A DNA stretch of 64,000 nucleotides from contig JALVVN010000007.1 in the NCBI GenBank assembly GCA_027023405.1, positions 82,307-146,306 on the forward strand, given 5' to 3'. The stretch is from Campylobacterales bacterium (GTDB lineage: Bacteria; Campylobacterota; Campylobacteria; Campylobacterales; QNZT01). Below the pieces are notes generated by a model that was given only the letters and a program-made list of their open reading frames with translations, was not told the origin of the DNA and made no database searches. A program made the position numbers and the translations under genes. Position 1 is the stretch's first letter. Each line of letters begins with the position of its first letter. Below are positions 1-64,000 of the stretch, in pieces.

Positions 1-126
1 AAATTCAGGAATCCTCTCCATATCCACCGCATAAAGCACCTGCACGCGATGCCCCATATCTTTGAGACAAACATAGACGGCTTGGGAGAGGGAGTTGAAA
101 GTAGTGCAGAGTAGGAGGATAGTCAT
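1..126 (-). CDS. hypX: HypX/HoxX-like hydrogenase maturation protein, N-terminal part (runs off window start)
   Basis: Minus-strand translation from ATG at 126: MTILLLCTTFNSLSQAVYVCLKDMGHRVQVLYAVDMERIPEF, like the formyltransferase-type N-terminus of HypX; lies after hypE in a hyp operon. Confidence 0.72.
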   Translation of the reverse strand, partial: MTILLLCTTFNSLSQAVYVCLKDMGHRVQVLYAVDMERIPEF

Positions 127-362
127 CGCTTCCCTTCAAGACCGAATAAAAACTTCCATTTTGTTTTTCTCTTATACTTTATCGAGAAAAGTTCGTTTGT
201 AGAGAATACAAATACCACTCTATAAAGCCATATCCGCACATAAAGAGCTACAATTTTCGGAGGAACAATAAACTTTTGAATGCGATGCTCTCTTCTACCC
301 TTTTCAATTTCCGTTGAAAAAAAAGTCTCGTTGCCAAATCCTATTTCTGAGAATATTTTCAT
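123..362 (-). CDS. Small conserved-looking protein of unknown function between hypE and hypX (79 aa, MKIFSEIGFGNETFFSTEIEKGRREHRI...)
   Basis: ORF in the track (123..434), restarted at the Met at 362 just after the hypE stop; its TGA overlaps the hypX ATG (ATGA). Confidence 0.6.
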   Translation of the reverse strand: MKIFSEIGFGNETFFSTEIEKGRREHRIQKFIVPPKIVALYVRIWLYRVVFVFSTNELFSIKYKRKTKWKFLFGLEGKR

Positions 363-373
363 ACCGATTAATA

Positions 374-1369
374 TTAGCAAATCCGCGGTAATAACTCCCC
401 TGTCGGCAGATCCAAAAAGCGTTTTGTACCCCATGTGGAGTTGAGGATCACCCGTCCGGGGTGTGCAGTGGTGACTTTCCCGATGATTTGAGCGCTTTGG
501 TGACTTTTTCGCATCACTTCCAGCGCCTTGTGGGCATCTTTTTGGGGGAGTGCTAGCACAAAAGTTCCCTCATTTGCCAGCATCGTCGCCTCAAATCCCA
601 ACAGTTCGCAAATACCCTGCACCTGCTCCCGCACCGGTATCTTCTCCTCCTCTATCTCGATACAGATATCCGATGCACTCGCCCACTCATTGAGTACCGC
701 TGCTACACCGCCCCGTGTCGCATCTCGCATCGCTACGATCTCCACACCCGCATCGATGAGCGCCTCTACTTCCGGATAGAGAGATTTGCAGTCGGTCTCT
801 AGTGAACTCTCCAAGGCGATCCCCTCTCGCGTCGCAAAGATCGTCGCACCGTGCGCCCCCACATCTCGACTCACGATGATCGCCGTCTCCTCTTTGAGGT
901 TGTGCGATGAGATCCCCTCATAGATCACCTCTCCGATACCGGTTGTATTGATAAAGATTTGATCGACACTCCCTTTGGGTACCACTTTTGTATCACCGCT
1001 GACGATAAGCGCGCCGTTGAGCTCTAGCTCCTTTTTCATGCTCCGCACAATCTTCTCAAGCTCTCTTGTACCAAACCCCTCCTCGATGATCACCGAACAG
1101 GTGAGAAATCTCGGTTTTGCGCCCATCATCGCCAGATCGTTGCAGGTACCGCATACCGCCAGTTTACCGATATCTCCACCGGGGAAAAAGATTGGTGAAA
1201 CGGTGAAACTATCGGTGGTCATTGCACTCTTAGCGCCTAGTTCCAACACTGCCGCATCTTCACTTTGCTCCAGTAGATCATTTTTAAAGTGCTTATAAAA
1301 TATCTTGCGAATGAGCTCTTGATTTTCCGCTCCGCCGTTGCCGTGGGCGATGGTGATAGTCTTATTCAT
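374..1369 (-). CDS. hypE: Hydrogenase expression/formation protein HypE
   Basis: AIR-synthase-like: HGNGGAENQELI, TTDSF, C-terminal PRIC; start chosen at MNKTITIAHGNGG. Confidence 0.95.
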   Translation of the reverse strand: MNKTITIAHGNGGAENQELIRKIFYKHFKNDLLEQSEDAAVLELGAKSAMTTDSFTVSPIFFPGGDIGKLAVCGTCNDLAMMGAKPRFLTCSVIIEEGFGTRELEKIVRSMKKELELNGALIVSGDTKVVPKGSVDQIFINTTGIGEVIYEGISSHNLKEETAIIVSRDVGAHGATIFATREGIALESSLETDCKSLYPEVEALIDAGVEIVAMRDATRGGVAAVLNEWASASDICIEIEEEKIPVREQVQGICELLGFEATMLANEGTFVLALPQKDAHKALEVMRKSHQSAQIIGKVTTAHPGRVILNSTWGTKRFLDLPTGELLPRIC

Positions 1370-2508
1370 AGTAGATTTCCATATTTGTAGTACGCCGCGC
1401 AAGCACCCTCGCTACTCACCATGCAGGAGCCCACCGGTGAGGTCGGCTTGCAGGCGGTACCGAAGATCGTACACTCGGTCGGCTTGGCGATACCTCGCAG
1501 GATATCCCCGCAGATGCAGAGCTTGTGATCCTCGATCTCTTTGATAGGCAAGATATCCCGATACGCCACCTCCGCATCATACGCACTAAATGTCGATTTG
1601 AGTTTGAGACCACTTTGAGGGATATTTCCCAATCCGCGCCACTTAAAGAGATCGACCTTATCAAAATAGTGCGCTATGAGTTTCTGTGCGTTGAGATTTC
1701 CCTCATGCGTCACGACCCGCTTGTACTGAATCTCCAGATCACACCGTCTCTCGACAAACTGCTTGAGTATCATACTAATCCCCTCCATCACATCCACCGG
1801 CTCAAATCCGCTCACCACCACCGGTCGTCCGTAATCCCTGGGAAACTCCTCATAGATCTTACTTCCCGCGATGACACTCACATGACTCGGTCCCAAAAAA
1901 GCGTCGATGCGGTTATTGTAACTATCGACATGCACATCTCTACTGTCGATCAACTCCTTCATCACTTCGGGAACGGTAACATGGTTGATGTGGAAAAGGA
2001 TGTTAGGGATCTCTTGTTTGATCACTTGATCGAGCAAGACGGCGGTCATCGGCGTCGTCGTCTCAAAACCGATCGCAAAGAAAATCACCTTTTTATCCCG
2101 ATTCTCCTGCGCGATCTTCAAACACTCCATCGGCGAATAGACAAAGCGCACATCCGCACCCCTACTCCGCGCATCCTGCAACGATCCGTGCGAACCAGGT
2201 ACTTTGATCATATCGCCCAGCGTCACAAGGATCACACCCTCTTGCATCGCCAAGATATAGGCATGATCAATCCGCTCTTTGGGCATGATGCAGACAGGAC
2301 AACCCGGTCCATGGATAAACTGAATATTTTCAGGCATAAGTTGCGGTAAACCATACTTCATAATGGTATGCGTATGTCCGCCACACACCTCCATGATATT
2401 GATAGTGCGATCGAGTTTTGAGGCATCTTCGGCGATCATCTTTGCGTAGGCTTTGATAGTCTCGCCGTCGCGAAAATCATCATAGAGATTTTTGAGCTCA
2501 AGCGCCAT
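1366..2508 (-). CDS. hypD: Hydrogenase maturation protein HypD
   Basis: MEVCGGHTHTIMKYGL, GPGCPVC, C-terminal Cys cluster. Confidence 0.97.
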   Translation of the reverse strand: MALELKNLYDDFRDGETIKAYAKMIAEDASKLDRTINIMEVCGGHTHTIMKYGLPQLMPENIQFIHGPGCPVCIMPKERIDHAYILAMQEGVILVTLGDMIKVPGSHGSLQDARSRGADVRFVYSPMECLKIAQENRDKKVIFFAIGFETTTPMTAVLLDQVIKQEIPNILFHINHVTVPEVMKELIDSRDVHVDSYNNRIDAFLGPSHVSVIAGSKIYEEFPRDYGRPVVVSGFEPVDVMEGISMILKQFVERRCDLEIQYKRVVTHEGNLNAQKLIAHYFDKVDLFKWRGLGNIPQSGLKLKSTFSAYDAEVAYRDILPIKEIEDHKLCICGDILRGIAKPTECTIFGTACKPTSPVGSCMVSSEGACAAYYKYGNLL

Positions 2509-2797
2509 CTAATCCCCGATTTTCGCAGTTCTCATCATCCAAGATCGCCTGCCGACGCTCCTCCTCATCCATCACTTCGAGTATCTCTTTATAGGTCTCG
2601 ATCGACTTGAGTGCTTCGGCTTCATCGATCTTATTCATCACAAAGCCGATATGAAGCAGGACATAATCTCCCACCTGCACCTCATCATCGCCCATCATCA
2701 TCAAGTTTGCCTCTCGTTGCACACCCATCGTATCGACTTTGCAGAGAGTCTTATCTTCGCTGATCTCGACCACTTTACTTGGAATAGAGAGACACAT
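2498..2797 (-). CDS. hypC: HypC/HybG/HupF-family hydrogenase chaperone
   Basis: MCLSIPSKVVEI N-terminus, GDYVLLHIGFVMNKIDEAEA. Confidence 0.95.
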   Translation of the reverse strand: MCLSIPSKVVEISEDKTLCKVDTMGVQREANLMMMGDDEVQVGDYVLLHIGFVMNKIDEAEALKSIETYKEILEVMDEEERRQAILDDENCENRGLDGA

Positions 2798-3561
2798 TAG
2801 CGCATCCCCTTCTTAAACTTGATCCAATCCGCGACGCGTTTGATACTCTCGATATCATTGATATTGACTTCGAGGATATCGACATTGGGTTTGATCTTGC
2901 GCGCTTGGGCTTTTTCCGCTTCGATATCGTACTTGAAGTAAGGCAAGAGATCGGTTTTGGTAATGAGTACCAGATCTGCTTGGCGAAACATCACCGGATA
3001 TTTGGCGATCTTATCTTCACCTTCGGGAACAGAGACAAGAACGATATTTAGATGCGTACCGACATCATAACTGGCAGGGCAGACAAGGTTTCCGACATTT
3101 TCGACAAAGAGCACATCGATCTCATCGAGCGGAATATGATGTAGCCCTTTATGCACCATAAAGGCATCCAAATGGCAGGCACTACCCGTCTGTATCTGCT
3201 CTGCGGGAATGCCTTTGGCACTGAGCCGATCGGCATCTTTGTTTGTCTCCAAATCTCCCTCAACCACACCAAATCGAAAATCCGCCACATCCGCCAAATA
3301 CTCTAGTAGCGTCGTCTTACCGCTTCCGGGACTGCTCATGAGATTGATCCCCAGCACGCCCGCTCTATCAAGATGAGCGCGATTGTGCCCCGCTTCATGA
3401 TCATTTTTATCTAAGATCTTTTGAATAACCGAGATCGTCTTGGTATCGTTGAGCTGTGGATTGTGATGCAAATGCTCATGCGCCTTTTGGTGATCGTGAC
3501 TATGATCATGATCGTGTGAATGCCCCTCTCCTGTGATGGAACAACCGCAATCTTTACACAT
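2797..3561 (-). CDS. hypB: Hydrogenase nickel-insertion GTPase HypB with His-rich N-terminus
   Basis: MCKDCGCS, HSHDHDHSHDHQKAHEHLHH, P-loop SSPGSGKTTLLE. Confidence 0.97.
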   Translation of the reverse strand: MCKDCGCSITGEGHSHDHDHSHDHQKAHEHLHHNPQLNDTKTISVIQKILDKNDHEAGHNRAHLDRAGVLGINLMSSPGSGKTTLLEYLADVADFRFGVVEGDLETNKDADRLSAKGIPAEQIQTGSACHLDAFMVHKGLHHIPLDEIDVLFVENVGNLVCPASYDVGTHLNIVLVSVPEGEDKIAKYPVMFRQADLVLITKTDLLPYFKYDIEAEKAQARKIKPNVDILEVNINDIESIKRVADWIKFKKGMR

Positions 3562-3576
3562 ACTAATTCTCCTCCC

Positions 3577-4215
3577 CTATCCTAATAATATATTTGTACC
3601 CACTACCAGTGAGATAAGCCCCGCAACGGCAAAAGTTCGCCTGACATTTTGAATATTGTCCAAGAGGTGCTCGTTGATGTAGAGTATCACAAAACCAAAT
3701 GTCAAAAAGATCAACATCACACCCGCCGTAAACGCACCGACCATACTCAGATCGACATGCCCGCCATGCACCGCACCCAGCGTCACCAACATCCCGCGCA
3801 CTCCGCCGATCCCCATCAAAAGCCCCATCGTAAAGGATGAAGCGCTATCGACATTATCATGCGTATGCGCCTTGCCAAACCAGATATGCACATGCTCCAC
3901 ACCCTCATGCAAGTGCTTTGAGAGGTGAATACGATCGGCAAAAACCATATAGAGCAGATAGACTCCCATCCCGATGATCACCGAAGCACTGATGAGATCC
4001 CCATACGCCAAAATCTCAGGAGAGATCTCCACGCGCTCCAAAATCTTCGCAAAGACAAAGAGACTCAACCCATGCCCGATCGCAAAAAGCATCGTAATCA
4101 ACAAAGTCTTTCGCTTCTCCTTACCGATCGAAAAGTCAGCGATCGCCGTCAAATGATCCGGACCAAACGCATGCAAAATACCATACCAAAAAATCACCGT
4201 AAGTGAAAGTTCCAT
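3577..4215 (-). CDS. NicO/RcnA-like nickel/cobalt transporter
   Basis: HAFGPDHLTAIADF and AIGHGLS motifs, multiple TM segments, His-rich loop; start at MELSLTV preceded by GGAG. Confidence 0.75.
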   Translation of the reverse strand: MELSLTVIFWYGILHAFGPDHLTAIADFSIGKEKRKTLLITMLFAIGHGLSLFVFAKILERVEISPEILAYGDLISASVIIGMGVYLLYMVFADRIHLSKHLHEGVEHVHIWFGKAHTHDNVDSASSFTMGLLMGIGGVRGMLVTLGAVHGGHVDLSMVGAFTAGVMLIFLTFGFVILYINEHLLDNIQNVRRTFAVAGLISLVVGTNILLG

Positions 4216-4224
4216 CTCCTCTCC

Positions 4225-4238
4225 TGAATAATCATTCA
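4225..4238 (-). promoter_or_regulatory. Candidate operator TGAATGATTATTCA downstream of TATAAT (minus strand) before nicO-hypBCDE
   Basis: Inverted repeat TGAAT-N4-ATTCA, identical to 14762..14775. Confidence 0.5.
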
Positions 4239-4274
4239 TTCATTATACAATTTTTATCATTTAAGTTCGACTAT

Positions 4275-4514
4275 TCAATCAAGCTCTCTTATCAATTCAT
4301 CCATTGAAGTTTCAAAGTCATAGGTGGGCATTTTCCCACTCTTAATATCATCTCTAATCTGTTGCAGTTTTTTCTGTCGTTCATAAAAATAGGGATCGAT
4401 CTCAAGATTTTTATCTCTTTTTACAACCACATGCTCTTTTACACTATCAATCATTTTCATAAACTCAGCCATGAAGTCATCTTGTACTTCGATCGTAACT
4501 ATTTGTATAGTCAA
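4275..4514 (-). CDS. Antitoxin-like small protein (79 aa), no adjacent toxin
   Basis: MTIQIVTIEVQDDFMAEFMKMIDSVKEHVVVKRDKNLEIDPYFYERQKKLQQIRDDIKSG resembles antitoxin proteins. Confidence 0.5.
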   Translation of the reverse strand: MTIQIVTIEVQDDFMAEFMKMIDSVKEHVVVKRDKNLEIDPYFYERQKKLQQIRDDIKSGKMPTYDFETSMDELIRELD

Positions 4515-4577
4515 CTCCTATTGCATTTTTCTTATACGATTATATCAACAAATTTTCCATTTTTTATCCAACTCATT

Positions 4578-4636
4578 TTATATCGCCCCCGCAACCTGCC
4601 CCAGTGCAACTCTCCCGTCATTGGACGGTATCTCAA
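4578..4636 (-). pseudogene. Remnant of hypF 3' end (EIPSNDGRVALGQVAGAI*)
   Basis: 4586..4635 aligns with 5174..5223 of intact hypF at 45/50 bp by hand alignment; same strand and frame. Confidence 0.8.
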
Positions 4637-4649
4637 AGTTCTTTTAAGG

Positions 4650-4667
4650 TCAAGGCTTTACTTTTAA
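4650..4667 (+). repeat. Imperfect 18-bp direct repeat, copy 1 (TCAAGGCTTTACTTTTAA)
   Basis: 16/18 match to 5124..5141. Confidence 0.5.
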
Positions 4668-4685
4668 CTTTAAAACTCGAAAATT

Positions 4686-4714
4686 TTGACAATAATTATT
4701 GACTCTGATATAAT
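4686..4714 (+). promoter_or_regulatory. Consensus sigma70 promoter TTGACA-N17-TATAAT
   Basis: TTGACA 4686-4691, 17-nt spacer, TATAAT 4709-4714, ATG at 4721. Confidence 0.8.
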
Positions 4715-4720
4715 GGCTCT

Positions 4721-4981
4721 ATGAGTAAAAAAGATAGTTTACAAAAAGAGTTTGAGCGTCTCATGGAAAAGTTGAGATTTATACATAACTTGCTTATAGC
4801 ACTATTCTCTGGGTTGGGTGGTATCATATTTGGTCTTGCAATTGAGCGGGTACCGGCAACTGTTAAAGTATATACTATTTTATCTGCTATTATAGTTTTG
4901 ATTGTATTCTTTTTTACACTTAAAAACAGCATTTTAAAAGAACAAGAGTTGATCATAAAGAAATTGGAAAAGGAAGAGTGA
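4721..4981 (+). CDS. Small membrane protein, two predicted TM segments (86 aa)
   Basis: Consensus promoter upstream; LLIALFSGLGGIIFGLAI and YTILSAIIVLIVFFFTL hydrophobic stretches. Confidence 0.75.
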   Translation: MSKKDSLQKEFERLMEKLRFIHNLLIALFSGLGGIIFGLAIERVPATVKVYTILSAIIVLIVFFFTLKNSILKEQELIIKKLEKEE

Positions 4982-5094
4982 TGGTAGTTGAAAATATTCT
5001 TTTTGCATTGTTGATCATTGTATTTATAGGTTTTGGTGTTGTTTTATTGATCGAAGAGAGAAGAAACTTTAAAAGGTTAAAAGATAGTTATTGA
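4981..5094 (+). CDS. Very small single-TM protein (37 aa: MVVENILFALLIIVFIGFGVVLLIEERRNFKRLKDSY)
   Basis: ATG overlaps the TGA of the preceding ORF (TGATG), suggesting translational coupling. Confidence 0.6.
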   Translation: MVVENILFALLIIVFIGFGVVLLIEERRNFKRLKDSY

Positions 5095-5123
5095 CATTTA
5101 TAAAATTTAGAGTCTTTGGATGT

Positions 5124-5141
5124 TCAGGGGTTTACTTTTAA
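5124..5141 (+). repeat. Imperfect 18-bp direct repeat, copy 2 (TCAGGGGTTTACTTTTAA)
   Basis: 16/18 match to 4650..4667. Confidence 0.5.
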
Positions 5142-5156
5142 GTATTGCACGGGGAG

Positions 5157-7334
5157 TTAGATTTTAGATAGCACCCCCGCAACCTGCCCCAGCGCAATGC
5201 CCCCGTCATTGGGCGGTATCTCATTGGGGATGAGCGCATCGGGAAATCTCTCCAGAAGCAGTTCCAGCAAAACACGATTTTGAAAGACACCGCCGCTCAG
5301 TACGAGAGGTAGATCATAGGGGCGTGTGATCTGCACTACGATCTCGACAAGTGTATTGAAAAACTTTGAAACAGCGACACGAGAATCGCCCTCCTGCACA
5401 ATCGCGTCAATCATCGGCAGAATATCGATCACCCCCTCCTCTACCAAAAAGGGATAGTATTCCATGATCGTAGGATCATAAAGCTCCTCCATTAGCATGC
5501 CACTCTCCCCCTCAAAGCTCATCACTTGAATCACATCCGTCAGCGAAGCTACCGCGTCGAAGATGCGTCCGCATGAGGAGCTAAGCGGTGCGTTGAGACC
5601 CTTTTGCCAAGCAAGGTAGAGTGTTTTGAGTTGCGTCTGTGAAAAACTCTCCACCGTAGGATGCGACAGACCCAATGCCTCTTCACCGTAGAGATCAAAG
5701 AGCAGGCTAAGCGCTACTCTTCTGGGCTCCTTGATCGCTTTGGCTCCGCCAAGTAGCTTAAAGTAGCCAAAATGCGCCACTCTCTCAAACCCCTCATCAT
5801 CCGCTACCAAAAACTCCCCACCCCAAAGATTGCCGTCATCTCCATATCCCGTTCCGTCAAAGGCTACACCGATCACTTTTCCACTCACACCCCTCTCAGC
5901 CATGACCGCTAAGATATGAGCATAGTGGTGCTGTATCTGCTTTATTGTGGAGAAAGTGGCTTTGGCATATTTGGTCGATTCATAGTTTGGATGTTTGTCA
6001 CACACAACGAGATCGGGGCTAAAGTCATAGACCCGTCGCAGGGTTTGGATATTTTTCTCAAAATAGCTTAGCGACTCAAGGCTCTCCAGATCACCGATAT
6101 GCGGAGAGAGGATCACCTCTTTGTCAAAGCCGATCGCGACGGTACTCTTTTGGTTGGCACCGAGTGCGAGTACCTTTTGAGGAAGCGGTTTTGGAAGCTT
6201 GATAGAGACCGGTGCATATCCTCTGGCACGGCGGATCATCACCATCTCACCCCTGACAACCATCGCTACACTATCGTCACATCCGTTTACAATCGGGCGA
6301 TCATGATCCAAGATAGCATCATAGACCCCATGCAGTTTTTCCAAACTCTCCCGTGTTGTGGCGATCGGCTCATCACTGAGATTGGCACTGGTTGCCACGA
6401 TCGGCTTTTGTAACTTCTCTAGCAACAAAATATGCAACGGTGTATAGGCAAGAAAGAGTCCGATCTTCGATATCCTCGGCGCCACAAGAGCGGGCAATCT
6501 TCCCTTTGATCGCACAAGCACGATAGGACGCTCTTTGGAGCACAGAAGCGCCTCCTCTTTTGCATCGATCTGCGCCAACTCCCTTGCCGACGCTATATCA
6601 CGCACCATCACCGCAAAAGGCTTGGCGGGGCGCCGTTTGCGATCGCGTAACCTTCTTAGCGCCTCCTCATCGGTCGCATCACACACAAGATGGTACCCAC
6701 CCACCCCTTTGATAGCGAGAATCTCTCCCGACTGAAGTCGCTTTAGCGCTTCATCGATCGAGATATTGAGCTTCGGACCGCACGCATGACATCCGATAGG
6801 CTGTGCGTGATAGCGACGATTGGTCGGATCGTGATACTCTTTTTTGCACGCTTGACACATCTTAAATTTACGCATTGATGTATTGTGACGATCATAGGGT
6901 AGCTTTTCGATGATCGAGTAGCGCACACCGCAATCGGTACAGGTGATAAAGGGATGCAAATAGCGGCGATTTTGGGGGTCGAAGAGCTCTCTTTCACACG
7001 CCTTGCAGATCGAGATATCCGGAGGAATCAGCGCCGAAGCAGTCGCTACTTCCTCACTCTCCACGATCGAAAAGCGATCAAACTCCCGCTCTTCACACAC
7101 ACAAATCTCCAAACTATCGATTTGCGCCAAAGGCGGTAGATCACGCGTGATTGAATCGCGAAACCGCTCAATCTTTTCTTCTGTCGCATTGACGACAATC
7201 GCCACACCCGCCGAATCATTACACACCTCGCCCTTAAGATCATATTGTTGAGCAAGACGATAGATAAAGGGACGAAAACCGACACCTTGCACGGTACCGC
7301 TGATGCGGATGAGATAGGTATGAATTTTGTTCAT
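5157..7334 (-). CDS. hypF: Carbamoyltransferase HypF
   Basis: Acylphosphatase motif [14 protein letters not shown], paired zinc fingers, YrdC domain, Kae1-like HHYAHILAVMAERG, LSGGVFQNRVL. Confidence 0.97.
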   Translation of the reverse strand: MNKIHTYLIRISGTVQGVGFRPFIYRLAQQYDLKGEVCNDSAGVAIVVNATEEKIERFRDSITRDLPPLAQIDSLEICVCEEREFDRFSIVESEEVATASALIPPDISICKACERELFDPQNRRYLHPFITCTDCGVRYSIIEKLPYDRHNTSMRKFKMCQACKKEYHDPTNRRYHAQPIGCHACGPKLNISIDEALKRLQSGEILAIKGVGGYHLVCDATDEEALRRLRDRKRRPAKPFAVMVRDIASARELAQIDAKEEALLCSKERPIVLVRSKGRLPALVAPRISKIGLFLAYTPLHILLLEKLQKPIVATSANLSDEPIATTRESLEKLHGVYDAILDHDRPIVNGCDDSVAMVVRGEMVMIRRARGYAPVSIKLPKPLPQKVLALGANQKSTVAIGFDKEVILSPHIGDLESLESLSYFEKNIQTLRRVYDFSPDLVVCDKHPNYESTKYAKATFSTIKQIQHHYAHILAVMAERGVSGKVIGVAFDGTGYGDDGNLWGGEFLVADDEGFERVAHFGYFKLLGGAKAIKEPRRVALSLLFDLYGEEALGLSHPTVESFSQTQLKTLYLAWQKGLNAPLSSSCGRIFDAVASLTDVIQVMSFEGESGMLMEELYDPTIMEYYPFLVEEGVIDILPMIDAIVQEGDSRVAVSKFFNTLVEIVVQITRPYDLPLVLSGGVFQNRVLLELLLERFPDALIPNEIPPNDGGIALGQVAGVLSKI

Positions 7335-7343
7335 AACAGAAAT

Positions 7344-7652
7344 CTATATTCTGTTGTTTAATTGTTTGACATGATGTAAAGGGTTGGCTCGTAAATCTAA
7401 AACCGCATACACAAGCACCCTACTATCTTCGATATCATAGTAGATAGCGTATGGAAACCGTTTTGCCAGCATACGATAAAAACCATACTGCTTTTTATGA
7501 ATTCCTGCAAAAAATGTCAATGATTCTATATCTGTCAAAAGTGAACTCATAAAATATTTGCCTAGATTCATTGTCTGCCTTTCATAAAATTTTTTGGCAG
7601 TAAACAAGTCTTCATATCCAAAAGATAAAATCTCAATTGAGTAATTTCTCAT
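7344..7652 (-). CDS. RelE/ParE-family toxin
   Basis: 102 aa; typical RelE/ParE fold sequence (FPYAIYYDIEDSRVLVYAVLDLRANP). Confidence 0.75.
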   Translation of the reverse strand: MRNYSIEILSFGYEDLFTAKKFYERQTMNLGKYFMSSLLTDIESLTFFAGIHKKQYGFYRMLAKRFPYAIYYDIEDSRVLVYAVLDLRANPLHHVKQLNNRI

Positions 7653-7852
7653 CCTAGCTTTTGCTTCACTTCATCTATTGTGTAGCATTCAACCTTACCT
7701 TCAGAAAATAGCTTTTTACGCTCTTTTAAAATATCTTGATGCCAGGAGGGTGAATCGGCTTCAGATACTTCCACTTTTAAACTATCCCAAAGTTGCTCCA
7801 TAAGTTGTACTTTTTCTCCCAATGACAACTGCTCTATATCTATTAATGACAT
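7649..7852 (-). CDS. Addiction-module antitoxin (67 aa) paired with RelE/ParE toxin
   Basis: LSLGEKVQLMEQLWDSL...SWHQDILKERKK pattern; ATG/stop overlap with toxin. Confidence 0.8.
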   Translation of the reverse strand: MSLIDIEQLSLGEKVQLMEQLWDSLKVEVSEADSPSWHQDILKERKKLFSEGKVECYTIDEVKQKLG

Positions 7853-7936
7853 CAGTTCTCCTTTTCTGTAAAATTATAGCATATCCTATAATCTATTTGT
7901 TATATCCAAAGGCACCTCACCCATAAGATGAAATTT

Positions 7937-8044
7937 TTAAGCAAGACGATAGATAAAGGGACGAAAACCGACACCTTGAACGGTACCGGTAATGCGGATG
8001 AGAAAATCTTTGATATATAGCGTATCATCTCGTTTTTTAGACAT
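7937..8044 (-). pseudogene. Truncated HEPN (HepT-like) start fused to hypF 5' remnant ([35 protein letters not shown])
   Basis: 7941..8003 matches intact hypF 7252..7314 at 60/63 bp; first ~15 codons resemble HEPN toxin N-termini and overlap the MNT stop. Confidence 0.75.
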
Positions 8045-8327
8045 GGATAATCTCTTTTTCTATATACTCTTTTATCGGTTCTTTGAGATTACTTTCAATT
8101 CCTAGTTCTACCTTTTTATGCAGGTTATCTTCCAAAAAATGCAACAATCCAAAGTAGTTATCAACTCTATTTTGGCTATCTAACTCTACAGCTATATCGA
8201 TATCAGATCCATCACGATTTTCAGCTCTCGCATAGCTTCCAAAGAGTCCTATCTTTTGCACCCCATATTTTACTTTCATGAACTCTTTGTGTGAGGATAA
8301 AAAATCGATAATCTCTTCTCTTGTCAT
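8037..8327 (-). CDS. MNT-type nucleotidyltransferase-domain protein (MntA-like antitoxin)
   Basis: [24 protein letters not shown] (GSxARx...SDxDxxV motif). Confidence 0.85.
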
Positions 8328-8365
8328 AAAGCATCTCCATCAATCAGTTTCCCTATTATACCACA

Positions 8366-10285
8366 TCACAAAAACTGCGCCCCATACACACTACTCTCCC
8401 TCCCAATCGGATAGTTTTTATTGAGGATCGGTTTTTGGAGTGCGAGGTTTCTCTGAATTCTGCCCCAGAGCGATTGGTTGGCGAAGGCTCTTCCGCTAAG
8501 CGTAAGTGTCTGGGTTTTGGTTTTGCCCAGTAACTGTGTAGCGATATCGGCGATATAATCTCCAAAACTCTCAAAGATACTATAGCAGAGAATCGGCTGC
8601 TGGGCACCGCTGAGTTTGTAGCTCATCAGTGAAGCCAAAAAGGCGTAATCATTAAAGCGATTGTCGGTCACTTTTGTATCGATCTGCATACCGCCCTTAC
8701 CCAAAAAGCTAAGCGCACTCTCCGATATCCCCTCAAAACTCTCATCCTCCAGCTCCAAGAGAATCGCCGTTACCCGAAAGAGATCGACCTCACCGCTCAA
8801 GTGATCGATACGCGCATACAGATCGGGAAATTTTGCGCGAAAATTCTCGACCAAGCGATCCGAACCCTCACGAAGTTCCCGAATATGTGCGAAAAGATTA
8901 TCCGCTTCAAAGGCTCTTGGAGGCACGACATCGATCACTGACTTTTTGTTATAGTAGAGGAAGTGGAGACGATCATCAAAATGGACTCCAATCGCCCCCT
9001 CCCCCAACTTCTCATGCTCCGCCAAAACACTAAGCATCGACGCTTCGGCTACGCTAAACGAAACGGCATCTTTTACCCTACTCCGCTCTCCTTGCGCGAC
9101 ATAGACCTCTTTGGCGGGAATCTGCGCAAAGAGCTCCGCACGATCAATGATCTTACCCATATCTGTATCCGCACAGACCAAGCCGGATGCGATACTCACA
9201 CGATCGCGCTTACCTCCCTGCACCGCTTTAGGAAAGATTGTTCGCTCACCGTCAATCAAAAGAAAAGTATCTTGATTGATAAAGAGTCGAAAATCCTTCT
9301 GTGGTGTAATAGGCAAATCAAAATCGACCAAAAAATCCCCCTCTTCGCCCTCTTCACACGCTTCATAGACGATATACTCCAATCCCGCATTGATGAGCTC
9401 TCTGGCTAAGAGCATACTCATCCCCTCATCGGGGTATTTCGTCCAGACACTGCTACCGAAATGCGATTTGGCTTCATCGCTCTTAGTCGCGATGCGAAGC
9501 AGAGGGCGCTCGATCGATAGCAGGGCGTTAAACTCCTGAACGACCAACATCAAATGTCGATTGAGCGCATTGACATCGGCGATAAAGAGAATCGCTTTGG
9601 GGTTAACCTTGCCTTCGGGTTTGTAAAATTTTCGATATCCGTGCAAGGTTTTCATGACGACGCTTTTGCCTTTGGCGATCGCCCTCGCACTCACTTCAAA
9701 AAGCTGGCGATAAGTACCTTTGTCATTGGCATATCGTTCACTCTTTTTATCGACCATGCGCAGGGCAACCCCGCAATCGATACATGAGATGAGCGGATAG
9801 GATTTTCGTAGCGGATTCATCTGCATCTCCTTCTTGCACGCTTCACACGGCACCAAAAACTTCATCACACTATTTGCACGAGAAAGGGGGTGCTGTGTCA
9901 AAAAGGCGTGATGCGCACCGCAAGCATTACAGGAGGTAAAGGGGTAGTAGTAACGACGACTAGAGACATCAAACATCTCCTTTTGACAACTCGGACACAA
10001 AGAGAGATCAAGAGGGAGATCATCGATCGCAATCGCTTTGATCTGAGGCTTCTCTTCACTCACAAAGTGACGACTCCCTTTGAGATAGATCGAAGCGGGT
10101 AGCGTCTCTTCGACCTGCTTCAAAAACGATTCTAATTTTGGCTCATCCTTTTGGGAGATCAGCACGATCTTCTCTTTCTCAAAGCCGATCTCCAGATCGA
10201 TATCACTCGCATCGATCAACGCTTTGATGAGTGCATAGAGATAACTTTTATTACTACGAAAGTTTAGTTCAACGATAAAGTACAT
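8366..10285 (-). CDS. hydE: HydE-like hydrogenase accessory protein; HypF-related with four CxxC zinc-finger motifs
   Basis: Position after hydABCD; CPSC/CNAC and CEAC/CIDC pairs resembling the HypF zinc fingers; degenerate Kae1-like region. Confidence 0.7.
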   Translation of the reverse strand: MYFIVELNFRSNKSYLYALIKALIDASDIDLEIGFEKEKIVLISQKDEPKLESFLKQVEETLPASIYLKGSRHFVSEEKPQIKAIAIDDLPLDLSLCPSCQKEMFDVSSRRYYYPFTSCNACGAHHAFLTQHPLSRANSVMKFLVPCEACKKEMQMNPLRKSYPLISCIDCGVALRMVDKKSERYANDKGTYRQLFEVSARAIAKGKSVVMKTLHGYRKFYKPEGKVNPKAILFIADVNALNRHLMLVVQEFNALLSIERPLLRIATKSDEAKSHFGSSVWTKYPDEGMSMLLARELINAGLEYIVYEACEEGEEGDFLVDFDLPITPQKDFRLFINQDTFLLIDGERTIFPKAVQGGKRDRVSIASGLVCADTDMGKIIDRAELFAQIPAKEVYVAQGERSRVKDAVSFSVAEASMLSVLAEHEKLGEGAIGVHFDDRLHFLYYNKKSVIDVVPPRAFEADNLFAHIRELREGSDRLVENFRAKFPDLYARIDHLSGEVDLFRVTAILLELEDESFEGISESALSFLGKGGMQIDTKVTDNRFNDYAFLASLMSYKLSGAQQPILCYSIFESFGDYIADIATQLLGKTKTQTLTLSGRAFANQSLWGRIQRNLALQKPILNKNYPIGRESSVYGAQFL

Positions 10286-10297
10286 AGAAGCCTCTTT

Positions 10298-10849
10298 TTA
10301 GTGATAGAATGATTGTTGCGGATTTGCGTAATGTTCGATAACCGTATCGAGCGAAACGGGGGAAGATGTCTGCTGAAGTTCGATGTGATGTCGGCGCAAT
10401 ACCGCTAAAGCCTTCTCAACCATGGATGCGAATGATTTTCGAACGATCGGCGTCACATTTGTCTCAACCGGTACAATATCCCCCGGATGCATCGCAACAA
10501 TCTCGATCTCTGCCATCTCATCATCATCCAAGATCGAGCAGATCTCCAGCATCTGTGCTACTTCCACCTCATTGGCGCTTTGGCGGATACTCCCCTGCTC
10601 CAAGAGTTCAGCTTTGCAGAAGTGAAAAATCTCACCGCTTTTACCCTCGGAAGTCGTACTCAAAATGAGAATCAAATCATACTCCCTAAAGAGCGTCATC
10701 AATCCAAATCCAAGCGCACCGCCGTCGATAATATCTACACCAAAGGGTATATGGTAGTTTCGCTTAAGGTATTCAGCGGCAAAAACACCCAAACCGTCAT
10801 CGCAAAACATAATGTTCCCGATGCCAATGATCGCGCACCGCTTCATCAT
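10298..10849 (-). CDS. hydD: Hydrogenase maturation endopeptidase (HyaD/HybD family)
   Basis: IIGIGNIMFCDDGLGVFAAEYL and IIDGGALGFGLM motifs; between hydC and hydE. Confidence 0.92.
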   Translation of the reverse strand: MMKRCAIIGIGNIMFCDDGLGVFAAEYLKRNYHIPFGVDIIDGGALGFGLMTLFREYDLILILSTTSEGKSGEIFHFCKAELLEQGSIRQSANEVEVAQMLEICSILDDDEMAEIEIVAMHPGDIVPVETNVTPIVRKSFASMVEKALAVLRRHHIELQQTSSPVSLDTVIEHYANPQQSFYH

Positions 10850-11584
10850 TTAATTCTTGTCTCTGGGTACAAATTTATTACCGCCGAATGCGATCGAGAT
10901 ATCACCCTCTTGCCAAAAAATCGTTCTCCACACTTGGTAGTAGATATGAAACACTACCCAAACAATAATAACCCACATCAGCATATGATGCACAATTCTC
11001 ACATCCATTATCGATGCTACCGGTCCACCTCCTAACACTGAATGTGTCGCAGGTATCGTCCAATCCGTCACCAAGTGCAACATCCACGGCCACCATCTCC
11101 CGATACTGCTCTCTCCCGATTCCAAACCATGCACATAAAGCTGAAGTCCTGTAAAAAGCATCAATGCCAACAGGATATGGAAGATCGTAAAATAAACCGT
11201 ATTGAAGCTATCGCTATGCGACGAATCAAAACTCTTTTTACGATTAAAGGTGAGTAGATTGACCAGTACAGCAAAAAACTCTTTGATATTGGTAGGCGTG
11301 GGCAAAAGCTTGAGGATCGGCTTCTCAAATCTCGAAAAGAAGAAGAGATACGCCACGATGATCGAAGTCACATCGAAAATAATCGCAACGATAAAGTGCC
11401 CCCATCGATTCCACGCCATCACATACTTATCGACTGCCGATTCGGCGATGAGTGTCTGATAATAGGGCTCAGCGATATAGAACCCCGTAATAATCGCCAC
11501 CACCATTGAAATGGCATTGACCCAGTGGATGATCCGCATCGCACCGGTCATTCGCTTGACATTTTTATAGGCTATCTGTTTCAT
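10850..11584 (-). CDS. hydC: Ni/Fe-hydrogenase b-type cytochrome subunit
   Basis: MRIIHWVNAISMVVAIITGFYI; HMLMWVIIVWVVFHIYYQVW. Confidence 0.95.
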   Translation of the reverse strand: MKQIAYKNVKRMTGAMRIIHWVNAISMVVAIITGFYIAEPYYQTLIAESAVDKYVMAWNRWGHFIVAIIFDVTSIIVAYLFFFSRFEKPILKLLPTPTNIKEFFAVLVNLLTFNRKKSFDSSHSDSFNTVYFTIFHILLALMLFTGLQLYVHGLESGESSIGRWWPWMLHLVTDWTIPATHSVLGGGPVASIMDVRIVHHMLMWVIIVWVVFHIYYQVWRTIFWQEGDISIAFGGNKFVPRDKN

Positions 11585-11593
11585 TTTGGCTCC

Positions 11594-13501
11594 TTAGAAG
11601 GTGCAAGTCGGATCGACTTTATAGACGGCTAACTCTTTGCCTTTGGTGTCGAGTACATGCACGGCACAGGCGATACAGGGATCAAAGCTATGGATTGTTC
11701 GAATAATCTCCAATGGCTCCTCCGGATTGGCAACTTTTGTACCGATGAGACTCGCTTCATAGGCACCCAACTGTCCTTTATGATCTCGTGGTCCTGCATT
11801 CCAAGTCGATGGAACTACTGCCTGATAGTTGATGATCCTTCCATCTTTGATTCTGACCCAGTGTCCCAACGCACCTCGTGGTGCTTCGGCAAGTCCCGCT
11901 CCTTTTGAATCCGCCGCAACTTCATCAAAATCAAACTCCGTCCAAGTCGAGAGATCACCGCTTGCAGCATTTTTCGCCAGCTCATCGACCCACTCCATCA
12001 TAACATCGCCCATCAACTCTGTTTCGATAGCCCTCGCCGCGGTTCGACCGACAGTCGAGAAGAGTACCGTGATAGGTAAGCCTGATCGCTTGAGGAAATT
12101 TCCGACATACTTTTTGATTCGCTCATCGCCCTTTACATAACCGACTACCATTCGCGCAAGTGGCCCCACTTCGACAGGCTTACCGTCATAGCGAGGAGAT
12201 TTGATCCATGAATACTTCTCATCTGTTTTGAGATAGGCATATCCATCCTCTCTCTTCTCAAGACCGGTATAGTGCGGTACCGTTTGCCCCTCATAGGGAT
12301 GAAGCGGTTTATCGCCCTCATACCATGAGTGTGTCACATCCTCCGTGATCTTTGAGGGATCGAGTTCATAAGCTTTGGAGATATCACCATCTAGGACAAG
12401 ACCTGAAGGAAAGAGATTTTTAGCTTTATAAAAACCGCTATCATCCAATTTAAAATCTCCGTAACTCATATAGCTCAACAATCCTCCGCCGGTTCCACCG
12501 ACACCTTTATAAGTCGCATCTTTATCCGTCGCCTCTTTGGCATAGGCGGTTCCCGCCATATAAACATCCGGAAGATAAGCACCTTTGACAAACTCCACAC
12601 CATCTTTGAGGAGTTGCTTAAAGAGAGCAATTCTTGCCGGGTTTTGGATATCCTGCACACATGTCACGCCACCCACGACGATCGATTGCGGATGCGGATT
12701 TTTTCCGCCGAAGATCGCTTGCATCTTTGCCAAATCTCTTTGGATGTCAAGCGCTTTGAGATAGTGCGCGACACCGATGAGATTTTGTTCAGGGGTGAGC
12801 TGATAGTGTTTATTCCCCCAATATCCGTTACCGAAAATTCCCAATCTTCCCTGCTTTGCAAACTTCACAACACGATCTTGCACCGCTTTAAAGTCCGCCT
12901 CTGCAGAGATATAGGGTTTATGTCCCGCGACTTCTGCCCATTTGACCGCCTCTTGGGCAGTTTTGGCAGGATCGGCTTTGGTAGCAGAAAGTACATCGAC
13001 AAAGTCGAGTGCGTGTAGATGATAAAAGTGCACCAAGTGATCATGCACATAGAGCGCTCCTTGGATCAAGTTTCTCACAAGTCGCGCATTTTTAGGGATC
13101 GTAATCTTAAAGGCATCCTCTACCGCTTCGATACTTCGCTGATAGTGCGTACCGGTACAGACACCGCAAATTCGCATCGCTAAAAGCCCGGCATCTCTAG
13201 GGTCTCTTCCCTTCAAGATCGTCTCGATGCCTCTAAACATCGTAGAGGAGCTGTAAGCATCTACGATCTTATTGTTCTCATCAATGATCGCTTCGATTCG
13301 CAAATGCCCCTCGATTCGCGTAATAGGATCGACAATGATATGTTTTTTACCACCCTTTGAGCTACCCTTTTTCTCACTATTTTCATTACTCTGTGTCGCT
13401 TTAATTTCACTCTCTTTTGTCTTGCTCCCACTCTCTTGACTCTTTGCCGTTGCATTGATATCGCTTTTCATCGCCTCTTGTGTCGTATTGTTCTCACTCA
13501 T
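11594..13501 (-). CDS. hydB: [NiFe] hydrogenase large subunit, group 1
   Basis: RICGVCTGTHY and C-terminal DPCIACAVHV...VDPTCTF; start may be internal given low-complexity N-terminus. Confidence 0.96.
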   Translation of the reverse strand: MSENNTTQEAMKSDINATAKSQESGSKTKESEIKATQSNENSEKKGSSKGGKKHIIVDPITRIEGHLRIEAIIDENNKIVDAYSSSTMFRGIETILKGRDPRDAGLLAMRICGVCTGTHYQRSIEAVEDAFKITIPKNARLVRNLIQGALYVHDHLVHFYHLHALDFVDVLSATKADPAKTAQEAVKWAEVAGHKPYISAEADFKAVQDRVVKFAKQGRLGIFGNGYWGNKHYQLTPEQNLIGVAHYLKALDIQRDLAKMQAIFGGKNPHPQSIVVGGVTCVQDIQNPARIALFKQLLKDGVEFVKGAYLPDVYMAGTAYAKEATDKDATYKGVGGTGGGLLSYMSYGDFKLDDSGFYKAKNLFPSGLVLDGDISKAYELDPSKITEDVTHSWYEGDKPLHPYEGQTVPHYTGLEKREDGYAYLKTDEKYSWIKSPRYDGKPVEVGPLARMVVGYVKGDERIKKYVGNFLKRSGLPITVLFSTVGRTAARAIETELMGDVMMEWVDELAKNAASGDLSTWTEFDFDEVAADSKGAGLAEAPRGALGHWVRIKDGRIINYQAVVPSTWNAGPRDHKGQLGAYEASLIGTKVANPEEPLEIIRTIHSFDPCIACAVHVLDTKGKELAVYKVDPTCTF

Positions 13502-13502
13502 C

Positions 13503-14744
13503 TTACGCCTCCTCTTCTACTTTACTCTTTTTGCCAAATATTGCACTTCCCGCCGCATGCAGTCCGATACCGATACCCGCAGCCGTCAACAATCCTAAAC
13601 CAAACTCATCCACCGTCTTCTCGACACCGCCCGTAGGCGCTTTGATATTGGCATTTGCCATCGGTCGCTCATAGGCATATTTATCCCAAAAGTCTGGTTC
13701 AGAACAGCCGATACACCCACGACCGACACCCACCGGCCAGTTAACTCCTTCGTTATAACGGATAATCGAGCAGTTGTTGAAAGTCATTGGTCCTTTACAA
13801 CCCATCTTATAGAGGCAGAAGTTATTTTTCGCACCCTCATCGCCCCACTCTTCGACAAATTCGCCCGCATCAAAATGCGCGCGTCGCTCACAGTTGTCAT
13901 GAATACGATACCCAAACGCAAACTTCGGTCTTAGGAGTGAATCGAGCTCTGGCACTTGACCTGTCAAGACATAGTGGAGAATCACACCGACCATATTGGA
14001 AGGATTTGCGGGACAAGCGGGAATATTGATGATAGGCTTTCCTTTGACCATATCCATCACACCCACCGCATCGGTAGGGTTAGGAGCTGCAGCAGGCACA
14101 CCGCCGAATGTCGCACAACTTCCTACCGCCACCACCGCAGCAGCATCTTTGGAGAGTCGTAATAGATGATCTTGAAAAGTCTCCGCTTTCGCACCGATAG
14201 TACCGTAATGACCGTCAATACCTCGTGGAACAGAACCCTCTACAAAAAGTAGATATTTCCCTTTAAAAGTCTCAATCGCATCCTCAAGCTGCTTCTCCGC
14301 CTGATGACCTGACGGTGCCATCAAGGTTTCGTGAAACTCCAAGGAGATAATATCAAGCACAATCTCGTCGATCTTAGGTCCGTCACTTCGCAAAAGCGCC
14401 TCCGAGTTACCCGCACAATCCTGAAGCTCGATCCATACCACCGGCACACGGTTCATCAACTCCGCCGCTTCAGCGACAAGCGGGGTAAATGACGCCGGCA
14501 ACATCAGCATCGCCGTCGTAGCGGAAGCCCACTTTAAAAAATCTCGACGATCGAACCCCTCATCAAAAATCGCATTTTTAAAATCGATACGATTGCTTAC
14601 CGGAGGTAGCGCTCTCAAAGCATCCAATCTCGCTCGACACTTCTCAAAAAGCGCCTCATAGTACGCTTCACCTCTATTTGTCTCAACTTTTGCACTCTGG
14701 GAAGTGAAAAGCCTCTTTACCGACTCGATCCGCTTATCGCTCAT
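13503..14744 (-). CDS. hydA: [NiFe] hydrogenase small subunit, Tat-exported, C-terminal membrane anchor
   Basis: Tat motif RRDFLKW, FeS-cluster Cys motifs, C-terminal hydrophobic tail. Confidence 0.96.
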   Translation of the reverse strand: MSDKRIESVKRLFTSQSAKVETNRGEAYYEALFEKCRARLDALRALPPVSNRIDFKNAIFDEGFDRRDFLKWASATTAMLMLPASFTPLVAEAAELMNRVPVVWIELQDCAGNSEALLRSDGPKIDEIVLDIISLEFHETLMAPSGHQAEKQLEDAIETFKGKYLLFVEGSVPRGIDGHYGTIGAKAETFQDHLLRLSKDAAAVVAVGSCATFGGVPAAAPNPTDAVGVMDMVKGKPIINIPACPANPSNMVGVILHYVLTGQVPELDSLLRPKFAFGYRIHDNCERRAHFDAGEFVEEWGDEGAKNNFCLYKMGCKGPMTFNNCSIIRYNEGVNWPVGVGRGCIGCSEPDFWDKYAYERPMANANIKAPTGGVEKTVDEFGLGLLTAAGIGIGLHAAGSAIFGKKSKVEEEA

Positions 14745-14761
14745 ACCGTCTCCTTTATAAA

Positions 14762-14775
14762 TGAATAATCATTCA
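14762..14775 (-). promoter_or_regulatory. Candidate operator TGAATGATTATTCA just downstream of TACAAT (minus strand) before hydA
   Basis: Identical to 4225..4238, same orientation and similar position relative to the -10 box. Confidence 0.5.
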
Positions 14776-14951
14776 GTATTGTAGGGTAGTTATACTTAGA
14801 TCGGGGTTAAATTTTAGAGAGTAATATAAATGATAGTTATAATTAGGAGTGAATTTATCTGAATATACTACCTAAAATCAATTCAATTCACATTCAATTC
14901 ATATTGAGTTGTTAGTATAAGATTCCATAAAAATTAAATTAAGGATAATTT

Positions 14952-15494
14952 ATGATAACAAAAAAGATACTAACTATCGCAGGAGCCGCACTCCTTCTAA
15001 GCGCAAACGCAATCGCAGATGCCAACTTAAAGAAAAATCCGGACAATGTCAAAAAAATACAGCAAGCTGCCGGAGAGAAAAGTCCCTACTATCGCACAAA
15101 AAAAGAGGCTTTTCCAAAAGACTACTTCCTCGTAAGTCAAAACCTCCCGTTTTTGGTCGGTGTTGCGCTTTTTCACCCCAACAGTGACACACTTAAACTC
15201 GATAAAAAACAGCTCGAAGCAATCGTAGAGATCAAGAAAACAACCGTGCCCGTCTCTGTAAAAATGGCAAAAGAGATTAAGGCGATGGAGTTAAAATTGG
15301 CAAAAGCGATCTTGGAGGAGAAAAAAGATCCCAAAAGCCTCTATGAATTGGTCGATAAAATTTCTAAAGCACGCACGGATCTTACCAAAGCACATCTAAA
15401 TTGCATCCATAAAATCCAAAACATTCTCTCAGATGCGCAGTATAAGGTACTATTAAAACTAGCTGCGACACCTGCCAACCCTAGCACAAAATAG
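14952..15494 (+). CDS. Periplasmic Spy/CpxP/ZraP-like helical protein
   Basis: Signal peptide, helical region with KLDKKQLEAIVEIKKTTVP ... LSDAQYKVLLKL. Confidence 0.5.
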   Translation: MITKKILTIAGAALLLSANAIADANLKKNPDNVKKIQQAAGEKSPYYRTKKEAFPKDYFLVSQNLPFLVGVALFHPNSDTLKLDKKQLEAIVEIKKTTVPVSVKMAKEIKAMELKLAKAILEEKKDPKSLYELVDKISKARTDLTKAHLNCIHKIQNILSDAQYKVLLKLAATPANPSTK

Positions 15495-15555
15495 TGCTGG
15501 GGCTTACATCATTGCACACTAACAAATCTTCACTAGCATTAAACACAAACGCACT

Positions 15556-16833
15556 TTAATGTGTCGTACACACCGAACAGACATCAAATGTCTTAAAAAT
15601 AAACTCCGCCAACGCTCTATCATCTGTACCGATCATCGCCTGCTGTGAGACTCCAGGCATTTCGCGTGTACCTTGGCTGAGATTCCACTGAGTCGGGGTA
15701 ATGATCTGCCATTTTTGAATTTGCCCCTCTTGGAGCTTCACACGATGGATGAGCGATCCGCGTGCCGCTTCCACCGCGCCGACTCCCTCGGCGCTCGCTC
15801 TTTTGATACTTTGCGGCGGTTCGATCCATGAGGGTTGGCGCAAATCGATTTGAGAGAGGAGAAGGAGTGAGTGGTGCAGGAGCTGAATCGTTTCGCAACT
15901 TCGTGCGAGAATACGACTAAAGAGACTATCGCCGTAGCGCCTGTGGGCATCTTTGATGAGCGGTGTCTTGAGGAGCATCGCACGGCTGAGCGGTCCTACT
16001 TCATAATACTTCTGTTTGTAGGTGACATTTTGCGCAAGAGAGTCACTGTTTGGCGACACTTCAACAAAGCGCTCCGAGATGTGGGGCTGAATACGCGTCT
16101 TGATTGACTTACCCCGCTGAAAGTAGCGACTCTCACCAAAGACGATAAAGCGATCAAAACTCCTCCCCTCACTCTGCCACCCCTTTTCCAAAAGGAGGTT
16201 GAGCAGTTGGGGCAGATCGCCCTGATGCGAGAGAAGCGTCTGCGTCTTTTCACACCCAAGCAGTCGGGTTGTATCCGCTACTACCATATGTTTTTCGAAA
16301 AAGGCGATCACCTCCTTAAGGAGATTTCGCACCGAGAGGATCTCGATAGAGGTCGGTTCAGAGGTGATACCGCCCACAATAGCATAGGAGTTGTGCGGAT
16401 ACTGCCCCGCCAGATATGCGATTGCCTGTGAGATGAGACGGGAAACCTCAGAAGCAAATAATACTTTTTGATCTAGCTTCAGTTGTGGTAACAGTGTCAA
16501 ATAGAACCATTTGAAGTGGTTTTGAATCAGCTCCAGATTGAGTGTCAGCTCACGGATAATCGAAGCTTTGGGGCTAATCTCCAACCCTTCGATGCAACTC
16601 TCCAGCGCCTTGACGGTTGCGATCAAGTGCGCATGTCCACAAATACCGCATACTCGGGGATTGATCACCAGCGCATCTTCAGCCGGTCGCCCCTCTAAAA
16701 TCTGTTCGATCCCCCGTTGTGAACCAAAGAGGATATCGACAAACTCGATTCGCTCCTGATCAAAATGAAACTTTAGCGTCGCTTCACCCTCGATCTTTTC
16801 GATCAACTTCGCAACCGTAATCTTTCTACTCAT
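15556..16833 (-). CDS. [NiFe] hydrogenase large subunit, sensor/HupV-like (no C-terminal extension)
   Basis: NPRVCGICGHAHL and terminal FDVCSVCTTH*; start chosen at MSRKITVAKL. Confidence 0.85.
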   Translation of the reverse strand: MSRKITVAKLIEKIEGEATLKFHFDQERIEFVDILFGSQRGIEQILEGRPAEDALVINPRVCGICGHAHLIATVKALESCIEGLEISPKASIIRELTLNLELIQNHFKWFYLTLLPQLKLDQKVLFASEVSRLISQAIAYLAGQYPHNSYAIVGGITSEPTSIEILSVRNLLKEVIAFFEKHMVVADTTRLLGCEKTQTLLSHQGDLPQLLNLLLEKGWQSEGRSFDRFIVFGESRYFQRGKSIKTRIQPHISERFVEVSPNSDSLAQNVTYKQKYYEVGPLSRAMLLKTPLIKDAHRRYGDSLFSRILARSCETIQLLHHSLLLLSQIDLRQPSWIEPPQSIKRASAEGVGAVEAARGSLIHRVKLQEGQIQKWQIITPTQWNLSQGTREMPGVSQQAMIGTDDRALAEFIFKTFDVCSVCTTH

Positions 16834-17704
16834 CAAACAACCTCTTTTCAAGTCGCCTAATCTTAAACGCTTTGGTCACACCCGAGAGCGTCAGATAGGC
16901 GCGCTTGGGTACATCCAAAGGGAGATACTGAGGGATGCCCATATTTTTTTTGGTGGTATAGAAGTTTCGGCGTGGAAATGTGGGCTCGGTACATCCGTGG
17001 CACGGCTCTCCCGATCGTGTCTTGGAGTTTACGCCGTTCCAGAGAATCTTATTACAACTGCCGCGGGTATAGGGCGCTTGACAGCCGTGATCATAAAACA
17101 TACACCCCTCTTTTTCACCGAAGCGATGGTTATCGACCTTATACTCAAAATACTCATTTCGCGTGCAACCGTTATGCACCGTCCACGCAAAAAATGAGCT
17201 TGGTCGATGAAATGTATCAAGAGGAATCTTCAGCTTCTCTTTGATCATATAGAGCGTATCCGCCAAGAGATCGGGGTGCACCGGACAACCGGAGAGGCTC
17301 ACCACTTTGTCGGCATAAGCTTCAAATCTCCCACTTCTCTCCTCTTGCCTGAAGAGCAAACCGCCGGCACCGTAACCGGGACTTTCGCGAAAGATACCGC
17401 CAAATGTCGCACAAGTGCCGAGTGTGACGATCTTTTTTACCCGTGGGGCGTAGCGCATCAAAATCTCCACAAAGGGATAACCGCCACGCGAAAAATGCTC
17501 AGAAATAGCCCCCTCGATGATCAAGATATCGGTCTCGATATATCTAGCGCAAACCTCCTCCAGAGTATAAGGTGTCTCGATCGCAGGATGGTGTACAAAG
17601 CAAAACTCCTCCAAAAAGCGCTCCATCGAAGCGTAGTTGAGAAACGAGTGTGTGTTACCGTTGCAAGTGAGTCCTTGGATCCAAAGTAGTTTACACTTGG
17701 TCAT
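16826..17704 (-). CDS. [NiFe] hydrogenase small subunit, HupU-like, no Tat signal
   Basis: MTKCKLLWIQGLTCNGNTHSFLN, GTCATFGGI, GCPVHPD, SGEPCHGCTEP. Confidence 0.88.
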   Translation of the reverse strand: MTKCKLLWIQGLTCNGNTHSFLNYASMERFLEEFCFVHHPAIETPYTLEEVCARYIETDILIIEGAISEHFSRGGYPFVEILMRYAPRVKKIVTLGTCATFGGIFRESPGYGAGGLLFRQEERSGRFEAYADKVVSLSGCPVHPDLLADTLYMIKEKLKIPLDTFHRPSSFFAWTVHNGCTRNEYFEYKVDNHRFGEKEGCMFYDHGCQAPYTRGSCNKILWNGVNSKTRSGEPCHGCTEPTFPRRNFYTTKKNMGIPQYLPLDVPKRAYLTLSGVTKAFKIRRLEKRLFDE

Positions 17705-18299
17705 TTTTGAGCGCCTGATAGATATTTCGCGAAATATCATCAATATAGTAGGTCAATTCCTCAGGCAAAATCTCCTCTCCGTGAAGAAAAACCATACCTC
17801 CCAAATATCCCATAAAGAGTCCAAATGCCGAAAAGAAGTCTTGATCGCGCAACTCCCCCTTCCTGACACCCTCTTCAAAGAAGATCATGATCTCTGTGAT
17901 AAAGTCACTCACGCAGATCATCCCCTCACACCCCTCTTTAAAGACTTCACGATTTGCCAAATAAACACGCAGGAAATACTCGATCATCTCCGGTCGATCC
18001 TTGGCGGTGTGAAAGTAGATAGTGACTATTTTATGAATCTTCTCTGCTGATGAAATATCTTCATTATTGATTTTTTGAAGCTCTTTTCCCAAATAGGAGG
18101 AGATATATTTGATGATCTCTTGCGCGAGCATATCTTTGGATTTGAAGTAGTTGTAGAGATTTCCCACACTCATACCGATCGCCTTTGCGATATCGGGGAT
18201 CGTCGTAGTGTAAAACCCCTCTTTGGAGAAGAGTTTGAGCGCTTGGAGCATGATCGCCTCTCGCTTTTGCTCTCCTTTGAGTTTTGAAAACTTTGACAT
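17691..18299 (-). CDS. TetR/AcrR-family transcriptional regulator
   Basis: ALKLFSKEGFYTTTIPDIAKAIGMSVGNLYNYFKSKDMLAQEI helix-turn-helix. Confidence 0.95.
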   Translation of the reverse strand: MSKFSKLKGEQKREAIMLQALKLFSKEGFYTTTIPDIAKAIGMSVGNLYNYFKSKDMLAQEIIKYISSYLGKELQKINNEDISSAEKIHKIVTIYFHTAKDRPEMIEYFLRVYLANREVFKEGCEGMICVSDFITEIMIFFEEGVRKGELRDQDFFSAFGLFMGYLGGMVFLHGEEILPEELTYYIDDISRNIYQALKNDQV

Positions 18300-18302
18300 A
18301 CC

Positions 18303-19634
18303 CTACCCTCCAAATCCGTAAAATTTCGGAAAGATCACTACTGAAGCCAAGATCAGCATCTGAATCACGATAAAAGGGACCACGCCTCTGTAAATATCGG
18401 TCGTCTTGACGCTCGCGGGTGCCACCCCTTTGAGGTAAAAGAGACTAAAGCCGAAGGGTGGTGTGAGAAAGGAGCTTTGGAGATTGAGCGCGATGAGGAT
18501 CGCAAACCAGAGCGGATCGATCCCGATATCCTGCGCAATAGGAAGCAGGATCGGCACAACGATATAAGAGATCTCGATAAAGTCGATAAAAAACCCCAAA
18601 AACATAATAATCGCCATCGAAAGCAGGATAAATCCCCACTTCTCACCCGGTAGATGCATCATAAACTCCGAAACGATATCATCCGCACCGCTATAAACAA
18701 AGACCATCGAAAATGCCGTCGCCCCCACCAAAATAGCAAAGATCATCGCCGTCGTTTTGACGGTCTGCAAACTCGCATCTTTGACCAGCTTAAAGTCTAA
18801 CTTTCGATACATCAGTGCCAACAGAAGCGATCCGAGTGCGCCAAGTGAAGCCGATTCGGTCGGTGTCGCAATCCCCGCAAAGATCGATCCCAAGACCAAA
18901 ACGATCAAGAGCAACGGCGGAATAATTGAGAGCAATAACCCCTTGATATCTCCTTTTGTTCGTTGTGTCTGCATTGCCGGCGCCACATCCTTATCCAAAA
19001 AAGCGACAATCAAAATATAAATGATATACGCCCCTACCAGCATCAAGCCGGGCATCAACGCTTTGGCAAAGAGATCGCCCACCGGTAGCGAAAAGACATC
19101 TGCTAGTACAATCAATACAATCGAAGGAGGGATAATCTGCCCCAGCGTTCCCGCTGCACAAATTGTCCCGCTACTGAGACTCTTTTTGTAGCCGTTTTCC
19201 AGCATCACAGGCAAGGAGATCACACCCATCGCTACGACCGAAGCCCCCACGACACCCGTCGATGCCGCCAAAAGCGCCCCGATCAGCACCGTCGAGACCG
19301 CCAAACCGCCCCGAACCTTTCCAAAGAGCGTTCCCATAGAGCTGAGCATCCGATTTGCCAGCTCCGATTTTTGAAGTACAATTCCCATAAAGATAAAGAG
19401 TGGTACCGCCATCAAAATTTTATTGGTCATGATGGAGTAGATACGAAAGGGCATCATCGAAAACATCGACAAAAACTCATCGTAAAAATCCGCCAATACA
19501 CCACCGTCTGGCATCACCTCAAACCACGCTGCTATCGCACCAAAGAGGATCGAGACCGCACCGAAACTAAAGGCGACAGGGTAGCCTATCACCAGCATCA
19601 AAAGTGCCGCACCAAACATATAGATACCAATCAT
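18303..19634 (-). CDS. dctM: TRAP transporter large permease (DctM)
   Basis: DctM-like multi-TM protein; GTLGQIIPPSIVLIVLAD. Confidence 0.93.
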   Translation of the reverse strand: MIGIYMFGAALLMLVIGYPVAFSFGAVSILFGAIAAWFEVMPDGGVLADFYDEFLSMFSMMPFRIYSIMTNKILMAVPLFIFMGIVLQKSELANRMLSSMGTLFGKVRGGLAVSTVLIGALLAASTGVVGASVVAMGVISLPVMLENGYKKSLSSGTICAAGTLGQIIPPSIVLIVLADVFSLPVGDLFAKALMPGLMLVGAYIIYILIVAFLDKDVAPAMQTQRTKGDIKGLLLSIIPPLLLIVLVLGSIFAGIATPTESASLGALGSLLLALMYRKLDFKLVKDASLQTVKTTAMIFAILVGATAFSMVFVYSGADDIVSEFMMHLPGEKWGFILLSMAIIMFLGFFIDFIEISYIVVPILLPIAQDIGIDPLWFAILIALNLQSSFLTPPFGFSLFYLKGVAPASVKTTDIYRGVVPFIVIQMLILASVVIFPKFYGFGG

Positions 19635-20167
19635 AATATCTCCTCCTCTTCCGCTAATACAGAGGGATTAAGCACCCCTCTCAAAACGGCAATCTGACGC
19701 AAAATATAGGCAAAGGCACTAAAGATGAGAAAGAGAAACGAGATCGGGATCATCGCTTTGATAATCCAGCGATGGGTCAATCCTCCCGGATCGTCACTAA
19801 TCTCATGACTCGTATAGGCATCCATCACAAACTCATACGATCCGTAGATCACCAAAATCGCCAAAGGAATGAGAAAGAGAATGGTACCGATGATATTGAT
19901 CCACGCCTTGGTCTTGGGCGAGAAGCGCTCATAGAGAAAATCGACCCGCACATGCGCATCATCCTTGAGCGCCACTCCCACACCAAAGAGCATCATCACT
20001 CCAAAGATATGCCACTCCATCTCCTGCATCGCGATTGAAGAGTCGTGAAAGATATAACGCATCGCCACATCATAAGCGACATTGAAAATAAGCAGGATCA
20101 TCAGCACCGCCGTCACATATCCGACCCAATCGATCACTCGCTCCATTGCGCGTAGTAGCTTTAGCAT
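19631..20167 (-). CDS. dctQ: TRAP transporter small permease (DctQ)
   Basis: Four-TM small protein overlapping dctM; DDAHVRVDFLYERFSP. Confidence 0.9.
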   Translation of the reverse strand: MLKLLRAMERVIDWVGYVTAVLMILLIFNVAYDVAMRYIFHDSSIAMQEMEWHIFGVMMLFGVGVALKDDAHVRVDFLYERFSPKTKAWINIIGTILFLIPLAILVIYGSYEFVMDAYTSHEISDDPGGLTHRWIIKAMIPISFLFLIFSAFAYILRQIAVLRGVLNPSVLAEEEEIL

Positions 20168-20173
20168 TATCCC

Positions 20174-21235
20174 CTACTTCTTTAACAGATTGAGATAGCT
20201 TCCCTGCATCATCTGCGACCACGCCCGCGCTTTTTTCATATAGGAGAAGTAATCGTCATGAATCTCTTTAAATTTCGGGTTCTTTTTGGCATACGCCGCA
20301 TAGACTTCATCGCTTGCTTTTTTGAGTGCCTCAATGACCGGTTTGGGAAAGGTTTCGACTTTGATCTTGGGATACTCTTTTTTCATCTTCTCCCACGCAT
20401 CGACACTCATCGCGAAGTTTTGGATATACATATCGAATGTTGCCGCTTTCATCGCAGTCACTAGCATCGCTTTGAAGTTGTCAGGAAGCTTTTTCCATGC
20501 GCGTTTATTGATCAAAAACTGCATCTCACTTCCGGGTTCATGCCAACCGGTATAGTAGTAAGGCGCCACCTTGTGAAATCCCATCTTGATATCCATACCA
20601 GGTCCTACCCACTCGAGTGCATCGATCGCACCGCGATCCAGAGAGGTGTAGAGCTCACCGGCAGGGATATTGACCACATTCACGCCCAATTTCGCCATCA
20701 CTTCACCCGCAAGACCTGGAATACGCATCTTCAGCCCCTTGAGATCGGCGACACTCTTGATCTCTTTTCGAAACCATCCACCCATCTGATTTCCGGTATT
20801 TCCTCCCGGGAAGCTTAAGACTTTGAACTTGTCATACACCTCTTTCATATACTTCATACCGTTTCCGTAGTAGAACCACGCATACTGCTCACTCGGTGTC
20901 ATTCCAAACGGCACACTCGTAAACCAAACGGTATTGATATCTTTACCCTTCCAGTAGTAGGAGGAGCTGTGCCCCATCTGATACTGACCACCTTTGACCA
21001 TATCCAAGATCCCCAGCGGTGCTTTATGCTTCTCTTTGCCCTGAACTTTGATGATGAACTTTCCTTTGCTCATCTCTTTGACCATCTCCGCAACCTTCAT
21101 CGGCGGGGTGATGAGCGGTGTCAATGTCGAAGGCCAAGTCGCCGCCAAACGCCACTTCACCTTTTTCGCACTCAAGGGAGAGATTAGCACTGAAACTGTT
21201 AGACCTAGCAACAAAAACTTCTTCATAGAACCCAT
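20174..21235 (-). CDS. dctP: TRAP transporter substrate-binding protein (DctP family)
   Basis: Signal peptide; WRLAATWPSTL...LKGLKMRIPGLAGEVMAKLG. Confidence 0.9.
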   Translation of the reverse strand: MGSMKKFLLLGLTVSVLISPLSAKKVKWRLAATWPSTLTPLITPPMKVAEMVKEMSKGKFIIKVQGKEKHKAPLGILDMVKGGQYQMGHSSSYYWKGKDINTVWFTSVPFGMTPSEQYAWFYYGNGMKYMKEVYDKFKVLSFPGGNTGNQMGGWFRKEIKSVADLKGLKMRIPGLAGEVMAKLGVNVVNIPAGELYTSLDRGAIDALEWVGPGMDIKMGFHKVAPYYYTGWHEPGSEMQFLINKRAWKKLPDNFKAMLVTAMKAATFDMYIQNFAMSVDAWEKMKKEYPKIKVETFPKPVIEALKKASDEVYAAYAKKNPKFKEIHDDYFSYMKKARAWSQMMQGSYLNLLKK

Positions 21236-21521
21236 TTTATGAAACTCCTAATATTTGTATAGATTCTTGATTGTAGCTTAGATCGGCTTATGAGCGTATC
21301 TAAGAAAAAAGTGTGTAAATTCGTAACACTTAAAGAAAATATAAAATATATTCAAATTTTAATATTTAATTAAATAATTTGAATTTATGAATTATTAAAT
21401 TAAATATATTTCATTTTAAATCTAGTACAATACTTTTAAAACCCTATTTTTTGATAATTTAAGCTCGTTTATATATATTTATATGCTAATATTAATCAAA
21501 AATCTTAACTTGGAATAGTAA

Positions 21522-24302
21522 ATGAAAAAACTCAATTATGTTTTAGTTTTACTCTTTTTGAGTAGCTACGCTTACGCATTGGAATTAAGCGAAGTACTTG
21601 TTGCAAATACACATACCAATCTAGATCCCCAATATAATGAATTTTCTAGCTGGATTGAACTCTACAATGAGAGCGCGCAAACGGTTCATGTCGGCGGATA
21701 CTATTTAAGCGATGACAGCAACAATCCAAAAAAATGGAAAATTCCCGGGAATCCCTCCATCGGAGCACATCGTTATCTACTCATTTGGGCTGACGGTAAA
21801 AATAGCGGTTTACATACCAACTTCAAACTCAAAACTTCAGGAGAGAGTATTGTTCTCTCAGATAATGATGGTAACATCATAGAGAGCGTCGATTATCCCG
21901 AGCAAAAGAGTGACATCTCTTTTGGTGTTCAAAACGGTCAAATCAATTATATGTACCCCACACCAAACGCAAAGAATGGACAATCCTATCCCGATTTAAT
22001 CCTCTCAAAAAAACCGAAATTTTCACTTGATAGTGGATTTTACAACGGTTCTCAAACAGTTGAACTCACACAAAAAAACGGAGCGACGATCTATTACACA
22101 ACCGATGGTTCAATTCCGACAAAACAGTCGCATAAATATACTGATCCAATCATTATCAATAAAACAACTCTCATTCGTGCGAGAGCCTATGAAGATGGAA
22201 AATTCCCTAGTGGCATCAAAAATCGAACCTATTTAATCGATGAAGATATCTCTTTGCCGGTTATGTCCATCGCTATCAATCAGGAGTATCTTGATGATGA
22301 CAAGATCGGCATCTATAAAAATTACAAAGAGGATTGGATGCGTCCTGGAAGTGTCGAGTATATTAAAGATGGAAAATCACAATTTTCTGCAAATGTCGGC
22401 ATTCGAATCAATGGCAATCGAAGCAGAAGAAAACCTCAAAAATCTTTGGCATTTTATGCAAAGAGTAAGTATGGTACCAAATCGATAGATTATCCACTCT
22501 TCCAATATAAGCCGTTTATCAAAAAAGTGAAGAGTTTTGTATTGAGAAATGCAGGTAATGATTGGGAGTATAGTCATATGCGTGACGGCTTATTTCACAC
22601 TCTAGTAAAAGATACTATGGATATCGACTACCTCTCATATCAACCAGTGATTGCCTTTATTAACGGTCAATATTGGGGAATTCTAAATCTTCGTGAAAAA
22701 CCGAATGAAGATTATATCGAAGCAAATCACGGTGTTGATGCTCACAATATCGATCTCCTAGCCTTCCATAAAATCGAAATTAAATCGGGTGATGATAAGG
22801 ATTATAGACAACTTTTATCCTACCTAGATACGCACCCTCTGACAAATAGCAATAATTATCAATATGTTAAAAGTCAAGTGGATATTGATGAACTCATCAA
22901 TTATGAAATCACCGAAATCTATATTGGAAATACCGATTGGCCAGGTGGGAATATCAAATACTGGAAGGAAAAATCTCCAAAGGGAAAATGGAGATGGATA
23001 CTTTATGATACAGATTTTGGATTTGGTTATATGGAGAGAGACGATGTTACAAAGGATACCTTTGAATACGCTTTAAAAACTGATAAAACGACAACAAAAA
23101 TCTTTAGAAAACTCCTTGAAAACAGTGATTTCAAAAATAGATTTATATCACGATTCTTTACCCATTTAAACAGCACATTTAGACCTGATAGAGTCATTGA
23201 CATTATGGAAAAATTAAAGGACAAAATCGCACCGGAAATGCCTCGACATAACGATTTTTGGAAACATTACCAATCTTGGATGGGACCGGGACTCGATAAT
23301 GAGGTCAATAAAATGGAAGATTATGCCAAAAAGAGAAACGCTATCGTACGATCGCAATTAAAACAGCGTTTTGGCTTAGGCAATGATCTTCAACTCTCAA
23401 TCAACAAATCTCCACATGGAATCGTCAAAATAGACGGCGTAGCTTTAGAAAACAATTACACAGGTACATATTTTGAAAATGCAACTGTCGCACTAGAAGC
23501 CAAAGCGGATGCCGGATACCAATTTGTAAAATGGAGCGACGGTAGCACTGCCAAACAACGAGAGGTGACCTTAGTTCACAATCTCAAACTCTCTCCTATT
23601 TTTGAGAAGAAGCAAGCAGAACAAGCTCCCAAAATCGTTATCACCCAAATCAACTACAAATCCGCTAAAGATTTTGATGTGGGAGATTGGGTAGAGATTT
23701 ACAATAATGACACAAAAGATATCGATCTCTCCGGCTTCATCCTTAAAGATGCTCAAGATACCTCCCCTTTTGTATTCCCAAACGGCACTATTTTAAAACA
23801 AGGAGCGTCTCTCATTATCACACATAAAAAATCTGATTTCCAAGCACTCTACCCTTCAGTCAAAAATGTGATCGGCGACTTCTCATTTGGATTGGGCACA
23901 GAGGACTCCGTCAGACTCTTTAACACCAATCAAACGCTTGTGGATAGTGTCACTTACGACAAATCATGGCCCGATGCCAAAGGTAACGGCAAAACACTTA
24001 GTTTAAAAGACCCGAATAGTGACAACGCAAAAGCTGAAAATTGGATAGCTTCCGAGAATCACGGCACACCCGGTGAAGGAGATAGTAACGCACCCAATCC
24101 ACCTTCTAATTTAGTTTTGACACCGCTCTCCTTCTCCTCCGTCAGAGTTCAGTGGAAAGATAACTCCGATGATGAAATAGGTTTTAAGATCTTTCGAGAC
24201 GGCGTCTTGATTGATACAACAGCATCGAATGCCACCTCCTTTGTTGATACCGGCTTAAAAGCTCAAACCACCTATACTTATACGGTTAAAGCAACCAAAT
24301 AG
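21522..24302 (+). CDS. Secreted multidomain protein: lamin-tail domains, chitobiase-like domain, CotH kinase, bacterial-repeat and fibronectin-III domains
   Basis: Signal peptide; VGIRINGNRSRRKPQKSLAFYAKSKYG, WRWILYDTDFGFG (CotH); IYYTTDGSIPT; LTD-like WVEIYNNDTKDIDLSGF. Confidence 0.85.
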   Translation: MKKLNYVLVLLFLSSYAYALELSEVLVANTHTNLDPQYNEFSSWIELYNESAQTVHVGGYYLSDDSNNPKKWKIPGNPSIGAHRYLLIWADGKNSGLHTNFKLKTSGESIVLSDNDGNIIESVDYPEQKSDISFGVQNGQINYMYPTPNAKNGQSYPDLILSKKPKFSLDSGFYNGSQTVELTQKNGATIYYTTDGSIPTKQSHKYTDPIIINKTTLIRARAYEDGKFPSGIKNRTYLIDEDISLPVMSIAINQEYLDDDKIGIYKNYKEDWMRPGSVEYIKDGKSQFSANVGIRINGNRSRRKPQKSLAFYAKSKYGTKSIDYPLFQYKPFIKKVKSFVLRNAGNDWEYSHMRDGLFHTLVKDTMDIDYLSYQPVIAFINGQYWGILNLREKPNEDYIEANHGVDAHNIDLLAFHKIEIKSGDDKDYRQLLSYLDTHPLTNSNNYQYVKSQVDIDELINYEITEIYIGNTDWPGGNIKYWKEKSPKGKWRWILYDTDFGFGYMERDDVTKDTFEYALKTDKTTTKIFRKLLENSDFKNRFISRFFTHLNSTFRPDRVIDIMEKLKDKIAPEMPRHNDFWKHYQSWMGPGLDNEVNKMEDYAKKRNAIVRSQLKQRFGLGNDLQLSINKSPHGIVKIDGVALENNYTGTYFENATVALEAKADAGYQFVKWSDGSTAKQREVTLVHNLKLSPIFEKKQAEQAPKIVITQINYKSAKDFDVGDWVEIYNNDTKDIDLSGFILKDAQDTSPFVFPNGTILKQGASLIITHKKSDFQALYPSVKNVIGDFSFGLGTEDSVRLFNTNQTLVDSVTYDKSWPDAKGNGKTLSLKDPNSDNAKAENWIASENHGTPGEGDSNAPNPPSNLVLTPLSFSSVRVQWKDNSDDEIGFKIFRDGVLIDTTASNATSFVDTGLKAQTTYTYTVKATK

Positions 24303-24308
24303 TACTTT

Positions 24309-24330
24309 AGGAGCACACCCCTGTGCTCCT
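24309..24330 (+). terminator. Rho-independent-like hairpin AGGAGCACA-CCCC-TGTGCTCCT followed by T-rich tract
   Basis: Perfect 9-bp stem right after the 24302 stop. Confidence 0.75.
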
Positions 24331-24356
24331 TTACTCTTTTTGTGTATAATACCTCC

Positions 24357-27300
24357 ATGTTTGATAGAATCATCGCCTTTTTTGCACACAATAGCCGTAT
24401 CAACTACTTTCTCTTTGTACTCACATTTCTCGTCGGCATTTGGGCCTATCAAAAGACTCCCAAAGAGATCTTCCCCTCATTCGCTCTTGATATGATCTCG
24501 ATCAACGGCGCTTATGCGGGCAGTTCAATCGATATGCTCGATAAGATGGCGGTGAGCAAGATCGAAGATGCCGTCAAAGGGATCGACGGAATCAAATCGA
24601 TGACAACCGTCATCAATCCGGGACGATTCAATATCATTTTAGAGTTGGAAAAGCGAGTCGATAAGTATGCTACCAGTGATCTGGTCAAAGATGCCATCGC
24701 GCGTTCGAGTCAAAATCTACCTAGCGATATGAACACCCCTACCGTTAATGTTTTAGAGATAGAAAAGGAGCTTCTGAGTATCGCCGTCGCTTCCAAAACA
24801 CTGAATCATGAAGCGCTCCTCGATCGTGCCAAAAAACTCAAAGATGAGATTATGACCATCCCCAATATCTCCGGCGTCAATATCTACGGCGATTCGGATC
24901 GTTACTGGGATATCGTCATCGATAGTAAAAAGATTGCCGCACTCGGGCTCAATACCGACGCCGTCATCCAAGCTATCTCCAAACTCTCCTACATCTATCC
25001 AATCGGCAAACTCGAAGATCGTAAAAAGGGTTTCTACTACCTCTCCACCTACAACGGTCCCAAAAAAGTTGAGCAGATGCTTCAGAGCCGTCTCCATATC
25101 CAAAATAAAGTACTCACACTCAAAGATATCGCCCAAGCCAAGAAACGCTACATCGACGCTTCCACACTCTTTATGCTCCAAGATAAGGATGCAATCGATC
25201 TGAGCATCAAACAGAGCCCCAAAGGCAATGCTATCACCCTCGCCAAAAAACTTGCCGTTCTTGTCCAAAAGGTACAAAAAGAGGATCCCGAAGCTATCTA
25301 CAAAATCCACAACGATCGATCCATTATTATCAAAGATCGGCTCAATATCATCATCTCCAATATCCTCTTCGGGATTCTGCTCATCACCCTCTTAATGACG
25401 CTGCTTATCAACTTTCGCCTAGCCTTTATCATCGCGATCGGTATTCCGACCGCCTTTGTAATGGGTGTCTACATCCTCTATGTGATGGGCTACTCGATCA
25501 ATATGATTTCACTTGTAGGTGTACTCATCGCCCTGGGGATCATTGTAGATGACGCAATCGTCGTGAGTGAAAATATCCAACAATATATCGAAAAGGGTTA
25601 TCCCGCCAAAGAGGCGGCGATTTTGGGCGCCAAAGAGATGGCAAAGCCTGTGACGATCGCCTCCCTGACAACGGTCTTTGCTCTCTTGCCGATGCTGATG
25701 ATGAGCGGTGTCATGGGATTGGTGATCCGCCTGATTCCTATCACGATTACCGTCTTGATCCTCACTTCGTTGATCGAAGCATTTATCTTTTTGCCGATAC
25801 ACGCTTCACACACACTCAGTCCCAATGCCAAAGTACGCTCATGGAGTCGTGCCAATGCGATGTATAGCAAGTTGATCCACTTGGCGATTCGTTACAAAAA
25901 GAGCTTTTTAACCATTTTTGTCATTATTGTCCCTCTCTTGACACTCTTGGCACTCAAAAGCAGTAAGTTTCAAATGTTTCCCAACTTCGATGCCTCCACT
26001 CTCACCCTCACGCTCAAACTCTCTCCAAATCATGATGTCAAAGATACCCAAAAGGTACTCGAAACAATCGAGCAGAAGCTCAATGCCAAAAAAGATGACT
26101 TCTCTATTAAGCTCATCGGTAGCGTCGCAGGCTATCGTCGCAACAGCCTAGGTGTAGTAGAGCGCTACCCCTATGTCGGGATGATGGTCATCGAACTACA
26201 CAAACTCAACCCCCAAAACTTTGTCGATCGTTTCATCACCCCCTACCTCAGCTTCTATTATGACAAAAGCGATCGCATCCGTACACAAAAATCACACCAA
26301 ATCGCCCAAAAATTACGAGCATTTATCCAAAAAGAGCATTTTAAAGAGCAGTTTCATCTCCATGAGATTGATATCGGTGAAGTGAAAGCGGGTGACGGTA
26401 AATCGGATCTGAAGATTGGTCTGCAAAGCAACAATGAGCAGAAGGTGATCCAAGCCATCACGAAAATTGAGTCCAAACTACACACACTCAAAGGGGTCAC
26501 AAGCGTAAGTGACTCCATCAACTTCGGTATCGATGAGATCAAACTCAAACCCAATGCTTATGGAGAATCACTCGGCATTACAGAACGAGACCTAGGACAA
26601 CTCTTAGCGGGAAGCTATCTGGAAAATCGTCTCTCACTCGCCTTTGATACCCATGAACTGCTCGAAATTCGCGTCCACGACAAGTACAAAGATTCACTCC
26701 AAGATCTCAAAGATTTTCGCATCACCACACCGAGCGGTGATCGTGTCACGCTCAGTAGCGTCTGCGACTTTGTCGTGCGTAAAAACTTTGAAAAGGTGAT
26801 CAAGGATTTCGGTGTCAAAAACTTCTACATTTACGCCAATGTGGACGGCAAACAGATCACCGCCTCCGAAGCACTGCAAAAACTCCAACCTCAACTCGAT
26901 GCTGTTCGAAAATCGGGTATCAAGATTAATCTCAAAGGAGAAAGCGAAAAACGAAAAGATTTACGCAGTGATATGATCGCCGCAAGCGCTTTGGCGATGA
27001 TGCTCATCACTCTCTCCCTACTCTATCTCTTCAACTCTTTTCGAGAGAGTATGATGCTCCTCTCCGTTATCCCCTTCTCAATACTCGGTGTACTAATCGG
27101 GCATATGCTTTTGGGGCTCAACCTCTCTATGCCTTCGATTATCGGTATCCTCGGTCTAAGTGGCATCGTGATCAATGACGGTATTATCATGATTATGACA
27201 CTAAAGGCGGCAAAAAGCCAAGAGGAGATCTATCAACTTGCTGCCAAACGACTCCGCCCTATTGTCCTCACCTCAATTACGACCCTGATCGGTTTGATGA

Positions 27301-27455
27301 CACTGATCTTTTTTCCGACGGGACAGGCGGCTATTTTTCAACCCATGGCAGTCGCTTTGGGATTTGGGTTGGCGTGGGGAACGATCCTTAATCTTCTCTA
27401 TCTACCGGCTCTTTATGCCGTGATCAATGCAAAGAAAATAAGAAAAAAGCTTTAA
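24357..27455 (+). CDS. RND-family efflux transporter (AcrB-like permease)
   Basis: Typical RND topology; GIIVDDAIVVSENIQ; start at MFDRIIAFF. Confidence 0.93.
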   Translation: MFDRIIAFFAHNSRINYFLFVLTFLVGIWAYQKTPKEIFPSFALDMISINGAYAGSSIDMLDKMAVSKIEDAVKGIDGIKSMTTVINPGRFNIILELEKRVDKYATSDLVKDAIARSSQNLPSDMNTPTVNVLEIEKELLSIAVASKTLNHEALLDRAKKLKDEIMTIPNISGVNIYGDSDRYWDIVIDSKKIAALGLNTDAVIQAISKLSYIYPIGKLEDRKKGFYYLSTYNGPKKVEQMLQSRLHIQNKVLTLKDIAQAKKRYIDASTLFMLQDKDAIDLSIKQSPKGNAITLAKKLAVLVQKVQKEDPEAIYKIHNDRSIIIKDRLNIIISNILFGILLITLLMTLLINFRLAFIIAIGIPTAFVMGVYILYVMGYSINMISLVGVLIALGIIVDDAIVVSENIQQYIEKGYPAKEAAILGAKEMAKPVTIASLTTVFALLPMLMMSGVMGLVIRLIPITITVLILTSLIEAFIFLPIHASHTLSPNAKVRSWSRANAMYSKLIHLAIRYKKSFLTIFVIIVPLLTLLALKSSKFQMFPNFDASTLTLTLKLSPNHDVKDTQKVLETIEQKLNAKKDDFSIKLIGSVAGYRRNSLGVVERYPYVGMMVIELHKLNPQNFVDRFITPYLSFYYDKSDRIRTQKSHQIAQKLRAFIQKEHFKEQFHLHEIDIGEVKAGDGKSDLKIGLQSNNEQKVIQAITKIESKLHTLKGVTSVSDSINFGIDEIKLKPNAYGESLGITERDLGQLLAGSYLENRLSLAFDTHELLEIRVHDKYKDSLQDLKDFRITTPSGDRVTLSSVCDFVVRKNFEKVIKDFGVKNFYIYANVDGKQITASEALQKLQPQLDAVRKSGIKINLKGESEKRKDLRSDMIAASALAMMLITLSLLYLFNSFRESMMLLSVIPFSILGVLIGHMLLGLNLSMPSIIGILGLSGIVINDGIIMIMTLKAAKSQEEIYQLAAKRLRPIVLTSITTLIGLMTLIFFPTGQAAIFQPMAVALGFGLAWGTILNLLYLPALYAVINAKKIRKKL

Positions 27456-27495
27456 AGCTTCAAAAACTTTAAAACTTTTTTGTTAAAATGATTGT

Positions 27496-28065
27496 ATGAA
27501 ACTACTAATTCCTTTAACTATTTTAGTCATATCCTATATTATCTACTATCTCTTTTATGAACCTCAACAGTTAAAAAAGGGTGATTTTGTCGAGGTAGAG
27601 GATATCACGCCACTTCAAAAGCCCACCACATACAAAAACCCTTATAAAAAGCAAAATCAATATGCACCCTATATCCCTCCTGTTACCCAAGAACCGACAC
27701 CTATCGTTCCACCGTCCATCAAGCAGGTTGAACCGGAGAAAAAAGTCATTCAAAAAGATTATCTCACCCTTGAAGATCTTAAGAGAAAAACCCCGACAAC
27801 ACCCAAAGAGCCAATGGCAAAACCCTTCAATTATGAAATATTTTTACAAGTCAAAAAACTTTTACAACAATCAAGCAATACCTACTACTCCAAGCACTCA
27901 ATCGTACTGAACTCCTACATCAGCTCAATTCTTCCGACGCAAGAGTCAAGAGAGAAGTTCAAAGCACTCTTGATGAGCGATTTTGGACTCGATAATCAGA
28001 CTATTGAAGAGCAGTTTCTCAAAAACCGTACCGTTTGGGATTGGGTGACTTTTCTTGCACCCTAG
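27496..28065 (+). CDS. Hypothetical membrane-anchored protein with Pro-rich linker
   Basis: N-terminal TM, then proline-rich region. Confidence 0.6.
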   Translation: MKLLIPLTILVISYIIYYLFYEPQQLKKGDFVEVEDITPLQKPTTYKNPYKKQNQYAPYIPPVTQEPTPIVPPSIKQVEPEKKVIQKDYLTLEDLKRKTPTTPKEPMAKPFNYEIFLQVKKLLQQSSNTYYSKHSIVLNSYISSILPTQESREKFKALLMSDFGLDNQTIEEQFLKNRTVWDWVTFLAP

Positions 28066-28550
28066 TCAATATGTCTCCCCCAGCGAAATGCGCGTCTATA
28101 AAATCCATGGTTGAGATTGGATATCGTGACACAATGGTGCCTGCCGCTACTCGCGTGAATAAATTTTCCATCGCCTAGATAGATACCGCTATGGTTAATA
28201 TGCCCACGATGCGCCGTATCGAAAAAGAGCAAATCCCCTTTTTGCAACTCCTCTCTTCCTACTAATCGTCCTACTTTTGCCTGATCGCGTGCCATACGAG
28301 GCAATTTGATACCAAGCGCCTTACGATAGACATACTGGACAAACCCGGAGCAGTCAAACCCTCCCGGGCGATCTCCTCCATATATATAGCAGGTACCGAG
28401 TTGCGCTCTGGCAATCTCATTGATGCGTCCAAATTTTCCTCCATATGCTACATGTGTCACTCGATGCTGTGCAGATGGTGGTGGTGTAAAGATACACCCT
28501 TGTATAGCAAGCACACTACCCACCAACAAAAGTGTCGTCTTTTTTTTCAT
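28062..28550 (-). CDS. NlpC/P60-family lipoprotein peptidase
   Basis: Lipobox VLAIQGC; PGGFDCSGFVQYVY, HINHSGIYLGDGKFIHA. Confidence 0.92.
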   Translation of the reverse strand: MKKKTTLLLVGSVLAIQGCIFTPPPSAQHRVTHVAYGGKFGRINEIARAQLGTCYIYGGDRPGGFDCSGFVQYVYRKALGIKLPRMARDQAKVGRLVGREELQKGDLLFFDTAHRGHINHSGIYLGDGKFIHASSGRHHCVTISNLNHGFYRRAFRWGRHID

Positions 28551-28704
28551 AAAATCGTTTCCTTACATTCGTTTGGTCATTAAATTGTTACAAAAATATG
28601 CTTTATTTACAAACTCATAACAAAAAAACTCTATAATAGTGTGATAGCGTATCGATGTGCCGATACTAACTAACAAGAATACTATCAAAAAGGGTTTATA
28701 TATT

Positions 28705-29283
28705 ATGAAAAAACAATTCATTGCTTCAGCAATTCTCCTTGTCACACTCATCGGATGCGGAAGTAGTCCAACGACTAGAACCGATGCGGGAAGCGGTGTC
28801 GGAGGGACAGATACACATGATTACAAATCCGGAACCTATAATTTATGGAGTTATATGACACCGGCTTCAAATCATACCAATACCTATACACTCCTCAACA
28901 ATGGCAAACAGAGCAAATACCAAACTACTTATAGTGTCAAACGAAATCGCGTTGTTGAGAGTAGCTCCTACGCCTCAGATGAAAAAACTATTTATGAAAA
29001 GCTCAATGATACCATCCGTGTCAAATTTGAAAAAAATGGTCAGCCTAACGGCATGTATGAACTCAAACTTACCGTTAACGAAGGTGATCGCATCACCGTC
29101 AGAGACTCAACCTGTAAACTCTACAAACACTACAATAGTATCGATCTAAATAATCGTCACTTTAACGATGTCTTAGAGATCCGTTGCGACGGTAAACCGG
29201 GATACTACCAAAAAGGAGTCGGTGAAATTGCACAAACAAGTAGCACCAATCCTAAACAAGCTGTGAGGGTTTTAGCAAACTAA
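28705..29283 (+). CDS. Hypothetical lipoprotein
   Basis: MKKQFIASAILLVTLIGCGSS lipobox. Confidence 0.7.
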   Translation: MKKQFIASAILLVTLIGCGSSPTTRTDAGSGVGGTDTHDYKSGTYNLWSYMTPASNHTNTYTLLNNGKQSKYQTTYSVKRNRVVESSSYASDEKTIYEKLNDTIRVKFEKNGQPNGMYELKLTVNEGDRITVRDSTCKLYKHYNSIDLNNRHFNDVLEIRCDGKPGYYQKGVGEIAQTSSTNPKQAVRVLAN

Positions 29284-29447
29284 CCCTCCTCCCTCGATTT
29301 TTCTCCTTCATCTTCATCTTTTGTATAAAAATTTATTTCTTTTTGTCGATATATGAACATATAACTTTTCTTTTTATAGAAAGTTTTACTTTAAAATTGA
29401 GTAATTTGAACTAAAAAAAGAAAAAAATAAATTATTGGAAGCTTAAG

Positions 29448-31361
29448 ATGAATGTCCTCAAACAGAACAATAACATTTACGACGATCTAAAGTCACTGTT
29501 ACGGCTCTCGATTGCCGGAATTTTTATTGTAGCAAGTCTCAACTATCTCTTTGATACACTGTTTACCAACTTAGAGAAACAGACCGAAAATCGACAACTG
29601 GAGATCAATATCCTTAAAAAGGTCAAACAGGATACACTCGAAGCGCGTTACGACTTTAGCAAACTTTCATCCTTCTTGCCGGAAAATCTTTTTCAATACT
29701 ATCAGACGCAAGCGCTTGAAAAGATACAAATTTCGGATCAAGATATTCAGACACTCAAATTTGGCGGTAAGATTCGCCTGGGATATTATGATAGCGCACA
29801 CCAATACACAGTCTCGCCCGATACAACCAACCTACCGATCCTCTCTGAAGATTTACTCTACCCTACCCTTCAACAGAGTATTCAAACACTCAAAGAGGCA
29901 GTACAAAAACGCAATCACAGCACCCATGACCTACGCAAAATCCAAGAATCCATCGAAGCAGAGATCAACCGTGTTTCACGCTTGCTCAACAGTCGTATTG
30001 AAAAGGTTGATCGTACACTCAATATCTCCAGAGGAAAGCTGATTGAGATTACCAATGAGATTCACTACAAAAAACTCCTCTACTTTTATCTACAAATCTT
30101 TACCTATCTCTTTATCATTTTCTCTTTGATTATGATTAGTAAACCCATCAGCCGACATATCATCCAAACCAACCAAGAGCTTGAAGAGATGAACAAAGAG
30201 GCAAAAAAGATGGCGGTTCGCGCCAAACAAGCCAGCAAATCAAAGTCGGAGTTTCTCGCCAATATGTCACACGAAATTCGCACACCGCTCAATGCTATTT
30301 TAGGTTTTATCGATCTACTCAAAGAGAAGGAGACAGATAGCGAAAAGATACAGTACATCAAAACGATCCAAAGCTCAAGTGTAGCGCTTTTGGGCATCAT
30401 TAACGATATCCTAGACTTCTCCAAAATCGAAAGTGGCAATCTTGAGATCGATAAAATCGACTTCAATGTCCATGACGAGTTTCAAACACTGGTCGAACTC
30501 TTCAAATCGAAAGCCTCTGAAAAAAGTATCTCTTTGGTACTTAATATGGATCCCCACATGCCTTCAGCGCTCCATAGTGATCCGCTTCGTATTAAACAAG
30601 TCATGGCAAATCTCATCTCAAATGCATTGAAGTTTACACCACGAAACGGGAAGGTCGTACTCAATATCCGCTACGATAACCAACACCAAAAACTCCTTGT
30701 AAGTATTAGTGATAATGGTATCGGAATTCCAGAAGAGAAACAAAAGCATATCTTCAAACCTTTCTCTCAAGCTGAGAGTTCAACCACACGAAAATATGGG
30801 GGAACCGGACTGGGGCTTACCATCTCATCAAGACTTGTTTCTATGCTCGGCGGTACACTCAAACTCAAAAGCAAAGAGGGAGAGGGAAGTACCTTTAGTT
30901 TTGAAGTGGATGCAAAAGTGGGAGAATACAAATCAGAACTTAGAGAAAAAGCGGTCGATCTCAGTGAAGCAAAAGGGAGTAAAATTCTCTTGGTCGAAGA
31001 CAATAAAGCCAATCAAATGTTTATGTCTCTTATTTTGAAAAAGTTCGGCTTCGAGTATGAGATAGCCAATGATGGACTTGAGGCGATTAAAGCGTTTGAA
31101 AACCATCACTATGATCTGATTTTAATGGATGAAAATATGCCTAATTTGAATGGTATAGAGGCAACAAAAACGATTTTGAAACTGGAAAAAGAGCGCGGAC
31201 TCACCCATACACCTATTGTCGCTCTTACTGCCAACGCACTCAAGGGAGATAGAGAGAAGTTTATCGAAGCCGGTATGGATGAATATCTTACCAAACCTGT
31301 TTCCAAGGAGAAGCTTGCCAAAGTGTTTGAACAATTTTTACTTAATCAGGAGACGGCATGA
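29448..31361 (+). CDS. Hybrid sensor histidine kinase (TM-periplasmic-TM-HisKA-HATPase-REC)
   Basis: FLANMSHEIRTPLNAILGF, GTGLGLTIS, ILLVEDNKANQMF...LILMDENMP. Confidence 0.95.
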   Translation: MNVLKQNNNIYDDLKSLLRLSIAGIFIVASLNYLFDTLFTNLEKQTENRQLEINILKKVKQDTLEARYDFSKLSSFLPENLFQYYQTQALEKIQISDQDIQTLKFGGKIRLGYYDSAHQYTVSPDTTNLPILSEDLLYPTLQQSIQTLKEAVQKRNHSTHDLRKIQESIEAEINRVSRLLNSRIEKVDRTLNISRGKLIEITNEIHYKKLLYFYLQIFTYLFIIFSLIMISKPISRHIIQTNQELEEMNKEAKKMAVRAKQASKSKSEFLANMSHEIRTPLNAILGFIDLLKEKETDSEKIQYIKTIQSSSVALLGIINDILDFSKIESGNLEIDKIDFNVHDEFQTLVELFKSKASEKSISLVLNMDPHMPSALHSDPLRIKQVMANLISNALKFTPRNGKVVLNIRYDNQHQKLLVSISDNGIGIPEEKQKHIFKPFSQAESSTTRKYGGTGLGLTISSRLVSMLGGTLKLKSKEGEGSTFSFEVDAKVGEYKSELREKAVDLSEAKGSKILLVEDNKANQMFMSLILKKFGFEYEIANDGLEAIKAFENHHYDLILMDENMPNLNGIEATKTILKLEKERGLTHTPIVALTANALKGDREKFIEAGMDEYLTKPVSKEKLAKVFEQFLLNQETA

Positions 31362-31693
31362 GAGGCGAAATCGATATTGAAATATTGAGTCAAAAATTAG
31401 GATTTGAAACAGAAGATGTCATGATGTTACTTGAACTTTTTACTGAAGCATCACAAAGCTCTCTTGCACAAATTGAGGATGCGATTGAAGCAAATGACTA
31501 TGAAACCATCGCTAAAGAGGCACACTCTATCAAAGGGAGTTCAGCAAATTTGGCACTTGCCGATATAGTAGATATTGCTAGAGAACTTGAGATGTATGCC
31601 CAAAGACATAAAGAGAATCAAGTACGAGCACTGTTTCAAGATTTAGAAGCAATGGTTGAAAAAGTTATAGAATCAGGATTTTGTTATGCCTAA
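31358..31693 (+). CDS. Hpt-domain phosphotransfer protein
   Basis: AKEAHSIKGSSANLALADI; start overlaps the kinase stop. Confidence 0.93.
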   Translation: MRGEIDIEILSQKLGFETEDVMMLLELFTEASQSSLAQIEDAIEANDYETIAKEAHSIKGSSANLALADIVDIARELEMYAQRHKENQVRALFQDLEAMVEKVIESGFCYA

Positions 31694-33338
31694 AAAAGAA
31701 CATACGATTTTAATTGTCGATGATGTCAGCGTCAACCGTATGACCATCAAGCTTTCACTCCGTGAGGATCATTATACCTTTTTAGAAGCGGATAACGGGG
31801 AGGAGGCGATAGCACTTGCACTTGAGCATCATCCCGATGTGATTTTGATGGATGCGATGATGCCTGTGATGGATGGCTTTGAAGCGACCAAGCGCATTCG
31901 AGAAATTGAAGAGATTTGGCGTATTCCTATTTTGATGATCACAGCCTTAGAGGCAAAAGATGACAAGATTAAGGCACTCCAATGCGGTGTCAGCGACTTT
32001 ATCTCCAAGCCTTTCGACAAAACGGAATTGCAAGCGCGATGCCGATCCTATGTTCAAATATCTACACTCAACAGTCGCTATACACTCGCCACACAAAATC
32101 CCATCACTCATCTTCCAAATAAACTAGCACTTCAACAAGAGATCGATCTCTATTTTGAAAATCGAGGGCTCTATCTAATAAAAATCGATAACTTTAATGA
32201 GATTGAAAACTTCTATGGTAATCAAATTGTACCGGCGATCGAAAACAACTTTATTGAAATGCTCAGAGAACATTTTCAGATTCAATCACTCAAAATATAC
32301 CATATCGGAAGTGGGAAATATGGACTCTTAATTGATAATACTCATCATATTACACAAGAGAAGATAGATGGATATGCACTCGATTTTATCGAAAAGATCA
32401 AACACAATGAGATGAAAGCTGGCTCTAATCGTCTCAACCTAAGTCTCACCATCAGCTTTGCGTCACACTCTCCCACACTTTATGAAGATGCCAATGAGGT
32501 ACTCACCCATGCCTTGATCAACAAAAAAGAGTATCTTGTTGCTTCACAAGTGATTAAAACACTTCGAGAGTCACTTAAAATGAACCTTGAAATGCTTGAC
32601 ATGATCAAATACGCACTCAAGCATGATGGTTTTGTACCTCATTTCCAACCTATCTTTGATAATAAAACAAAGACAATTTATAAATATGAGACACTCATTC
32701 GAATGAAAGATAACGAAGGAAATCTTGTCTATCCCGGCCCCTACCTTATGGATGTCGCTAAAAAGGGAAGACTCTACCCACAAGTGACAAAACTCATTAT
32801 GAATCATGTTGTGGATATGATACGCACACATCATAAAGAGTTTTCGATCAATCTCTCTTCGCTAGATATTGAAAACCCTCAAATGGGCGCCTTTTTACTT
32901 GATTTAATCAAAAAAAATAGTGACATTACCCAATACCTAATCTTTGAACTTTTAGAGGATAAGGATACGGAAGATTACAGTGTAGTGAAGCAATTCATAG
33001 ACATTGCAAAGGGCTACGGTGCGCAAATCGCCATTGACGATTTTGGTAGCGGATACTCCAATTTTATGCGTATTTTAGAGTTTGAACCCGATATTATCAA
33101 GATCGACGGTTCACTTATTCAAGATATCGCGACAAACAAATATGCACGAAATACTGTTGAGATGATCAAAGTATTTGCCGATCGCATCGGAGCCAAAACG
33201 GTAGCTGAATATGTCGAAAATGAGGAGATCTACAATATCATTAATGAGATTGGAATTGATTACTCCCAAGGATATTATATTGCAAAAGCAACCGTAGATC
33301 TTTTAGATGAAAAAAGATTTGAGGAAGTATCAGTCTAA
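31686..33338 (+). CDS. Response regulator with degenerate GGDEF and intact-looking EAL domain
   Basis: REC VILMDAMMPVMDGF; GSGKYGLLI in place of GGDEF; ETLIRM, FELLED, IAIDDFGSGYSN. Confidence 0.93.
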   Translation: MPKKEHTILIVDDVSVNRMTIKLSLREDHYTFLEADNGEEAIALALEHHPDVILMDAMMPVMDGFEATKRIREIEEIWRIPILMITALEAKDDKIKALQCGVSDFISKPFDKTELQARCRSYVQISTLNSRYTLATQNPITHLPNKLALQQEIDLYFENRGLYLIKIDNFNEIENFYGNQIVPAIENNFIEMLREHFQIQSLKIYHIGSGKYGLLIDNTHHITQEKIDGYALDFIEKIKHNEMKAGSNRLNLSLTISFASHSPTLYEDANEVLTHALINKKEYLVASQVIKTLRESLKMNLEMLDMIKYALKHDGFVPHFQPIFDNKTKTIYKYETLIRMKDNEGNLVYPGPYLMDVAKKGRLYPQVTKLIMNHVVDMIRTHHKEFSINLSSLDIENPQMGAFLLDLIKKNSDITQYLIFELLEDKDTEDYSVVKQFIDIAKGYGAQIAIDDFGSGYSNFMRILEFEPDIIKIDGSLIQDIATNKYARNTVEMIKVFADRIGAKTVAEYVENEEIYNIINEIGIDYSQGYYIAKATVDLLDEKRFEEVSV

Positions 33339-33367
33339 TTTAAGAGAAAATATCATAGAATAGACCT

Positions 33368-33802
33368 ATGAAAAAGTTATTATTATTTCTTATGGTTATT
33401 TTAGTTGCAATACAGTTTATCCCCTTTAATGTTCCGGCGGATATACCTGATAAAGAGGGGGAGGCGTTAAAAGCGCCGCAAGAAGTAGAGGCGATCTTGA
33501 AACGCTCTTGCTATGACTGCCACTCCAATCACACGCGCTTTCCATGGTACAGTTCTATTGCTCCGGCTTCATTCTTTACAAAGATGCATGTCAAAGAGGG
33601 TCGAGAACATTTAAACTTTTCCAGATGGAACAGTTACGATGATGAGAAAAAACTTAAATACCTGCAAAAGATTCCAAAAGCGATCAAGAGCAAAATGCCA
33701 CTTCCTAGCTATCTACTCATTCATAAAGATGCAAAATTGAGCGAGGATGACAAAAAGGTTCTTAGCAACTGGGCGAGTGAAGCCGCTTTCGACATGGAAT
33801 AA
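33368..33802 (+). CDS. Haem-binding-domain (cytochrome c-like) protein
   Basis: CYDCHSNHTRFPWYSSIAP. Confidence 0.85.
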   Translation: MKKLLLFLMVILVAIQFIPFNVPADIPDKEGEALKAPQEVEAILKRSCYDCHSNHTRFPWYSSIAPASFFTKMHVKEGREHLNFSRWNSYDDEKKLKYLQKIPKAIKSKMPLPSYLLIHKDAKLSEDDKKVLSNWASEAAFDME

Positions 33803-33819
33803 GCTCCTTAACGGAGCTT
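33801..33819. terminator. Hairpin AAGCTCC-TTAAC-GGAGCTT between convergent genes
   Basis: 7-bp perfect stem at the 33802/33818 convergent junction; poor T tract. Confidence 0.4.
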
Positions 33820-34846
33820 AGCTCTTTCGAAAGATCACCCCTTTAAATCGCTCCCCCATAAAGGCGGGATCGATCAAAACCTTCAATCGATTCATCTCCG
33901 CATTGTAGGTATCTTCACTGCTGTTTTTATGCAACATCTCCAAGAGCTCAATCACACCAAAATGCACCAACATTGACATCTGCGTACGATATGCTTCACA
34001 CGCTACTCCCGCCTCCTCAAAAGCATCGATAAGATGGGTAAAGTGTACATCATAGGTGATATCACTCTTTTTATAAAGCTCTTGAAGCGTCACCCCCTTG
34101 GGTTTCTCCTCCTCATCTGTTACAAACGGCGTCAATGAGAAGAAGGGATAGGTATGGTGTTTATGATAGATACGAATCGAATAATCGACCCGCGCCTCCT
34201 TCTCTCCATAGTCAAAGGTTACAAACTCAAAGCGACCGATCTGCTCTGCCAACAGAGAGGCAAACGCCTCATACCCTACCCCTACTTCACCCTTTTGGAG
34301 TCCATAGCGTTTGACGATCTGAGCGGTTTTCTCATCCTGCTTATCAAAAGTGAGCCGATCACCCTCGATATAGAGCATCTCCTCCCCTCGAATCACTTCA
34401 CAGGCAAAAGCATCAAAGAGTTCATTGGCTACAATAAAGGCACTCTCCAGTTGCACCTGCGCAAATGAGGAGTAGTGTCGTAGCGAGATCACATCCCCAA
34501 ACGCCTCTTTGAAATAGCGCTTTTGCGCTTCAACATTCTCTTTTTGGGGCTCGATAATCACAAACGAGAGCGTTTCGAGCAATTGGGGTCGAAGGGTATA
34601 GATAAATTGAATCATATCGGCAAGCATATATCCCTGATGCGCCCCTATCTCCACAACAGTTGTCTCTTTAGGTAAAAATCCCTCATCAATCACCGCTATC
34701 AAGCGCTTGGCGATACTTCCCCCGAAAAAGATACTCGAACTCACCGCCGTATAGAAGTCACCACCCTTTCCAATGGTGCGAAACTTGGCGTAGTAGCCAT
34801 CCTCATCATAGAGCCACTGTTGCATATAGTCACTAAATTTCATCAT
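33818..34846 (-). CDS. SAM-dependent methyltransferase, MidA/NDUFAF7-like
   Basis: MKFSDYMQQWLYDEDGYYA; TVVEIGAHQGYMLADM; FIVANELFDAFACEV. Confidence 0.85.
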   Translation of the reverse strand: MMKFSDYMQQWLYDEDGYYAKFRTIGKGGDFYTAVSSSIFFGGSIAKRLIAVIDEGFLPKETTVVEIGAHQGYMLADMIQFIYTLRPQLLETLSFVIIEPQKENVEAQKRYFKEAFGDVISLRHYSSFAQVQLESAFIVANELFDAFACEVIRGEEMLYIEGDRLTFDKQDEKTAQIVKRYGLQKGEVGVGYEAFASLLAEQIGRFEFVTFDYGEKEARVDYSIRIYHKHHTYPFFSLTPFVTDEEEKPKGVTLQELYKKSDITYDVHFTHLIDAFEEAGVACEAYRTQMSMLVHFGVIELLEMLHKNSSEDTYNAEMNRLKVLIDPAFMGERFKGVIFRKS

Positions 34847-36044
34847 TCATCTTTGTATAGAGTTCTAGGTAGAGCAGTGCTCTTTGTTTATCCAATATCT
34901 GCATCTCAATCTTTTTCGAAGCAAATGAATTTCTTAAATTGGCAAGATCAAGCTTTGTCTTTTCACCTGCCTTGAGTCCGTCACGCGTAACGCGGATCAA
35001 ACGGCGATAGGTCTTTAACTCTCTGCGAAGGATACTCTCTTTTTTATTCAAAAGATCAAGCTTGGATTGAAAGAGTGAAAAGTATTGCTTAAGCGCACGG
35101 CGTTTATTGGCAACCTCAATCTTCGCTTTGATATATTTGAGTTTATCGATTTCGATTTTGCGAAAGGTATTGATATCGAGTAGAGGCATCGAAATACGCA
35201 CACCGTAACTCTTATAGCTATTTTTTTGCTGTTTATACATCTTGAAATCATCTTTTCGATTGCTATACTCGCCAAAAAGCGAAACAGTAGGGAGAAAACT
35301 TGAAACGGTAATGTTTTTCAACTCCCTCTGCACCTCTTTTTGGTGTTGAAGCTGTTGGAGTTCAAGGTTTTTGGCGATAAACTCCTTTTGCGTGATCGTA
35401 CGAAAGTGCGGAAGTGAAATCTCTCTATACGGTCGATCGCTTAGTGTCCGAAAAGTGCTCAAAAACTGCTCCTTTTGCGTCAGTAAATCGACTTTGCGCC
35501 CCTCCAGTCCACTGAGTGACAACACCGCCCGATCGACAAAAGAGCTATCGAGTAAACCCGCCCTAAACTGCTCCTCTTTTCGCTTCACATCAATCTTCGC
35601 ACTCTTGATATCATAGGAGAGTTTTTCCAACTCTAGATCAACCTTCTGAAGATTAAGCAGACTCTCATAGAGCGTTCCGATTCGCTTCTGATCACCCAAT
35701 TTTCGCGCGACATCTTTAAAGGCGCGATTTGCCTTCGCATACTCTATCGCAAAGTAGATTCCACCGCTTTTAAAGATAGGCTGATCGAGCGACACACGAA
35801 AGTAGCGACTCGAACTCCAAAAACCGAATTGGTTATTTTTGGAGTAGCTGTAACTCGCTACAAGCGGTTTGATCCAGCTATATTTGAGATTTGTCGAAGC
35901 TTTGTCGTCGATCTGCGCTTGCACCTCCATCTCCTGCTGATAGAGGTGGTTCAAGTCACTTTTTTCGGCAAGGAGCGTCGCACTAAGACAAAGCAACAAA
36001 AACGCGGTTGATCTTCTCAAACCCTTCCTCCATCTCCGCATCAC
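34833..36044 (-). CDS. TolC-family outer membrane protein
   Basis: Signal peptide, long coiled-coil TolC-like sequence. Confidence 0.8.
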   Translation of the reverse strand: MMRRWRKGLRRSTAFLLLCLSATLLAEKSDLNHLYQQEMEVQAQIDDKASTNLKYSWIKPLVASYSYSKNNQFGFWSSSRYFRVSLDQPIFKSGGIYFAIEYAKANRAFKDVARKLGDQKRIGTLYESLLNLQKVDLELEKLSYDIKSAKIDVKRKEEQFRAGLLDSSFVDRAVLSLSGLEGRKVDLLTQKEQFLSTFRTLSDRPYREISLPHFRTITQKEFIAKNLELQQLQHQKEVQRELKNITVSSFLPTVSLFGEYSNRKDDFKMYKQQKNSYKSYGVRISMPLLDINTFRKIEIDKLKYIKAKIEVANKRRALKQYFSLFQSKLDLLNKKESILRRELKTYRRLIRVTRDGLKAGEKTKLDLANLRNSFASKKIEMQILDKQRALLYLELYTKMNDEI

Positions 36045-37164
36045 TAATGGTTAGCGGTGGTAAAAAGCGCAGTGTATTTCGCCCCGCCTTGAGTACCAAC
36101 ACCCCCGCCTCAAATGCACGATCTACGATACGACTCAGCATATCGGCATCACAGATACGAAGCCCCAGCATCAAACCGATACCGACACGCTTTTGAATAA
36201 GTTGGGGATAATCCTCCGCCAATCTGTCGAGCTTGGCTTGAAAAGCGTTGATGCGCTTCTCCAGTGCCCCGCTCTGCTCCTCACCCTCCAAAATCGCCAA
36301 CACCTCCAGCGACGCCCGTGTCACCAAGTAGTTACCGCCGTAGGTCGATCCGTGATCACCGGGACTAAAGATATCTTTGAGGCGTGTCATCACCGCACCG
36401 ATCGGCACCCCGCCACCAAGCCCCTTGGCACTGGTAATGATATCGGGAGAGATCTCGTAGAGATTGGAGGCGAAGCAACGACCCGTACGATAGATCCCCG
36501 TCTGCACCTCATCGACGATGAGCAAAATATCTCGCGCTTTGAGCACCCTCTCAAGCGCTTGCACCTGCGCCTTTTGCATCGGTTCAACGCCCCCCTCACC
36601 CTGTACCAATTCTATCATCACGGCAACGGTTTTCTCATCCAAAAGCGATTCGATCTCATTGATACTCTCAGCATAAACAAAACCGTCAGGAAAAGGTCCA
36701 AAATAGTTGTGCATCTTCTCTTGACCGGTAGCTTTAAGCGTCGAAATCGTACGCCCATGAAAAGAGTTTTTGAGTGTGATGATCTTATATCGCTTGATCT
36801 CACCGTTCTCTTCGCCGTATTTTCGCGCAATCTTAATCGCCCCCTCATTCGCCTCGGCTCCCGAATTGGCAAAAAAGGTACGCATATCGTATCCGCTCAA
36901 CTCCGCCAACCGTTTTGCCAATTTAGCCTGAGGTTCGATCAGATAGAGATTGGAGATATGGGTAATTCGTGAAATTTGATCACAGATAGCACCATTGACC
37001 CGATCGTTGCTATGCCCTACACTCACCACACCGATACCGGAGGTAAAATCGATATACTCTTTCCCCTCACTATCGTAGATCCGCGCCCCTTTGGCACGCA
37101 CAAAATTAACATAGTTTCGTCCGTAAGTCGGCAATACAAACGCTTTATCTATCGCTTCAAACAC
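35983..37164 (-). CDS. argD: Acetylornithine aminotransferase
   Basis: FVLPTYGRNYVNFVRAKGARIYD; FFANSGAEANEGAIKIARKYG; DEVQTGIYRTG. Confidence 0.93.
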   Translation of the reverse strand: MFEAIDKAFVLPTYGRNYVNFVRAKGARIYDSEGKEYIDFTSGIGVVSVGHSNDRVNGAICDQISRITHISNLYLIEPQAKLAKRLAELSGYDMRTFFANSGAEANEGAIKIARKYGEENGEIKRYKIITLKNSFHGRTISTLKATGQEKMHNYFGPFPDGFVYAESINEIESLLDEKTVAVMIELVQGEGGVEPMQKAQVQALERVLKARDILLIVDEVQTGIYRTGRCFASNLYEISPDIITSAKGLGGGVPIGAVMTRLKDIFSPGDHGSTYGGNYLVTRASLEVLAILEGEEQSGALEKRINAFQAKLDRLAEDYPQLIQKRVGIGLMLGLRICDADMLSRIVDRAFEAGVLVLKAGRNTLRFLPPLTISDAEMEEGFEKINRVFVALS

Positions 37165-37273
37165 TCTTTATCCTTATCTAAAACTTAATTCACTGTAATT
37201 TTCATACAAGTTTATCTCTATTTTTATTAATAAGTGATATAGTATGGTAAAATACACGAACAAGGGAGAAGAG

Positions 37274-37369
37274 ATGCAAAAGAGAAAAACAGAATCGCTC
37301 TTGGGATTATTACTACTCTTTCTCAGTGTCGGATTAGTCAGTTTTCAAGCACTCTTTCATCTTCTCTAA
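37274..37369 (+). CDS. 31-aa putative single-TM micropeptide (MQKRKTESLLGLLLLFLSVGLVSFQALFHLL)
   Basis: Preceded by AGGGAGAAGAG, 9 nt before the next CDS; hydrophobic core. Confidence 0.45.
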   Translation: MQKRKTESLLGLLLLFLSVGLVSFQALFHLL

Positions 37370-37378
37370 AGGGAGCCT

Positions 37379-38218
37379 ATGTCAAAAGTCAAACGCTACA
37401 ATCCTGATAAACAGACAATCACACCGCTTACCGGATTGCTTCTCTATCTACTACCTACACCGTTGCTCTTTGCGATTATCTTCTCATTTTTTAGTGCAAA
37501 CGGTGTTGGCGTGATCAAGTATGCCGTCGCCTACGCCCTCTTTCTCTTTGCCGCATCAATCGCTAAAAAGGGATTTGCATTTGAACGGCGCTATCGCAAC
37601 AGTGCTTTAGCGAAAGCGCCTCGTTTCCCTTACAAAACGGCGGGCGCGATTTTTTTGGCAGGGGCTACCTTTTACACTTCACTCTTTTGTACGAGCAACT
37701 CACTCTTGATGAGTCTGGTCGCGGGTGCTAGTGCCCTCATCGGTTTCTACCTCTTTTACGGTTTTGATCCACGAAAAGATAAGGTGGGAAATCTACGAGT
37801 GGGTGTACGAGCCGAAGATGTGATCGCCATCACCGATGATGCCAAAAAGCGAATCAAAGCACTACAAGAGTTCAAAAAGGATGTCCCCTCCAAAGCGACA
37901 CGAAACCATTTGGATGAGATTATCCAATCGACCGAAGAGATCATCCACAATATCGAAACCGATCCCAACGATCTCGACAAAGCGCGAAAGTTTTTCAAGA
38001 TCTATCTCGATCGAACCTATAAGATAAGTGATGAATTTGTCACCCATATCAAGAAAAAGAATCTTACTGAGGAGATTCAAAAAAATTACGACAATCTGCT
38101 CATCGCACTCAAAAAGACCATCGTTGAGCAGAAAGAGAAGCTTGAGAGTGAAGATCTCACCGCACTCGATATCCAGATAGAGGCATTGACAAAACAACTA
38201 AATCAAGAAGGAGTATGA
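37379..38218 (+). CDS. XpaC-like membrane protein
   Basis: N-terminal TMs plus helical tail; directly upstream of telA-like gene. Confidence 0.7.
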   Translation: MSKVKRYNPDKQTITPLTGLLLYLLPTPLLFAIIFSFFSANGVGVIKYAVAYALFLFAASIAKKGFAFERRYRNSALAKAPRFPYKTAGAIFLAGATFYTSLFCTSNSLLMSLVAGASALIGFYLFYGFDPRKDKVGNLRVGVRAEDVIAITDDAKKRIKALQEFKKDVPSKATRNHLDEIIQSTEEIIHNIETDPNDLDKARKFFKIYLDRTYKISDEFVTHIKKKNLTEEIQKNYDNLLIALKKTIVEQKEKLESEDLTALDIQIEALTKQLNQEGV

Positions 38219-39381
38219 CTATGGATAAACAGTATCAAACAAACCAAGAAAGCATCGCCAAAGAGGCAAGCAAACTCAAAGAGGAGACCAAAGCGGTCTT
38301 TGAAAAAGTGAGTGATGACCTCACCAAAGATCTCATCGTCTATGATGATGCACCCAGTGATGAAAAAGCAAAAATCGAAGAATTGACAAAAGAGATCAAA
38401 GATGATGATCCGCGAACCGTCCTCTTCTTTGGCTCCAAAGCCCAAGAGAAGATTAATACCGTCTCAGACAGTATGCTTGAGGGGGTAAAGAATAAGGATA
38501 TTGGAACAAGCGGGGAAGCGCTTAATCGTCTTGTCACTGTTATCAAAGGATTTGATGTCGATGAACTCAATCCCAATGCAAAACAGGGATTTTTCGCCAA
38601 ACTATTCGGTTTTGCTTCACCGGCTGTAAAATTTTTGGGTAAATATGAGGAGGTTAAAAGTCAAATCGATCGCATTACCGACGAATTAGAGTCTCACAAA
38701 ACCCAACTTCTCACCGACATCACGGCACTCGATCGTCTCTATGATGTTAATTTGGAGTACTTTAATGATCTCGAACTCTATATCGCCGCAGGTGTCAAAA
38801 AACTTAAAGAGTTTGATGAAGAGATCATCCCCAAACTCAAAGCACAAGCCCAAGAGAGCGATAAAATGACTAAAACACTTAACCTTCAAGATGTCATCAC
38901 CACTCGTAACGATCTAGAGCGTCGTATCCACGATTTGCGCCTTACTCGACAAGTGGCAATGCAAGCGCTTCCAAGCATCCGAATGGTGCAGGAAAATGAC
39001 AAAAACCTCGTCGCCAAAATCGACTCTACACTTGTCAATACTGTACCGCTTTGGAAAAACCAACTCGCCCAGACGATCACTATCTATCGTAGCGGTGAAG
39101 CGGCGAAATCGGTCAAAAATGCTACCGATCTTACCAATGAACTACTCGAGGAGAATGCCAAAAACCTCAAAGCCGCCAACAAAGCGATCCGAGAAGAGGT
39201 GGAGCGCGGTGTCTATGATATTGAAACCATTAAAAAAGCCAACAATACGCTCATCGAAGCAATCAATGAGAGTTTAGAGATTACCCAAAAAGGGAAGATC
39301 GCCAGAGAGAAGGCACAAAAAGAGCTTGAACTCCTTGAAAGTCAACTCAAACAGAGCCTTGTCAAAGCGGCTTCAAACTAA
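38215..39381 (+). CDS. TelA-family (toxic anion resistance-like) protein
   Basis: LNLQDVITTRNDLERRIHDLRLTRQVAMQALPSIRMVQENDKNLVAKIDSTLVNTVPLWKNQLAQ. Confidence 0.92.
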   Translation: MTMDKQYQTNQESIAKEASKLKEETKAVFEKVSDDLTKDLIVYDDAPSDEKAKIEELTKEIKDDDPRTVLFFGSKAQEKINTVSDSMLEGVKNKDIGTSGEALNRLVTVIKGFDVDELNPNAKQGFFAKLFGFASPAVKFLGKYEEVKSQIDRITDELESHKTQLLTDITALDRLYDVNLEYFNDLELYIAAGVKKLKEFDEEIIPKLKAQAQESDKMTKTLNLQDVITTRNDLERRIHDLRLTRQVAMQALPSIRMVQENDKNLVAKIDSTLVNTVPLWKNQLAQTITIYRSGEAAKSVKNATDLTNELLEENAKNLKAANKAIREEVERGVYDIETIKKANNTLIEAINESLEITQKGKIAREKAQKELELLESQLKQSLVKAASN

Positions 39382-39399
39382 GCATATAGAGGAGAAACG

Positions 39400-40482
39400 A
39401 TGGGATTTTGGGATAAGATATTTGGAGAGTTTATCGATGTTATCGACTGGATCGATGAGAGCAACGACACGATGGTCTATCGCTTTGAGCGATACAACAA
39501 TGAGATCAAATACGGCGCCAAACTCACCGTTCGGGAATCTCAAGCCGCCGTCTTTGTCAATGAGGGAGAGATTGCCGATGTGTTGGGACCGGGTATCTAT
39601 GAACTAGAGACCAAAAACCTTCCGATCCTCACGACACTGCAACACTGGGATCACGGCTTTAACTCCCCTTTCAAAGCGGAGATCTACTTTGTCAATCTTC
39701 GCAAATTTACCGATCTTAAATGGGGTACGAAAAACCCGATTATCATCCGCGATAAAGAGTTTGGTGTCGTAAGACTTCGTGCGTTTGGTACCTATGAGAT
39801 GCGTATCAGCGACCCGGCACTCTTTCTCAAAGATATTGTCGGCACCAACGGCAACTTCAATGTCGAAGATATCAGCAATCAACTACGAAATATCATCGTC
39901 TCTCGCTTCTCCAATATCGTTGCCGATTCAGGTATTCCTGTCCTGGATCTCGCTAGTCGCTACGATCAACTCAGCGAATATATCACCCAAAAACTTGCAA
40001 AAGAGTTTGAAAACTACGGTATCGAACTCACCAAATTCCTCATCGAAAATATCTCCGTACCACCTGCGGTCGAAGAGGCGATTGATAAGCGAAGTAGTAT
40101 GGGCGTTGTAGCTGATTTGGGCAAATATCTCGAATTTCAAACCGCTGAGTCGATGACTCAAGGAGGCGAAGGCAATATGGCGAGTATGGGTGCCGGTATG
40201 GGAATCGGTATGGCGATGGCGGATAAGATGAGTGAGCGCTTTCAAAAGAGTAAAGATCACGGTTATATCCCCGATCCGTTTGAGAAAATGTACTACTATG
40301 CTAACGGTAAAGAGCCTATCGGACCGCTTAATATTGATGAAGTGGGTGATCTCATTAAAGAGAGAAAGATCACTTCTGACACACTGATGTGGTCAAGCGG
40401 TATGGAAAATTGGCAGAAAGCCAGTCGCTTTGATGAGTTGGAGTCGCTCTTTAACCTGCTCACACCACCGCCTCTCTCTTAA
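39400..40482 (+). CDS. SPFH/virion-core-like protein with C-terminal GYF_2 domain
   Basis: LTVRESQAAVFVNEGEIADVLGPGIYELET; C-terminal YYYANGKEPIGPLNIDEVGDLIKERKI. Confidence 0.88.
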   Translation: MGFWDKIFGEFIDVIDWIDESNDTMVYRFERYNNEIKYGAKLTVRESQAAVFVNEGEIADVLGPGIYELETKNLPILTTLQHWDHGFNSPFKAEIYFVNLRKFTDLKWGTKNPIIIRDKEFGVVRLRAFGTYEMRISDPALFLKDIVGTNGNFNVEDISNQLRNIIVSRFSNIVADSGIPVLDLASRYDQLSEYITQKLAKEFENYGIELTKFLIENISVPPAVEEAIDKRSSMGVVADLGKYLEFQTAESMTQGGEGNMASMGAGMGIGMAMADKMSERFQKSKDHGYIPDPFEKMYYYANGKEPIGPLNIDEVGDLIKERKITSDTLMWSSGMENWQKASRFDELESLFNLLTPPPLS

Positions 40483-40487
40483 AAGCG

Positions 40488-41678
40488 ATGGAGCAAAAAC
40501 CTAAAATCAAAGAGCAGTCGCTCTTTACCCAAAGGCGCTTCCCCTGTAAAGCGTGCGGTGCAAACCTCATCTTTTGCGCCGATGTCGATGCACTCAAATG
40601 CTCCTACTGCGGTGCAATCAACCAGATTAAACCCCCGCCGCTTCCCATTCGGGAGCTCGATCTCAAAAATGCCCTACAACAGATTGACTCCAAACCGTGG
40701 CATATTGAAGAGAAGCGCAATTTCAAGTGTCCCTCCTGTGCAGCAAGCTTCAAAGTTGACGACTACATTCGAAGTACCCGTTGCCCCTACTGCAACACAC
40801 CGATCGTCACCAATGCCGATATCTTTATGCCTCTCGCACCAAAATCGCTTCTGCCGTTTGATATCAACCAAAAGGAGGCAAAAGAGATCTTCAAAAAGTG
40901 GGTCGGTTCTCTCTGGCTTGCTCCCTCCAGCCTCAAACGCATCTACGATACCGACTCTACACTCAAGGGAATCTACCTTCCCTACTGGACCTATGATAGT
41001 AAAACGCATACCCAATATATGGGAAGACGGGGTATTGTCTATTATGATCGTGTCACACGACGCGTCTATATCGACGGAAGAGAGGAGTTGGTCGAGGATG
41101 TTGTGGAGCGGATCGAGTGGACACCGGTGAGCGGTGAAGTTTATGATGACTTTGACGATGTGCTCATCGGTGCCACTAAAACCATTCCTCGAAAACTCGC
41201 CGACGCACTGGAGCCGTGGGATTTGGAGCATTTGGTTCCCTTTGATCCGCGCTATCTAAGCGGTTTTGAGAGTGAAACCTATCAAGTCGCACTGGATGAG
41301 GGGTTTGACTATGCCAAAGAGGTGATGCGCTACCAAATCCAAAACCATGTGCGCCACGATATCGGCGGAGATCGTCAAGTCATAGAGGATATGCGTGTCT
41401 ATCATCGCGATAGCACCTTCAAATATATTCTACTACCTATTTGGACGGCACACTTTGAGCATAGCGGGAAATCCTATCGATTTGCCATCAACGCAAGAAA
41501 CGGCAAGATCGTCGGTGAACGCCCCTATTCCAAACTCAAAATCTTTTTTCTTGTGCTTGCCGTTCTTGCCATTGTCGGAGCATTTTTCTATTTCGGCTCT
41601 CAAGATCAGGTTGGCACTTCCACTATGCCACATATCCAAGTCCAACCTCACGGCACAATTATTCATCTAAGGTTCTAA
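40488..41678 (+). CDS. Zinc-ribbon protein with C-terminal TM segment
   Basis: CKACGANL...CSYCG and CPSCAASF...CPYCNTPI; LKIFFLVLAVLAIVGAFFYFG. Confidence 0.85.
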   Translation: MEQKPKIKEQSLFTQRRFPCKACGANLIFCADVDALKCSYCGAINQIKPPPLPIRELDLKNALQQIDSKPWHIEEKRNFKCPSCAASFKVDDYIRSTRCPYCNTPIVTNADIFMPLAPKSLLPFDINQKEAKEIFKKWVGSLWLAPSSLKRIYDTDSTLKGIYLPYWTYDSKTHTQYMGRRGIVYYDRVTRRVYIDGREELVEDVVERIEWTPVSGEVYDDFDDVLIGATKTIPRKLADALEPWDLEHLVPFDPRYLSGFESETYQVALDEGFDYAKEVMRYQIQNHVRHDIGGDRQVIEDMRVYHRDSTFKYILLPIWTAHFEHSGKSYRFAINARNGKIVGERPYSKLKIFFLVLAVLAIVGAFFYFGSQDQVGTSTMPHIQVQPHGTIIHLRF

Positions 41679-42815
41679 ATGACAATACACCGGCACTATC
41701 TCTTCTCCCAACCCCATCAGCCTTTCTTCTCCCTCTCAGTCATCAATGCCCTCATCTTTATGGTGCTTTTTGCACTCAGTTACAACGGTACGATCTCCAC
41801 AGCGATCTCGCCTATCGATCTGCACACTTACAGCTTTGTCTATCTGATTTTTACCCCTGCTTTTTTGGGCTTTTTACTCACCACCTATCCCCGTTTTTCC
41901 CAAATGCCCGCTATCTTACAAAAAGATTACCTCATTATCTTTTATCCACTGCTTTTTGCATCGATCCTTTACATCCTAAGCGCTCTTTTTCTCCCCGCTC
42001 TCACACTTCTTACCAAGATAGCGATACTCTTTGCCCAGCTCTACACCGCTAAACTCTTCTTAAACCTTTTTCGCAACTCTCCCTTACCCGATCAGCATGA
42101 CACCTTTTGGATTCTTGTTGCGTGGATCAGCAGTATCGTCACCAATCTCATCGCCCTTATCGCGCCAATTTACTTCCCCAAGTTTGCCCTTTATCTATAC
42201 CTTATCTTCATGGGACTCAGCGTTGCGCAGAGAATGGTGCCCTTTTTTAGCCACAGGATGGTAGAACGCGATCAAACACTACTTAGAGATATCTATCTCC
42301 TCTTTCTCATCGGGGTCATTTTGAATAGTTTTGACTTTGGAAAATGGATAGCACCAATCACTTTCTTGTTAGCAGGCGTTCGATTGGTGCACCGTTTTAT
42401 GGCATGGAAACTCCCTTTTCCAAAAGAGGAGCCGCTTATTTGGATCTTACAAATCGCACTCTACTGGCTCGCACTTGGATTGATCCTCGGAAGTATCGCG
42501 CAGTTTGCCTCACTTTTGCTCGGTAGCTCTCTCCTTGCACTACCGATCCATCTGCTTGCACTTGGATTTTTAACGACGATCTTGATTGGATTTGGCACCC
42601 GTGTCACTCTCGGACACTCCGGCAATTTAATGCAGATCGATAAAAGCACCAAAATTCTCTTCTATCTCACACAGATCTTACTCTACTTTCGCATCCTCTA
42701 TTCGCTCATGCCAAACCTCATGCTCTTTAATATCAGCACCTTTGTGTGGTTGCTCCTCTTTGGATGGTGGGGTCTGAAATATTTGCCGGTGCTCCTCTTT
42801 GGCAAAAGGCTCTAA
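41679..42815 (+). CDS. NnrS-family membrane protein
   Basis: FSQPHQPFFSLSVINALIFMVLF, SVAQRMVPFFSHRM, HLLALGFLTTILIGFGTRVTLGHSG. Confidence 0.9.
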   Translation: MTIHRHYLFSQPHQPFFSLSVINALIFMVLFALSYNGTISTAISPIDLHTYSFVYLIFTPAFLGFLLTTYPRFSQMPAILQKDYLIIFYPLLFASILYILSALFLPALTLLTKIAILFAQLYTAKLFLNLFRNSPLPDQHDTFWILVAWISSIVTNLIALIAPIYFPKFALYLYLIFMGLSVAQRMVPFFSHRMVERDQTLLRDIYLLFLIGVILNSFDFGKWIAPITFLLAGVRLVHRFMAWKLPFPKEEPLIWILQIALYWLALGLILGSIAQFASLLLGSSLLALPIHLLALGFLTTILIGFGTRVTLGHSGNLMQIDKSTKILFYLTQILLYFRILYSLMPNLMLFNISTFVWLLLFGWWGLKYLPVLLFGKRL

Positions 42816-43760
42816 ATCTGATGTCGCCGTATATGGCGCCGGTTGATAATCCAAATCGATCCATGACCCCATCTTTAGAGCCCACTCATGTGAGTTAAAT
42901 CTCTCCCATCCACTCCCATGAAAAAAGGTCATCTCGCCAAAGATCAACTGATCTCGAAAAATATACCAATCCACCCGCACATGTACAAATGGCCTGGCTA
43001 AAATTTCTGTCAATTTCAACATCTCATCCAACTGCTTCGGCTTAGGAGGATTCAACTCACTTGAGGGATACTCGATCTCGAGATCGATACGCTCCCATTC
43101 AGGCGTATAAAAGTTTCGTTTATGCTCACCAAAACGATCCATATCCACCTGTATCATCTTCACCTCTGAGCCGAAACAAAAGAGCTTATAGTCATATAAT
43201 CCCTCTTTCCCACCGTCCATATAACGCTCTACAATAATACGAGGTTTCAGTTTGGCATAGACCCACTCTTTGGTTCGATGTGCATAATTGATATGCATAT
43301 TACAAAAGATGGATTGCAGTTGCTTATACGCCACCTCATCAAATTGACGCTTATCCTCAATCACCAATACTGAACCGGAATCATGTGTCGCTTTGATCAC
43401 GCACTGATTAGGTAACGACGCAAAATCAAAAGCTTGCGCATCATCATAAACAGTAATTAATTCATTTAAATATTTTGTGCCTATCTTCTCTTTGATATAG
43501 GAACGCACCGCATATTTATCAGAACAGAGTCGTGCAAGTTCACTGTCACCATACACTTTAAGATATTGTAATTTTTCATTATATGTTTTTGGTTCTTTGA
43601 TATTAAGTGGTTTATGAAATTTTTTGTACCACATATAACGAAGCCAAAACTTCGTAGGTATCAATGCATACAGCACACTTCTTGTCTGCCTATAGAGACA
43701 TTTAAATCCTACATAATACTTTTGAAACAGAGATGGATAAAAACTTCCATAATACGACAT
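42678..43760 (-). CDS. TupA-like ATP-grasp protein
   Basis: NEKLQYLKVYGDSELARLCSDKYAVRSYI; CVIKATHDSGSVLVI; VRVDWYIFRDQLIFGEMTFFHGSGW. Confidence 0.85.
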   Translation of the reverse strand: MSYYGSFYPSLFQKYYVGFKCLYRQTRSVLYALIPTKFWLRYMWYKKFHKPLNIKEPKTYNEKLQYLKVYGDSELARLCSDKYAVRSYIKEKIGTKYLNELITVYDDAQAFDFASLPNQCVIKATHDSGSVLVIEDKRQFDEVAYKQLQSIFCNMHINYAHRTKEWVYAKLKPRIIVERYMDGGKEGLYDYKLFCFGSEVKMIQVDMDRFGEHKRNFYTPEWERIDLEIEYPSSELNPPKPKQLDEMLKLTEILARPFVHVRVDWYIFRDQLIFGEMTFFHGSGWERFNSHEWALKMGSWIDLDYQPAPYTATSDLEPFAKEEHRQIFQTPPSKEEQPHKGADIKEHEVWHERIEDAKVE

Positions 43761-43860
43761 AAAATTCCTTGTTAATTAAATTATTTGAATAATACCTTAT
43801 TGATCCTAATAACAAATCGGCATACGCTATAATTAATAAATAGCATTTCTAAGGAAATTC

Positions 43861-44679
43861 ATGAAACAACAAAACTTTTATCTATTGATTGAAAATATTC
43901 TCACGACGCCTCAACCCGATCAAAAAATAGAAAAATTTCAATCGATGTACAAAAACTACAAATGTGATAAACTCTCGTTTGAAAGTAAGCATTCCATACA
44001 AATCTTTCAAACTCCCTCCTTTGAAGCGATCTGCAAAGTCAAGCCCGCCACATCGATGCCAAAGCGAACCGCTCTCACCACCCCCAAAGGACAAGCCAAT
44101 CTACTGCATGCCATCGCCCATATCGAATATAGTGCAATCGATCTGGCACTCGATCACTGCTATCGTTTTCGTGATCTTCCACGCGAATACTACAGTGATT
44201 GGCTCAAAGTAGCCGAAGATGAGATACGACACTTTCAAATGCTTCACTCACTTTTGGAGGAGTTAGGTTATCGATACGGCGATTTTAGTGTGCATCGCTT
44301 TTTGTTTGATGTCTCTCAAAAGACGCTGACACTTGTCGAGCGCATGGCGGTAATCCCCCGCTACCTCGAAGCCGCCGGTCTCGATTCCAATCCTCAAATC
44401 ATCGAGAAACTGCGTCGCATCGATGATCCCCTTTGCGAAAAGATTATCGATGCGCTTGAGATCATCTTAGAGGAGGAGGTCGATCATGTCCACAAAGGGG
44501 ATCGCTGGTTTCGCTACGCATGCCAAAAAGAGGGTATCGATCCCGACACCTACTTCGATCTCGTTGAAGCGGTGCTCCCCGGTGCCAAACGCCCCAAACC
44601 CTTTGTCAATGTTAAAGCACGAAAACGCGCCGGATTTAGCTGTGTGGAACTCAAACAGCTTGGTAGCGAGGAGTGCTAG
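43861..44679 (+). CDS. DUF455 ferritin-like protein
   Basis: LLHAIAHIEYSAIDLALDHCYRF; EDEIRHFQMLHSLLEELGY; EEEVDHVHKGDRWF. Confidence 0.88.
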   Translation: MKQQNFYLLIENILTTPQPDQKIEKFQSMYKNYKCDKLSFESKHSIQIFQTPSFEAICKVKPATSMPKRTALTTPKGQANLLHAIAHIEYSAIDLALDHCYRFRDLPREYYSDWLKVAEDEIRHFQMLHSLLEELGYRYGDFSVHRFLFDVSQKTLTLVERMAVIPRYLEAAGLDSNPQIIEKLRRIDDPLCEKIIDALEIILEEEVDHVHKGDRWFRYACQKEGIDPDTYFDLVEAVLPGAKRPKPFVNVKARKRAGFSCVELKQLGSEEC

Positions 44680-44724
44680 ATTAATCTTTTTAGAATATAA
44701 TTCTTTTTTTTAGAGGAGAAATAT

Positions 44725-45396
44725 TTGCAATTAAAAAACAAACAGGTGATCTTCTTCGATCTTGACGGTACGCTCATCGATTCTCTGCCCGATCTTGCTA
44801 CCTCACTCAATGCCACGCTGACACACTTTGGCTTTGAGCCCTTTGCAATCGAGACGATTCGCTCGTGGATCGGAGGCGGTGCGATTCTGCTTGTGCAGAG
44901 GGCTTTTGAGCGAGCGACAAATCGTGCGATCGATCCCGATCTTCAAGCCCAAGCCCTCTCCTTTTTTCTTCAACACTATGAAAAACACCATTTACGCGCG
45001 ACCACGCTCTATCCACACTGTCACTCTACGCTTGAGGCACTCAAAGAGCACTACACACTCGGACTCATCACCAACAAGCCCGTGCGTTTTGTGCCCTCGA
45101 TCTTAGAGACACTTCAGATTGATCGCTACTTCAGTATCGTGCTCGGTGGTGATTCGTTAGAGGAGAAGAAACCCCATCCACTCCCTCTATGCCACGCCAT
45201 CAAAACGCTTCACACAAGTGCGGAAAAATCTCTGATGATCGGCGACACCCCCAACGATCTCCTCTGCGCCCGTTCAGCTGGTGTTGACGCTATCGCCATC
45301 ACTCACGGTTATGCGACACACGAGATGCTTTGCGCGCACAATCCCGACTATCTTGTCGAAAATTTAAAACAATTACAAGAAAGGTTATGCCCATGA
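44725..45396 (+). CDS. gph: HAD-family phosphoglycolate phosphatase
   Basis: FFDLDGTLIDSLPDL; LITNKPVRF; MIGDTPNDLLCARSAG; TTG start. Confidence 0.9.
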   Translation: MQLKNKQVIFFDLDGTLIDSLPDLATSLNATLTHFGFEPFAIETIRSWIGGGAILLVQRAFERATNRAIDPDLQAQALSFFLQHYEKHHLRATTLYPHCHSTLEALKEHYTLGLITNKPVRFVPSILETLQIDRYFSIVLGGDSLEEKKPHPLPLCHAIKTLHTSAEKSLMIGDTPNDLLCARSAGVDAIAITHGYATHEMLCAHNPDYLVENLKQLQERLCP

Positions 45397-46799
45397 GTTC
45401 TACGATACAAAAGATTGCTATCATCGGAGGAGGTGTTGCCGGTGCATCCACAGCGCTGATACTAGCACGATACGGATACGATGTCACACTCTATGAAGCA
45501 CGCGACTCACTCGTGAGCGGCCCACCCTTTTGTCATCTGCATGCCGGAGGAAATCTCTATCCCGATATCTCGGATGAACAGTGCCTTGATCTACTCAAAC
45601 AATCGATCGACTTTGCCAAACTCTACCCCTTTATCGTCGATTACCGCCCGACACTCATCGCCCTTCCCGACACTTGTGAGCGATCGGTTAGCGATCTACT
45701 CCCTCGCCTCAAACGGCTTCAATCACGCTACCGTGAACTGATCGAAGCCGATCCCGCTAATGCACTACTGGGCGATCCCAAACACTATTTTCGTCTCTAT
45801 GATCGTAAGAGATTAGAAGCCCTCTCCGCACTCCCCACACCCGACCAACCTCACACCTTTGATGAGTGGCTCATCGCTCCTGCAAAAATGCTTGATCTTG
45901 ACAAACTCCAACTGCCACTTATTTTAGTGCAAGAGTATGGGCTCAACCTCTTTTTGCTCGCATCGGCTCTCGAACTCTCACTCAAACAATTTCCTAATCT
46001 CGCACTCCATCTCAAGACCCGTGCCAAAGAGGTCAAACAAGAAGATGGTTCATGGTCACTCACAAGCGACGATGGAGTCGCACACTACGACTACCTCATC
46101 AATGCTTGTGGTTATCAAACCGGTGAGATCGACGATATGATCGGTATCAAAGATAGGCGACTTGTCGAATTTAAAGCCGCGTATGTCACCCAATGCCCAG
46201 AGCTAACCGCCTTCCCGGAGATCATCTTTCACGGCAAGCGGGGCACCCCGCAGGGAATGGGACAATTTACCCCCTACCCCCAAGGACACTTTCAACTCCA
46301 CGGCATGACCAAGGAGATCACCCTCTTTGAAGAGGGACTCGCCCAAAGCAGTAGCACCAGTGCCCAACCCCGACTCAAACCGCATCTCCTACACAAACTT
46401 AATCGTGGTTGGCGGTGGAAAACCGTCGAAGAAAGAAGCAAGAGAGCCATCTCTCATCTTGCCCGTTTTATCCCGGCATTTCAATCTGCAAAACCTGCCG
46501 CAAAACCGCTCTACGGTGCCCAGCAAATCCCCGGAGACAATCCTGATCTTAGGGTGGCGGAAGTGAGCTTTCCTACCGATAACTATGCGCGTTGCGAAAT
46601 CGTCAAAGTTTCATCGGTATTAGATATGATCAAAGCGATTCTTGCTGATCTTGGAGTGGAGCAAAGTGATTTGTTAAAACCTTTGAAGGTTGATGAAAAA
46701 GAGGTAGAAGCCTATGCAAAAGAGATAGCACAACAGCGCGGTTATCCCCCACAGATGGCATCTCTCCTTATTCCAAAACAACTACAGTGCAAAGAGTAA
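45393..46799 (+). CDS. FAD-dependent oxidoreductase (DadA-like)
   Basis: IAIIGGGVAGASTALILARYGYDVTLYEA; ATGA overlap with gph. Confidence 0.85.
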   Translation: MSSTIQKIAIIGGGVAGASTALILARYGYDVTLYEARDSLVSGPPFCHLHAGGNLYPDISDEQCLDLLKQSIDFAKLYPFIVDYRPTLIALPDTCERSVSDLLPRLKRLQSRYRELIEADPANALLGDPKHYFRLYDRKRLEALSALPTPDQPHTFDEWLIAPAKMLDLDKLQLPLILVQEYGLNLFLLASALELSLKQFPNLALHLKTRAKEVKQEDGSWSLTSDDGVAHYDYLINACGYQTGEIDDMIGIKDRRLVEFKAAYVTQCPELTAFPEIIFHGKRGTPQGMGQFTPYPQGHFQLHGMTKEITLFEEGLAQSSSTSAQPRLKPHLLHKLNRGWRWKTVEERSKRAISHLARFIPAFQSAKPAAKPLYGAQQIPGDNPDLRVAEVSFPTDNYARCEIVKVSSVLDMIKAILADLGVEQSDLLKPLKVDEKEVEAYAKEIAQQRGYPPQMASLLIPKQLQCKE

Positions 46800-47249
46800 T
46801 AGATACACCACCCATCCCGTTATGAGTGTCAAGACAAGATCGACAAAGAGAATCCGCCCCCATAACGCATGATGAAAATGCTCAAAAGGTTGGGGATAGC
46901 GTAGTGATGACTTGAGCACCAACCACACCCAGATAAAGAAGGTACTTAACGCCAAAAAGAGATGCGCACCAAACACCCAAGCAAGTATCGCACTCCCCCA
47001 ATAGTTACTCTGATGCACCCGAGTCGTTACATCGCCCAAGCGAATATCAACCTCTAACACCATCACTACAACGGTCATCAAAAGCAGTAGCAATATCTGT
47101 AAATTTTTATGCCATACAATTTTACCTTTAGAAACAAATGCAATCGCAAACATCATGCCTAGCGGTATCAACCCCGAAGCAATCATAATTGTATCGATGA
47201 GGAGATCCGCGCGTGTCCCTAAAAACCCCTCTGCTATCATCTTGAGCAC
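46782..47249 (-). CDS. DUF420-like membrane protein
   Basis: VHQSNYWGSAILAWVFGAHLFLALSTFFIWVW. Confidence 0.65.
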   Translation of the reverse strand: MLKMIAEGFLGTRADLLIDTIMIASGLIPLGMMFAIAFVSKGKIVWHKNLQILLLLLMTVVVMVLEVDIRLGDVTTRVHQSNYWGSAILAWVFGAHLFLALSTFFIWVWLVLKSSLRYPQPFEHFHHALWGRILFVDLVLTLITGWVVYLLLFAL

Positions 47250-47815
47250 TGCTTATCGAAAAACCACATAAACGCAAAAAGCAAGCCTGGCGTCTTGATC
47301 TTGGACTCATCATACATAAAGTCACGCGCTTGAGAAAGGGGTAGATAGATCACTTCGATCTGTTCATCATCGATCCCACCCCCTTCACTCACCTGCATCG
47401 ATGCATCTACTTCGGCATAAAAAAGTGTCTGGCGTCCACCGGCAAAACCCACAGCAGCGTTATATGCGGTAATGCGTTTAATCACATTGAGCGTAACCTC
47501 ATACCCACACTCTTCTAAAATCTCCTCTTTGGCGATCTGCTCTAAAGACTTCTGCTTATCAACCAATCCGGCACACAGCTCATAAGTAAGCCCATCATTT
47601 TTATACTTCAAATAGATAGCGGGACGAAACTGTTTGACCAAGACAAAGGCATCACGATCACGATGATAGAGGAGTATCGCCACGCTGTCAAAGGTCTCTG
47701 CCACTTCCCAATCTCTAAGCACTCCATTGTGCCGAAATGTCATCAACTGCGGTTTGATATATTGGGGGTTTGTAAGGGGTTCGAGTTTAAGTATCTCTAT
47801 TTTATCAGTAGCCAT
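47237..47815 (-). CDS. NUDIX hydrolase (ADP-ribose/UDP-sugar pyrophosphatase-like)
   Basis: LCAGLVDKQKSLEQIAKEEILEECGYEV Nudix box. Confidence 0.92.
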   Translation of the reverse strand: MATDKIEILKLEPLTNPQYIKPQLMTFRHNGVLRDWEVAETFDSVAILLYHRDRDAFVLVKQFRPAIYLKYKNDGLTYELCAGLVDKQKSLEQIAKEEILEECGYEVTLNVIKRITAYNAAVGFAGGRQTLFYAEVDASMQVSEGGGIDDEQIEVIYLPLSQARDFMYDESKIKTPGLLFAFMWFFDKQCSR

Positions 47816-49170
47816 TTTGCCAATCCTAAAAAACTAAAAAAACCGAGCACATCGGTGACGGTCGTCAAAATCACTGTGCTTCCCACCGCCGGATCGATAT
47901 TGAGTCGTTTCAAGATCAGTGGAATCACAGCACCAAAAAAACCTGCTGCCAACAGATTGATAATCATCGCCAATCCAATCACTACACCCAGCATCGGCTT
48001 GTGAAACCAGAGTGATGCAATCAGCCCCAAAATCAGCGCAAAGAGCAATCCATTAAGCACCGACATCAATATCTCCCGCTTAATCGCCTCTTTGGAGTTA
48101 TTGAGTTCTATGTCCCCTAGTGCCAATTTCCGCACCGTAACGGTGAGTGTCTGCGTACCGGCATTGCCCCCCATCGATGCGACAATCGGCATCAACACCG
48201 CCAATGCGACATAGGCTTGGATCGTATCATCAAAGAGTTGGATCACCGCCGATGCCAATATAGCAGTCAAAAGATTGATAAAGAGCCACCATGCCCTCTT
48301 TTTACCGGCGACGAAAAAATCTTCGTCCTCCTCCGCTTCATCATCGACTCCGGCGAGGTTATAGATCTGCTCTGTCGCACTCTCTTGGATGACATCATAG
48401 ATATCGTCGGAGGTGATTCGCCCTGTCAACTCTCCATGATAATTGACTACCGGTACAACCGCCAAATCGTGTTCTTTGAAGAATTTTGCTACCTCTTTAA
48501 TATCATCATCATCTTTGACATAAAGGCTCTTGTATTGCTCCTCTTTCCCCTCTAAAAATTCTCGATAGGTTTGACTAAAATCGGCAATGATCAAATCCTC
48601 AAAAGGAATCGTAAACATCAAGTTGTTGTAACTGCCGACCACAAAAACATTGTGCGTATCATCCAACTCTTCACTCTCTTTGAGCGCTTTAAGTCTTTGA
48701 ATAGAGGAGGCGATGCTCTCATCCAACTTCGCACTAAAGAGCTCTGTTTGCATATAAGCACCTGCCTGAGACTCATCATAGCGCTTGAGCTTTTTGATCT
48801 CCTCCTGATCCTCTTCATCCATCGAGGAGAGGATTTGATCCGCTTTCTCTTTATCAATATCCTCGATATCTTGGAGTAGATCGGTCGCATCATCACTATC
48901 GAGCTCTTCGATCACCTCGACCAAATCCTGCTTCGGAAGCTCCTCGATGATATCTTTGAGGTGCTTTTCCGGAAGTTCCAGAGCGATATCTCCCAAGCAA
49001 TCATTTGGAATCTTTTGAAGATACTCATGAAACTTCTCCTCATCACTCGCATAGATTTGCTTGAGTGCTTTGGCAATATCTGTCGCTGAACAACTGGAAG
49101 CTTGGGGATCTTCGACATAGGAATCAAGCAGTTCTATTTGCGTACTCAAATCTTTCTCTTTAGACATCAT
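47797..49170 (-). CDS. mgtE: Magnesium transporter MgtE
   Basis: MgtE_N repeats, CBS domains, MPIVASMGGNAGTQTLTVTVR. Confidence 0.96.
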   Translation of the reverse strand: MMSKEKDLSTQIELLDSYVEDPQASSCSATDIAKALKQIYASDEEKFHEYLQKIPNDCLGDIALELPEKHLKDIIEELPKQDLVEVIEELDSDDATDLLQDIEDIDKEKADQILSSMDEEDQEEIKKLKRYDESQAGAYMQTELFSAKLDESIASSIQRLKALKESEELDDTHNVFVVGSYNNLMFTIPFEDLIIADFSQTYREFLEGKEEQYKSLYVKDDDDIKEVAKFFKEHDLAVVPVVNYHGELTGRITSDDIYDVIQESATEQIYNLAGVDDEAEEDEDFFVAGKKRAWWLFINLLTAILASAVIQLFDDTIQAYVALAVLMPIVASMGGNAGTQTLTVTVRKLALGDIELNNSKEAIKREILMSVLNGLLFALILGLIASLWFHKPMLGVVIGLAMIINLLAAGFFGAVIPLILKRLNIDPAVGSTVILTTVTDVLGFFSFLGLAKWLLIK

Positions 49171-50375
49171 ACCCCTCCTTTGTCTGAACTATCAGAGATA
49201 TTACGATCTTCAATCGTCTCGAGCGAAACTTGATCTTTCTCCCTTTTGTTTTGAGATTGTAGCAGATTTTTAATCTTTTGGAGATAGATTTTCACACTTT
49301 GTAAAAAAGCGCGTCGTTTTTCTCCTCTTAAGCCACCTTGAAAAGTGATCTGCAAGGCTGGATTGATCCATCTACCGTTTCGACTCAAGCCAAAATGCAG
49401 ATGCGGTCCCGTACTCATACCTGTATTTCCTGAAAGGGCAATCAATTCACCGGTTTTTACCTGTTTGCCCACATGCGTTTTAAAACGACTCAAATGGGCA
49501 TAAAAAGTTTTATATCCTCCCGGATGGCGAATGATCACTACATTTCCATACCCGCCCTTTTTACCGGCAAAGATCACCTTACCGTTATAGGCCGCTTTGA
49601 TAGGCGTACCGACTGGCGTTGCATAATCGATCCCGTGATGCGCGCGATAGCGATGCAAAATAGGATGCCATCGTTTATTGGTAAAGACAGAAGAAATATG
49701 ATTGTAATGACAAGGTACAATAAAAGAGGATTTTTTTGCGTTTTTACCGTTTTGATCATAATAACGCCCATCCAGTGCCAAAAAGCGATAATAGGGTTTA
49801 CCACGCACTTCTATCATAGCCGCTTCGATAATCGGATCACCAAAGGGTTTACCCAATCGCATCTTCTCATCATAAAGCACCACCAAGTGATCTCCTTTGC
49901 GAATCTTGCGAAAATCGATCACCTTTTTAAAGAGCTGCTCCACCTCAATCGCCACATCAAAATTACCACATCGTTTTGTAATATCTTTGGAGGGAATCCC
50001 CGCAAACGCCATTACCAAATGTTTGCGAATTGTTTTGTAAATGATGGGAATCACCTCAAATTGATACTTACCGCTCAAATCTCGTGAAATATGAAGTTGT
50101 AACTCTTCAGAAAGTGGCAAAAGTACCTGTAAAACCTGTCCATTTTCATCTCGGACGATATAGTAAGTTGTCGCCATACGAATATCCATCAAGAGCTTCT
50201 CATCTTCAGGATCAAGCTTGTAGTAGAGTTTGAGTGGCATCTTGTTTTGATGTAAAAAGGAGAGAAAAGTCTCCCCTGCTCTCCACACCTGCTCCTGTAC
50301 AATGTGCCCTTTGAGTGTATACGCCTGTAAAAGATAAGGAGTGAGTAAAATTATCCATAGTAACTGTCGAATCAC
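49167..50375 (-). CDS. M23-family peptidoglycan peptidase
   Basis: AHHGIDYATPVGTPIKAAYNGKV...TGMSTGPHLHFGLSRNG. Confidence 0.95.
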   Translation of the reverse strand: MIRQLLWIILLTPYLLQAYTLKGHIVQEQVWRAGETFLSFLHQNKMPLKLYYKLDPEDEKLLMDIRMATTYYIVRDENGQVLQVLLPLSEELQLHISRDLSGKYQFEVIPIIYKTIRKHLVMAFAGIPSKDITKRCGNFDVAIEVEQLFKKVIDFRKIRKGDHLVVLYDEKMRLGKPFGDPIIEAAMIEVRGKPYYRFLALDGRYYDQNGKNAKKSSFIVPCHYNHISSVFTNKRWHPILHRYRAHHGIDYATPVGTPIKAAYNGKVIFAGKKGGYGNVVIIRHPGGYKTFYAHLSRFKTHVGKQVKTGELIALSGNTGMSTGPHLHFGLSRNGRWINPALQITFQGGLRGEKRRAFLQSVKIYLQKIKNLLQSQNKREKDQVSLETIEDRNISDSSDKGGV

Positions 50376-50392
50376 GCGTCGCTTCCCTTATA

Positions 50393-50423
50393 AGGGCACA
50401 TCTAAAAACCCTAGATGTGCCCT
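50393..50423. repeat. Perfect 12-bp inverted repeat AGGGCACATCTA-N7-TAGATGTGCCCT
   Basis: Intergenic, between divergent 50375(-) and 50504(+). Confidence 0.8.
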
Positions 50424-50503
50424 AAAATCAATCGCCAAAGTATACTAAAAGTAAATAAAGATTGTTGTATAATCACTCTAAAAACATCAAAGGTAATACT
50501 AAA

Positions 50504-51217
50504 ATGTTCAAAAAGATACTGATACTCTTTACAATCGCAGTGCACGCACTTTATGCAGGCTCTGCCATTACGACCCATATAGAAAAGTTCAATAAAGGTT
50601 ACGCCGTTGTCACTGCCCCCAAAGCACTTCCTATAGGCGTCAGTGGCATTGTTCTACGCAATTTTGACAATACCCACGAGGCAATCATCGCCAATGCCCT
50701 TGTCGTACAGGCAGCCGGTTCACATCTCGCACTCAAACTCACGCCCTACCGTGATCTCCAACAAGATGTGCTACCCACTTACAATATCGCACCCAAAGTC
50801 GGTGATCGTGTCGTTCTGCAACATCACTACTCCCGTATTCTTCCAATCGTACCAGATAAGGCAAGTTTCGATGCACTCGTTTCCCGATACCCCAATCTTA
50901 CTTGGGTACACCCTGACCTCTATGCATCGGCACTAGAGAGCTCCTTTCATTCTAAACCCAATCGTGAAAATCTCCAAGCAGAGTGCAGAGACGACAGTAT
51001 CGGACTGCTTCTGTTTCAAATCAATGATAAAGATTACTTTGTCGATTGTAAAAGCTTTCATGTGATCGATACGCAACCTGCAACACCCGCCACCACCTTT
51101 CTCACCCCGTTTTACAATCGTCTAGGCAAGATTAAGGGGCGTTTTATGGGGCTCTTTGGAGGCGGTACGATCACAGATTTCAATCGCTACTATTCACAAC
51201 TGCTCTTTCAAAAGTAG
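50504..51217 (+). CDS. PgbA N-terminal-like (plasminogen-binding-domain family) secreted protein
   Basis: Signal peptide; SAITTHIEKFNKGYAVVTAPKALPIGVSGIVLRNFDN. Confidence 0.65.
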   Translation: MFKKILILFTIAVHALYAGSAITTHIEKFNKGYAVVTAPKALPIGVSGIVLRNFDNTHEAIIANALVVQAAGSHLALKLTPYRDLQQDVLPTYNIAPKVGDRVVLQHHYSRILPIVPDKASFDALVSRYPNLTWVHPDLYASALESSFHSKPNRENLQAECRDDSIGLLLFQINDKDYFVDCKSFHVIDTQPATPATTFLTPFYNRLGKIKGRFMGLFGGGTITDFNRYYSQLLFQK

Positions 51218-51223
51218 GCTAAG

Positions 51224-52606
51224 ATGTTAGAAAAAAGAGATAAAAAAGCGTTTGAACAAATTGTCGGTGCTGAGAATATCTACGATGATAAAGCACACAT
51301 GCTCGCCTATGCCTACGATGCAACCAGAGAACACTATGAACCCGATGCGGTGATCTTCCCTAGAAACGAAGCCGATGTGAGTGCTATTTTGAGTTACTGC
51401 AACACACACGGCATCGTCATCACGCCTCGCGGTGCGGGTAGTGGATTTACCGGTGGGGCACTCCCCAAAAACGGCGGTATCATCTTGGCGTTTGAGAAAC
51501 ATATGAACAAAATTCTCGAAATCGATCTTGAAAATATGCTTGCCGTCGTACAACCCGCTGTGGTCAATATGGATCTTCAAAAGGCGGTCGAAGCCAAAGG
51601 GCTCTTCTATCCGCCCGATCCCGCCAGTGAACAGTATTCGACGATCGGCGGAAATGTCAGTGAAAATGCGGGCGGTATGCGCGCGGCGAAATACGGCATC
51701 ACCAAGGATTTTGTCATGGCACTCCGCGCGGTTAGAGCCAACGGCGATATCATCCGTGCGGGTAAGCGCACCATCAAGGATGTGGCAGGTTACAATATTG
51801 CCGGTATTTTGACGGCGAGTGAGGGGACATTGGCGGTCATCACCGAAATCACGCTCAAACTCCTCCCTAAACCCAAATTTGCCGCCTCCTATATGGCGAT
51901 CTTTCCCAATGTCGAAGCGGCGATGAATGCGGTCTTTAAGTCACTCGCAAGCGGTGCCAATCCTGTTGCGATGGAGTTTTTGGATGCGCTCTCGGTGAGA
52001 GCTATCAAAGAGAAACTCGGTGTAGAGCTCCCTGAAGATGCAGGTGCGCTCCTCATCGGCGATGTGGACGGCAATGTCAAGGAGGAGATCGATTTTCAAC
52101 TCCAAACACTCCAAGACTCTTTTGCGCAAAACGGTTGTAGCGCCTTTGAAGTCGCGACCCAAAGCGACGATCGAGCAAAGATTTGGTACGCGCGACGCAA
52201 TGTCTCGCAATGTGTCACCATCTACGGCTCAAAAAAGCTCAATGAAGATATCTCTGTCCCTCGAAGCAAACTCCCCCAAGCACTCAACGAAATTTATAAA
52301 ATAGGCGCAAAGTACGGCTTTAGCGTCCCCTGTTTCGGTCATGCGGGTGACGGTAATATCCATGTCAATGTGATGGTGGACGGCTCCAAAGAGGAGGAGC
52401 TACATAAGGGGCACCAAGCGATCGAAGAGATCTTCCAGCTCGTCGTCGATATGGGCGGAACACTGAGTGGTGAACACGGGATCGGGCTCTCCAAAGCCCC
52501 CTTTATGGATATCGCCTTCACCCCGCAAGAGCGAAAACTCTTTGAGGATATCAAACGGGCTTTTGATCCTAACAATATCCTCAATCCCGGCAAGATGGGG
52601 CTCTAG
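51224..52606 (+). CDS. glcD: FAD-linked oxidase, GlcD-like
   Basis: ITPRGAGSGFTGGALPKNGGIIL; GHAGDGNIHVNVM; GTLSGEHGIGLSKAP. Confidence 0.93.
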   Translation: MLEKRDKKAFEQIVGAENIYDDKAHMLAYAYDATREHYEPDAVIFPRNEADVSAILSYCNTHGIVITPRGAGSGFTGGALPKNGGIILAFEKHMNKILEIDLENMLAVVQPAVVNMDLQKAVEAKGLFYPPDPASEQYSTIGGNVSENAGGMRAAKYGITKDFVMALRAVRANGDIIRAGKRTIKDVAGYNIAGILTASEGTLAVITEITLKLLPKPKFAASYMAIFPNVEAAMNAVFKSLASGANPVAMEFLDALSVRAIKEKLGVELPEDAGALLIGDVDGNVKEEIDFQLQTLQDSFAQNGCSAFEVATQSDDRAKIWYARRNVSQCVTIYGSKKLNEDISVPRSKLPQALNEIYKIGAKYGFSVPCFGHAGDGNIHVNVMVDGSKEEELHKGHQAIEEIFQLVVDMGGTLSGEHGIGLSKAPFMDIAFTPQERKLFEDIKRAFDPNNILNPGKMGL

Positions 52607-52609
52607 CCC

Positions 52610-53398
52610 TTGCGATCACGATTAAAAAGTCTTAAGCGCTTTTTTCTCGATCACGATCTGCTCCACTACGCCTCTAGTCTCAGTTTTCATACCATTCTCG
52701 CGCTGATCCCGATTCTACTCATCTCGCTCTTTATCTTCTCACAACTCCCCCTCTTCAATGAGAGTATCACATCGATCAAATCCTTCATCTTCTCCTCCAT
52801 TATGCCGGTACACGCGGAGAAGTTTAGTCGTTATCTCGATACCTTTATGGCAAACACCAAAGAGTTGGGACTGTTGGGTGTGGCTTTTGTCCTCTATGTC
52901 TCCATTATGTTTTTTGATGATTATGAGTATGTGGTCAATAAAATCTTTCACAAAGCACCACGAAAATTTTTCCACTCAATCTCCATTTATCTAACAATCA
53001 CACTCCTTGTCCCTATCGGTCTTGCGATCAGCCTCTTTCTCTCATTTAAAGCAAACCTTCTTCTTCATAGTTACGCCTATACCAAAGATATCAATATCCT
53101 TACACTCAGCTCCTACCTCATCGCGTGGCTTCTCTTTTTCATGCTTTATAAAATCTCCGCCAACACGACCATCCACACCAAAAGTGCCCTCACCGCCTCT
53201 CTCGTCGCTTCCGCCGTCTGGTTCGCTTCCAAAGGGCTCTTCTTCTACTATGTCACCTACAACAAAACTTACAGCACCATCTACGGCTCTTTCTCGATCG
53301 TGATGTTTTTTGTGATCTGGATCTACCTCTCGTGGATCATCTTCCTCTACGGTATCAAACTCTGCGCACTTTTAGAGCGAAAACGACAAAAGCAGTAG
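52610..53398 (+). CDS. YihY/virulence factor BrkB-family membrane protein
   Basis: LHYASSLSFHTILALIPILL; TTG start. Confidence 0.88.
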   Translation: MRSRLKSLKRFFLDHDLLHYASSLSFHTILALIPILLISLFIFSQLPLFNESITSIKSFIFSSIMPVHAEKFSRYLDTFMANTKELGLLGVAFVLYVSIMFFDDYEYVVNKIFHKAPRKFFHSISIYLTITLLVPIGLAISLFLSFKANLLLHSYAYTKDINILTLSSYLIAWLLFFMLYKISANTTIHTKSALTASLVASAVWFASKGLFFYYVTYNKTYSTIYGSFSIVMFFVIWIYLSWIIFLYGIKLCALLERKRQKQ

Positions 53399-54652
53399 TC
53401 GCACCCAAAACCCCAACCCCGTCAGGATCAGCATCCCAAATGCCCAGCGCCAAAAGATCGAAGCAATCATTAGCGCGACATAGATCGCCAAAAACCACAA
53501 CGGCGTGTGATACTCGAAGGTCGGCATCTCAACTGCGAGTAACTTCAGCATCACACCATCGAGCAAATCGCCCATGCCCAGCAGGTGCAACACCCACACC
53601 AGCGGGTAGAAGATCGCAAACAACAGTGAGAGGATCGGTGAGAGAAGTTGAGAGACACTAAATCGCGCAAAGATAAAGTGAACGATCGGATGCATCATTA
53701 CATAGACCCAAAAGTTGATCCCCAATGCAATCTGCCACTTTTTCAACCCATCAAAATAGTGCAAAAATAGATAGATAAAGAAGATCCCACTCACCGAAAA
53801 CCAAAATGCCACACTCCAAAAGAGTGAGATATCCATCGCAATCAAAAAGAGTACACTCACCGCCAAGACCTCAAAACTGACGATTTTGAAGTGACGCGTA
53901 TAGAGGAAAAATCCAAAGATCAGCATCGTCAGTGATCGCACGATCGAAGGGGTCATCCCGATCAAGATCGCGTATCCGCTCAAGGCGAGCATGATCGTCA
54001 CACCCAGATCAAAGGTCCGGTTTCGGTAGGGAAAGTAGCGATCTTGAAAAAAGTGATAGATCGGTGTGAGTATCAACAGTAAAAGACCATACAAAAAGCC
54101 CAAATGATACCCTGATATGGCGATGAGGTGGCTAATTCCAAGCCCTGCAATGTGCTCCCGTAAATCTTTAGAAATAGGCTTTGCCAAAAAGAGCGCACCG
54201 TAGAGTTCACGCATCCACCTGTTCGTGTGCTGTTTGGCGATCCACTCCTTAATCTGCGATGAGATCGAGGGGCGCTCGGGAAGCAAAAAGAGATCAAACG
54301 ACGGCGCGAAAAACCCGCGCATATAGTCCCAAAAGGTGATCTTGGAGGTGATGATCCCAATCTCCATCCGTCTTCCGCGCAAATCTCTCAAATCCTCAAA
54401 GCGCGTCGTCACAAAGCGATACCCCTCATCACTCTTGAGGCGCAATACAAAATAGGGTTTGCCCCGTTTGCTCGTTTTGGGGTATTGATTGAGTACCGTG
54501 ACGATGGTGTGGTGAAATTTTGAAGCGGTCAATTCCCGATAGGATCGATAGGAGAGGTAGAGTTGAAAGAGCGCTAAACTGACAAAGATGCTCACAAAGC
54601 TCATCCACTCTCGACGAGACTCAAAGAGCTTGAGCCGTTCGACCTTATTCAT
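53372..54652 (-). CDS. ComEC/Rec2-family competence protein
   Basis: AGLGISHLIAISGYHLGFLYG; RSLTMLIFGF. Confidence 0.9.
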   Translation of the reverse strand: MNKVERLKLFESRREWMSFVSIFVSLALFQLYLSYRSYRELTASKFHHTIVTVLNQYPKTSKRGKPYFVLRLKSDEGYRFVTTRFEDLRDLRGRRMEIGIITSKITFWDYMRGFFAPSFDLFLLPERPSISSQIKEWIAKQHTNRWMRELYGALFLAKPISKDLREHIAGLGISHLIAISGYHLGFLYGLLLLILTPIYHFFQDRYFPYRNRTFDLGVTIMLALSGYAILIGMTPSIVRSLTMLIFGFFLYTRHFKIVSFEVLAVSVLFLIAMDISLFWSVAFWFSVSGIFFIYLFLHYFDGLKKWQIALGINFWVYVMMHPIVHFIFARFSVSQLLSPILSLLFAIFYPLVWVLHLLGMGDLLDGVMLKLLAVEMPTFEYHTPLWFLAIYVALMIASIFWRWAFGMLILTGLGFWVRLLLLSFSL

Positions 54653-54655
54653 CTG

Positions 54656-56086
54656 TTAAATGTCGGGAATATCGATCGTCGAGTGACTTGCATCGTAGTC
54701 AGCACTCTCATAGACGATCTCCATGCCTCCTTTTCTACTCTCTACAAACCGGGTAAAATCCTTTTGGAAGATGAGATCAGCTTTACCGATAGGACCGTTT
54801 CTGTTTTTGCCGATAATGATCTCCGCATCCTCCTCTTTGCGCTCTTTAAATTCACTCTTGTACTCGACACCCTCTGCTTTGGCACGCTTCTCTTTCTCCG
54901 CCTCTTCACGCATTCGATAGACATCGTCACGATAGACAAAGAGGATCATATCGGCATCCTGCTCGATCGACCCCGACTCCCGAATATCACTCAACATCGG
55001 TCGCTTATCATTTCGACTCTCAAGCCCACGATTGAGCTGTGAGAGCGCGATGATGGGTATCTCCAACTCTCTTGCAAGCAGCTTCAATCCTCTGGATATC
55101 TCACTCACCTCAAGGTGCCGATCTTTAGAACTGCTACCATTCATAAGCTGAAGATAGTCGATCACACAAAGCGAGATCTCTTGGTGTTGCGACTTGAGTT
55201 TGCGCAGTTTGGAACGGAGTTGATGGATATTAAGCATACCGTCATCATCGACAAAGAGCTTCTGTTTTGCCATCTCATCACTCGCACTCGTCAATCGGCT
55301 CCACTGATCATCATCGAGATCACCTACGCGAAGCTTTTGAAGCGGGATGGAAGTCTTGGCACTTAGCATCCGTAGCATCAGCTGCTCCGCCGGCATCTCC
55401 AGCGAAAAGATCGCCACACCCAAGCCGTCATCCAAAATATTTTGCGCGAGATTGAGTGTAAATGCGGTCTTTCCCATCGCCGGTCGCGCCGCAATGATAA
55501 TGAGATCACCTTTTCCAAATCCCGCCGTCAAGTCATTGATCTGCCCAAAGCCGGTATCGACTCCGACCACCCCTTTGTTGCCCCGTTTTTTGAGCTCATG
55601 AATATAAGCGATGGTCGATTCGACCATTTCGGGGGAGTCTCGAAACTCTTTGGTATCATTATCCATCGAAATTTCATAGAGCTTCTTCTGTACCAGATCC
55701 AGTACATCCTCACTCGGCAAATCCTGCTCGATCGCCACACTCTTGATCTCGCTTGTGAGGGTTATGAGCTCCCGCTTGATCGAGCGCTCCTTGATCTCTT
55801 TGAGGTAGGCTTGAGTGTTTGTGATAGGATTGGTGACGAGGACTTCTGAAAAGCTCTCTTCGTTGTAGCGCTCCTGACGCACCAACTCCTGCTTCAAAAA
55901 CTCCTCATCAATCGGACTTCCCTCCTGCTCTAGCTTGATCATCGCTTCAAAGATCGCTTGATGATCGGGCAGATAGAAATCAGAGGGTTTTAACACTGCC
56001 ACAATATCCTCAAAGATAGAGGGTTCAAAGATGATCGAGCTTAAAACGGCGCGTTCGATATTGATATTGTGTAGGGCGTTACTCAT
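54656..56086 (-). CDS. dnaB: Replicative DNA helicase DnaB
   Basis: IIAARPAMGKTAFTLNLA; SLEMPAEQLMLRML; DIRESGSIEQDADMILFVYRD. Confidence 0.97.
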   Translation of the reverse strand: MSNALHNINIERAVLSSIIFEPSIFEDIVAVLKPSDFYLPDHQAIFEAMIKLEQEGSPIDEEFLKQELVRQERYNEESFSEVLVTNPITNTQAYLKEIKERSIKRELITLTSEIKSVAIEQDLPSEDVLDLVQKKLYEISMDNDTKEFRDSPEMVESTIAYIHELKKRGNKGVVGVDTGFGQINDLTAGFGKGDLIIIAARPAMGKTAFTLNLAQNILDDGLGVAIFSLEMPAEQLMLRMLSAKTSIPLQKLRVGDLDDDQWSRLTSASDEMAKQKLFVDDDGMLNIHQLRSKLRKLKSQHQEISLCVIDYLQLMNGSSSKDRHLEVSEISRGLKLLARELEIPIIALSQLNRGLESRNDKRPMLSDIRESGSIEQDADMILFVYRDDVYRMREEAEKEKRAKAEGVEYKSEFKERKEEDAEIIIGKNRNGPIGKADLIFQKDFTRFVESRKGGMEIVYESADYDASHSTIDIPDI

Positions 56087-57151
56087 CTAACTATCACTCT
56101 CTTTCGCCGCCGCTTCAACCTCTTGTAAAAAGCGCTCCACAAGATTTTTCTCATCCAGCTTTGCCACCACTTCACCCTTTCGCATGATCAGACCGCTCCC
56201 TTTGCCGTAGGCGATCGCCACATCCGCCCCCTTTGCCTCTCCGATGGCATTGACGACGCACCCCATTACTGAGACATTGAGTGGCGCTTTGATGTGCTTT
56301 GTCGCCTCCTCCACCTCTGCCACCGCCTTGACAAGATCGGCTTCGATGCGTCCGCAGGTCGGGCAGGAGATGATATTGAGCCCCTCTTGACTCGCCCCCG
56401 CATCTTTAAGGATCGCGCGCCCTACTTCGATCTCCTTCTCCAACTCACCGGTGATCGACACCCGCATTGTATCGCCGATCCCCTCTAGCAGAAGTGTACC
56501 GAGTCCGATACTCGACTTGATCGTCGCGTGAAAGAGCGTCCCCGCTTCGGTCACACCCAGATGAAAAGGATACTCTACAAGCGGACGAAGCGTACGATAC
56601 GCCTCAACCGTTCGCTGTACATCACTCGCCTTGAGAGAGATTTTGATATCGGTAAAGTCGAGATCTTCGAGATATTTGATATTGTAAAGCGCCGATTCGA
56701 CCATCCCTTTGGCACTCTGTCCATACTTTTTTTCAAACTGATCTTCGAGCGAACCGCAATTGACCCCGATCCGCACGGGAAGATTTCGCTCTTTACACGC
56801 TTTGACGATCTCTTTGATACGGCTCTTTTCTCCAATATTTCCGGGATTAAACCGGATACAATCGACCCACTTCGCCGCCTCTAGTGCCAAGCGATAGTTG
56901 AAGTGAATATCCGCAACAATCGGAAGCGAACTCTGCTCCTTGATCGCCTTGAGCGCCAAGGCATCCTCCATCTCCGGCACTGCCACACGGACGATATCTG
57001 CACCGGCAAAATGGAGCCGTTTGATCTGCTCAAGCGTCGCCTCTACATCACGGGTTTTGGTAAAGGTCATCGACTGTACTGAGATCGGCGCATCACCGCC
57101 GACAGCGACATCGCCTACAAAAATCTGTTTGGTTGGGTATCGTTTTATCAT
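56087..57151 (-). CDS. ispG: 4-hydroxy-3-methylbut-2-enyl diphosphate synthase IspG
   Basis: [51 protein letters not shown]. Confidence 0.97.
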
Positions 57152-57225
57152 AGTGGGATTATAGCTAGATTAGATAAAAAAGAGTTCTGAAGCACTAGAG
57201 GTGCCCTAGAATATTTTACGGGAAA

Positions 57226-58542
57226 TTACGAAGCATTATCCGCAATTAAAAAATCTAACACATTTACTATCTCAATTTCACACCCGTTATACTCAACAAC
57301 TTCAGAGTTATCAAAAGTAATAAGTAGGGCTCTTATCTCCCCTCTTAGCTCTCTCTCAGCTTCAGAAAATACCCTTAATTCCCTATGCCGTGTCTCTTTA
57401 TTTTCAAGCGTTGCAGAGACTTGTATCAGTTCAATACGATTCTCCTCTTGTACAAAAAAATCTACCTCTCTACCTTTTTCTGTTTTGTAATAGAAGATCT
57501 CTTTGCCTCTTCTTTTTAACTCCAAAAAAACGATATTTTCCAGATTAGCTCCGACTTTTCGGGAGATATTAAACGAAACAACATTTGAAAAACCTGTATC
57601 TATGGCATAAAATTTTTGAGGATTGGCAATCTGTTTTTTTAATGAGTAGTCAAACTTCGGTATGCTCAAAACTATATAGGAATTTTTAAGATACTCAACA
57701 TAATCTCGTATGGTATCAAAGGAACTTGAAAAGTTATTTTTTAGCTTATTGTAGGCGTTGATAGTCGCATTGTGAGAGAGTAAAAAGAGAGCCAAATCAT
57801 TCAGCACTTGATAGTTTTTTAACTGATATCTTGCCACGATATCTTTGAGCAATATTGAATCATAGTAACTCTTTATCGTCTCTATTTTTAAAGCTTCATC
57901 CTCTTGTAGCACTATTTTTGGAAAGCCTCCATACTTTATGTAGTTGTTCAACTGCTGTTGTAGAAGTATTTTATTGTGTAAGCGTTGAGCTTTGGAATTA
58001 ACGCAGATACCGTTAAAAGTTAAGTATTCATTAAAAGAGAGAGGGAAAACCTCTATATCCAAATATCTACCGCTTAAAGCTGTACCAAATTCGGCACTTA
58101 AAAGATGTGAGTTTGAACCTGTCACATAGAGACGATTATGATACAACTCATACTCTTTGCGCACCCACTGTTCCCATCCGGATACATTTTGTACTTCATC
58201 GAGCATAATGACCAAATCACCTGTAGGTTTAATGTACTCCAAATATATATTTTTTATATCCTCTAACAGCGTTTGTGTTTCAAACATTCTAAAACGCTGA
58301 TCTTCAAAATTGACAAAGAGTATATTATGTACATCTATACCTTCTGCAACAAGTCTCTTTATCTCATTAATTAAGAGTGTAGATTTTCCGCTTCGTCTTA
58401 CTCCCTTAATGACGATTACTTCTCCGGACTTAGACTTTTTAGCTATTTCTGCTTCATAGCGTTCTCTTGCATGTGTGTGAGGTAGAGGTTTAAACCAAAA
58501 GTTCCAATCACTTATAATTTCAAATATTTTATCTTTATTCAT
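57226..58542 (-). CDS. AAA ATPase with DUF4143-type C-terminus
   Basis: VIKGVRRSGKSTLLINEIKRL; FLELKRRGKEIFYYKTEKGREVDFFV. Confidence 0.93.
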   Translation of the reverse strand: MNKDKIFEIISDWNFWFKPLPHTHARERYEAEIAKKSKSGEVIVIKGVRRSGKSTLLINEIKRLVAEGIDVHNILFVNFEDQRFRMFETQTLLEDIKNIYLEYIKPTGDLVIMLDEVQNVSGWEQWVRKEYELYHNRLYVTGSNSHLLSAEFGTALSGRYLDIEVFPLSFNEYLTFNGICVNSKAQRLHNKILLQQQLNNYIKYGGFPKIVLQEDEALKIETIKSYYDSILLKDIVARYQLKNYQVLNDLALFLLSHNATINAYNKLKNNFSSSFDTIRDYVEYLKNSYIVLSIPKFDYSLKKQIANPQKFYAIDTGFSNVVSFNISRKVGANLENIVFLELKRRGKEIFYYKTEKGREVDFFVQEENRIELIQVSATLENKETRHRELRVFSEAERELRGEIRALLITFDNSEVVEYNGCEIEIVNVLDFLIADNAS

Positions 58543-58610
58543 CTCTCATCTTGTCAGTTTACTGACTGAATTATAATAAAATCACCCTTTATAACGACTA
58601 ATTTCAAAAT

Positions 58611-60440
58611 TTAACTAAAATTTACCGGATCAATATCGATCTCACATACTTGACATTGACATCGTCTCGCTGCTTCTAAGAGCGGTTTGCGTTTGTGGGA
58701 TCGTAGAAGAACGACAAAGCGGAATTTGCCGGCAATTCTAGCGATGGGTGCCTCTCCTGCTCCGATCACTTCAACATCTTTGTGCGCTTCACAGCAGTTT
58801 CCAACCTCCAAAAGCATATCTTTAGCTTTGAGTTGATCTTTGTGTGAGATGAGAATGCGCATCAGGTAGGTGAAGGGAGGATAGAGATCTCGGCGCATCT
58901 GTAGATCCTCTCGGATAAATCGCTCATAATCCTCCAGATAGGGCTCGAAAAAATCGTGGTTTTTGCTCTGAATCACCACACGCCCCTCACCGCTTCGCCC
59001 ACTTCTGCCCGCGATCTGAAGCAGGAGACTCACCGCCCGCTCCCTTGCACGAAAATCGGGCTGACTCAAAAGGGTATCGATCCCAAGCACCACGGCAAGA
59101 TCGACATTGAGATAGTTGTGCCCCTTTGAGAGCATCTGCGTACCGACAAGGATATCGATCTGATGATCGTTAAAGGCTTTGATGCGGGCATTGAGCTGGC
59201 GTTGGCTCTTGATCTCATCGCGATCAAACTTTTCGATACTCGCCTTGGGGAAGTGCTCTTGGAGCTCTTTGAGTACTTGCGCTGTGCCGATTCGTTGCGT
59301 TCGCATCGCTGATGCACTACATTTGGGACAGAGTTGCGGAATCGGTTCGACGAAGTGGCAGTAGTGGCACATCAGGGCACGGCGATCCAGATGCAGACTC
59401 ATCCCCACACTACAGTAGGGACACTCCACAAAGGCACCGCAGTCACGGCACTGGAGATATTTAAAGTTCGCCCGCGTGGGGACAAAGACGATCACTTGGC
59501 GCTTGGCATCAAGCGACTGGGTGATCTGCGTCAAAATCGTCTCACTCAACCCCTCCGAACTATCAAAGAGAAACTGTTTTTGACTCGTATGATAGGTGCC
59601 TTTGAGACGAAAGTGCGGGTATTTGTGGTAGCTCGTCACCGAAGGGGTCGCACTTCCGAGTAGTACCTGCGCACCCAATGCTTTTCCCATATAGATAGCT
59701 AGATCTCTTGCATGGTAGCGCGGTCTCTGCGCCGATTTGTAACTGTCATCATGCTCCTCATCTACGACAATGAGCCCCAATTTGGGCATCGTCACAAAGA
59801 GCGCCGATCGTGCACCGGCGAGGATGCGGATCGTGCCCTCAGAGATCCCCTCCAAAATATCCCGCTTCTTTTTGGGGGTGATCTTGGAGTGCCAAATAGC
59901 AACGCTATCGCCAAAGTGAGAGGTGAGGCGCTTGGACATTTGAGGTGTGAGGGAGATTTCAGGTAACAAAAAGATCGCCCGTTTACCAGCATTGAGCGTC
60001 TGTTCAAACCACTTCATATAGATCTCACTCTTACCGCTTCCCGTGTCACCAAAGAGAAGTGAAACGGGGTGAGACTTGGCAAACGCCAACGCCTCCTCCT
60101 GCGCAGGGCTGAGTTGAATATCCACCGCACACGAAAACGCCCGCTCCTCTTGAGGAGAGATCAGATGAAAAAGCGCCGCCGATTCGCCGATCTCGCAAGA
60201 GTAGTATTGGGAGATAAAGGAGAGGATCTGGAGGTAGACGGAATCAAATCGCTTGGTTTCAACCTCATCGATCTCCAGACACTTAAAGTCGGGCTTATCA
60301 ACCGCTTCGATCACCACTCCCCGAACGCTCCGTCGTTGCAACTTACACGACACAATCGTGCCGTTTTCGATCTGATGAGGGCTTTGGTAGGTCAAAGGAG
60401 AGAGGTTTTGCGCCAAAACGGCGACACGATAGTAGTAGAT
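58611..60440 (-). CDS. priA: Primosomal protein N' (PriA); likely starts upstream of the tracked TTG
   Basis: LLFGDTGSGKSEIYM; DEEHDDSYKSAQRPRYHARDLA; zinc-binding Cys pairs; YYYRVAVL encoded upstream of the tracked start. Confidence 0.88.
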   Translation of the reverse strand: MYYYRVAVLAQNLSPLTYQSPHQIENGTIVSCKLQRRSVRGVVIEAVDKPDFKCLEIDEVETKRFDSVYLQILSFISQYYSCEIGESAALFHLISPQEERAFSCAVDIQLSPAQEEALAFAKSHPVSLLFGDTGSGKSEIYMKWFEQTLNAGKRAIFLLPEISLTPQMSKRLTSHFGDSVAIWHSKITPKKKRDILEGISEGTIRILAGARSALFVTMPKLGLIVVDEEHDDSYKSAQRPRYHARDLAIYMGKALGAQVLLGSATPSVTSYHKYPHFRLKGTYHTSQKQFLFDSSEGLSETILTQITQSLDAKRQVIVFVPTRANFKYLQCRDCGAFVECPYCSVGMSLHLDRRALMCHYCHFVEPIPQLCPKCSASAMRTQRIGTAQVLKELQEHFPKASIEKFDRDEIKSQRQLNARIKAFNDHQIDILVGTQMLSKGHNYLNVDLAVVLGIDTLLSQPDFRARERAVSLLLQIAGRSGRSGEGRVVIQSKNHDFFEPYLEDYERFIREDLQMRRDLYPPFTYLMRILISHKDQLKAKDMLLEVGNCCEAHKDVEVIGAGEAPIARIAGKFRFVVLLRSHKRKPLLEAARRCQCQVCEIDIDPVNFS

Positions 60441-60479
60441 AGCGCTCCTCCCAATGTAACATTGAGAATATTATAGAGA

Positions 60480-60956
60480 CTATTCGGTTAAACTTTTACA
60501 ATACTCTTGCACTTTTGCATTAGCATCAGTGTGAGTACAATCAAAAACACCTCTACTGTAAGTAAAATTAATATCTGTCTTTAGTGCTCTAAAAGTGTAG
60601 GTATCAACGGCAACTTTACGCCAATTCCCATCACTAGTTTGAGAGTAGATCGGATAATCAAGCAACTTTTTACTCGGATCACTGTTATTGCTGTCATAAT
60701 CGAAAAGCGGATCACCGTCATTTGATGTCGCGGTAGAGAGCGCATCCAAATGTATCGGATTGCCCCCTTTGCCCGTCATCATATTTTTGCTCCGAAGCAG
60801 TGAGATTGCCGATCGGATCGATGCGACTTGCGATCGCCCCTTGGTCAAGATCGCATCATCTCGCGTCACTGCCATCTTTGAGACAGCGATCGAGGAGAGT
60901 ATCCCCAATACAACGATCACCATTACCAACTCTATCATTGTGAATGCTTTTTTCAT
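60480..60956 (-). CDS. Type IV pilin/pseudopilin-like protein
   Basis: MKKAFTMIELVMVIVVLGILSSIAVSKM. Confidence 0.9.
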   Translation of the reverse strand: MKKAFTMIELVMVIVVLGILSSIAVSKMAVTRDDAILTKGRSQVASIRSAISLLRSKNMMTGKGGNPIHLDALSTATSNDGDPLFDYDSNNSDPSKKLLDYPIYSQTSDGNWRKVAVDTYTFRALKTDINFTYSRGVFDCTHTDANAKVQEYCKSLTE

Positions 60957-60967
60957 TCTGTGCTCCT

Positions 60968-61417
60968 CTATTTTGTATAGATATGGCTTCCACCTATCTC
61001 ATATTTTTTGATAGTATTATCAAGTTGCGAAATCAGTGCATCACAATAATCTGAACCATCACTATGTTTTGCAATTGTAATCGTCCCATTACTATCATCT
61101 ACGCTTACCTTTAGACATATTTTTGTCCGTGCCGAATTTGCAATATAGGCAGGCGTAGTCAAAAAATTTCCAATATATGTTGCGCCTGAACTATCAACAA
61201 GATTTTCATGTGTCATTTTGCTTACATTTTTTTCAAATGCCCCATGTGCTGTATAGTATGATGAAAGCTCTGCGATGAGATTAGTAACACTTTTTTGTTT
61301 AATTACAATCTCTGCATCATCTCTAGTTGCTGAGAGTTTCGGAATCGCCACTAATGCTAAAATACCCAGGACAACAATCACAAAAACAAGTTCTATCATT
61401 GTAAATGCATTTTTCAT
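60968..61417 (-). CDS. Type IV pilin/pseudopilin-like protein
   Basis: MKNAFTMIELVFVIVVLGILALVAIPKL. Confidence 0.9.
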   Translation of the reverse strand: MKNAFTMIELVFVIVVLGILALVAIPKLSATRDDAEIVIKQKSVTNLIAELSSYYTAHGAFEKNVSKMTHENLVDSSGATYIGNFLTTPAYIANSARTKICLKVSVDDSNGTITIAKHSDGSDYCDALISQLDNTIKKYEIGGSHIYTK

Positions 61418-61543
61418 GATAACCCCAAAACTTCTTTACTATTTACTTTTAAATAGATATTATTACACTTAATAGCCATTTAAAAATAAACCTGGAGCTA
61501 AATATTAACTCCAGATTATATAATTATGCTTTTCAAAGACAAC

Positions 61544-62026
61544 TTAGTAGATAGAAGAACCACCAAAAGAGTACTCTCTCAACATTTTGTTTTGACTAAG
61601 TGCATTCGCTAAACCTTTGCAGTAAATACTCTTGTCAGCATCAGAATCTTTACTTATTGTCACAGTACCATTAACATCATTGAATGTTACATCAAGACAT
61701 TTAACCGCTCTTTTTTTATCAAAATAATAAGCTTTAGCAATTTTACCTTTAAGTGGTAAATTCTCCGCAGGTGTATTAGTCGTATCATCTGTATAGCTTG
61801 TATACAAAGAAACATTTGTCATTTTGGATACATTGTTATCCATATTCCCTCTTGATGTATAATACGAACCAATATCCTGTACCAATGATGAAACTTCACT
61901 TGTTGCCTTTGCAATCTGCGCATCATCTCTTGTCGCCGCCAATTTTGGAATCGCTACCGATGCCAAAATACCTAAAATAACAATCACGAATACCAACTCG
62001 ATCATAGTAAAACCACTTCTTTTCAT
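61544..62026 (-). CDS. Type IV pilin/pseudopilin-like protein
   Basis: MKRSGFTMIELVFVIVILGILASVAIPKL. Confidence 0.92.
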   Translation of the reverse strand: MKRSGFTMIELVFVIVILGILASVAIPKLAATRDDAQIAKATSEVSSLVQDIGSYYTSRGNMDNNVSKMTNVSLYTSYTDDTTNTPAENLPLKGKIAKAYYFDKKRAVKCLDVTFNDVNGTVTISKDSDADKSIYCKGLANALSQNKMLREYSFGGSSIY

Positions 62027-62235
62027 AAAAGAACTCCTTCAAAAAATTAAATTTTCCCGACTCTTTTGACTTGGTCGTTGTACCTAAATCGGAGCGGTTC
62101 AATAAAACTTTAGAAAAATTATTATTTTTTGTATAAGAAGGTGTAAGAGAAGTGTTATATTATTAATGAAAAGTATTTTTTGTTACAAAGAGCCTCTATT
62201 TTGTGCTATAATAAATCAAAAAGTGAGGAGGCTTT

Positions 62236-64000
62236 GTGTCCGCAGATCTGAGTAATCCGGCATTTTATACCAACCGTGAGCTCTCATGGCTCAAATTCAA
62301 CTCCCGCGTCCTCGCCCAAAGCGCGAAACCGACCAATCCGCTTTTGGAGAAGTTAAAGTTTATCGCTATCTACTCAACCAATCTTGATGAGTTTTATATG
62401 ATCCGCGTTGCGGGGCTCAAGCAACTCTACTCCGCGCGTATCACCTCCTCCGGGATTGATGAGATGAGTCCGCTCGATCAGCTCAAAGCGATCACCGCCT
62501 ATCTACACAACGAGAAAAAGGAGTTAGAGGAGCGCTACAAGGCGATCGTCTCTGATCTCAAAGATGAGGGGCTAATCATCACCGACTATCGTGATCTAGA
62601 TGCCGATCTTCGTGCGAGTGCGGATGATTTTTTCATCCAAAATATCCTGCCCGTGATCATTCCGATCGCCGTGGATGCGACACACCCCTTTCCACCACTC
62701 AACAACCTCTCCCTCTCACTCGCCGTAACACTCGTAGATGAGCAGGCGGATACCGACGCGATGGAGGAGAACAGTACCAAATACGCCATGATCCGCATTC
62801 CGCGATTGCTTCAGCGCTTTATCCCCGTCGATGAGCAGACCTATATCCCGATCGAGTCACTTGTTATTGAGCATATCGGCGATATCTTTCCCGGCTACAA
62901 AGTCACCTCCTACGCCACCTTTCGCGTCACAAGAAATGCCGATATCGTCATCGAAGAGGAGGAGGCGGATGACTTTATGGAGATTCTTGAACAGGGATTG
63001 AGACTGCGTAAAAAGGGGGCCTTTGTACGGCTTGAGATCGATCAGAACGCAAGTGAGGAGATCATTGAGTTTCTTCGAAGCCACATCAAGATCTATGAGG
63101 AGGATATCTTTACCTATACGATCCCGCTCAATCTCGGCGCATTGTGGGATATCGTCAACAACAAAAAGTTTTCACATCTTGCACTTCCAACCAATATCCC
63201 GAAGATTCTCGCCCCTTTTGATAAGAGTGAGTCGATCTTCAAGATTATCGATCGTGAAGATGTGATGGTCTTGCACCCCTATGAGAGCTTCGAACCGGTC
63301 GTGCGCTTCATCCAAGAGGCGGCAAAAGATCCTAAAGTCCTCTCGATCCGCATGACGCTTTATCGTATCGGTAAAAACTCCCCGATCGTCCAAGCCCTCA
63401 TCGATGCGGCAAACAACGGCAAGCAAGTCACCGCAATGGTTGAACTCAAAGCGCGTTTCGATGAGGAGAATAATCTCATCTGGGCAAAGGCACTCGAAGA
63501 GGCAGGCGCACATGTGATCTACGGTATCCCCGGCTTCAAAGTCCACGCCAAGATCACCCAAGTAATCCGCCAATCCCGTGGAAAGCTCAAGATCTATCAG
63601 CACTACTCGACTGGAAACTACAACGGCACCACCGCCAAGATCTATACCGATGTCGGACTCTTTACCGCCAATGAGGCTTTTCGCGCCGACTCGATCACCT
63701 TTTTTCATATCCTCACCGGATTTTCCAAGAACAAAAAGCTAAGCCACCTCAAGATGTCCCCTTTTCAAATCAAAGAGACGCTTTTGACCCTCATCAAAAA
63801 TGAAATGAAAGAGGGGAAAAAAGGGCATATCATAGCCAAAATGAACTCACTTGTCGATAAGGATGTCATCAAAGCACTCTACCGTGCTTCACAAGCCGGT
63901 GTCAAGATTGAACTCATTATACGAGGTATCTGTTGCCTTAAGCCCGGCATCAAAGGGGTAAGTGACACTATACGCGTCACATCGATTGTCGGAAAATATC
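62236..64000 (+). CDS. ppk: Polyphosphate kinase 1 (N-terminal part, runs off window end)
   Basis: GTG start; [59 protein letters not shown]. Confidence 0.93.

Follow-up and report, generated by a model that had tools for sequence, protein, structure and literature searches.

The role of the group 2 [NiFe] hydrogenase of Campylobacterota has long been debated, the enzyme being viewed as a sensor, a ferredoxin reducer or a fermentative enzyme (PMC4584964, PMC2628731, PMC5357620). Classical hydrogen sensors of the HoxBC/HupUV type use a kinase (PMC10073562), and in S. multivorans Kruse et al. (2017) already noted a TetR-like repressor directly upstream of hupSL (PMC5357620). We found no earlier description of its operator or regulon in openly accessible literature. 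The regulon survey of Leyn (2016) was discarded as a prior description, Epsilonproteobacteria being outside its analysis.

We analyzed a stretch of 64,000 nucleotides (the window) contained in an assembly of 2.03 Mb that is 99.93% complete. Its closest named relatives, taken as the best 80 of 299 relatives from a contig scan, are Campylobacterales, mainly metagenome-assembled genomes. The genes tetR, hupU and hupV follow one another on the minus strand (Table 1), with the overlap of tetR and hupU that a first, sequence-only reading of the window had described: the TAA stop codon of tetR (17691-17693) lies inside hupU, whose ATG is at 17704, giving 14 shared bp (17691-17704). In turn, hupV (ATG at 16833) overlaps hupU by 8 bp. 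On the 3′ side of this module, the same strand carries hydABC, a maturation protease gene and a HypF-like gene, then hypF and the nickel transporter-hypBCDE operon. Between hupV and hydA, the plus strand encodes a secreted-looking protein of 180 amino acids (14952-15494) with no Pfam or NCBIfam match. The explanation that we consider probable for this arrangement is that TetR represses an H2-oxidation regulon, while HupUV supplies the H2 signal.

Table 1. Genes of the module, predicted target genes and predicted TetR operators in the window.
Feature	Coordinates	Strand	Description
tetR	17691..18299	(-)	TetR/AcrR-family repressor (predicted), 202 aa, first gene of the module; Pfam TetR_N (PF00440) 3e-14
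hupU (hupS)	16826..17704	(-)	Cytoplasmic group 2 [NiFe] small subunit, 292 aa; Pfam Oxidored_q6 + NiFe_hyd_SSU_C
hupV (hupL)	15556..16833	(-)	Group 2 [NiFe] large subunit, 425 aa; Pfam NiFeSe_Hases
O1, predicted TetR operator	14758..14775	(-)	TGAATGATTATTCATTTA; hydA promoter, exact match; -10-like TACAAT 14778-14783 just upstream, ribosome-binding site downstream
hydA	13503..14744	(-)	Group 1 membrane-bound uptake hydrogenase small subunit; predicted target
hydB	11594..13501	(-)	Uptake hydrogenase large subunit; predicted target
hydC	10850..11584	(-)	Cytochrome b subunit; predicted target
hydD	10298..10849	(-)	HyaD/HybD-type maturation endopeptidase; predicted target
hydE	8366..10285	(-)	HypF-related hyd-operon protein, partial TIGR00143 match; predicted target
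O2, predicted TetR operator	4225..4242	(-)	Core TGAATGATTATTCA at 4225-4238; nickel-transporter/hypBCDE promoter; -10-like TATAAT 4242-4247
NicO/HupN-like nickel transporter (labelled hupE)	3577..4215	(-)	First gene of the hyp operon; predicted target
hypB, hypC, hypD, hypE	374..3561	(-)	Maturation genes; predicted targets

The association of tetR with the hydrogenase genes, on which the sequence-only reading relied, is conserved across Campylobacterales. Among the named loci (best 80 of 299), 79 of 80 have tetR immediately before hupU in the same orientation; in the remaining one the contig piece is cut just before hupU, which starts at its base 3. The tetR stop and the hupU start are no more than 10 bp apart in 70 of the 76 named loci that were measured (best 80 of 299) and in 62 of 63 measured loci of a second set of relatives. 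Given this recurrent position and these short distances, the overlap seen in the window is not due to chance. The second set comprised 149 related genomes, 67 TetR-positive and 82 TetR-negative: TetR and HupU occurred together in 67, TetR alone in none and HupU alone in a single genome, in which the gene is cut by the contig end. Over 45 loci, TetR protein distances tracked those of HupU and HupV (r 0.87 each) and not those of HydA (r 0.13).

No other gene than tetR accompanies hupUV consistently. The genes upstream of tetR vary between loci; hydABC follows hupUV in most of them, its type varying, with either ~70-95% or ~51% identity to the HydA of the window. The TRAP genes adjoining the module (18303-21235) were considered as members and rejected, DctM being absent from the examined flanks of all 80 named loci (best 80 of 299). 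Operon linkage is not obligatory, since in one relative (G042) tetR and hupU are located apart from each other, though both genes are kept, as are the operators. Nearly all of the best 80 of 299 relatives carrying the module are labelled Campylobacterota; it was also detected in contigs whose titles name a Thermoplasmata archaeon and a Helicobacter pylori PMSS1 MAG, which probably reflect contamination or bins with a wrong label. On plasmids, the tetR-hupUV-hyd cluster is present in Sulfurimonas paralvinellae and Sulfurovum mangrovi.

The TetR protein displays the helix-turn-helix domain of its family (PF00440, 52.9 bits for a cut-off of 24) and an all-helical TetR fold in the AlphaFold model (pLDDT 84.7), whose best Foldseek matches are all TetR-family proteins. 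Alignment of hydA upstream regions revealed the palindrome TGAATGANTATTCATT(YA), which has a -10-like box on one side and the ribosome-binding site on the other. In the genome of the window, O1 is its sole exact copy; among the places with at most two mismatches are the promoters of hydA, hyp and hypA, and the remainder of those examined fall inside reading frames. The hypA promoter is also marked by the palindrome in the family of the window. Both O1 and O2 directly follow -10-like boxes, the placement expected for a repressor. Conservation thus predicts a palindromic operator overlapping the target promoters, as is usual for TetR/AcrR repressors, and its placement suggests H2-dependent control of the hydrogenase genes. 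These operators at hydABC and hyp give the module a target that the sequence-only reading did not contain.

The palindrome stands beside the -10 box of the hydABC promoter in nearly every genome with tetR-hupUV. In the hydA upstream regions of the relatives (n=56), a site with at most 2 mismatches out of 15 was found in 47 and with at most 3 in 54, compared with 3 and 48, respectively, of 1120 Markov shuffles; in the hydA regions of the named loci (best 80 of 299), 51 of 53 had at most 2 mismatches. As the consensus was derived from hydA promoters, these counts taken alone are partly circular, which gives weight to independent checks. First, a search of whole genomes found the exact palindrome in 34 of the 149 relatives, all of them TetR-positive, and in 0 of the 82 TetR-negative ones (Fisher 3e-15, uncorrected for phylogeny), while a reversed control pattern gave 4 matches. 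When 298 complete genomes sampled from the class were searched, families f10 and f13, to which most of them belong, gave no match. Secondly, the best site in the hydA promoters of TetR-negative genomes (n=13) still had 4 mismatches. Thirdly, sites were present outside the set used to build the consensus: at nickel-transporter/hyp operons in six loci, at second or further hydABC copies in three, at a hydABC operon not adjoining tetR-hupUV and at a NikM-like nickel transporter. Beyond the module, sites also belong to a divergent hydA and to hypA. Nickel-transporter promoters carried a site with at most 3 mismatches, situated 28 to 45 bases before the start of the match, in 21 of 25 TetR-positive loci, the four others being incomplete (one of which, G001, has an exact site), and in 0 of 5 TetR-negative loci. 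At the level of sequence, the occurrence of the operator therefore depends on that of TetR.

A few sites lie near other genes, namely those for a Cys/Met PLP enzyme and an aldehyde dehydrogenase, a cytochrome c552 operon, and the promoter of a TetR paralogue. The latter belongs to a group of paralogues (42-51%) unlinked to hupUV and has the exact palindrome in its own promoter. A perfect 18-bp palindrome, TGAATGAATATTCATTCA, precedes an operon for a NapC/NirT-type cytochrome and cytochrome c552 in one relative, a possible extension of the regulon.

We infer that TetR is the protein binding the palindrome, and it is very probably the repressor of the H2-oxidation regulon. Kruse et al. (2017) proposed for S. 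multivorans that TetR represses hupSL; a purely local role of this kind agrees with the adjoining, overlapping genes and with the barely detected hupL transcript in that species, but it is highly improbable here, the palindrome being found at hydA, hyp and nickel-transport promoters and not being enriched upstream of tetR. Only 11 of 64 tetR upstream regions had a site with at most 3 mismatches, and most of these share TGCATGAATATTCAAT, which coincides with the start of a divergent hypA; autoregulation through the same palindrome was thus rejected.

Regarding the hydrogenase itself, HupU has no signal peptide and begins at its first cluster motif, as do its homologues, in agreement with the soluble nature of regulatory hydrogenases. 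HupV retains the four cysteines of the Ni-Fe site (CxxC...CxxC) and terminates at DVCSVCTTH with no C-terminal extension of the kind cleaved off in catalytic enzymes, as regulatory hydrogenases do; all aligned large subunits stop ~3 residues after the C-terminal CxxC, and HupV reads D-V/I-C in place of D-P-C. In nearly all HupU members the proximal [4Fe-4S] motif is CxxN (C14, N17) in place of CxxC, with the exceptions of family f15, which alone keeps CxxC, and of three loci with CxxD; this substitution implies an unusual proximal cluster. The C-terminal half of the predicted HupU structure is of low confidence. A second small subunit with CxxD, 38% identical to HupU, was observed in one locus (L140, 3989-4921), where it comes right behind hupE-hypBCD, a large subunit follows it and there is no tetR. 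At the positions of Ile62, Gln67 and Phe110 of HoxC, which form an active-site and gas-channel signature, HupV has Ile64, His69 and Thr113. With a histidine where HoxC has glutamine and no equivalent of the bulky Phe110, HupV is not a textbook sensor. We propose that HupUV may work like a regulatory hydrogenase although its residues place it outside the HoxBC group.

If HupUV senses H2, its partner has to be considered. The sequence-only reading had seen no kinase or NtrC gene near the module, which holds: the nearest histidine kinase (29448-31361) is a membrane-type hybrid without PAS domain. The rest of this nearly complete genome has no HoxJ/HupT-type kinase either, since the matches to C. 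necator HoxJ cover the kinase/ATPase half only and none of the eight kinases scanned combines PAS, HisKA and HATPase domains. For HoxA/HupR, the search returned a single NtrC-type protein, encoded elsewhere in the genome and 37% identical over the shared domains, which is most likely the flagellar regulator FlgR. The idea that HupUV has a distant HoxJ or HoxA partner in this genome was therefore rejected, and TetR is left as the sole consistent partner of HupUV. We see little chance that HupUV signals through an unrecognized kinase or another partner with TetR independent and merely carried along: such a route would follow the classical sensors, and orphan kinases exist in the genome, but none is in the cluster or resembles a HoxJ-like PAS kinase, only tetR consistently accompanies hupUV, and the operator tracks TetR.

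An unlikely but more serious alternative is that HupSL is a catalytic cytoplasmic uptake hydrogenase feeding ferredoxin for the reverse TCA cycle, TetR repressing hydABC and hyp in response to another ligand or redox signal and adjoining hupSL as a fellow hydrogen gene. A ferredoxin-reducing HupSL, compared with Aquifex hydrogenase III, has been proposed for S. denitrificans and S. multivorans (PMC4149538, PMC4584964, PMC5357620). The Ni-Fe site and the nearby conserved histidine are intact, and ATP-citrate lyase is present in 57 of the 67 TetR-positive genomes. However, five TetR-positive genomes that are 99-100% complete have no match for the lyase and another (G143) has a weak one, while 35 lyase-positive genomes are without the module. 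This loose association weakens the alternative and led us to reject the view that the module exists to supply the reverse TCA cycle. Moreover, TetR co-diverges with HupUV and not with hydA, unlinked TetR paralogues mostly have no paired cysteines, and S. denitrificans, in which hupL transcripts are present, showed no soluble H2-uptake activity (PMC4149538).

Returning to HupUV as the input of TetR, a reading that we hold to be likely, the proposed sequence of events is the following. A TetR dimer would bind TGAATGANTATTCATT next to the -10 boxes of hydABC and the nickel transporter/hypBCDE (and of hypA in some genomes), blocking the H2-oxidation genes. HupUV, as a soluble and probably low-turnover [NiFe] hydrogenase, would act as the H2 detector. 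Reaction of H2 at its Ni-Fe site would cause TetR to leave the DNA, with direct contact or redox exchange as the most likely means; production of the uptake hydrogenase and of its maturation machinery would follow. The tetR-hupU-hupV genes may thus form a compact H2-response module.

How the signal would reach TetR is a more tentative matter, and direct contact or redox transfer may well not be the route. In hupUV-linked TetR orthologues, Cys124 and Cys129 are invariant; they lie in a loop that precedes helix 131-146, residues 115-130 being conserved and modelled by AlphaFold with low confidence. As for the paralogues, the one beside a hyd operon retains a CxxxxxC version. In that locus (L099), hydABC is divergent from tetR-hupUV and ends with two more TetR paralogues, one having two cysteines in the same loop. 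It is conceivable, if rather doubtful, that the hydrogenase is the direct input domain of the repressor, electrons from H2 or a redox-driven change in HupU acting on the Cys124/Cys129 loop to bring TetR off the DNA.

The sequence-only reading had proposed TetR as a different output for H2 sensing. Of the two outcomes that it had named as refuting, a HoxJ/HupT-type kinase elsewhere in the genome and a TetR neighbour that is not conserved, neither was observed, which partly supports this proposal, while the sensor assignment is weakened by the several HoxBC hallmarks that HupUV does not have, and an H2 response of hydB was not clear in one species. In that species, S. multivorans, hydB changed only ~2-fold with H2, which was not significant, and the hupL transcript was almost undetectable (PMC5357620), both observations counting against the model. 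S. multivorans is itself able to produce H2, so that the comparison may have lacked a condition truly free of it. For Sulfurovum indicum, upregulation of the membrane-bound hydrogenase during sulfur reduction has been reported. As the operator data name a regulon, a regulator and exact promoter sites, the question of the role of this hydrogenase becomes directly testable.

The pairing of a repressor with a hydrogenase in many Sulfurimonas-related vent and sediment bacteria, with predicted repressor sites at the start of the H2-use genes, suggests a simple one-protein H2 switch instead of a kinase relay. If confirmed, this would be a second, simpler architecture for H2 sensing, spread through major H2- and sulfur-oxidizing bacteria that live at vents, in sediments and at redoxclines, and it would offer a compact component to those who engineer H2 sensors. 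Should the direct input also be true, a gas-metabolizing enzyme would control a one-component repressor with neither kinase nor diffusible ligand.

Among regulators, the TetR protein shares its fold with Bacillus FadR-type TetR/AcrR proteins, and the operator consensus is near-identical to that of Bacillus FadR (TGAATGA-N4-TCATTCA type). Unlike FadR, whose ligands are fatty acyl-CoAs, it is partnered with a hydrogenase and has two invariant loop cysteines. Among hydrogenases, the group 2d enzymes, with Aquifex hydrogenase III (HupSL), are likewise cytoplasmic group 2 enzymes, the Campylobacterota members having been likened to the Aquifex enzyme in the literature only; the literature that we found mentions neither a TetR partner nor a regulon for the latter. 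The S. multivorans tetR-hupSL locus (SMUL_1421-1422) contains the same gene pair, with TetR there proposed to repress hupSL (PMC5357620), whereas the sites predicted here are at hydABC, hyp and nickel-uptake genes. The TetR neighbour was hence already known; the regulon and the one-component output appear to be new. Finally, the HoxBC-HoxJ-HoxA and HupUV-HupT-HupR systems (group 2b), as on C. necator pHG1, have the same soluble two-subunit [NiFe] enzyme with no signal peptide and no large-subunit extension, and on pHG1 a regulator gene likewise immediately precedes the small-subunit gene, hoxA sharing 4 bp with hoxB, with uptake hydrogenase genes near. HupV is 25% identical to HoxC and HupU 32% to HoxB; they differ by the histidine and Thr-type residues at HoxC Gln67 and Phe110, by the proximal Cys to Asn change and by the absence of the HoxB-type C-terminal tail in HupU. 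Where those systems rely on a PAS kinase and an NtrC activator, the module described here would have a TetR repressor as its output.
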